A stretch of 30,411 bases of DNA. Source: a virus. The notes beneath the pieces were generated by a model. It was not told where the DNA came from. It saw only the letters and a list, made by a program, of their open reading frames with translations, and searched no databases. Both the position numbers and the translations under genes were made by a program. Each line of letters starts with the position of its first letter. Position 1 is the stretch's first letter. The DNA lies in the IMG/VR virus record IMGVR_UViG_3300017758_002219, positions 1-30,411 of that record. One strand, written 5' to 3'. This document shows positions 1 to 30,411 of the stretch, in pieces.

Positions 1-190
1 AGCACATTTTGCTAACAAAGCTGATTTAATTGTAAATATAAACAGAATATTTAATCCTGAAAAAACATTATTTCAAATAAAAAAAGTGCGAGAGGCTGAT
101 TTATATGGAGCTATTGGTGAGGCTGAATTTAAGTGGAACAGTAGTACAAGATGTTTTCACCCGTTAAATATTACTAAATGGGATAAATAA
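1..190 (+). CDS. Replicative DNA helicase (DnaB/T7 gp4-like), C-terminal fragment
   Basis: An open frame runs in from the left edge (first full codon at 2) and stops at TAA 188-190, giving about 62 residues. It begins AHFANKADLIVNINR and continues with IKKVREADLYGAIGEAEFKW and a final TRCFHPLN. This pattern of a 'NKAD' loop, a basic VRE/VRF segment, then a 'G..G.A...W....RF' ending is typical of the last strand region of phage primase-helicases and DnaB-like ATPases. The Walker motifs lie outside the window, so the call rests on the tail alone. It sits 10 nt upstream of queE, with an AAGGAG site between them, so replication and DNA modification genes are probably co-transcribed. Confidence 0.6.
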   Translation, partial: AHFANKADLIVNINRIFNPEKTLFQIKKVREADLYGAIGEAEFKWNSSTRCFHPLNITKWDK

Positions 191-200
191 AAGGAGAGCT

Positions 201-812
201 ATGGATTTTAAAATACATGAGTCATTTCAAAACGTTGTACAAGGCGAGGGCTATCATGCTGGACGCCCTTGTGATTTTATAAGGTTATACGGTTGTCCTG
301 TTGGCTGTTATTTTTGTGATACAGGATACGCAAAAGATAATACAACTAAAATTATGAAATATAAAATACCACAAGAAAAATTACTTGATGATTTAAAGTC
401 AAATTTTGTTGTTATTAGTGGTGGAGAGCCATTTATACATAAAAACATTAATGTATTATGTGAAAATTTAATACAAATAAATAAAGACGTTGCTATTGAG
501 ACGTCAGGTGCATTTTATCAAAACGTAAATGATAAAGTATGGATTACACTATCACCAAAACATCACATATCACCAAAATACCCTGTTAAACAAGAGGTTT
601 GGCAAAGAGCAAACGAACTGAAAATTGTTGTTGACACTGGTTATGAGCTTGATTTTTATAAAGATTTTATAATAAATTTTAATGGATATAAATATTTACA
701 ACCTGAGTTTGACGACATGGAAAAGACATTGCCGTTAGTTTTAAAGTTGTTACAAACTCATCAAGATTTTAAATTGTCGTTACAAACCCACAAAATTATA
801 GGAGTACGTTAA
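201..812 (+). CDS. queE: 7-carboxy-7-deazaguanine synthase (radical SAM)
   Basis: QueE converts 6-carboxytetrahydropterin (CPH4) to 7-carboxy-7-deazaguanine using SAM and a [4Fe-4S] cluster. The 203-residue protein shows QGEG (14-17), GRPCDFIRLYGC, and the CX3CX2C cluster motif at Cys32, Cys36 and Cys39 (GCPVGCYFCDT). It also has the GGEP SAM-binding motif at 74-77. The length is normal for compact QueE. The start follows an AAAGGAG Shine-Dalgarno site. The stop overlaps the queD start by one base (TAATG), so translation is coupled. With queD, queC, folE and dpdA next to it, the likely role is 7-deazaguanine synthesis for phage DNA rather than tRNA queuosine. Confidence 0.93.
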   Translation: MDFKIHESFQNVVQGEGYHAGRPCDFIRLYGCPVGCYFCDTGYAKDNTTKIMKYKIPQEKLLDDLKSNFVVISGGEPFIHKNINVLCENLIQINKDVAIETSGAFYQNVNDKVWITLSPKHHISPKYPVKQEVWQRANELKIVVDTGYELDFYKDFIINFNGYKYLQPEFDDMEKTLPLVLKLLQTHQDFKLSLQTHKIIGVR

Positions 813-1261
813 TGTATAGAGTAACAAAAAATTATGGACACGTTGAGGGATTAAGTTGTTGTTTTAGGCAGTGGAGAGCTGACAGTCATTGTAATATGTT
901 ACATGGCTATAGTTTATCCGTACAAATAAATATTGATACATCAAATTTAGATGATAAGAATTGGGTTTTTGACTTTGGCTCTTTTAAATATATTAAAGAT
1001 GTATTACACCAAACATTTGACCATACTACTTTAATATCAGAAGATGACCCTGAGTTAGCAACGTTTAAAAGTTTAAATAAAAAAAAGTTAATTGATTTGC
1101 GTATCATTAATGCTGTTGGTTGTGAAAAGTTTGCTGAACATATATTTAACGAATTTAATTTATATATTATTAAAAACAGTAACAACAGAGCTTGTATCAG
1201 TAGCGTAAAGGTATCAGAGCATGAGGGAAACTCTGCAACATACATAAATAACAAGGAATAA
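812..1261 (+). CDS. queD: 6-carboxy-5,6,7,8-tetrahydropterin synthase, divergent phage type
   Basis: QueD turns dihydroneopterin triphosphate (the FolE product) into CPH4, the substrate of QueE. In 149 residues the protein keeps the catalytic cysteine block C27-N-M-L-H31-G-Y33, the D70-H71 pair in FDHTTL, and a late Glu in SSVKVSEHEG (E136). It departs from the textbook family. The zinc triad is usually one His in an 'AAHRL' segment plus both His of HGH. Here the first falls in CFRQWRADSHC and the third is Tyr33. The FRQWRA variant looks like a phage-specific branch of the family. The gene sits in a coupled operon, so function is likely kept, but zinc binding must be rearranged or the real ligands lie elsewhere. 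Confidence 0.85.
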   Translation: MYRVTKNYGHVEGLSCCFRQWRADSHCNMLHGYSLSVQINIDTSNLDDKNWVFDFGSFKYIKDVLHQTFDHTTLISEDDPELATFKSLNKKKLIDLRIINAVGCEKFAEHIFNEFNLYIIKNSNNRACISSVKVSEHEGNSATYINNKE

Positions 1262-1262
1262 T

Positions 1263-1973
1263 ATGAATATGAAAATTATACAAGTTATATCTGGAGGTAT
1301 GGACAGTGTTGCTATGTTGTATTACTTACATAACAAACATAAAAATATTAAATGTTTATCAATTAATTATAATCAAAAACATAAAAAAGAAATTGCGTTT
1401 GCTAGTTACCATTGTAAAAAATTAGGTATTGAGCATAAGGTTGTTGATATAACAAGTGTAGCAAGTTTATTTAATAAAGAATCGGTGTTAATAAATGAAA
1501 ATAATGATGTGCCAAATGGTCATTATGAAAATATTGAAATGAAAAAAACTATAGTACCAAATAGAAATATGTTAATTCTAGCTATAGCAACAGCATGGGC
1601 TATTGAAGAAAAATATAATGCTATATGTTATGGAGCACACTCAGGTGATAGTGTTATTTATCCTGATTGCAGACTGGAATTTGTTAACGCTATGCAAAAA
1701 GCTATTAGCTTATGTGATGACCATAAAATAAATATTATTACTCCATTTATAAATAAAACCAAGGCTGACATTGTTGAGGTTGGAAACAAATTAAAAGTTA
1801 ATTGGCAAAAGACGTGGACATGCTATAAGGGTAGAGAACTGCATTGTGGAATGTGTGCTACGTGTATTGAAAGGCGAGAGGCATTTTATTTAGCTGGAAT
1901 TAAAGACCCAACTATATACGACGCTTGTTTAAGTGTTGAGGAATTAATTAAAACAAATTGGAGTAAGAAATGA
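1263..1973 (+). CDS. queC: 7-cyano-7-deazaguanine (preQ0) synthase
   Basis: QueC uses ATP and ammonia to convert 7-carboxy-7-deazaguanine to the nitrile preQ0. The 236-residue protein has the N-type ATP pyrophosphatase P-loop SGGMDS (10-15), the conserved VPNRNMLIL (98-106) and YGAHSGD. A zinc-binding cysteine cluster, Cys187, 195, 198 and 201 (CYKGRELHCGMCATC), completes the family pattern. No glutamine amidotransferase (Gat) domain is fused, unlike the Gat-QueC of phages that make archaeosine-type dG+. An in-frame ATG at 1269 is an alternative start. The 3' end overlaps folE by 4 nt (ATGA). Confidence 0.94.
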   Translation: MNMKIIQVISGGMDSVAMLYYLHNKHKNIKCLSINYNQKHKKEIAFASYHCKKLGIEHKVVDITSVASLFNKESVLINENNDVPNGHYENIEMKKTIVPNRNMLILAIATAWAIEEKYNAICYGAHSGDSVIYPDCRLEFVNAMQKAISLCDDHKINIITPFINKTKADIVEVGNKLKVNWQKTWTCYKGRELHCGMCATCIERREAFYLAGIKDPTIYDACLSVEELIKTNWSKK

Positions 1974-2818
1974 TTAAATATAATTATACATGGACAGAAT
2001 TTTTTAAAGACTTAGACATTTTAAAAGAAAAATTAAAACCAAATGACATCTTGTATGCTGTACCACGTGGTGGATTTTTTGTAACAAATTTTTTAACACA
2101 AAGAAAAACAATAGATATTGATAAAGCTACTGTAATTATTGATGACATATTAGATAGTGGTGCTACACGTAAAAAGTATGAAACTATGACACATGCTGAT
2201 TTTTTAGTGTTAGTGGATAAACAAAAAGACGAGCATAAAAATAAAGGTTATATAATATTTCCATGGGAAAATAATACACTTGATGACCACGACATAGTAA
2301 CAAGAATGATTGAGGCTATTGGTGAAAGCCCTAATAGAGAGGGTTTAATTGACACACCAAAAAGAGTTGTAAAAAGTTGGAAAAAAATATTTGGTGGTTA
2401 CAGTCAAACAGCAGAGGAAGTTTTGCAAACAGCTTTTACTGAAGAATATGACCAAATGATAGTGTGTAAGGATATTGAGTTTTACAGTACATGCGAACAC
2501 CATATGCTACCGTTTTATGGTAAAGCACATATTGGTTATATACCAAATGAAAAAGTTGTTGGGTTAAGCAAAATGCCACGCTTGTTAGAAGTTTTCGCAC
2601 GTCGTATGCAAATACAAGAGAGACTGACAAACCAAGTAGCTGACTCAATGCAAAGAATAATACAACCAAAAGGAGCTGGAGTTATTATTGAGGCTAAACA
2701 TCATTGTATGGTATGTCGTGGTGTTGAAAAACAAAACTCAAGTATGATTACAACAGCATTAACTGGAGTATTCAAAGAGCAATTAGTTAAAGATGAATTT
2801 CAAGGACATTGTAAATGA
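1970..2818 (+). CDS. folE: Phosphoribosyltransferase-like domain fused to GTP cyclohydrolase I
   Basis: FolE converts GTP to dihydroneopterin triphosphate, the first step toward 7-deazaguanines. Residues about 106-275 are a full FolE domain: NREGLIDTPKRV, the zinc ligands C175 and H178 in CEHH, GLSKMPRLLEVFARRMQIQE, and the third zinc Cys246 in HHCMVCRGV. The first ~102 residues are a separate domain with a type I phosphoribosyltransferase look. It has an 'AVPRGG' loop (30-35), the PRPP-binding signature VIIDDILDSGATR (55-67), and a closing FPWE (97-100) as in purine/xanthine PRTases. The total of 282 aa is well above a plain phage FolE. The PRTase part is short, so it may be minimal or non-catalytic. 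It overlaps queC and dpdA by 4 nt on each side. Confidence 0.9.
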   Translation: MIKYNYTWTEFFKDLDILKEKLKPNDILYAVPRGGFFVTNFLTQRKTIDIDKATVIIDDILDSGATRKKYETMTHADFLVLVDKQKDEHKNKGYIIFPWENNTLDDHDIVTRMIEAIGESPNREGLIDTPKRVVKSWKKIFGGYSQTAEEVLQTAFTEEYDQMIVCKDIEFYSTCEHHMLPFYGKAHIGYIPNEKVVGLSKMPRLLEVFARRMQIQERLTNQVADSMQRIIQPKGAGVIIEAKHHCMVCRGVEKQNSSMITTALTGVFKEQLVKDEFQGHCK

Positions 2819-3570
2819 TACATTATTTTGCTGGGTCAAGGTCTAGTGCTTTAATAAAAAATCACCTTATTGTGTGGACAGACAAAGGTGCTGTAGCAAA
2901 ACGTGAGGAAGTTTACACAAAGGATAGCAATATTTTAGTTGATAGTGGTGCGTTCTCAGCGTACACACAAGGGAAAACAGTTGACATTGACGAGTACATT
3001 GAATGGATTAAAAACTATAAACTTAAATGGGAAAAAAAAGTAAACCAATTAAACTTTATAAATTTAGATGTAATTGGTAGTCCACAAGACAGTCAAAAAA
3101 ATTTAAACTATTTAATTAAAAATAATGTAAACGTTTTACCCGTATTACATCAAGCTGGGTTTAATGTTGATACTTTAAAATCATACTTAGCCAAACATGA
3201 TTATATTGCTTTTGGTGGAATGGTTGGACGTAAACGCAAACAAGATACTATTCCTTGGTTAAATAAATGTTTTCATCAAATTGGTAAGCACTATAAAAAA
3301 ACAAAAAAATTACCACGTATACACTTATTAGGTGTAGGTAGTGAGGATATGATGTATAGATATCCAGCATGTAGCGTTGACAATACTAATTGGCTAGCTG
3401 TATATAGATTTGGTCGTAGTAATTTTATACATGAATTAAAAGCACCACGAGAATCACAAGATAGAGATTTAGTTGAAAAAATTGTAGAGTATGATATTAA
3501 AAGATTTCAAGAGATTGAATTAAACGTAACTAATTATTGGACAAAAAAAGGAGTTAGCTTTAATGAATAA
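2815..3570 (+). CDS. dpdA: DpdA-like DNA 7-deazaguanine transglycosylase (TGT family)
   Basis: Phage DpdA proteins are relatives of tRNA-guanine transglycosylase that exchange guanine in DNA for a 7-deazaguanine base. The 251-residue protein has the TGT-like VDSGAFSA (Asp43, matching the DSGGFQ acid/base), INLDVIGSP (Asp85), FGGMVGR (133-139), LLGVGSEDMMYRYP (171-184), and Asp189 in SVDNTNWL, placed where the TGT nucleophile lies. It lacks the C-terminal CxCxxC zinc site of tRNA-acting TGTs. It starts inside the folE stop (ATGA) and ends 8 nt inside the ParB-like gene. Its position as the last step of a preQ0 operon supports DNA, not tRNA, as substrate; the identity of the inserted base is inferred. 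Confidence 0.87.
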   Translation: MIHYFAGSRSSALIKNHLIVWTDKGAVAKREEVYTKDSNILVDSGAFSAYTQGKTVDIDEYIEWIKNYKLKWEKKVNQLNFINLDVIGSPQDSQKNLNYLIKNNVNVLPVLHQAGFNVDTLKSYLAKHDYIAFGGMVGRKRKQDTIPWLNKCFHQIGKHYKKTKKLPRIHLLGVGSEDMMYRYPACSVDNTNWLAVYRFGRSNFIHELKAPRESQDRDLVEKIVEYDIKRFQEIELNVTNYWTKKGVSFNE

Positions 3571-4153
3571 ATATGACGTTGATAGTGTTGTAATTAATAT
3601 GGACGATATACGCCCAAATACATGGAATCCAAACAAAATGAATAAAGCAACATACGAGGCTGAAAAAGAGTCATTAATAACTTATGGTCTAGTTGCACCA
3701 ATAGTTGTACGCAAATGTGCTGATGAAGAGGGCTACGAGATAGTTGATGGAGAACACCGATTTACCATATGGTACGAGCTAGGGCATAAAGAAATATCCT
3801 GTATGTTAATACACAATTTAAGTGATAAGGACGCAAAAAAATTAACTATTATATTAAATGAGACTAAAGGTAACAATGACAAGATTGAGTTAGGGAAGTT
3901 ATTGGCTAATTTACAACTAGAGTTTGGTAAGGACTTAAACATAGGATTACCATTTACAACAGACGTTATAAACGATTTAATTGATTTTGGTAATGTTGAT
4001 TGGGATAGTTACAACCAAGACAATAGTGAATCAGTTAACGAGAGTGAAGTTTATAGACTACATTTAACATTTAAGGGCAGTGATATTGATTTAATAAAAA
4101 ATAAACTTGGCGATAGCCCTGAAACTGCTATTATTAATTTACTTACAAATTAA
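3563..4153 (+). CDS. ParB/Srx-like nuclease-domain protein
   Basis: The N-terminal half shows a ParB/sulfiredoxin-fold domain: a 'DDIRPNTWNPNKM' entry (14-26), a GLVAPIVVRK strand (42-51), and the core VDGEHRF (61-67) followed by ELGHKEISC. This corresponds to the IxPNPxNP...DGxHRxxA pattern of phage ParB-like proteins. The C-terminal half (about 85-196) is helical, acidic and unrecognised. Such genes often lie next to terminase genes in phages; roles proposed for the family range from nuclease to NTP-dependent DNA clamp. It overlaps dpdA by 8 nt and precedes terS by 26 nt, so it bridges the modification and packaging modules. Its exact job is not known from sequence. Confidence 0.75.
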   Translation: MNKYDVDSVVINMDDIRPNTWNPNKMNKATYEAEKESLITYGLVAPIVVRKCADEEGYEIVDGEHRFTIWYELGHKEISCMLIHNLSDKDAKKLTIILNETKGNNDKIELGKLLANLQLEFGKDLNIGLPFTTDVINDLIDFGNVDWDSYNQDNSESVNESEVYRLHLTFKGSDIDLIKNKLGDSPETAIINLLTN

Positions 4154-4179
4154 TTTATTTTTACACTATAAAAGTATAT

Positions 4180-4563
4180 ATGCCTAAATTAGTAAACAAA
4201 ACAGATGAAAATGCACGTATGGTAACTCAATTAGCTGGGTTAGGATTACCACATGAACAAATTTGTTCAATATTAGATATATCCAAACCAACGTTATACA
4301 AGTACTATAATAATGACCTTGTTAAAGGCAAAGCAACTGCTAATGCTAAAATATCAGAAAATCTTTTTAAGATAGCAACAGGTACAGGGCGTGAGGCAGT
4401 TACAGCATGTATATTCTGGCTTAAGACTCAAGCACGTTGGACTGAGAAACAAGTATTGGAGATTCAAGATGGTACAGAGCAAGATGATAAATTTAAACAA
4501 CTCATCACAGACATTCAAAGAGCTAAACTCGCAGAAGAAGATAGCGACAATACTATTAACTGA
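4180..4563 (+). CDS. Terminase small subunit (putative)
   Basis: The 127-residue protein has an N-terminal helix-turn-helix (about 16-45: QLAGLGLPHEQICSILDI, then SKPTLYKYY) followed by helices ending in GTGREAVTACIFWLKTQARW. That tail is typical of a class of phage small terminase subunits, which bind the packaging site and regulate the large subunit. The next gene is a clear TerL, overlapping by 80 nt in another frame. No Shine-Dalgarno site is evident before the ATG: the upstream bases are AT-rich with TATAAAAGTATATATG. That could hide a promoter element or mark weak initiation. Confidence 0.72.
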   Translation: MPKLVNKTDENARMVTQLAGLGLPHEQICSILDISKPTLYKYYNNDLVKGKATANAKISENLFKIATGTGREAVTACIFWLKTQARWTEKQVLEIQDGTEQDDKFKQLITDIQRAKLAEEDSDNTIN

Positions 4564-5752
4564 TTGGATAAAAAAAGCTCGTAAGAATCAAATAGTTGTA
4601 GATGATGATGATTATAATATCCAATTATTCTTAGCTGGTAGAGGGTGGGGAAAAACTTTAACTGGTGCTTATGACATGGTGCAATATTGCTTAATTAATC
4701 CAAACAGTATTTGTGGTGTTATAGCACCCACTTACGGTGACTTAAAACGTGTATGCTTTGCTGGTGAGTCAGGTTTACTTGGTATACTTGATAAAGGTTT
4801 ATTAAACGAGGCTGGTTATAACAAGTCAGCAAACGAGATTGAGTTTTACAACGGGTCAAAAATAGTAGGATTCCCAGCTATAGAGCCAGACAGGTTACGT
4901 GGTGTACAATTTCATAGAGTTTGGTGTGATGAACTTGCGTCATGGAGATACAGAGAAACGTTTGACAACTTAATGATGGCGTTACGATTAGGGCAATCGC
5001 CAAAATGTATAATAACAACAACTCCACGTCCAACTGAATTAATAAAAGAGTTAGCAGTACGGGCAGACACTAAAATCATTAAAGGTAGCACGTTTGATAA
5101 CATTGATAACCTTGCTCCATCAGCAATAAAAATGCTAAAAGAAAGGTACGAGGGAACTAGACTAGGGCGTCAAGAATTGTACGCAGAAATATTAGAGGAC
5201 ATTGAGGGTGCGTTATTTAATAGTGCTAACATTGAGCAAAATAGAATTGAAGTTACGCCTGACATGCAAAGAATAGTTATAGCAGTAGACCCAGCAGTTA
5301 CTGCTAATGCTAATTCAGACGAGACAGGTATTGTTGTGGTTGGTAGAGGAATCGATAATCATTATTATGTACTTGATGACAAATCAGGTGTATTTAGCCC
5401 AGATGTTTGGATTAAGAGGGCTATAGACTTGTATTATAAATTTGACGCTGATAGGATTGTATGCGAGGTTAACAATGGTGGAGACTTGATAGAAAAATTA
5501 TTAAGAGTACAAGATGTTAACGTTCCATATACATCAGTACGAGCAACAAGGGGAAAAATGTTACGAGCAGAGCCTATATCAGCATTATATGAACAATCAA
5601 AAGTCAAGCACGTTGGATATTTTAAAGAGCTTGAGGACCAGATGTGTTCGTACACACCAAACACAATAAAATCACCGGACAGGCTAGACGCTTTGGTATG
5701 GGGTTTAACAAGTTTACAATCATCAGGAAACGCAATTTATAGAATTAGTTGA
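4484..5752 (+). CDS. Terminase large subunit (packaging ATPase/nuclease)
   Basis: TerL drives DNA into the prohead and cuts concatemers. Counting from the ATG at 4484 (422 aa), the ATPase has Walker A in LAGRGWGKT (50-58), Walker B in VWCDELASW (D149-E150) and the coupling motif TTTPRP (about 179-183). The RNase H-like nuclease shows AVDPAV (D269), VCEVNNGG (E328) and SPDRLDALVWGL (D402). The frame is open from 4391, but its first part reads as an unlike sequence over terS. ATG 4484 is the last ATG before the conserved region and has only a weak upstream site, so the start is uncertain and translation is probably coupled to terS. Confidence 0.93.
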   Translation: MINLNNSSQTFKELNSQKKIATILLTDWIKKARKNQIVVDDDDYNIQLFLAGRGWGKTLTGAYDMVQYCLINPNSICGVIAPTYGDLKRVCFAGESGLLGILDKGLLNEAGYNKSANEIEFYNGSKIVGFPAIEPDRLRGVQFHRVWCDELASWRYRETFDNLMMALRLGQSPKCIITTTPRPTELIKELAVRADTKIIKGSTFDNIDNLAPSAIKMLKERYEGTRLGRQELYAEILEDIEGALFNSANIEQNRIEVTPDMQRIVIAVDPAVTANANSDETGIVVVGRGIDNHYYVLDDKSGVFSPDVWIKRAIDLYYKFDADRIVCEVNNGGDLIEKLLRVQDVNVPYTSVRATRGKMLRAEPISALYEQSKVKHVGYFKELEDQMCSYTPNTIKSPDRLDALVWGLTSLQSSGNAIYRIS

Positions 5753-5759
5753 GGACACT

Positions 5760-7874
5760 ATGGGATTATTTGATAGATTTAAAAAAGAACAGCCAAAGTT
5801 ACAAAGAAAAGAAGCTCCACAAGTAATTATAAATAAAATAAATGCGTATGAGGGTAAGACAAACAAAAAGTATAAAGAGTTTGCTAAAGAGGGTTATCAA
5901 GAAAATTCCATAACATACCGTTGCATTAACTTAATTGCTGTTAATGTTAGTGCCACTAAAATAAAAGTATTTAGCGGTGATAAAGAGTTAGACAACCATG
6001 AGCTCATATCATTATTAAATAGACCTAACCCTTTACAATCAGGCGTTGAGTATTTTCATTCGTTAGTTAGTTACCTTTTAATATCAGGAAATACTTATAT
6101 GTTAAAAGATAAAGAATTTGGTATACCAAAGGAATTATATTTATTACGACCAGACAGAATGGTTATTGAGTCAACCTCGTCAATGATACCAACGTCTTAT
6201 AGATATAAAGTTGATGGCAAGACCATTAGTGAATATCCTGTTGATAAGTTAAATGGTATGTCGCAAATAAAGCATGTAAAACTCTGGAATCCGTTAGATG
6301 ATTTTTATGGTTTTTCACCAATAGTAGCTGGTGCTTATAACATTGACCAACATAATTTAGCTGGCTTGCATAACGTTGGGTTACTAAAAAACGGCTGTAC
6401 ACCGTCAGCAATGCTAAAATTTCAACCGAAAGACGAAACAGGTATGACTGCTACACTTACTGACGACCAACGTGCAAGTATACTAAATGACTTGGAGCAA
6501 CGCTTTAAAGGTGCAAATAATTCTGGACGTCCTATGTTACTAGAGGGCGACTTTGACTATGTTCAAATGGGCATATCGCCTAAGGATATGGATTTTTTGG
6601 AATTAATGAATATGAGTGCTAGAGAGATCGCATTGTGTTTTGGTGTACCAGCTCAATTAGTTGGTATTGCTGACCAAACGTATGCCAATGTCGCAGAGGC
6701 ACGTTTATCATTGTATGAGGAAACTATTATTCCATTATTGGACAGACTGCAATCTGATTTAAATGAATGGCTATCACCTTTATATAGTGGTGATATAAAA
6801 ATTGCATTTGATATTGATTCAATACCAGCTATGGCAGAAAAGAGAAAACAAATATTTGCTAACGTTACGCAAGGAGTTCAACAAGGTATATTGACAAGAA
6901 ATGAGGCAAGAGAAAGACTTGGTTTAGAGCCAATACAAGGTGCTGACGCTTTATTAGTACCATCAAATTTATTTCCACTTGGTGAAATTGATACTGCTCC
7001 AATGGACGAAGAAGATAATGACAAGCCAGTAGACTCACAAGGTAACGAAAAATATAATGATACTTATGGATTAGCGTATGGTGCGAAAGCTATGCTAGAG
7101 GAAGATGTATTTGATAATCCAGGTGAGGCAGTTGAACGAGCAAAGGTTATTGGTTGTACTGGTGTTCACACAATGGAAAAAGATGGTCAAACAGTTTTTA
7201 TGCCTTGTGATACACATGCTGAATATGACGAGGCTATTTTATCTAGTAAAGCAGTAAGTGATATGAAGTTTGTTGCGACTGCTGGTATGAAAGCAGAGGC
7301 AAGAAAAGGATTAAACTGGAGAAAAGAATATAATCGTGGTGGTACTAACATAGGTGCAACAAGAGCAACGCAAATTGTAAACGGTGATAATATGTCAGCA
7401 AGTACTGTACTTCGCATGTACTCTTTTTTTGCAAGACACGAGTCAGACAAAACAGGACAAGGTTTTAAACCAAGTGAAAAAGGATATCCAAGTGCTGGAC
7501 GTATAGCATGGGCGTTATGGGGTGGAGACGCTGGATTCAGTTGGAGTAAAACACAACGAAATAAAATAATGACAGCTAGAGGTGAGAAAGCAGAGGCTAG
7601 TGATTTAAAAGTAGGAGACATGGTGTCTTGGGATAATTCAGGTGGACGTGCTAGTGGAAAAATTACAAGGATTGTTAGGTCGGGTAAATTAGCTGTACCT
7701 AAAACAGAATTCACGTTAAATGCTACTGAAGATAACCCAGCTAGTTTGATTCGCTTATATAGAAACAACGAGCCAACGGATACTATAGTAGGGCATAGAT
7801 TCGCAAGTTTACGCAAAATAGGTGCAAAACAAGCCCCTAGTCTCGCAAATAAGGCGGTTAATAATAACGTGTAA
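5760..7874 (+). CDS. HK97-type portal protein with long C-terminal fusion
   Basis: The portal forms the dodecameric ring for DNA entry and tail joining. Residues 1-410 are a standard HK97-type portal: ITYRCINLIAVNV, LLNRPNPLQSG, SGNTYML, LWNPLDDFYGFSPI, MSAREIALCFGVPAQLVG and YEETIIPLLDRL. After an acidic linker (410-430) come about 270 extra residues in three blocks. The first is a Cys/His block (459-489: RAKVIGCTGVH, FMPCDTHAEYDEA). The second is an NWRKEYNRGG...FFARHE...GYPSAGRIAWALWGGDAG domain (519-592). The third is a VGDMVSWDNSGG segment (618-629) like the HVA1/Tudor-type (DUF2945) fold. The latter two are seen in phage head proteins in other contexts. The start follows a GAGGACACT spacer 7 nt after terL. 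Confidence 0.92.
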   Translation: MGLFDRFKKEQPKLQRKEAPQVIINKINAYEGKTNKKYKEFAKEGYQENSITYRCINLIAVNVSATKIKVFSGDKELDNHELISLLNRPNPLQSGVEYFHSLVSYLLISGNTYMLKDKEFGIPKELYLLRPDRMVIESTSSMIPTSYRYKVDGKTISEYPVDKLNGMSQIKHVKLWNPLDDFYGFSPIVAGAYNIDQHNLAGLHNVGLLKNGCTPSAMLKFQPKDETGMTATLTDDQRASILNDLEQRFKGANNSGRPMLLEGDFDYVQMGISPKDMDFLELMNMSAREIALCFGVPAQLVGIADQTYANVAEARLSLYEETIIPLLDRLQSDLNEWLSPLYSGDIKIAFDIDSIPAMAEKRKQIFANVTQGVQQGILTRNEARERLGLEPIQGADALLVPSNLFPLGEIDTAPMDEEDNDKPVDSQGNEKYNDTYGLAYGAKAMLEEDVFDNPGEAVERAKVIGCTGVHTMEKDGQTVFMPCDTHAEYDEAILSSKAVSDMKFVATAGMKAEARKGLNWRKEYNRGGTNIGATRATQIVNGDNMSASTVLRMYSFFARHESDKTGQGFKPSEKGYPSAGRIAWALWGGDAGFSWSKTQRNKIMTARGEKAEASDLKVGDMVSWDNSGGRASGKITRIVRSGKLAVPKTEFTLNATEDNPASLIRLYRNNEPTDTIVGHRFASLRKIGAKQAPSLANKAVNNNV

Positions 7875-7903
7875 TGGTAATGTAACTCGGAATATAGCAA
7901 ATT

Positions 7904-8305
7904 ATGTTTAAATTAGGTAAAGGGTCAAAAGAAAAATTAAGTACAGTCCACCCTGATTTGCAACTAATATTTAACGAGGCAATAAAAATAACTCATATTG
8001 ACTTTGGTGTAACTGAGGGCATTAGAAGTAAAGAGCGTGGCAGACAATTACAAGCTGAGGGAAAAAGTAAAGTTGGCGACAAGTCAAAACATTGTAAAGG
8101 ACTTGCTGTTGATATTGCTTGTTATGATATGGGTAAAATAACTTGGGAATTAGAATATTACGAGGCTGTAGCACAAGTGGTTGGAGAGGTTGCAGATATG
8201 TTGGATATAAAAATAAGATGGGGCGGTAGTTGGGAGACTGGAAATTTTACGTTAAATCGTGATATGAGTTTTATTGACGCTGTACACTTTGAAATAATTG
8301 TTTAA
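7904..8305 (+). CDS. M15 family peptidase, probable endolysin
   Basis: This 133-residue protein carries the zinc peptidase signature of the M15 family (VanY/DD-carboxypeptidase and L-Ala-D-Glu endopeptidases such as T5 endolysin). It has GIRSKERGRQLQAEGKSK (39-56), the HxxGxAxD block H63-C-K-G-L-A-V-D70, WGGSW (106-110), and the final D125-A-V-H128-F-E. Zinc ligands are H63, D70 and H128. No signal peptide is visible, so export would need the holins encoded near 29 kb. The gene sits between portal and minor head genes, about 21 kb from the holin-like genes. It may therefore be a lysis enzyme, a virion-associated peptidoglycan hydrolase, or both. Confidence 0.88.
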   Translation: MFKLGKGSKEKLSTVHPDLQLIFNEAIKITHIDFGVTEGIRSKERGRQLQAEGKSKVGDKSKHCKGLAVDIACYDMGKITWELEYYEAVAQVVGEVADMLDIKIRWGGSWETGNFTLNRDMSFIDAVHFEIIV

Positions 8306-8329
8306 ATTAATTATCTTGGATATGTTTAT

Positions 8330-9133
8330 ATGGCTGACAAGATTCGAATAAGCAAAAGAAAAGATTATAATGAGCAGTTACGTTTATACAATAGTCTATC
8401 AAAAAACCTTAATGCAAAATTAAAAAGACTGTTTGCTAAAACAGCACGACAAGCAGAGCAAGAATATATTGCTAACCAAGACATGTATTATTTTTTTACA
8501 GAGCCATTTACTGATGGGCTGTATAAAATATTGGAAAGTCATTATCGGTTAGTTATAAACACAATGGCAACTCGCATGGTTAAAATGAGGCGTAAACAAG
8601 ATGAAGAATATGACGCACTTGTTAAAACTTATGTTGCTGATGTGTTAGCTGGTCAAGTTACAAATATATCTGTTACCACAGAGGCACAAATTAAAACAAT
8701 CATAACTCAAGCCATTGCTGGAAAAATTATTATTGACAAAATACCACAAACATCAATTTTTCAAATAGGTCGGTTGATACGTAAAAACAAATCGTTCGCA
8801 CCATACAGAGCAAGAATGATTGCTCGTACCGAAACGCACTCAACAATGAATTTTACTAACTTTGCAATATCAGGACAGCTAGGTTTAAACAATCCTGTTA
8901 AACAATGGAACACAGCAAGTGATGAACGTGTACGTGATTGGCATAAGGTTATGGATAATAAAAAGGTTGGGCGTGATGAATATTTTAAAGTTCTAACACC
9001 TGTTGCTGGTGGTACGTTTACAGAAAAACGCATGTTGTATACTGGTGATATGCTTAATGGTGGACCGTTAAATGTCATAAATTGTCGGTGTTTTACACTA
9101 TATTACGATTCAGAAGACGAAATTATCCTATAA
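8330..9133 (+). CDS. Minor head / head morphogenesis protein (SPP1 gp7 / Mu F-like)
   Basis: The 267-residue protein has a basic helical N-terminus (about 1-130). Its C-terminal domain follows the Mu gpF/SPP1 gp7 pattern: RARMIARTETHS, VKQWNTASDERVRDWHKVMD, EYFKV, and the closing NCRCFTLYY with a Cys pair. These proteins bind the portal and help start head assembly. Its place just after the portal (with one gene between) is usual. The ATG lies 25 nt after the endolysin stop with a poor Shine-Dalgarno site. Confidence 0.83.
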   Translation: MADKIRISKRKDYNEQLRLYNSLSKNLNAKLKRLFAKTARQAEQEYIANQDMYYFFTEPFTDGLYKILESHYRLVINTMATRMVKMRRKQDEEYDALVKTYVADVLAGQVTNISVTTEAQIKTIITQAIAGKIIIDKIPQTSIFQIGRLIRKNKSFAPYRARMIARTETHSTMNFTNFAISGQLGLNNPVKQWNTASDERVRDWHKVMDNKKVGRDEYFKVLTPVAGGTFTEKRMLYTGDMLNGGPLNVINCRCFTLYYDSEDEIIL

Positions 9134-9187
9134 CTCTATACAACTCAATAACTTATACCGTAAAAAAAACTGTACTTATATTACTTA

Positions 9188-9204
9188 TATGTAATAATTA
9201 CATA
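9188..9204. promoter_or_regulatory. Perfect 17-bp palindrome in intergenic gap, possible operator
   Basis: TATGTAATAATTACATA is an exact inverted repeat (8-bp arms around one base) in the 103-bp gap between the minor head gene and the small-gene island. It is 33 nt upstream of the ATG at 9237. The gap also holds TATATT at 9177-9182 as a weak -10 candidate, without a convincing -35. Being short and A+T-only in the middle, it could arise by chance in this AT-rich genome. Its location at the island's 5' border makes an operator plausible. Confidence 0.35.
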
Positions 9205-9236
9205 GTTACATTCGATTAATAACTAGGAGTTTGAAA

Positions 9237-9650
9237 ATGAGTAAAACACAAATGACACAACAGCACGTTCGAGTAATAGCTTTAGAATCTTTTTTTAAAG
9301 TAAAGAAATTAAAAAATAAGATGTCTAAATTAGAGATGGATTTTTTGTATTCGTCTATAACATTAATGAACATGGAAGTAGCTTTGCGTACTGATACATA
9401 TGCTAATGGTACTGAATACAATATTCGCAAAAGTGAGGTTGAGGAATTAAGGTTAGACAACAAAAGACTGAGAGTAAAAATTCATCATGTACAACAAGAT
9501 ATGGCAAATGAAAATGATTTATTAATGAGAGCGTGTATTGAGAACGAAGATTTTGTTAAAACGTTTCTTGATGAAGATGAGGACGCTGTAAATAAATATC
9601 CAGAGTTTAAATTATTACATGACGCTGTAACTTTGGTTGAGGCTTGCTAA
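9237..9650 (+). CDS. Hypothetical helical protein, first gene of small-gene island
   Basis: The 137-residue protein matches no family I recognise. It is mostly helical and charged, with a coiled-coil-like stretch (about 20-45: KVKKLKNKMSKLEMDFLYSS) and a second one (about 60-90: EVEELRLDNKRLRVKIHHVQ), then an acidic tail. The ATG at 9237 is preferred to the TTG at 9231 because AGGAG (9225-9229) lies 7 nt before it. No signal peptide or membrane segment is present. It is followed by a small GC-rich hairpin. Confidence 0.7.
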   Translation: MSKTQMTQQHVRVIALESFFKVKKLKNKMSKLEMDFLYSSITLMNMEVALRTDTYANGTEYNIRKSEVEELRLDNKRLRVKIHHVQQDMANENDLLMRACIENEDFVKTFLDEDEDAVNKYPEFKLLHDAVTLVEAC

Positions 9651-9657
9651 ATTAACA

Positions 9658-9675
9658 GGGAGCAGAAATGCTCCC
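9658..9675 (+). terminator. Short GGGAGC hairpin between island genes
   Basis: GGGAGC (9658-9663) pairs with GCTCCC (9670-9675) across a 6-base loop. It follows the 9237-9650 stop codon directly. No T-run follows, so it is more likely a weak terminator, RNA-stabilising or processing hairpin than a strong stop. A near twin occurs at 10386-10403. Confidence 0.4.
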
Positions 9676-9694
9676 ACTTACTAGGAGATATATT

Positions 9695-10078
9695 ATGTAC
9701 GAGATTTATAAATATCATATACGTAGCGACAAAACTTTTAAATTCGAATGCGAGTATGACGATTACATTATAAACACTATTAACGAGAATAAACTGAAGT
9801 ACGCAAATGAGCTTAGTGATGTTTTAAGTAGTGGTGGCAGTGAAGATGATGTTTGGTGTCCACCAAATGATTGGTATCCGATAAACGGCTTGTTTGTTTA
9901 TAAAGTAGATACGTATTTAAAAGATGGTGCTAATGAAACACATTGCGGACATGAGTTTGTTGTTGTTGAGGGTTGTGACTTACCAAATGACGCATTAACT
10001 TGGATTGACGATAAGCCAGTAGGACGCAAAATGTTTACGTTAGAGCATTTAATTGGTTGTACTGCAAATTATTATTAA
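9695..10078 (+). CDS. Hypothetical acidic protein
   Basis: This is a 127-residue soluble protein with no family I can name. The start at 9695 is chosen because AGGAG (9683-9687) sits 7 nt upstream; the earlier in-frame ATG at 9668 lies in the loop of the preceding hairpin. The protein is acidic, rich in aromatic residues, and has scattered cysteines (CEYDDY, VWCPPNDWYP, HCGHEF, EGCDLP, IGCTANYY). Its N-terminal half is helical and its C-terminal half looks like beta structure around HEFVVVEGC. It lies in a run of small genes that resembles phage early or host-takeover cargo. Confidence 0.68.
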   Translation: MYEIYKYHIRSDKTFKFECEYDDYIINTINENKLKYANELSDVLSSGGSEDDVWCPPNDWYPINGLFVYKVDTYLKDGANETHCGHEFVVVEGCDLPNDALTWIDDKPVGRKMFTLEHLIGCTANYY

Positions 10079-10103
10079 TAAAAACTTAAACAGGAGAAAT
10101 AAA

Positions 10104-10379
10104 ATGAGAGCATATACAAAAAAATTTATAGAATCACAAACTGACGAATGGTTACGAGACTTTTCCGATAAATACGAGGACGCAAGTGCGACAAAAAGAT
10201 TAGCACTCTATGACCATTATAAGTTAGTAGAAAAAGAGCTAACTGACCGTTATGAGCAGGAGTGTAAGGAGTTGTATGAGGCTGAAACACGTATGGAGTT
10301 AGGCTCTACTGCATGTAATTATTTAGATGGTGTTTATGATTATGATGACGTTGGAGACCCTAGCGATAATTGGGAGTAG
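10104..10379 (+). CDS. Hypothetical small helical protein
   Basis: The 91-residue protein is unrecognised. The start at 10104 follows AGGAG (10092-10096); an upstream in-frame ATG at 10053 would overlap the previous gene and lacks a ribosome site. The sequence is helical and highly charged (KLVEKELTDRYEQECKELYE), with an acidic aromatic C-terminus (YDYDDVGDPSDNWE). There is no signal peptide or membrane segment. Two small hairpins follow its stop codon. Confidence 0.66.
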   Translation: MRAYTKKFIESQTDEWLRDFSDKYEDASATKRLALYDHYKLVEKELTDRYEQECKELYEAETRMELGSTACNYLDGVYDYDDVGDPSDNWE

Positions 10380-10385
10380 CAGTAC

Positions 10386-10403
10386 AGGAGCAAGGACGCT
10401 CCT
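10386..10403 (+). terminator. AGGAGC hairpin followed by TTTT
   Basis: AGGAGC (10386-10391) pairs with GCTCCT (10398-10403) over a 6-base loop, followed by CTGTTTT. The stem is short, so termination would be partial at best. Its stem sequence is almost the same as the hairpin at 9658-9675, and each lies just after a small gene. Confidence 0.4.
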
Positions 10404-10409
10404 CTGTTT

Positions 10410-10425
10410 TAGAGTGTGTACTCTA
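10410..10425 (+). terminator. TAGAGT hairpin downstream of the AGGAGC hairpin
   Basis: TAGAGT (10410-10415) and ACTCTA (10420-10425) form a 6-bp stem with a GTGT tetraloop. It lies 7 nt after the previous hairpin and 46 nt before the next start codon. No T-run follows. It may be a transcript-stabilising element rather than a terminator. Confidence 0.3.
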
Positions 10426-10471
10426 ACTGATGATTTCAAAAGAATGAAACAGAATTAACTAGGAAAATATT

Positions 10472-10636
10472 ATGAAAAAACAATATAACAAGAGTGGTCA
10501 AGAAATAAGGGTTGGGCGTGAGAATCCTGATGAATATATGTCTTTATTGGAGATATTAGGTGGTTTTATAGTACTTGGGCTTGGTTTGGTGTGTACATAC
10601 CTAATTCTACTTTTAGGCAGTATATACAGCGTTTAA
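10472..10636 (+). CDS. Small single-pass membrane protein
   Basis: This is a 54-residue protein in an open frame that starts with MKKQYNKSGQEIRVGREN and ends in one hydrophobic helix, about residues 28-51 (ILGGFIVLGLGLVCTYLILL). AGGAAA lies 6 nt before the ATG. The polar N-terminus of 27 residues and short tail suggest a membrane anchor. No family is recognised. It shares the island layout of one small gene per Shine-Dalgarno site, which supports it being real despite its size. Confidence 0.6.
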   Translation: MKKQYNKSGQEIRVGRENPDEYMSLLEILGGFIVLGLGLVCTYLILLLGSIYSV

Positions 10637-10687
10637 GGCGTACTATTAACTCGTAATATCAATATTTATTAAACAATGGAGCAAATT

Positions 10688-10924
10688 ATGACAAATCTAG
10701 TAAGAAACCCAATAATAAACAAGTACGGTTGTACTAATACAGTTGGTCAATATATTCATGGTACATATGATACCAAAGTTATTGACGTGAAATGTGGCAC
10801 AACTGATTTAGACGGAAGTACTTTAACATGTGATTCGTGTTGGAAAGAGTGGCACGATAAACACCCAAACGGTCTTACATCATTTTATGGTGGAGATGAT
10901 GATTATGATGACGGCATACTATAG
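10688..10924 (+). CDS. Hypothetical small Cys-containing protein
   Basis: The 78-residue protein has four cysteines in KYGC, VKCGTTD and LTCDSCWKEWH, plus nearby histidines (HGTYD, EWHDKHP). It could be a small zinc-binding fold, although the spacing fits no motif I can name. The C-terminus is acidic (GGDDDYDDG). The start at 10688 is preferred over the ATG at 10676 because the latter forms part of a TGGAGC ribosome site spaced correctly for 10688. It is followed after 9 nt by the DUF2958 gene. Confidence 0.66.
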   Translation: MTNLVRNPIINKYGCTNTVGQYIHGTYDTKVIDVKCGTTDLDGSTLTCDSCWKEWHDKHPNGLTSFYGGDDDYDDGIL

Positions 10925-10933
10925 GAGCTAAAT

Positions 10934-11251
10934 ATGAAACTACTAACAAAAGAAATAGAAAAAAAACTATTAGCAAACAACGGTAAAAGCTGTGCAGGCT
11001 CAGGACGCAGTATGGAGAACAATAAGGTAGTTGTTAAATTCTTTAACCCATCAGGACAGGCAACTTGGTGGCTTTACTCTATGGACGATAATGGTATTTG
11101 TTTTGGTCTCGCCCAGATGTTTGGTAGAGATACTAGAGAATACGGATATTTTGATATTAATGAAATTAAATCTATTAAATGTCCACCGTTTGGATTACCG
11201 ATAGAAAGAGATATGTATTACACACCTGAAACCTTTGGAGAACTATTATGA
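10934..11251 (+). CDS. DUF2958 domain protein
   Basis: At 105 residues this is a near full-length DUF2958 protein. It has the family N-terminus MKLLTKEIEKKLLANN, the central VVKFFNPSGQATWWLYSMD, the FGLAQMFG segment, the 'E.GY.(D/S)..E..S(I/L)' strand, and the closing GLPIERDMYYTP. The family occurs on plasmids, in antirestriction islands and in phages, and its biochemical role is not established. AGGAGC precedes the ATG by 4-5 nt. The stop overlaps the next start (ATGA), so the two are translationally coupled. Confidence 0.85.
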   Translation: MKLLTKEIEKKLLANNGKSCAGSGRSMENNKVVVKFFNPSGQATWWLYSMDDNGICFGLAQMFGRDTREYGYFDINEIKSIKCPPFGLPIERDMYYTPETFGELL

Positions 11252-11409
11252 CATTCGATATTAAAAAGTTTGCTAGTCAAATGGCACAATTAAATGGCGT
11301 TGAAGTATATACGTATAATGACGATAATGATTTTGTAAAAGTTGAAGTCGTTAATGAAGATGATAAAAAAGAGGAGGCTGAAAATGAAGAAAAAAATAAA
11401 CAAGAGTGA
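11248..11409 (+). CDS. Small acidic protein coupled to DUF2958
   Basis: The 53-residue protein starts inside the DUF2958 stop (ATGA), with GGAG 7 nt upstream. It reads MTFDIKKFASQMAQLNGVEV and then becomes strongly acidic (NEDDKKEEAENEEKN). Its last 26 nt overlap the next gene in another frame; the AAGAGGAGG ribosome site of that gene lies within it. No family is recognised. The acidic tail is partly forced by encoding the next ribosome site, but the 4-nt coupling supports translation. Confidence 0.55.
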   Translation: MTFDIKKFASQMAQLNGVEVYTYNDDNDFVKVEVVNEDDKKEEAENEEKNKQE

Positions 11410-11590
11410 GGCTGTCTTTAAACACTTGGTATCACATGGCTTTATAACTACATGGGACGCTATTACTAAATACAAAGCTACAAGGCTTAGTAGCATTATC
11501 TATAACTTGCGTAACAAAGGTTATGATATTGAAAGTGTTTGGGTAGAGGATAAGCCTAGCAGATTTGTTATGTACACGTTAAAAGAATAA
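11384..11590 (+). CDS. HTH_39-like helix-turn-helix protein
   Basis: This 68-residue protein resembles the small winged-helix/HTH family found in phages (HTH_39-like): AVFKHLVSHGFITTWDAITKY, ATRLSSIIYNLRNKGYDIES, then VEDKPSRFVMYTL. The layout is first helix, 'ITT..A', recognition segment 'TRLSS.I.NLR', then a beta wing. A strong GAGGAGG site sits about 6 nt before ATG 11384, so this start is chosen over the earlier ATGs from 11342. It is the last island gene, just before the terminator, and is the best candidate for a local regulator. Confidence 0.78.
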   Translation: MKKKINKSEAVFKHLVSHGFITTWDAITKYKATRLSSIIYNLRNKGYDIESVWVEDKPSRFVMYTLKE

Positions 11591-11621
11591 GATATAATAA
11601 AATTTACTTGCTTGATTTTTT

Positions 11622-11647
11622 AGAGGGTTAACAGCCCTCTTTTTTTT
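11622..11647 (+). terminator. Rho-independent terminator
   Basis: AGAGGG (11622-11627) pairs with CCCTCT (11635-11640) over a 7-base loop, directly followed by seven Ts (11641-11647). It lies 31 nt after the last island gene and separates the island from the prohead protease gene. It is the clearest terminator in the window. Confidence 0.88.
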
Positions 11648-11649
11648 GC

Positions 11650-11679
11650 TTGTAATAAAGCCTATTCTATTGCTAGAAT
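11650..11679 (+). promoter_or_regulatory. Possible sigma70-type promoter for capsid genes
   Basis: TTGTAA (11650-11655) and TAGAAT (11674-11679, one mismatch to TATAAT) are 18 bp apart, just after the terminator and 33 nt before the protease ATG. A perfect TTGACA at 11693-11698 also occurs but lacks a matching -10 upstream of the gene. A terminator followed by structural genes implies that some promoter lies here, yet phage-specific promoters may not look like sigma70 sites. Confidence 0.4.
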
Positions 11680-11711
11680 GATATAACTTTACTTGACAGG
11701 GAAATCATAAT

Positions 11712-12383
11712 ATGTCTCAAGAAATTTTAGAAGTTGTAAATGATGTTTTTGATATTGAATGTGAATATAAAGATTTAGACGCAGATGATGATGGTAGCTT
11801 TGAGGGTTATGGGTCTGTATTCAATAACAAAGATTTAGGCAATGACGTTATCAAGTCAGGAGCATTCGCTGATTCAATAAAATACAAAAAGCCACGACAA
11901 ATTAAATTACTTTACCAGCATAAGACGGACGAGCCTATTGGAGTTATTGATAGCCTAGTTGAAGATAGCAAAGGGTTAAAAATTAAAGGTCGGTTGGCTA
12001 TGGGTACGCAGAAAGGTAAAGAGGTGTATGAGTTAATGAAAATGGGTGCGTTAGATTCTATGTCAATAGGCTATAGGCTTAGCCCAGATGATTACAAATA
12101 CAGCGACAAGCTGAAGAAACGAACAATTACGAATTTGGATTTGATGGAAATATCAATGGTGACGTTTCCTATGAATCCCAAGGCTAAAGTAACGAAAGTT
12201 AAATTAGCACATATGGACACAAGAGAGTTAGAGGAATACTTACGAGATGTTGGTGTTATGTCAAGCTCTGTTGCTAAGCAAACTGCAAATATACTATATA
12301 AATCTTACCAAGAACAAGATTTATTAGAACAGCGAGATGTTGTTGATAGTATTAGTGCATTAATTAATACGATTAAACATTAA
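11712..12383 (+). CDS. HK97-type prohead protease
   Basis: This serine protease removes the scaffold/delta part of capsid proteins during head maturation. The 223-residue protein shows FEGYGSVFNNKDLGNDVI (30-47), the catalytic-His region LLYQH70, and the catalytic-Ser region ALDSMSIGY (S116/S118; the conserved Ser of 'SxGY' is S118). It ends with the family motif LDLMEISMVTFPMNPKA. The length is usual. It is the first gene after the terminator and lies 11 nt before the capsid gene. Confidence 0.93.
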   Translation: MSQEILEVVNDVFDIECEYKDLDADDDGSFEGYGSVFNNKDLGNDVIKSGAFADSIKYKKPRQIKLLYQHKTDEPIGVIDSLVEDSKGLKIKGRLAMGTQKGKEVYELMKMGALDSMSIGYRLSPDDYKYSDKLKKRTITNLDLMEISMVTFPMNPKAKVTKVKLAHMDTRELEEYLRDVGVMSSSVAKQTANILYKSYQEQDLLEQRDVVDSISALINTIKH

Positions 12384-12394
12384 CGGAGATTATA

Positions 12395-13615
12395 ATGAGT
12401 GAAGAAATCAAATCTGTTATAGACAACTTGGGTAAATCTTTTGAAGATTTCAAAGGTGAAAACTCAAAACGTCTTGACGAAGTTGAAAAGAAAGGCTCTG
12501 CTAGTGCTGAACTTGAAAGCAAAATTGATGCTATGGCTGACGACATCACAAAGATGGCTGAGACAAAGCAAAAAATTGAGTTGCAAGCAAAGGCGTTAGA
12601 GGACGCAGAAGTTAAACTAGATAAAATAGAAACAATGTTAGCAAGACCTGAGACAGGGCTAGATTCAAAAGAAGTTGACACACAAATGAAAGCCTTTGGT
12701 CAAATGCTAAGAAAAGGTAAGGACAATATAGACCCAATGGAATTAAAAGCTCTTTACGAGTCTGATGATACATTAGGTGGATATTATGCTCCTGTTGAGT
12801 ATGTTGCTGACCTTATAAAATCAGTAACTGAAATATCGCCTTTACGTTCAGTAGCAAGAATCAGAACTACATCAAACCGAGCAATAGAACTTCCTAAAAG
12901 AACAGGACAATTCGCTGCCTCGTTTGTAAATGAAACTGCTACACGTACAGAGACAACAGGTTATCAAACAGGCTTAATGCAAATAGACGCACACGAGTTG
13001 TACGCTATGGTTGATATTAGTCAGGCGTTGTTAGAGGATTCAGCTTTTAATTTAGAGTCTGAAATGTCTACAGAGTTTGGTGAGCAGTTTGCAAAGGCTG
13101 AAGGTACTAAATTTATAAATGGTACAGGTGTTGGTACTCCACAAGGAATAACTGATACTGGTGCTGGTGTTGCTACTGTTAATTCAGGAAGTGGTACAGT
13201 ACTAACCACAAACGGACTTTTAGACTTAATGTACTCTATTAAATCTGACTATATGAACAACGCAAGATTTCTTATGAACAGAAGTACCTTTGCGTCAATC
13301 TTAAAGTTGGAGGATACAGAGGGGCAAAAAATATTTGTTCAAGGTATGTCTTATGTTGGTGGTGCTCCAAGTACAATTTTAGGTAAACCATATTTGTTAG
13401 CAGAGGATATGCCTAATGTTGGAAGTTCAGCAAAACCAATAGCATATGGTGATTTCTCAAGAGCTTATACTATTGTTGATAGAGTTGCTTTATCAATAAT
13501 GAGAGACCCATATACAGTTGCTACTGCTGGTAGCATACGTTATCACGCCAGACGTAGAGTTGGTGGAGCAGTTGTTCTTGCAGAGGCTATAGCACTGCAA
13601 AACATATCAGCATAA
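12395..13615 (+). CDS. Major capsid protein, HK97 fold
   Basis: The 406-residue protein has an N-terminal delta-like coiled coil (about 1-85; e.g. LDEVEKKGSASAELESKIDA), as expected for a self-scaffolding HK97-type capsid protein. The shell domain starts near 120-130 (YESDDTLGGYYAPVEYVADL) and continues with ISPLRSVARI, ELYAMVDISQALLEDS, a loop at FINGTGVGTPQGI, FLMNRSTFASI, and the C-terminal YGDFSRAYTIVDR...SIMRDPY. The adjacent protease probably cuts between about residues 90 and 125. GGAG precedes the ATG. Confidence 0.94.
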   Translation: MSEEIKSVIDNLGKSFEDFKGENSKRLDEVEKKGSASAELESKIDAMADDITKMAETKQKIELQAKALEDAEVKLDKIETMLARPETGLDSKEVDTQMKAFGQMLRKGKDNIDPMELKALYESDDTLGGYYAPVEYVADLIKSVTEISPLRSVARIRTTSNRAIELPKRTGQFAASFVNETATRTETTGYQTGLMQIDAHELYAMVDISQALLEDSAFNLESEMSTEFGEQFAKAEGTKFINGTGVGTPQGITDTGAGVATVNSGSGTVLTTNGLLDLMYSIKSDYMNNARFLMNRSTFASILKLEDTEGQKIFVQGMSYVGGAPSTILGKPYLLAEDMPNVGSSAKPIAYGDFSRAYTIVDRVALSIMRDPYTVATAGSIRYHARRRVGGAVVLAEAIALQNISA

Positions 13616-13630
13616 TATAGGAGATTAATT

Positions 13631-14077
13631 ATGAGAGATATTGCAAATAGGGTAGTTCAGTCAGCAGTGTTGGCTCCAGTAGTTCAAAATGCAACAGTTA
13701 CATCTAGTGCTATTGATTTGCTTGGTTTTAATTCTGCTATGATATCTGTAGCAACAGGTATTGAGGGAGTTACATTGAGCAGTTCAGTTCATTGGACTTT
13801 TATACTTCAACACTCTGATGATGACAGCACATATACAGATGTTACTTCTAGCAAAGATGTAACAGATGGAACTGTTGATTCAGATGGTATTTTTTTAAAA
13901 CTAGATGACAATGCAGAGACACCACAAGTGTCTGGTATTGGTTATATTGGTGGCAAAAGATATTTGAAGATAATTACTACCAAGACAGGAACTATGAGTA
14001 CTGGTACAGCTATGAGTATAAATTGCATTAAAGGCGACGCTATTGACGCTGGTGATGTAACAACTACATTCGTATAG
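13631..14077 (+). CDS. Putative head decoration / small virion protein
   Basis: The 148-residue protein is rich in Ser, Thr, Gly and Val, and is probably all beta. It has ILQHSDDDSTYTDVTSS, DNAETPQVSGIGYIGGKRYLKII and MSINCIKGD. Proteins with this 'LQHSDD.S......GYIGGKRYL' pattern often follow the capsid gene in siphoviruses and are usually annotated as hypothetical or decoration proteins. A decoration role is inferred from position and composition. GGAG precedes the ATG, and a hairpin follows the stop. Confidence 0.62.
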   Translation: MRDIANRVVQSAVLAPVVQNATVTSSAIDLLGFNSAMISVATGIEGVTLSSSVHWTFILQHSDDDSTYTDVTSSKDVTDGTVDSDGIFLKLDDNAETPQVSGIGYIGGKRYLKIITTKTGTMSTGTAMSINCIKGDAIDAGDVTTTFV

Positions 14078-14088
14078 CTTGTAAGTTT

Positions 14089-14127
14089 GTGGGGAGTGGT
14101 TTTGATTGCTCATTGTCTGCTCCTCAC
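14089..14127 (+). terminator. Hairpin after the decoration-like gene
   Basis: GTGGGGAG (14089-14096) pairs with CTCCTCAC (14120-14127) with one G-T pair and a 23-base loop, followed by TCTTTA. It lies 12 nt after the 13631-14077 stop. The long loop and lack of a T-run argue for a partial terminator or processing site that lowers expression of downstream genes relative to the capsid. Confidence 0.4.
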
Positions 14128-14144
14128 TCTTTATGGAGATAATT

Positions 14145-14366
14145 ATGAAAATTAAAATGTTAGTAGACGCACAAGGCTCTGGGAACATATCTGGCAACGC
14201 TATTAAACAATATAACCGAGATGAAATTATTACATGCGACCAACCATGGTTAGTTGAATTAGGTACTACATTCGTCAATGAGGGTTTTGCTATGGAAGTA
14301 AAAATGGTTGAGCCAAAAGTTAAAAAGAAAACAGTTAAGAAAAAAGCAACAAAAAAAGCAGGGTAA
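14145..14366 (+). CDS. Small head-region protein with lysine-rich tail
   Basis: The 73-residue protein has a globular N-terminal part (MKIKMLVDAQGSGNISGNA, then EIITCDQPWLVELGTTFVN) and a lysine-rich tail (KVKKKTVKKKATKKAG). The tail resembles a DNA-binding or histone-like extension. The start at 14145 is preferred because GGAG (14135-14138) precedes it; an upstream in-frame ATG at 14106 lies in the hairpin region. Small proteins of this size with a K-rich end often follow capsid genes, and their role is not established. Confidence 0.65.
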   Translation: MKIKMLVDAQGSGNISGNAIKQYNRDEIITCDQPWLVELGTTFVNEGFAMEVKMVEPKVKKKTVKKKATKKAG

Positions 14367-14369
14367 ATT

Positions 14370-14942
14370 ATGGCTAGAACTATCGGTACAGATTTTTCTA
14401 CTCAGTTAGCTAGTACAGCCGTCAATCCGTTTTTTGCTGTAGAGTTTTTATACCCACAACCTTTAAGAGTGTGGACAGGTACAACAGAATTTATTATTGA
14501 TAGTCAAACATATTTAGGTCTTGGTAATTTAATATCCATTGACCAAGTTGGAGAAACAGCAGAAACCAAAGCTAATGGCATGAAAGTTACATGTGGTGGA
14601 CTTGACACAAATGTATTAGCAAATTCTTTAAATGACACACAACAAGGTATTTTGGTTAATATTAAATTCGGCGTATTAACTACAACCGACAACGCTTTAA
14701 CAGTTGTTGACACATCATATACCCTCTTTAGTGGTTACGTTGATACAGTAGCTATTGACGAGCAAGGTGATTCGTCAACAATACAATTTTCAATAGAAAG
14801 TAAACTAATAGCACTTGAAACGCCGTTAGACTTTAGATACACCGACCAAGACCAAAAATTTTTCTTTCCAAATGATAGAGGACTGGAGTTTGTTGATGAC
14901 TTACAGGATAAGAATGTTGTTTGGGGTGGAAATGGCAGTTAA
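14370..14942 (+). CDS. Tail-tip protein, DUF2163/GTA gp13-like
   Basis: The 190-residue protein is mostly beta. It has FFAVEFLYPQPLRVWTG near the start, then LFSGYVDTVAIDEQGD and FSIESKLIALETPLDFRYTD, and the characteristic end DRGLEFVDDLQDKNVVWG. The 'LF.G.VD...I.E.G...I....ES.L..L......RYT..DQ.......GL.FV..LQDK...WG' pattern is that of tail-hub proteins lying upstream of the J-like gene in many siphoviruses and in gene transfer agents. I place it there by motif and by the J-like gene two positions downstream. The exact DUF assignment is unsure. Its end overlaps the next gene by 11 nt. Confidence 0.68.
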   Translation: MARTIGTDFSTQLASTAVNPFFAVEFLYPQPLRVWTGTTEFIIDSQTYLGLGNLISIDQVGETAETKANGMKVTCGGLDTNVLANSLNDTQQGILVNIKFGVLTTTDNALTVVDTSYTLFSGYVDTVAIDEQGDSSTIQFSIESKLIALETPLDFRYTDQDQKFFFPNDRGLEFVDDLQDKNVVWGGNGS

Positions 14943-15705
14943 TGTTATACAAAATGACCTTAACCACCATAATGATTCTCTAGGCTCACCACGAAATTGT
15001 GAGAAAAAAGTAAATGGTCTTAAGGTGGGGTTACCACCACATAAAAATTTAGCAAAAAAGCGTAAAAAACCACGTAAAATCGCTGGTGAGGTTAAGAATA
15101 TCATTAAAAAATCACAGAAAATAGAGCAAAATCTTACAAAAAAAGCTAATGAGGTCTGTGAGGTTGTATGGTCTTTAGACCCCTCGCAAAAAATAACAAA
15201 AATTAAAGAGCGGTCTACCACCAACGCTGATTCTCTAGGCTCAACTGAAAAAACAGGAAAAAAGAGAGGGGGGTCTACCTCACATAGTGATTCTCTACCA
15301 CCAACAATGGTACAAATAATAGATTTATATAAATCCTTTGATGGTTTTAAATATGCAAATGATACAGATATATTTTTCCATATATATCCGTCCTTAAAAA
15401 ATAACCAATATAAATTGCATACTAAAAATAATAAATTAATTGGATTTTGTAATTGGGCTTTTTTTAACAACTATTATGAAAATAAATTTTTAGAAACAGG
15501 AGAGGTTGATGATAATGCGTGGGCGAGTGGTAACAAGGTTTGGGTAATTGACTTAATGGCAACTGATAATACTAAAAATATTATTAACTGGAATAAACAA
15601 TATTTTACAAAATTATTAGGTATTGATAAAAAAGTTAGCTGGTTAAGGTTTTATAATGATAAAATAATAGCTAAAGAATTTTACACGAAAGGACATTATA
15701 TTTAA
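14932..15705 (+). CDS. HlyC/RTX-activating acyltransferase-like protein with K-rich N-terminal extension
   Basis: From ATG 14932 this is 257 aa. The C-terminal ~130 residues follow the toxin-activating lysine acyltransferase family (HlyC): IYPSLKNNQYKL, IGFCNWAFFN (HlyC AYCSWANLS), DDNAWASGNKVWVIDLMA (HlyC AEDWTSGDRKWFIDWIA), and a late VSWLRFYNDKIIAKEF. The Asp of the 'W.ID' motif (D207) matches HlyC Asp92. HlyC's His23 position holds Phe139 in ungapped alignment. Residues 1-125 are lysine/arginine-rich and contain three DSL(G/P) repeats. A shorter start at ATG 15307 would give only the acyltransferase domain, but no ribosome site is seen there. The stop overlaps the J-like start. The substrate is unknown; a tail or fibre protein is a reasonable guess. 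Confidence 0.72.
   Translation: MAVNVIQNDLNHHNDSLGSPRNCEKKVNGLKVGLPPHKNLAKKRKKPRKIAGEVKNIIKKSQKIEQNLTKKANEVCEVVWSLDPSQKITKIKERSTTNADSLGSTEKTGKKRGGSTSHSDSLPPTMVQIIDLYKSFDGFKYANDTDIFFHIYPSLKNNQYKLHTKNNKLIGFCNWAFFNNYYENKFLETGEVDDNAWASGNKVWVIDLMATDNTKNIINWNKQYFTKLLGIDKKVSWLRFYNDKIIAKEFYTKGHYI
14973..15303 (+). repeat. Three dispersed direct repeats with small inverted repeats
   Basis: TGATTCTCTAGGCTCA occurs exactly at 14973-14988 and 15228-15243; a third copy at 15288-15303 shares TGATTCTCTA and then diverges. The match extends upstream as (G)TCTACCACCAAC-type sequence. Spacings of 255 and 60 nt keep the reading frame and encode DSLGS, DSLGS and DSLPP. Short inverted repeats lie between them (CTCAC/GTGAG near 14985-15003, GGTGG/CCACC near 15022-15036, GGTCT/AGACC near 15170-15182). 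The stretch differs in texture from its neighbours. Confidence 0.7.
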
Positions 15706-18700
15706 TGGGCTCTAAATTAAAAACAATCGTTGCTGTTGGATTAACAATTTATACTGCTGGTATACCTGTTGGTGCGTCAGGTTTAAGTTCATGGAGCTTT
15801 GCAACGTTTAAAGGTGCTATCGTAGGTAAATTAGCACGTCTAGCTGTTACGGCAGCCTTATCAAAAGCTTTTGCTAAAAAACCAAAGCAAAATATTAATA
15901 CTAGTTTAGCCAAACGAACGGAGATGGTTAAACAACCAATCACCTCACGTGATACAGTTTTCGGCGAAGTGAAAAAGTCTGGCTCTATTTTATTTATGGA
16001 GAGTACAAATAACGACCAGAATTTACATATGATTATTGAACTTGCCTCTCATCAAATACAGTCTGTCGATAAAATATATTTTAATGACGAGGAACTAACG
16101 TTAGCAAGTGCTGGTACTGATTCAAATGGACTGACGCAATATAAGGTTACCAGTCCAAGCAAATACGCAAAAGAATCAAGATTTACAAATAAAACAAGGT
16201 CATTAGTTGTGTCTGAATATGTATCAATGCCGTTTAATACGTCAATGCCTTTTGGTGGAAGTAGAGTTGTTGATGGTAAAGGTATAAAAAAAGGTATTAC
16301 ATCAATTACATTAGTTTCTGATGTAGCGTTTACTGTATCAACAACTGATACAATAAATATAAATGGCGTAACTTATAACATATCATCTGGTGGTAGTTCA
16401 TCTGCTAGTGAAGCAAGACATACATTAGCAGTAACAATAGCTGGTGGATTACAAACAGATGTTCAAGCGACATCAATTAATTTTGCTGGACCATTTGGAA
16501 GTAGTGGCAGAATAACCCCTTACAGAGATAATCCAAATACACCAAAACCTTTTCTTGCTGGTACTACCACCACAACAGAATATGCGATTGTTGCAACGCA
16601 AACATTTACAGACTCATCATCTTTAACAGTTTTAATAAAGCAACATTTAGGTACTGATAATCAACAAGCTGACGCTGATTTAGTGTCTGCTGTACCACAA
16701 TGGACTACAGCTCACACATTATCAGGTATCTCATATTTATATTTGCAACTTAAATATGACGCTGACGCATTTCCAAGTGGAATTCCAAACATTAGTGCAG
16801 AGCTAAAAGGAAAAAAATTATATGACGTGAGAGATACCTCAACAGCGTTTTCAAAAAATCCAGCTTTGGCATTATATGATTATTTAACTGATACACGTTT
16901 TGGGTTAGGTGTTCCAACAAATCAAATTGATGAGGCGTCTTTTGTAACTGTTGCAAATATATGTGATGAAAATATTAGTTTGTCAGCTGGTGGTACTGAA
17001 AAAAGGTATGAATCAAATGGTGTTATTTATTCCAACTCACAACCTATGGACGTGATTGACGAGCTTATTGGCTCTATGCTAGGAATATTAAGTTATTCAA
17101 ACGGTCAATTTGTATTAGCTGGTGGTAAGTTTATATCACCATCAATAACATTAACTGAAAATGATTTACGAGGTGGTATTACTTTAAACACAAAGCAATC
17201 ACGCCGTAATTTATTTAATACTGTTAAAGGTGTTTTCACTAGTCCAGAAAGTAATTGGCAACCATCTGATTATCCTATGGTAACGTCATCAACCTTTGTA
17301 ACAGAGGATAGTAACGAAACTATTTTTGCTGACATTGATTTACCTTTAACAACGTCATCAACTATGGCACAAAGAATTGCTAAAGTTGTTTTATTTAAAA
17401 ATAGGCAACAAATGACAATTCAGTTATCTTTAAAGTTAACTGCTTTTAAATTACAGGTTGGTGATACGGTTAATTTTACGTACGACAGATTTGGTTTTAA
17501 CTCAAAAGTTTTTCAAGTTGTTGAATGGACGTTCGTTAGTGGACCAAGTGATTTAGGTGTAGATGTTATATTACAAGAGACGTCATCAAGTGTCTTTGAT
17601 TGGAGTGCAGAGGAGTCAGTGTTTATATCTGACAATACAAATTTACCAACAGCAACAACAACATTAACACCATCAATTCAATTAAATGATATTATGAGGG
17701 CTTACTCAGGTGTGGTATCAACAATATTATTAATTAAAGTTACATCAGGCTTTGGTACAACAAATGAGGTGGAAGTAGAATATAGAAATACAGCAACTGA
17801 TACTGAATTTACTTCTTTGGGTAGAGCAAAAACAGTTGGGTCATCAATGTTGTTTGAATTAAAAGACGCTGAAGATGGTATGACGTATGAAGTAAGAGCA
17901 AGAGCAATAAACGCATTTAATGTAGCGTCTAGTTTTGCAAGTGCTACTCATGAGGTAATTGGTAAAAGTGATATTCCAGCTAACGTTGCTGACTTCTCTG
18001 TAAACATTGTAAATAATTTAGCAGTATGTTCTTGGACAGCAAATGATGAATTAGATTTATCACATTACATTATTAGACATACACCAGCAATAACAAGTCA
18101 AGTTTATGCAGGAGCGACTATCGTTGCTAATTATATAAGTATGGCAACTAATCAAATATCGTTACCAGCACAAACAGGCACTTATATGATTAAAGCTGTT
18201 GACGTTTTAGGTTTAACATCTGAGACATCTACAAAAAAAGTTGTTATAAGAAACCAAATTGCTGATAATTTTAATGTCGTTGCTAGCACAACACAATCAA
18301 CAGGTTTTACTGGAACTAAAACAGATGTTGAAGTGGTAAATAGAGATAGTACAAATTTTTTACAAATAGTGTTAGGTGAATTGTTTGACGACCATACAGG
18401 AAACTTTGACAGTGCTTTAGGTAACTTTGATGATGGTGGAGAAGTGGCTAGTAATTTAGACGGATTCTATGAATTTAGTACCAATCCAATAGATTTAGGT
18501 GCTATATATAATTCACAAGTAACAACATCAATGACTAGCACTAGATTTAACGCAAACAGCTTGTTTGACAGCTTTGAGGGCTTATTTGACACGCAAGAGG
18601 GTAGTTTTGATGGCAACTATACCGAGCAAGATGATGTAGACGCTAAAATCCAAATTTCAACCTCTAATGACAATTCAACTTATTCTGATTATGCTGATTA

Positions 18701-19067
18701 TATTTTAGGTGATTACAAAGCTAGATACATAAAATTAAGAGTAAAAATGACAACAACTAATGCTGATTCAACACCAGCAATATCAGCTTTATCTGCAACC
18801 ATTGATATGCCTGATAGGACTGTAGCAGTAGCAAATACAGCAAGTACTACAGCGTCAGGTGGAAAGGCAATAACATTTGCTCCAGCGTTTAAAGATTTAC
18901 AAGGGTTAGGCATAAGCACAAGTAATTTAGCAACAGGTGATTTTTATGAATTGAGTAGTAAGTCCGCTACAGGATTTACTATTAAATTTAAAAATTCAAG
19001 TGGTGTTGTTATTGACAGGTCATTTGACTTTGTAGCAAAGGGATTCGGATACCTTGAATCTAGTTAA
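15705..19067 (+). CDS. Central tail-tip protein, lambda gpJ-like
   Basis: At 1120 aa this is the large tail-tip/host-specificity protein. It opens with a hydrophobic segment (about 5-60). The J-family entry follows: KRTEMVKQPITSRDTVFGEVKKSGSILFMES, HMIIELASHQIQSVDKIYFND. It then has PNISAELKGKKLYDVRD, ALALYDYLTDTRFGLGVP and SMLGILSYSNGQFVLAGGKF, typical of the hub core. Around 650-750 lies a fibronectin III-like region (VEVEYRN...MTYEVRARAINAFNVAS). The C-terminal part has repeated 'FD..(E/L)G.FD' phrases (LFDDHTGNFDSALGNFDDGG; LFDSFEGLFDTQEGSFDGN) and probably faces the receptor or holds the fibre. It normally lies after the distal tail genes, but here it precedes the connector genes. Confidence 0.88.
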   Translation: MGSKLKTIVAVGLTIYTAGIPVGASGLSSWSFATFKGAIVGKLARLAVTAALSKAFAKKPKQNINTSLAKRTEMVKQPITSRDTVFGEVKKSGSILFMESTNNDQNLHMIIELASHQIQSVDKIYFNDEELTLASAGTDSNGLTQYKVTSPSKYAKESRFTNKTRSLVVSEYVSMPFNTSMPFGGSRVVDGKGIKKGITSITLVSDVAFTVSTTDTININGVTYNISSGGSSSASEARHTLAVTIAGGLQTDVQATSINFAGPFGSSGRITPYRDNPNTPKPFLAGTTTTTEYAIVATQTFTDSSSLTVLIKQHLGTDNQQADADLVSAVPQWTTAHTLSGISYLYLQLKYDADAFPSGIPNISAELKGKKLYDVRDTSTAFSKNPALALYDYLTDTRFGLGVPTNQIDEASFVTVANICDENISLSAGGTEKRYESNGVIYSNSQPMDVIDELIGSMLGILSYSNGQFVLAGGKFISPSITLTENDLRGGITLNTKQSRRNLFNTVKGVFTSPESNWQPSDYPMVTSSTFVTEDSNETIFADIDLPLTTSSTMAQRIAKVVLFKNRQQMTIQLSLKLTAFKLQVGDTVNFTYDRFGFNSKVFQVVEWTFVSGPSDLGVDVILQETSSSVFDWSAEESVFISDNTNLPTATTTLTPSIQLNDIMRAYSGVVSTILLIKVTSGFGTTNEVEVEYRNTATDTEFTSLGRAKTVGSSMLFELKDAEDGMTYEVRARAINAFNVASSFASATHEVIGKSDIPANVADFSVNIVNNLAVCSWTANDELDLSHYIIRHTPAITSQVYAGATIVANYISMATNQISLPAQTGTYMIKAVDVLGLTSETSTKKVVIRNQIADNFNVVASTTQSTGFTGTKTDVEVVNRDSTNFLQIVLGELFDDHTGNFDSALGNFDDGGEVASNLDGFYEFSTNPIDLGAIYNSQVTTSMTSTRFNANSLFDSFEGLFDTQEGSFDGNYTEQDDVDAKIQISTSNDNSTYSDYADYILGDYKARYIKLRVKMTTTNADSTPAISALSATIDMPDRTVAVANTASTTASGGKAITFAPAFKDLQGLGISTSNLATGDFYELSSKSATGFTIKFKNSSGVVIDRSFDFVAKGFGYLESS

Positions 19068-19104
19068 TAATTAGAGTATCTTTAATAATATTTAGGAGTG
19101 CAAA

Positions 19105-20661
19105 ATGAGCCAAAACGATTTTACAATAGCTAACCAGACCTTTCCAAACACGAGAGCAGATATTAATTCAGCCTTACAAGCGTTAGCAAGTACAAGTTCA
19201 GGAAGTTCAGCACCATCAACAACTTTCGCAAATCAATTTTGGTACGATACATCTGCTAATACTTTATATATTAGAAATGAGGATAATGACGGAAATATTC
19301 CAATAGCTGTTTTAGACCAAAGCAATGACACCGTAGAATATTTTAAATCTGATTCTATAAGAACAGCATTAATAGAATTTACAGACGGTGATGACGCATT
19401 AAGTATTGCAGACGGTGGAGCTTTAACAACTGCTGGAAATTTATCTATTGGTGGCTCAAATAATGAATTAAGATTTTATGAGGGTGCGAACTATGTTGGT
19501 TTTGAGGCACCAGCTTTATCAGCAGATAAAATATGGGTTTTACCAGACGCAGATGGTTCAGCAAACCAAGCATTAGTAACTAACGGCTCTGGTACTTTAT
19601 CATGGGCTACTGCTGGTCAATCACTAAGACCAAATGTAAAACCACTTATTATTAATGGTGCTATGGCAGTAGCTCAAAGAGGTACAAGCACAACAGGAAT
19701 CACAGGTACTGGATATCATACAATAGATAGAATGAAAGTTGATTTAAGTGATAATGGTACTTGGACACACACACAAGATACAGACAATCCATCAGGGCAA
19801 GGCTTTGCCAAATCCTGGAAATTAGATTGTACGACAGCAGATACTTCTGTTGCGTCTGGTAGTTTTCACTTAGCAAGATATCTTTTTGAAGGGCAAGATT
19901 TGCAGTTACTTAAAAAAGGTACTTCTAGTGCTGAAAAAGTAACCATTTCTTTTTGGATAAAAGCAACAGTTACAGGTACTTATATTGCTGAATTATTTGA
20001 TGTTGATAACACAAGACAAATATCTCAAGCCTATACAATAACCGATTCTAACACTTGGGAGAAAAAAGTATTAAGTTTTGCTGGAGATACATCTGGAGTT
20101 TTAGGTAACGATAATAATAGTAGTTTTGCTATAAATTTATGGCTTGGTGCTGGGAGTGATTTTACAAGTGGCACATTAAGCACAACATGGACAAGTTCAA
20201 CTAATGCAAACAGAGCAGTCGGTCAAGTGAATAGTGCAAGTAGCACAAGTAATAATGTTTATTTTACAGGATTGCAAATGGAAGTGGGTGAGTTTACATC
20301 TGGCTCATTACCGTCATTTCAACATGAAATGTATGATGATACTTTATTAAGATGTCATAGATATTTTATAATTGGTGATAATACTGCAAATGGTTTAAAC
20401 CCAACTGCGGAAGCTGCGAGTGCTACCACAGTACAACCAACCCCACAATTAAGAAGAACAATGCGAGTTGCACCAACACTTACTGCCAATCCTGTTGGAT
20501 TTATTGCATTGATTGGTGGCTCTGGTACAACGACAACACTAGTTTTTAGCAATATGGGACAAAATGGATTTAGATATGGATTAAACCATAATGCTAGTAT
20601 AAGCACACAACAAAATGTTGCTATGGGTGGTCTAGGTGCAGATATGGACGCAGAATTATAG
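19105..20661 (+). CDS. Tail fibre protein
   Basis: The 518-residue protein begins with an attachment region (NDFTIANQTFPNTRADINSALQALAS, then FANQFWYDTSANTLYIRNED) common in marine phage fibres. It continues with a WVLPDADGSANQALVTNGSG stem. From about residue 185 (LIINGAMAVAQRGTST) comes a beta-sandwich of the carbohydrate-binding/concanavalin-like type often found in fibres of marine phages. It includes FHLARYLFEGQDLQLL, ISFWIKATVTGTY and YFTGLQMEVGEFTS. The role is probably receptor contact. It follows the J-like gene by 37 nt with a good AGGAG site. Confidence 0.85.
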   Translation: MSQNDFTIANQTFPNTRADINSALQALASTSSGSSAPSTTFANQFWYDTSANTLYIRNEDNDGNIPIAVLDQSNDTVEYFKSDSIRTALIEFTDGDDALSIADGGALTTAGNLSIGGSNNELRFYEGANYVGFEAPALSADKIWVLPDADGSANQALVTNGSGTLSWATAGQSLRPNVKPLIINGAMAVAQRGTSTTGITGTGYHTIDRMKVDLSDNGTWTHTQDTDNPSGQGFAKSWKLDCTTADTSVASGSFHLARYLFEGQDLQLLKKGTSSAEKVTISFWIKATVTGTYIAELFDVDNTRQISQAYTITDSNTWEKKVLSFAGDTSGVLGNDNNSSFAINLWLGAGSDFTSGTLSTTWTSSTNANRAVGQVNSASSTSNNVYFTGLQMEVGEFTSGSLPSFQHEMYDDTLLRCHRYFIIGDNTANGLNPTAEAASATTVQPTPQLRRTMRVAPTLTANPVGFIALIGGSGTTTTLVFSNMGQNGFRYGLNHNASISTQQNVAMGGLGADMDAEL

Positions 20662-20670
20662 GAGTAATAT

Positions 20671-20856
20671 ATGGAAGATGATAGAATAGTTAGTTCAGCA
20701 AAAAAAGTTAATGACCCAATAACAGGAGAATATTCTTGCATAAAAGCAGTTATTGATAGTGTTGAAATGTTTGTGCCACTTGATGAAAAAAACAAAGAAA
20801 GAATATTAGTCAAAGCATGGGAAGATTCTGGTAACACTATTGCAGACGCAGATTAG
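20671..20856 (+). CDS. Small fibre-associated protein (hypothetical)
   Basis: The 61-residue protein has an N-terminal region that looks like beta structure (DPITGEYSCIKAVIDSVEMFVPLDEKN) and a helix ending WEDSGNTIADAD. Small genes with a 'P.D..N..(R/E)...W...G..I..AD' ending frequently follow phage fibre genes. Whether they assist fibre assembly is not known to me. GGAG lies 6-7 nt before the ATG, and the next gene starts 10 nt after its stop. Confidence 0.65.
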   Translation: MEDDRIVSSAKKVNDPITGEYSCIKAVIDSVEMFVPLDEKNKERILVKAWEDSGNTIADAD

Positions 20857-20866
20857 GAGAAACTAA

Positions 20867-21544
20867 ATGGCTGGATTACAAGTACACACAGCAGAAACAG
20901 CATACGCTGTAACTCAAGCTGAAATTAAAGCGTGGTGCAAAATTGACTCAACTGATGATGACGCTACTGTAGCTATTATTGAACGTACTGTTCATAATTG
21001 GGCGAAACAGTATACCAGCAGAACATTAACAACTGTTACATATAATTTATTTATTGATACTGTTTATGATGATGACATTGAGATACATGAGGGATTATAT
21101 ACAGCTTATGATGGACACACTAGAAAAAGAAGTATTGCTCTGCCAAACAGTCCTGTCGCAAGTGTTAGTCATATAAAATACTATGACGACTCTGACAACG
21201 CTAGTACATTCGCTACATCAAATTATTATCTGGACAATGTCAGTATTCCTGCAAAAATAGTGCTAAGAAAGGGAGCTAGTTACCCAACCTCGTTACGAGT
21301 AGCTAATGGTATAGAAATAAAATATGTCGCTGGATATGGAGCAACTACAGCCGTTCCGTACGACATAAAATCAGCTTGTCTTGCTTATTCAGCTTATTTG
21401 TTTGAACATAGAGGTGATTTGTTAGATGGCAAAAGAGTATTAGCTCCAACAAGTGCAACTCAATTATTAGAGCCATATAAAATTAAATCTTTGTCTACAC
21501 AACCGTATAGAGGCAGACTTCAATATGGAGGAATGTTTGGTTAA
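20867..21544 (+). CDS. Head-tail connector, gp6-like
   Basis: The 225-residue protein matches the gp6/YqbG-type adaptor. Its N-terminal helices are QAEIKAWCKIDSTDDDATVAIIERTVHNWAKQYTSR. A beta region follows (SIALPNSPVASVSHIKYYD, YYLDNVSIPAKIVLRKGASYP, GIEIKYVAGYG). The last helix is VPYDIKSACLAYSAYLFEHRG. These adaptors bind beneath the portal to continue the DNA channel. It begins a 1- to 4-nt overlapping chain of head-tail and tail genes. Confidence 0.87.
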   Translation: MAGLQVHTAETAYAVTQAEIKAWCKIDSTDDDATVAIIERTVHNWAKQYTSRTLTTVTYNLFIDTVYDDDIEIHEGLYTAYDGHTRKRSIALPNSPVASVSHIKYYDDSDNASTFATSNYYLDNVSIPAKIVLRKGASYPTSLRVANGIEIKYVAGYGATTAVPYDIKSACLAYSAYLFEHRGDLLDGKRVLAPTSATQLLEPYKIKSLSTQPYRGRLQYGGMFG

Positions 21545-21867
21545 TGATTGGACAAATGAGAAACAAAATAATTATTCAGACGCTTGGTGGTAGTACTGAT
21601 TCTGGTGGTGGACAAACAACAAGTTTTGGCAGTGATGTAACAGTATGGGCTAAAGTGGTAAACAATTCAGGTAATGAAAATTCGTTTGGAGACCAATTAA
21701 GAGCTGTTAGTAATTATACTTTTACTATTAGATATTTATCTAGTTTAACAGCCAAGAAAAGAATTAGTTATAATTCAAAATTTTTTAACATTACACATAT
21801 AACCTCATTATTAGAGGGTAAAGAAAAATATCAAATAATTAGTGCAGAAGAGGGAGTAGCTACTTAA
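21544..21867 (+). CDS. Head closure / head-tail adaptor (SPP1 gp16-like)
   Basis: The 107-residue protein has the family opening IGQMRNKIIIQTLGGSTDSG, followed by VTVWAKVVNNSGNE, YTFTIRYLSSLTAKKRISYNSKFFNI and the ending LLEGKEKYQIISAEE. This is the SPP1 gp16/HK97 gp7-type stopper that seals the connector after packaging. One-base overlaps link it to the genes on both sides. Confidence 0.86.
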   Translation: MIGQMRNKIIIQTLGGSTDSGGGQTTSFGSDVTVWAKVVNNSGNENSFGDQLRAVSNYTFTIRYLSSLTAKKRISYNSKFFNITHITSLLEGKEKYQIISAEEGVAT

Positions 21868-22307
21868 TGGGGTTTAAAATTGACGTTGTATCTGAAATGC
21901 AATTAAAGTCAAACAAAGCGTTATCTTTGTATGATGTTAATACGTCAAGACATTTGAACAGAGTGGCTAATATGTTTAGAAACCATATTACCAAAGCTAT
22001 GAAAAAAAGTGGTGGTGGTCGAAGTTATAAAGTTAGCAAAACAGGGCAACCACATACAGCCTCAGTACGTGGAAACCCACCAGCAATAGATACTGGCAAT
22101 CTATCAAATAGTTTTTTTGTTATGCCATCAAGTCCAGCAAGGTTGCAGTCAAGTCTAAAAACTAATGTACATTACGCAAAATATTTAGAGGACAGAACAG
22201 GTTTAAACAGACCGTTTATGAGTAAACGCTCAAAACCTTTTCAATCAACTGTAAAATATGCTAATGATATAGCAAAACAAATATCTTTAAAGGTTAGAAA
22301 AATATGA
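21867..22307 (+). CDS. HK97 gp10-like tail completion protein
   Basis: The 146-residue basic protein has an N-terminal helix with MFRNHITKAMKKSGGG, a central HTASVRGNPPAIDTGNLSNSFFV, and a strand VHYAKYLEDRTGLNRPFM. That 'P..dTG.L..S...........Y...lE.GT....RPF' order is typical of HK97 gp10 and related tail-completion proteins. It is in the usual place between head closure and tail terminator. The stop overlaps the next start by 4 nt. Confidence 0.85.
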   Translation: MGFKIDVVSEMQLKSNKALSLYDVNTSRHLNRVANMFRNHITKAMKKSGGGRSYKVSKTGQPHTASVRGNPPAIDTGNLSNSFFVMPSSPARLQSSLKTNVHYAKYLEDRTGLNRPFMSKRSKPFQSTVKYANDIAKQISLKVRKI

Positions 22308-22711
22308 GTTTTCATTCTTTTGATTTACAAACAATATTATACTCAACATTAAATGGTGATAGTACATTAGATGGTATTGTTGGTAATAACAAAATTTTTG
22401 ACCATGTTCCACAAGACACGTCTTATCCGTATGTAGTATTAGGTAGTATTACAACAAATAACAGAGGTACAAAAACAGTAGACGGAAACGAATACTTTGT
22501 TGATATTGATGTGTGGTCGCAATATAGAGGTAAGAAACAAATATCAGATATTATGGAAAGAGTTTACGAACTTTTACATGATACAAGTTACTCAGTATCA
22601 GGTGCTGATATGGTAGTAAGTCAAGTACAATCAACAATCGCTATGACAGAAGTTGATGGACTAACCAAGCATGGTATGATAAGTTTATCGGTGATTGTGT
22701 ACGATAATTAA
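22304..22711 (+). CDS. Tail terminator, DUF3168 family
   Basis: The 135-residue protein carries DLQTILYSTLNGDSTLDGIV, then IFDHVPQDTSYPYVVLGSI, VDGNEYFVDIDVWSQYRGKK, and a long helix DIMERVYELLHD. This is the DUF3168/gpU-like pattern ('I.d.vp.....Pyv.ig......d..........i.vws...g......i...v...L'). Such proteins cap the finished tail tube and join it to the head. Confidence 0.88.
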   Translation: MSFHSFDLQTILYSTLNGDSTLDGIVGNNKIFDHVPQDTSYPYVVLGSITTNNRGTKTVDGNEYFVDIDVWSQYRGKKQISDIMERVYELLHDTSYSVSGADMVVSQVQSTIAMTEVDGLTKHGMISLSVIVYDN

Positions 22712-22727
22712 TTTTTAGGAGACAGAT

Positions 22728-23141
22728 ATGGCAGTTCAAAAAGGTAGTGCATTGCTTGTCAAAGTTGGAAACGGTGGAAGTCCAGAGGCTTTTACAACTA
22801 TAGCTGGGTTAAGAGATACAAGTATAGCAATAAACTCAGAGACCGTAGACGTAACAAATAAAGACTCATCAAGAAATAGAACGTTATTAGCAGACGCTGG
22901 TATTAAATCATTCAGCATTAGTGGCTCTGGCGTTTTTACTGATTCAGCAAGTGAGCAAACAATATTGACAAATTTTAATGCCTCAACATTTAAAAATTAT
23001 CAATTTTTAGTACCTGACTACAATACATTCTCAGGAAGTTTTCAAGTTGTAAGTCTTGAATACTCAGGTAGTTATAATGGCGAGGTTACTTATTCAATGA
23101 GTTTTGAATCATCTGGTGGCGTAACTATAGCAACTGTATAA
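22728..23141 (+). CDS. Major tail (tube) protein
   Basis: The 137-residue protein has AVQKGSALLVKVGNG, TTIAGLRDTSIAINSETVDVTNKDS, GIKSFSISGSGVF, YQFLVPDYNTFSGSFQVVSLEYSG and EVTYSMSFESSG. It matches the TP901-1-type tail tube fold, where a polymer of hexameric rings makes the tail. AGGAG sits 7 nt before the ATG. It is a strongly expressed type of gene, yet no own promoter is evident. Confidence 0.9.
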   Translation: MAVQKGSALLVKVGNGGSPEAFTTIAGLRDTSIAINSETVDVTNKDSSRNRTLLADAGIKSFSISGSGVFTDSASEQTILTNFNASTFKNYQFLVPDYNTFSGSFQVVSLEYSGSYNGEVTYSMSFESSGGVTIATV

Positions 23142-23154
23142 AAAGGAGTTAACT

Positions 23155-23439
23155 ATGATTTATCAAGTCGTTAATAATGTTGCATTAGCTTATACAGACA
23201 GCTCAGCGACCACAAGTGCGTTATCGATTCCAAGTGGCGTTGTAAGATTATGTTCTACAACAGCATGTCATATAAGTATTAATTCTGCGTCAGGCACAGA
23301 CGCAACAGCAAATGATATGCACATTGGTATTGGCGAAGAAACTTTCGTTGCTGTGCCAACAGGATATTTTATATCTGCGATTAGAACGACTGCTAGTGGT
23401 ACACTAACAATTCAAGCGATAGATATTGGGAGACCATAA
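23155..23439 (+). CDS. Hypothetical virion-associated small protein
   Basis: The 94-residue protein is a compact beta-rich sequence: VVRLCSTTACHISINSASGTDATANDMHIGIGEETFVAVPTGYFISAIRTTASGTLTIQ. It looks like one small beta-sandwich, similar in texture to decoration or tail-tube ornament proteins. No firm family assignment is made. AAGGAG precedes the ATG, and its stop overlaps the next start. Confidence 0.62.
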   Translation: MIYQVVNNVALAYTDSSATTSALSIPSGVVRLCSTTACHISINSASGTDATANDMHIGIGEETFVAVPTGYFISAIRTTASGTLTIQAIDIGRP

Positions 23440-23696
23440 TGTGGGAATTAAAAGCTATTGAGATAGGCTCAAAGAAATTAGACGCTCAAGTTAACGTAAA
23501 TGATAACAACGTTGAGATTGAGGCTCCTTTTTATAAAACTTTTAAAGATACAGATACAATAAAAATTGATAAACAGACGTACACAATCAAGACGGCTGTT
23601 AATGTTGCAGAACGAAATGAAACAATAATCATTACCACAATGGAGAAAGACAATGAGCATAAACAAGCTAAAAGCAGAAAAGATACTAACGTTTAA
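23439..23696 (+). CDS. Hypothetical tail-region protein
   Basis: The 85-residue protein has alternating hydrophobic and polar residues, suggesting a beta fold (IEIGSKKLDAQVNVNDNNVEIEAPFYKTFKDTDTIKIDKQTYTIK), then a charged tail. The last 44 nt overlap the tail chaperone gene in another frame. I recognise no family. Its position between tail tube and tail chaperone suggests an assembly role, but nothing in the sequence proves it. Confidence 0.6.
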   Translation: MWELKAIEIGSKKLDAQVNVNDNNVEIEAPFYKTFKDTDTIKIDKQTYTIKTAVNVAERNETIIITTMEKDNEHKQAKSRKDTNV

Positions 23697-24015
23697 TGAT
23701 GGCATAACGTACAAAGCACGTATGAGTCTTGACACTTGTATTCGTATTGAGCAAACATTAGGTATTGGTATTATAAAATTAGGTAACCTATTAGCTAACA
23801 CCGACATTACTCTTACTCAAATTATTCAAGTTATCACTCTTGCTATAAGAGGTGGTGGTAATGACGTAAAAGAAAAAGATATAAAAAAATTAATATCTGA
23901 TATAGGATTAATAGAGGCAATTAAAATAACTGGTGAGCTTGTAGCTTTAGCATTAAACGTTGATGATAATACAGAAACTGATGATGAAAAAAAAAGCGAC
24001 AAGGAATCAAGTTAG
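23653..24015 (+). CDS. Tail assembly chaperone, first frame (lambda gpG analogue; GTA gp10-like)
   Basis: The 120-residue protein resembles the GTA gp10 / phage tail chaperone family: LTFNDGITYKARMSLDTCIRIEQTLGIGIIKLGN, then LTQIIQVITLAIRGGG and IGLIEAIKITGELVALAL. The N-terminal beta hairpin with 'L..R' and the helices match that group. GGAG lies upstream within the previous gene. Near its 3' end, nine As (23987-23995) allow a -1 shift into a second chaperone domain. The C-terminal residues after the slip (SDKESS) are low-complexity. Confidence 0.82.
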   Translation: MSINKLKAEKILTFNDGITYKARMSLDTCIRIEQTLGIGIIKLGNLLANTDITLTQIIQVITLAIRGGGNDVKEKDIKKLISDIGLIEAIKITGELVALALNVDDNTETDDEKKSDKESS

Positions 24016-24221
24016 ACGGAGACGCTGAATTACCATATCAACGGTGGCTTGAGGTATGTGTTGGTATGATTGGTATGAGTCCAGCTGATTTTTGGGATTC
24101 AAGTATACCTGAGATATCATTTGCTGTTAAAGGGTTTGCGGAGTTTAATGGTGGTAATAAAGATAAACCAATGAGCAAAAACGAACTTGAGGAGCTACAG
24201 GAATTATATCCTGATTATTAA
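23653..24221 (+). CDS. Tail chaperone frameshift product (lambda gpGT analogue)
   Basis: The slip occurs within A23987-A23995, a hexamer/heptamer site A-AAA-AAA in the zero frame. A -1 shift continues as AAG-CGA-CAA and reads KRQGIKLDGDAELPYQRW, CVGMIGMSPADFWDSSIPEI and SFAVKGFAEF to TAA 24219-24221, ending at the tape measure ATG. The product is about 189 aa. The 'GM.P.(D/E)FW....PE.......G' segment matches the second small chaperone of GTAs (rcc01693/Phage_TAC type). No ribosome site or good start is seen for that part alone. The order gpG-gpGT-tape measure is the conserved arrangement. Confidence 0.83.
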
Positions 24222-26171
24222 ATGGCAACTGAATTAGATACATTATTAGTTAAAATTAAAGCAGATTTGTCAGGTCTTGAAAAAGATATGTCAAAGGCTA
24301 ACAAAATTGTAGGACGGTCGACTAATAGTTTTAAAAAAGGATTCGCAAGTGCGTCAAAAAGTTTAAATAAATTTTCTGCTACAGCCACCAAAGTAGGAGC
24401 AGTATTAGCTGTCGCTCTTGGTGGTATGTTTATTAAAGGCGTTATAGACGTTGGCATACAAATAGAAAATTTAAAAGTTAGGTTAGAGGCTTTATTTGGC
24501 TCTGTTAACGAGGGTGAGAAAGCCTTTAAAAACATGTTAGAATTTGCTGGTAAAGTTCCTTTTACGTTAGGTGAAATTCAACAAGCGTCAGGCAACCTTG
24601 CTGTAGTCTCTGATGACGCTGACCATTTAGCACGAATATTAAAAATTACAGGTAACGTGGCTGCCGTTACAGGATTATCATTTCAACAAACAGCTGAACA
24701 AATTCAAAGGTCGTTTTCTGGTGGTATAGCCTCTGCTGATGTTTTTAGAGAAAGAGGCGTACGAAGTATGTTGGAATTTAAAGCTGGTGCGACAGTATCA
24801 GTAGAGGAAACTATATTAAAATTTGAAGAAGTATTTGGTGAGGGTGGACGATTCGGTAACATGACAGACGAATTGGCTAACACTTTAACAGGTACGGTAT
24901 CAATGATAAAAGATAAATATATGCAATTCCAAATTGCTGTTGGTGAGTCTTTTTTTGCAGAATTAAAAAAACAATTTAAAGACCTTGATGGATTTCTAAA
25001 TAAAAATAACCAGTCCATTAAAGACCTTGGACGTACCGTTGGTGAAAATTTAGCAAAAACTGTAAAATTCTTAGTTGACAACATTGAAAATATAAAAACT
25101 TTTTTCCAAGTGTTTGCTGGAATTGCAGTAATAAATGCACTAGCAAGATTAAAAGAAAGTTTTATAGCTTTAAATTTAGCTATGCTTTTAAACCCTGTCA
25201 TGGCTGGAGTTATGGCTGCCCTAGCTATATCTGCAGGTATTATTGCAACCATTGAATATTTTAAAGACTTAAATAATGTTATGAGAGATGTTACAGATGA
25301 GCTGGTAAAACAAAATGAGCAGTTTCGTGAGAGTCAAGGGTTACTGCAAAATTATATGAGGCGTCCACAAGCCTTAGAAAACGCTGTATTTAATGTCTTT
25401 CCAAGTGTTGACCCAGAGCGTCAAAAAGCAGAGCAGAAACGTAGAGATGAAATTAATGCGATTGTTAAAAAAAATGAGGCTATGCGTGTGTTAATTGAAA
25501 ACAATAATGTTATGGCACGTGGACAAGGAGCTTTGCAAGTAGCGTTATCACATACTAAAGATGAAATGACTGACTACCAACGTGTTATGAGTGGCGTTGC
25601 GGATGTATTTGATGGAGCTGGTAAAGCAATATCAAGAATGTTTGCTGACGCTATTGTTAAAGGTGAATCATTTAGACAAAGTATGTTAGATATATTTCAA
25701 TCTATTATTAGTCAAATTGTCGCACTAATAATTCAAATAAAACTAATAGAGCCGTTTATGGAAAATCTTGGAGATGTGTTACGTGGTACAAAAACTGCAA
25801 AAACTACTACTGGTGGCTCTGCTGATAGTGGTAAGATTATTGGTGATTTAATAAACAAAGGATTTGATTTATTTGGGTTAGCTGGTGGTGGAAGTGTTAG
25901 TCCAAACATGCCATATATGGTAGGTGAGCGTGGACCAGAAATGTTTGTTCCTAACTCTGCTGGAAATATTATTAATAACAACCAAGTTAATGGAATGGGT
26001 AGAGGTCAACCTATAGTTATTGAGCAAAACTTAAATTTCTCTACAGGTGTAAGTCAAACAGTTAGAGCTGAGATAATGAATTTGTTACCAGCTATACAAG
26101 AATCAACATTAAGTGCAGTACAAGACGCCAGATTACGAGGTGGAAGTTTTGCAAAGGACTTTGGTGGGTAA
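24222..26171 (+). CDS. Tape measure protein
   Basis: The 649-residue protein sets tail length and may help genome delivery. The N-terminal part (ELDTLLVKIKADLSGLEKDMSKAN) has the standard helical start. A hydrophobic helix (about 55-78) and another near 325-347 (PVMAGVMAALAISAGIIATIEYF) resemble the membrane segments of tape measures. The central part includes KVPFTLGEIQQASGNLAVV and FSGGIASADVFRERGVRSML. The C-terminus has the familiar AGGGSVSPNMPYMVGERGPE(M)FVP. By the usual 1.5 angstrom per residue it predicts a tail near 95-100 nm. It starts right after the chaperone stop. Confidence 0.9.
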   Translation: MATELDTLLVKIKADLSGLEKDMSKANKIVGRSTNSFKKGFASASKSLNKFSATATKVGAVLAVALGGMFIKGVIDVGIQIENLKVRLEALFGSVNEGEKAFKNMLEFAGKVPFTLGEIQQASGNLAVVSDDADHLARILKITGNVAAVTGLSFQQTAEQIQRSFSGGIASADVFRERGVRSMLEFKAGATVSVEETILKFEEVFGEGGRFGNMTDELANTLTGTVSMIKDKYMQFQIAVGESFFAELKKQFKDLDGFLNKNNQSIKDLGRTVGENLAKTVKFLVDNIENIKTFFQVFAGIAVINALARLKESFIALNLAMLLNPVMAGVMAALAISAGIIATIEYFKDLNNVMRDVTDELVKQNEQFRESQGLLQNYMRRPQALENAVFNVFPSVDPERQKAEQKRRDEINAIVKKNEAMRVLIENNNVMARGQGALQVALSHTKDEMTDYQRVMSGVADVFDGAGKAISRMFADAIVKGESFRQSMLDIFQSIISQIVALIIQIKLIEPFMENLGDVLRGTKTAKTTTGGSADSGKIIGDLINKGFDLFGLAGGGSVSPNMPYMVGERGPEMFVPNSAGNIINNNQVNGMGRGQPIVIEQNLNFSTGVSQTVRAEIMNLLPAIQESTLSAVQDARLRGGSFAKDFGG

Positions 26172-26798
26172 ATGGCAAATCCAACGTACCCACTAACAAT
26201 GCCAACCACTCCAAATTTTGTTAGAAGTGAATGGAGTATTAGTAGAGCAGTTGGTTTAAGTAAATCACCATTCTCATTTACACAACAAGCGTTTGAATAT
26301 ACAGGTGCTGTATGGACTGCGAGTGTAACTTTACCACCTATGACAAGAGCTCAAGCTGTTGAGTGGCAAGCGTTTTTTATGCAACTCCATGGGTCCTTTG
26401 GTACTTTTTTAATGGGAGACCCAGACGCAAAAAACGTTAGAGGTACAGTAGCAAATACAATAGCAGTAAATGGTAATCATGTTTTAGGAGCTTATGATAT
26501 AGCAGTTGATGGAGCTGATACCTCTGAATCTCAACTATTTAAGAAAGGTGATTATGTGCAATTTAATTCAGGAGCAACCAGTAAACTACATATGATTATT
26601 GCTGACGTTGCTAGTAACGGAAGTGGAGAGGCAACATTAACAATAGAGCCACCACTATCATCAGCTTTAAGTAATGACGCTACTGTTTCTTATGTTAGCC
26701 CGAAAGCTGTAATGAGAATGTCAAACAATGAGCTATCATGGAACGCAAGTCATATCAGCTTATATGGAGTATCTTTCTCATGCGAAGAAGTTTTATAG
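26172..26798 (+). CDS. Distal tail protein (DUF2460/GTA gp12-like position)
   Basis: The 208-residue protein has PLTMPTTPNFVRSEWSISRAVG, QQAFEYTGAVWTASVTLPPMTRAQAVEWQAFFMQLHG and GTFLMGDPDAKN. A beta domain ends in SLYGVSFSCEEVL. This pattern (P.F..S.W...R.V...SPF....Q......W....LP.M.R..A..W..F...L.G) occurs in tail-tip proteins encoded just after the tape measure. It likely forms the ring joining tail tube and hub. Its last 19 nt overlap the next gene. Confidence 0.78.
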   Translation: MANPTYPLTMPTTPNFVRSEWSISRAVGLSKSPFSFTQQAFEYTGAVWTASVTLPPMTRAQAVEWQAFFMQLHGSFGTFLMGDPDAKNVRGTVANTIAVNGNHVLGAYDIAVDGADTSESQLFKKGDYVQFNSGATSKLHMIIADVASNGSGEATLTIEPPLSSALSNDATVSYVSPKAVMRMSNNELSWNASHISLYGVSFSCEEVL

Positions 26799-27322
26799 TC
26801 TTTTTATTTATTATGTTATTAGTTTTAACCTTTGCAACTATGAAATCTTATGGTGCTGACTCAACTGTTAATTATAAAAACCAGCCTGTACCAAGTGCCA
26901 TATCTGCTAGTGTTCAAAGCTACTCGCAAATGATTTGCTCTTTCCCAGTTGTTGGAGCTGTTCAAACATCCGTTGTTGGTATATCAACAGGAACAACATT
27001 TACTGATTGGAATTGCGAGAGACGAGCTTTAAGTAATAGCCTTTCTAAAGCTGGATTAAAAGTGGCTAGCATATCTGTTTTATGTGCTGGTAGTAAAGCC
27101 GTCTGGAGTGCTATGTTACATAGTGGAACGCCTTGCAGTATATGGAATGGTAAAAAAGCATTGATTGGTAGCGAGGCAATTAAACATTATAAAATGATGG
27201 GGTATATTAACGATTATGGTCAAATTATTAGATATCCTGATTATTTGGGTACTGATTACAATGTTAGTAATTACAGCCACTCAAAAGGTCAGGGCAACGG
27301 AAACGACAAATATCCTAAATAA
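26780..27322 (+). CDS. Exported Cys-containing protein of unknown role
   Basis: From ATG 26780 (180 aa) the protein begins with a signal peptide: RR, then FIVFLFIMLLVLTFATM, with cleavage probably near SYGA-DS. The mature part has SYSQMICSFPVVGAVQTSVVG, FTDWNCERRALSNSLSKAGLKVASISVLCAGSKAVWSAMLHSGTPCS. The 'AVQT...G.S.GT...D.NCER..L...L...G.KVA..S..C.....W.AM...GTPC' pattern recurs in phage hypothetical proteins, but I know no function. The ATG at 26738 would add 14 residues without signal character. GGAG lies 10 nt before 26780. Periplasmic or lysis-related action is possible. Confidence 0.7.
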   Translation: MRRSFIVFLFIMLLVLTFATMKSYGADSTVNYKNQPVPSAISASVQSYSQMICSFPVVGAVQTSVVGISTGTTFTDWNCERRALSNSLSKAGLKVASISVLCAGSKAVWSAMLHSGTPCSIWNGKKALIGSEAIKHYKMMGYINDYGQIIRYPDYLGTDYNVSNYSHSKGQGNGNDKYPK

Positions 27323-28895
27323 CGGCTCTTTTGATAACCAGACTAATGGCTGGGAATTAGATGGAAATGTTGATTATGATAATAATACTTATTCTGGTGG
27401 TATATCAAAGTCAGTTAGATTTAGCAGTTCAGTTGGTGGCTCAATATCACAAACTATAACTTTAGATAATATAGTTGCAGATGAAAAATATGTTGCTCAA
27501 GTGCATGGAAGTATTTTATCTATTGGCTGTAATAATGAGGGAGATTTATGGTGTACGACTACTGGCACAGCAAATAATCTTGACCCTGTTAACACAACAA
27601 TTACATTTAAAACCAAAACACAAGAAGAAACATTAAATTATAATTTTACCAGTGATTATAATGATGGAACAATTACATCTACATTCACAATTAATTTAAA
27701 TAATGATTTTCACATAAACGAGACGATTATTGATGTTAATGTCTTTGGTGCTGATACTGGAGACAAGACAGGGCAATTTGGCACAATTATAGACGATTTA
27801 ACCCTGACTTTAACACTTGCTGACCTTGTCGTAGCTCAAACAACTGAAATCAGCGAAATAACGCAAATAACAGCACCAGAGAGCATTATTGGTGGCTTGG
27901 ATAGCGTATCTATTGTTGACACGCTCTCAAGTGGAATAATTGACATAAATCCACCAGAGGATATACAGGTTGCAAATTTGTCGCCACAAATATCTGTCAT
28001 ATCTGATATAAGAACAGAGCAAATGAATATGGAAATTGCTGATGTTGGTATTAACAATGATATGCCAACTTCTATTGATGTTGGAGCAGATGTGCCTGTT
28101 GATGATAATATGCTTGATATGGATATGCCAGATATTGAAATGCCTGATATTCAAATGCCAGATAATTTGCCAGAAATAAATGACATACAGATTGAATCTG
28201 TAAATGAAATACAAAATGAGCCAGAAACATTACAAGAAATTAGAGAAGAAATACCAGAAAATAATATTGAAGAACTTCCAACAGAACTAGAAGAAACAAA
28301 TATGGAAGAAGATTTAAAGGAGAATCAAAATGAACAGCAAGAGGAAACAGCAACTGAGAATGAGGAAGTTGATGGAGCAAATGAAGAAAGCGAGTTATCA
28401 GACGACAGCTCAACCGAAGAAAAAGAGCCAGAGCCAAAAGAAGAAATAAGTGAAAACGAGGAAAAAGAATCTGAAGAAAAAGAGGAAACTGCTGAAGAAG
28501 AAGTAAAAGAGGAGCCAAGTGCAAATGATGAAAAGGTTGTTAAAACAGCAAAATCAAGCAAATCTGAAAAGAAACAAGGCTCTAATTCGCCTAAATCAAG
28601 CGATAAAAAAACTTCTGTTGCTAGTACTACCCTTAAAATTAAGTCGAACATTGTAATTCAAGACATTGACATCAAGACAATCGTTAGCTTTAATAAGGAA
28701 TATTTTGAGGTAAAAATAACTGATACATTAGATTTAACAACAACGGAGATAGACTTTTATGACGGACAAGGATTCAACAATACAGCTTACGCCCAAAATA
28801 ATATTGATTTTTTTGCTCTCGATTGCAAGTCCGATTGCTGGGGGAATATACACGTTCGCACAAATGCAATCCAGATTGAACAATTTAGAAGATAG
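27216..28895 (+). CDS. Exported acidic low-complexity protein with N-terminal beta-sandwich
   Basis: From ATG 27216 the protein is 559 aa, with a hydrophobic leader (LLDILIIWVLITMLVITA) and likely cleavage after KVRA. Residues about 33-195 form a CBM-like jelly-roll pattern (ILNNGSFDNQTNGWELDGN, SVRFSSSVGGSISQTITLD, TFKTKTQEETLNYNF, FGTIIDDLTLTL). Next comes a helix/linker with MPD repeats (about 295-312: MDMPDIEMPDIQMPD). An Asp/Glu/Lys-rich stretch follows (about 330-460), then a Lys/Ser part and a small beta C-terminus with two Cys. It overlaps the upstream gene by 107 nt and the next by 137 nt in other frames. No family is recognised for the whole. It could be an envelope protein or a virion adhesin. 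Confidence 0.7.
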   Translation: MVKLLDILIIWVLITMLVITATQKVRATETTNILNNGSFDNQTNGWELDGNVDYDNNTYSGGISKSVRFSSSVGGSISQTITLDNIVADEKYVAQVHGSILSIGCNNEGDLWCTTTGTANNLDPVNTTITFKTKTQEETLNYNFTSDYNDGTITSTFTINLNNDFHINETIIDVNVFGADTGDKTGQFGTIIDDLTLTLTLADLVVAQTTEISEITQITAPESIIGGLDSVSIVDTLSSGIIDINPPEDIQVANLSPQISVISDIRTEQMNMEIADVGINNDMPTSIDVGADVPVDDNMLDMDMPDIEMPDIQMPDNLPEINDIQIESVNEIQNEPETLQEIREEIPENNIEELPTELEETNMEEDLKENQNEQQEETATENEEVDGANEESELSDDSSTEEKEPEPKEEISENEEKESEEKEETAEEEVKEEPSANDEKVVKTAKSSKSEKKQGSNSPKSSDKKTSVASTTLKIKSNIVIQDIDIKTIVSFNKEYFEVKITDTLDLTTTEIDFYDGQGFNNTAYAQNNIDFFALDCKSDCWGNIHVRTNAIQIEQFRR

Positions 28896-29091
28896 CGTTT
28901 CAAGTATTCCTAGTGGAGATAATTCTGCAATACTTGAAAGAATTACTACAGTTGAAATAAACTCAACTAATAACAAAACATCTATTGATAAAATAGACGC
29001 TGATATAGATAAGATTGTTGAGCATGTTGACAAGTCATTTAAGACAGTTACTGAATCATTGAACGCTAATCCACTTTCATTAGGTAACTAA
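28759..29091 (+). CDS. Membrane protein with coiled-coil, lysis-module
   Basis: The 110-residue protein has one membrane helix (about 13-34: KIILIFLLSIASPIAGGIY) and then a coiled-coil region (MQSRLNNLEDSVSSI, then TTVEINSTNNKTSIDKIDADIDKIVEHVD). GGAG lies 10 nt before the ATG, within the 3' end of the previous gene. Size, single TM and coiled coil suggest a holin partner, spanin-like or anchoring role. It adjoins the XhlA-like and holin genes, so a lysis role is plausible but not shown. Confidence 0.62.
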   Translation: MTDKDSTIQLTPKIILIFLLSIASPIAGGIYTFAQMQSRLNNLEDSVSSIPSGDNSAILERITTVEINSTNNKTSIDKIDADIDKIVEHVDKSFKTVTESLNANPLSLGN

Positions 29092-29092
29092 T

Positions 29093-29296
29093 ATGACAAA
29101 ATCTGAAAAAGAATGTTTGTTAAGGCTTGAAGAAAAGTTAGACCAAGTACAAAAATCAGTTGAGAAGAATGCAAAAGAAATATCAGATTTAAAAGCTACA
29201 GTCAATATGGGAAAGGGTGCAGTCAAAGCATTGGTTTGGATTGGTAGTTCTTTAACCGTTATAGCTGGATTATTTAAATATGGAGATGGTATATGA
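29093..29296 (+). CDS. XhlA-like small membrane protein
   Basis: The 67-residue protein has a charged coiled coil (ECLLRLEEKLDQVQKSVEKNAKEISDL) followed by a short link and a C-terminal helix (GAVKALVWIGSSLTVIAGLF). This is the XhlA/hemolysin-like holin-partner arrangement. It begins 2 nt after the upstream stop, and its own stop overlaps the holin start by 4 nt (ATGA). Direct work with the holin is therefore likely. Confidence 0.7.
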   Translation: MTKSEKECLLRLEEKLDQVQKSVEKNAKEISDLKATVNMGKGAVKALVWIGSSLTVIAGLFKYGDGI

Positions 29297-29706
29297 TAGG
29301 ATTAATAGCTAGTTCGTTGACTAAGGTTGTTGGTACTTATTTTGAAAATAAGTCCCAAGAGTCGGTTGCCAAGGCTGGTCTTAAAAAAGCAGAAATTGAG
29401 GCTAAAACAACTGTTGCCAAAGCTGTAGCTGATGGAAAACTAGAGGCTAACAAATTAAATGCTCAATGGGAAAATAAAGCTGTTGAGTCATTATCAGGAA
29501 GTTGGAAAGATGAATTTATCACAATAGTTGTTTTATCGCCTTGTATACTTATTTTTTTTCCTAACTTTCAACCGTACGTTCGATTAGGTTTTGATATATT
29601 AGGTACGTTACCAGACTGGTATATTAATTTAATTTATATCACAGTTTGTGCTGGACTAGGTCTTAAAGGAGTAGGTGGAATTTCTAAATTTATGAGGAAA
29701 AAATAA
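29293..29706 (+). CDS. Holin, GTA 3-TM family-like
   Basis: The 137-residue protein has an N-terminal helix rich in Ala/Lys (ESVAKAGLKKAEIEAKTTVAKAVADGK). Then comes the family core SWKDEFITIVVLSPCILIFFP (about 75-95), a second segment RLGFDILGTLPDWYINLIYI and a third, ITVCAGLGLKGVGG. The 'SWKDEF.T(I/L)V......PDWY' pattern is that of the 3-TM holins used for gene transfer agent release and by many phages of alphaproteobacteria. It should form inner-membrane holes for the M15 endolysin. Confidence 0.85.
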   Translation: MIGLIASSLTKVVGTYFENKSQESVAKAGLKKAEIEAKTTVAKAVADGKLEANKLNAQWENKAVESLSGSWKDEFITIVVLSPCILIFFPNFQPYVRLGFDILGTLPDWYINLIYITVCAGLGLKGVGGISKFMRKK

Positions 29707-29843
29707 TGTTTGACACAATAAAACATGGCGTTAAAAAAGTTGTAAAAACAGTAAAAGATATTTTTTACAACGTCCCTGACGGCTTAATGTTTGTACTTCA
29801 ATCAAGTGTTATTACTATATTTTGGATTACTGTTATCTGCTAA
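29706..29843 (+). CDS. Small membrane peptide after holin
   Basis: This 45-residue frame starts in the holin stop (TAATG). It has a basic amphipathic N-terminal helix (FDTIKHGVKKVVKTVKDIFY) and a C-terminal membrane helix (LMFVLQSSVITIFWITVIC). No family is recognised. Translational coupling to the holin supports a real gene, perhaps a lysis accessory. It is the last rightward gene before the convergent junction. Confidence 0.55.
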   Translation: MFDTIKHGVKKVVKTVKDIFYNVPDGLMFVLQSSVITIFWITVIC

Positions 29844-29891
29844 CAGCAAAGCAAAATATAAATATCATTACACATAAAAGTAATAATTGAC

Positions 29892-30092
29892 TCATTTTTG
29901 CACCTCGTCTTTTGTTATTGTTTTTGATAAAGCGTACGCTTGGTTTAAATTACTGACTATTATAATAAGGTTTGTAATCTCATTAATTTGCTCTTTTGTA
30001 CCTTTACATTCTGCCATTAATTTTTTTATTTTTGTTACAGTATGTGCTATCTCATTTTCAATATTTGCTGTTATTGTTTCCATAGTAGTCAT
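29892..30092 (-). CDS. Hypothetical helical protein (leftward)
   Basis: The 66-residue protein on the minus strand starts at 30092 (MTTMETITANIENEIAHTVTKIKKLM...) after GGAGATAATAAT. It overlaps nothing and is fully helical, with a likely coiled coil ending in SKTITKDEVQK. The longer minus-strand frame that begins near 30131 overlaps the upstream gene's 3' end, so the shorter start is preferred. It lies 4 nt after the oxygenase stop, and its GGAG lies over that stop region. They form one leftward operon that faces the lysis genes. Confidence 0.65.
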   Translation of the reverse strand: MTTMETITANIENEIAHTVTKIKKLMAECKGTKEQINEITNLIIIVSNLNQAYALSKTITKDEVQK

Positions 30093-30096
30093 ATTA

Positions 30097-30411
30097 TTAT
30101 CTCCATGATTCGCCAAATACCCATGCAACAATTACTTTTCTAATACCTTTAGTAACAGGGGTAATGCGGTGATTTAAAAATGATGTAAATGCAATCAGTC
30201 GGTCAGGAGTACTCTTTGCTGTATATATATTTCCAGCGTCAGAAAAAAATTGTAACTCTCCACCCTCGTAACCCTCGTTTAATACCCACGATATAGATAT
30301 CTTACGTGTAGACGCAAGGTTAGACCCGATATCAGTATGCCAATCGTATTTACCACCCTTGTGATATTCAAGATATTGTATATCTTGGATTCCTGATAAT
30401 TTATAATTAAT
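30097..30411 (-). CDS. 2-oxoglutarate/Fe(II) oxygenase, C-terminal part (prolyl hydroxylase-like)
   Basis: A minus-strand frame open to the right edge gives 104 residues, ending at TAA (30099-30097). It shows the double-stranded beta-helix core of P4H-type dioxygenases: YLEYHKGGKYDWHTDIGS with the HxD iron ligands, then RKISISWVLNEGYEGGELQFF, AFTSFLNH for the distal His, and TPVTKGIRKVIVAW with the 2-oxoglutarate-binding Arg. The N-terminus is outside the window. Such PKHD-type oxygenases are common in marine phages, and their substrate is unsettled. A protein target is the default guess. Confidence 0.88.
   Translation of the reverse strand: MNYKLSGIQDIQYLEYHKGGKYDWHTDIGSNLASTRKISISWVLNEGYEGGELQFFSDAGNIYTAKSTPDRLIAFTSFLNHRITPVTKGIRKVIVAWVFGESWR

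Follow-up and report, generated by a model that had tools for sequence, protein, structure and literature searches.

A six-gene operon at positions 201-4153 of the window, the 30,411-nucleotide stretch of viral DNA that was analysed here, very probably replaces part of the guanine in the DNA of its phage with preQ0. The core of this system is already known; its unusual parts are a domain of the guanine-recycling type joined to the enzyme that opens the pathway and a ParB-like gene for a candidate partner of DpdA. The initial annotation had described five genes, queE-queD-queC-folE-dpdA, at 201-3570, linked by overlaps of 1-4 nt and one 1-nt gap, and the open reading frames, all on the plus strand, agree with this exactly: queE and queD overlap by 1 nt, queD and queC are 1 nt apart, and the queC/folE and folE/dpdA overlaps are 4 nt each. 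A Shine-Dalgarno-like sequence precedes every start from queE to dpdA. The genes were correctly named and the family matches of the five enzymes are far beyond chance, but the description was incomplete, since folE (1970-2818) encodes two fused domains and the operon has a sixth member, a parB-like gene at 3563-4153.

The genome itself could be nearly completed. A second IMG/VR record is a circular permutation that is 100% identical to the window and adds the missing 4,025 bp; once joined, the two records (G000 and G001) cover a circle of ~34.4 kb, and approximately a tenth of this 34-kb genome is devoted to the dPreQ0 system, a notable share. Positions 1-4571 of the window are identical in an independent contig, and there is no polymorphism in this shared 4.57 kb, so operon variants are uninformative on selection. 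Directly 5' of queE lies the C-terminal end of a DnaB-like helicase/ATPase gene (2-190, plus strand; phrog_239, 2e-32), which is identical in sequence in contig L009, where the full gene occupies positions 10768-11631. Downstream, the packaging genes said to adjoin the operon were indeed found, again on the plus strand: the terminase small subunit gene, terS (4180-4563; phrog_309, 1e-17), the large subunit gene (4391-5752; PF03237/PF17289, phrog_979, 2e-45), whose start codon probably lies 3' of the first GTG of the ORF, and the portal gene (5760-7874; PF04860, 1.5e-75), the product of which has a C-terminal extension bearing DUF3721 and Hva1_TUDOR. TerL matches roseophage CRP-6 and others at ~45%, and no tRNA, integrase or close named relative was seen for the phage genome.

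In the proposed pathway, FolE would convert GTP to dihydroneopterin triphosphate, QueD and QueE would carry this on to carboxy-deazaguanine, and QueC would produce preQ0 (7-cyano-7-deazaguanine). The diagnostic motifs earlier ascribed to all five enzymes are present in QueE, QueC, FolE and DpdA, while QueD lacks two of its three zinc ligands and keeps the catalytic Cys, Asp and His. QueE (201-812, 203 aa) is a radical-SAM 7-carboxy-7-deazaguanine synthase (phrog_2076, 3.5e-28; Radical_SAM, 2e-8) with the CxxxCxxC cluster motif in the form GCPVGCYFCD. QueC (1263-1973, 236 aa) is a canonical 7-cyano-7-deazaguanine synthase (PF06508, 4e-63; TIGR00364 above cut-off) that carries SGGMDS, YNQKHKKE, VPNRN, YPDC and CYKG..CxxCxxC and retains all residues reported to be essential in E. 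coli QueC (PMC13329287). The queD product (812-1261, 149 aa) is 6-carboxytetrahydropterin synthase-like (phrog_2389, 7e-38; PF01242 (PTPS/QueD), 4e-18), although its score is below the NCBIfam QueD cut-off. When aligned to E. coli QueD, the catalytic C27, D70 and H71 and the pterin-binding E136 are kept and invariant; at the zinc site, in E. coli numbering, H16 is replaced by F and H33 by Y, leaving only H31. The QueD of phage Iggy is likewise missing two of these three ligands, and a citing paper reports dPreQ0 in the DNA of that phage. On sequence grounds, the product is best placed among the QueD-like proteins of a phage clade to which Iggy and RHEph04 also belong.

The last of the five genes, dpdA (2815-3570, 251 aa), encodes a short protein that is classed from its sequence as a putative phage-type DpdA only, i.e. 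a DNA-guanine transglycosylase (phrog_887, 6e-37). D43 (DSGAF), D85 (NLDV), H170 and D189 (SVD) are kept, and the catalytic residues are invariant in an alignment of 20 relatives. The profile aligns weakly to the DNA-guanine transglycosylase 7ui4 (E 0.02), and the score against the bacterial equivalog NF041059 is 17.8 bits, with a curated cut-off of 200. A DpdA2 identity was ruled out, as the His that is absent from DpdA2 has an invariant equivalent here, H170, according to our own residue mapping. DpdA would swap guanine in the DNA for preQ0, probably with the help of the ParB-like protein, as DpdB helps bacterial DpdA. It is very improbable that DNA is not the target and that the genes chiefly boost the preQ0 available for making queuosine in host tRNA, or that FolE works for folate. 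For some phages that have preQ0 genes but no DpdA, use in tRNA has indeed been proposed, but in this operon a DpdA with intact catalytic residues ends the preQ0 gene set, to the rest of which it is coupled at the level of translation, and queA, queG, queH or a tgt-type tRNA enzyme was not seen among the scanned proteins.

The base in the virion DNA is, by analogy with measured phages, highly likely to be dPreQ0, as the initial annotation had predicted from the absence of a Gat domain on QueC and of QueF or ArcS. That absence holds for the window and also for the rest of the genome, which largely removes the earlier caveat that such genes could lie outside. No Gat-QueC was found in the completed genome and, in a scan run with positive controls, models for QueF, ArcS, GATase, YaaA/DpdC and the preQ0 transporter YhhQ found nothing there except a QueF match to FolE. 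This match, in which the Pfam QueF model scores above its cut-off at 2510-2683, was rejected as a QueF because the region is the FolE domain (FolE 239 bits). With no enzyme of a later step encoded, dPreQ0 should be the final base. The gene set places the phage in the group with DpdA, FolE, QueD, QueE and QueC but no amidotransferase or QueF, which includes Rosebush and CAjan, in which dPreQ0 was measured in 28% and 32% of G, respectively (Hutinet et al. 2019, PMC6884629). The present phage departs from that set in the XGPRT-like domain joined to its FolE, in a short dpdA that overlaps a parB-like gene and in a genome of only ~34 kb; in CAjan, FolE stands alone, a preQ0 transporter is encoded and no ParB-like gene is annotated next to dpdA. 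Host enzymes could process dPreQ0 further, but a further product as the final base (dPreQ1, dADG or dG+, made from preQ0 or dPreQ0 by host enzymes such as QueF or by an unrecognised phage enzyme) is improbable. Salmonella phage 7-11 carried dADG without a recognised enzyme for it, the products of Dp-1 and HVTV-1 differed from first predictions, and several ORFs of the completed genome have no family match; against this stand the silence of all of the above models outside FolE and the dPreQ0 found in both measured phages with the minimal set. Guanine replacement of this kind is a known phage defence against the restriction enzymes of the host; by analogy, dPreQ0 would be expected to block restriction enzymes that have the modified G in their sites and may protect the phage DNA from restriction.

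The folE product combines two domains in a single ORF. Residues 109-282 (2294-2818) form the GTP cyclohydrolase I domain (PF01227, 3e-71; Foldseek 1wm9, 7e-26), with zinc ligands C175, H178 and C246 that are invariant in 46 fusions. Residues 1-102 (1970-2275) adopt an XGPRT-like phosphoribosyltransferase (PRTase) fold: the XGPRT profile matches at 2e-9, the AlphaFold model has a pLDDT of 94.9 and the top 36 Foldseek matches are all 6-oxopurine PRTases. A frame error or other artefact was ruled out, as two other contigs carry an identical single ORF and the fusion recurs in relatives. Of 82 related environmental loci, 75 have it (67 of them with DpdA in the flanking region), as do several named phages, and it is mostly found next to dpdA. 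No description of the fusion was found in the searchable literature and, among the matches listed in a scan of bacterial genomes, six were to the PRT domain, for none of which a fusion with FolE could be confirmed. In Nipunavirus and relatives (PaMx25, NP1, JG054, Quinobequin-P09, VpKK5 and MMDA13) the fusion also lies just 5' of dpdA, with a FolE ~40% identical to the one described here. Their operon order is queE-queC-queD-folE-dpdA, followed by clamp and DNA polymerase genes instead of ParB and terminase, and their QueD is of the canonical zinc type in those checked. PaMx25 and JG054 have a long QueC of Gat-QueC size and MMDA13 a QueF-like gene, which suggests other final bases in these phages. 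The DpdA phages Iggy, CAjan and RHEph04 have FolE without the PRT domain, indicating that this domain is not required.

The fused domain shares with E. coli XGPRT (Gpt) and its relatives the fold, the PPi loop (PRGG), an intact PRPP loop (DDILDSGAT) and a purine-side aromatic/PW motif (YIIFPWE); its own activity is only predicted. It would most likely bind guanine and PRPP and could turn guanine released by DpdA into GMP, feeding the GTP pool of FolE. This recycling role is proposed tentatively, as is a closed guanine loop in many DpdA phages, in which the FolE-fused domain would capture the ejected guanine and return GMP to the substrate pool of the pathway. In catalytic PRTases, the third Asp of the PRPP motif acts as general base; the motif DDxxD[ST]GxT, including this Asp, is present in 80 of 81 fusions, and a pure sensor would have no need of this residue. 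Nonetheless, it is also conceivable, if less readily, that the domain is a ligand sensor and not a catalyst, binding PRPP, GMP or preQ0 to tune the GTP cyclohydrolase, in the manner of PRTase-fold regulators of other pathways and of GFRP on animal GTP cyclohydrolase. In favour of this, the domain sits directly on the first pathway enzyme, a partner protein controls FolE in other systems (GCH-GFRP complexes), and all 80 fusions measured have a shortened flexible loop. The spacing from PPi to PRPP loop is 21 residues here and 21-42 across the fusions versus 48 in XGPRT, and in alignments to PDB chains XGPRT has a 22-residue insertion relative to the fused domain. Most of the loop that closes over PRPP is lacking, so turnover may be low or absent. 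The purine-contacting Lys84 is present in only 32 of 46 fusions.

The sixth gene, parB-like, encodes 196 aa with a ParB-superfamily domain (PF02195, 1e-11), as in DpdB. It overlaps dpdA by 8 nt and has its own Shine-Dalgarno sequence, while terS begins 26 nt further on with no obvious ribosome-binding site. Of 29 dereplicated loci with both genes, 25 have ParB next to dpdA, against 5 expected under random gene order, and none of 1,000,000 simulated runs reached 25. By analogy with DpdB and bacterial DpdA, the protein is probably a DpdA partner. The bacterial Dpd system (DpdA/DpdB/DpdC) similarly pairs a TGT-like DpdA with a ParB-superfamily protein, although no DpdC was found here and DpdA falls far below the curated bacterial cut-off. 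PADLOC at E 0.1 gave no DpdB match for the ParB-like protein, for whatever DpdB model its library may contain. Cellulophaga phages phi38:2 and the phiSM group also have a short DpdA overlapping a ParB-like gene, together with a QueD of the same SxCFRQ..SHC..LHGY type, but their FolE is unfused and a QueF is annotated. ParB-like genes are often found ahead of terS, as this one is in lying between dpdA and terS, and its closest named phage relatives are not among the dpdA-bearing phages listed; membership of the packaging module, with accidental contact to dpdA, is nevertheless rather unlikely. The overlap and ribosome-binding site described above speak for a link to dpdA and not to terS, and ParB lies on the opposite side of dpdA in 18 of 28 adjacent cases. 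In cluster B mycobacteriophages (CRB2), a ParB-like gene, dpdA and que genes are likewise close to terminase genes; there the ParB-like ORF1, a suggested dpdB homologue, precedes dpdA (ORF2), unlike here, the comparison covering gene arrangement.

Another dPreQ0 phage is a modest addition, the core system being known. The altered QueD bears on how QueD functions without two zinc ligands, and the parB-like gene on whether phage DpdA needs a ParB-type partner. The fusion bears on the fate of the guanine that is freed as a phage exchanges a third of its G residues and, if the proposed guanine loop is true, a PRTase whose flexible loop is unusually short would be a component of 7-deazaguanine DNA modification as yet undescribed in the searchable literature.

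The window covers the IMG/VR virus record completely (30,411 bp), and the five-gene operon of the initial annotation was recovered with the same coordinates and junctions: queE (201-812), queD (812-1261), queC (1263-1973), folE (1970-2818) and dpdA (2815-3570) are all forward ORFs, each with an upstream Shine-Dalgarno-like sequence, and all five products were identified in family searches (E 4e-18 to 3e-71). A ParB-like gene (3563-4153), the small and large terminase subunits, portal and head/tail genes lie 3' of this core, so the genome is, judging by these downstream genes, that of a tailed phage. The portal protein (704 aa, 5760-7874) is extended at its C-terminus by DUF3721 and 'hypervirulence-associated TUDOR' domains, which is unusual for a portal.

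QueC lacks a Gat domain, as previously claimed, and carries SGGxDS, YxQxHxxE, VPxRN, YPDC and the zinc-loop Tyr, the full set of motifs known to be required or conserved in the E. coli enzyme (PMC13329287). DpdA is short (251 aa), with D43, G45, D85, H170 and D189 invariant in an alignment of 20 relatives; a profile of DpdA relatives aligned DSGAF and SxDS with the solved DNA-guanine transglycosylase 7ui4, albeit weakly (E = 0.02). QueD retains catalytic Cys27, Asp70, His71 and Glu, but of its three zinc ligands two have changed, His16 to Phe and His33 to Tyr. Its pattern S-x-C-F-R-Q..S-H-C..L-H-G-Y recurs in phages Iggy and RHEph04, with a variant form in phi38:2. A citing paper reports dPreQ0 for Iggy, so this type of QueD probably works with a rebuilt metal site.

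A DpdA search identified a second, permuted record (G001, 25,186 bp): its first 7,416 bases correspond to window 22,995-30,410, its last 13.7 kb to 1-13,745 (99.99-100%). The 4,025 bp between the shared parts (7417-11441 of G001) close a circle of ~34.4 kb, a join backed by a third contig (2.66 kb at 99.98%); the window record is nearly a whole genome, not a piece of a larger phage. The added part encodes a 2OG-Fe(II) oxygenase, an Erf-like annealing protein, a Cro-like repressor, an O-like replication initiator and a DnaB-like helicase, the C-terminal end of which is window 2-190. The oxygenase gene (G001 7103-7696, minus strand; C-terminal part at window 30097-30411) could in principle act in base or protein modification and has no link to the operon. 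Models for QueF, ArcS (DUF5591), GATase, YaaA/DpdC and preQ0 transporters, run with positive controls, found none of these on either record; the one QueF-model match was rejected because it is the FolE domain, which has the same fold. The earlier reservation that QueF, Gat or ArcS genes might lie outside the window is therefore largely settled. Another contig, L011, is the reverse complement of window 1-4764, identical up to 4571; its final 193 bp (terS/terL region) contain 32 mismatches, reflecting a recombination point, a strain variant or an assembly join.

The ParB-like gene is counted as the operon's sixth on several grounds. It shares 8 nt with dpdA and carries its own ribosome-binding site; no obvious one precedes terS, 26 nt away. 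ParB adjoins dpdA in 28 of 32 relative loci with both genes (18 before, 10 after), and after removal of near-duplicates in 25/29 against 5 expected under random gene order, a simple model that ignores shared ancestry and similarity-ranked sampling. DpdB, the ParB-like protein of bacterial Dpd systems, aids preQ0 insertion by DpdA, although some clusters may not need it; for mycobacteriophage CRB2, dpdB was the identity suggested for a ParB-like ORF that lies next to DpdA and close to the terminase genes.

The folE ORF has ~105 additional N-terminal residues, the remainder of the chain being GTP cyclohydrolase I. A profile of 46 such N-terminal domains matched xanthine-guanine phosphoribosyltransferases along the full length (2e-9). 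The best 36 PDB matches of the domain's AlphaFold model (pLDDT 94.9) were 6-oxopurine PRTases, led by E. coli XGPRT with a bound guanine analogue (E 1e-5, TM-score 0.67). The fusion occurs in 75 of 82 FolE loci, a similarity-ranked set from an IMG/VR profile scan and earlier searches that gives no frequency estimate; DpdA lies within the examined flank of 67 of these 75, most of the other eight being near a contig end. Nipunavirus, VpKK5, MMDA13 and other named phages carry it, annotated as plain GTP cyclohydrolase. Searches of accessible main texts returned nothing relevant linking PRT, FolE and queuosine, and no mention of the fusion in the MMDA13 paper. The nearest relatives of the fusion (three loci, L025-L027, ~60% identity) have queE, queD, PRT-folE, dpdA and parB; queC was not detected near the fusion there and is missing from 35/75 fusion loci, some of which may insert a carboxy base or use a divergent or distant QueC. 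On a 170-kb phage contig (L052) the PRT domain and FolE are separate neighbouring ORFs (5803-6384 and 6397-6945), with no DpdA found in the flank. A stand-alone relative of the domain occurs near a ribonucleotide reductase gene in Cellulophaga phage phiST (4989-5417 of stretch L022), with no FolE or DpdA detected within the examined stretch. In an uncultured Lewinella MAG (L106, 6001-6888), possibly a phage contig or assembly join, a short-loop PRT domain with an unrelated partner sequence, not FolE, lies directly 3' of a QueE-like ORF.

A transglycosylase frees one guanine for each base inserted. In Rosebush and CAjan ~30% of G is exchanged (PMC6884629); by arithmetic, at the same proportion each copy of a 34-kb genome of ~34% GC would free a few thousand guanines. 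A guanine PRTase joined to FolE, the pathway's first enzyme, would convert these to GMP, and guanine recycling is tentatively proposed as the candidate activity. The conserved aspartate of the PRPP motif is the general base in catalytic PRTases, and its retention (DDxxD[ST]GxT in 80/81 fusions) argues for catalysis and against a purely sensing domain. However, the flexible-loop stretch (21-42 residues) is shorter than the 48 residues of XGPRT, which points to weak catalysis or sensing; a sensing role is only slightly less likely than recycling. The operon is, from its gene content, a genuine example of the already known kind predicted to make dPreQ0, and its variant features, the PRT-FolE fusion foremost, raise it above the routine.
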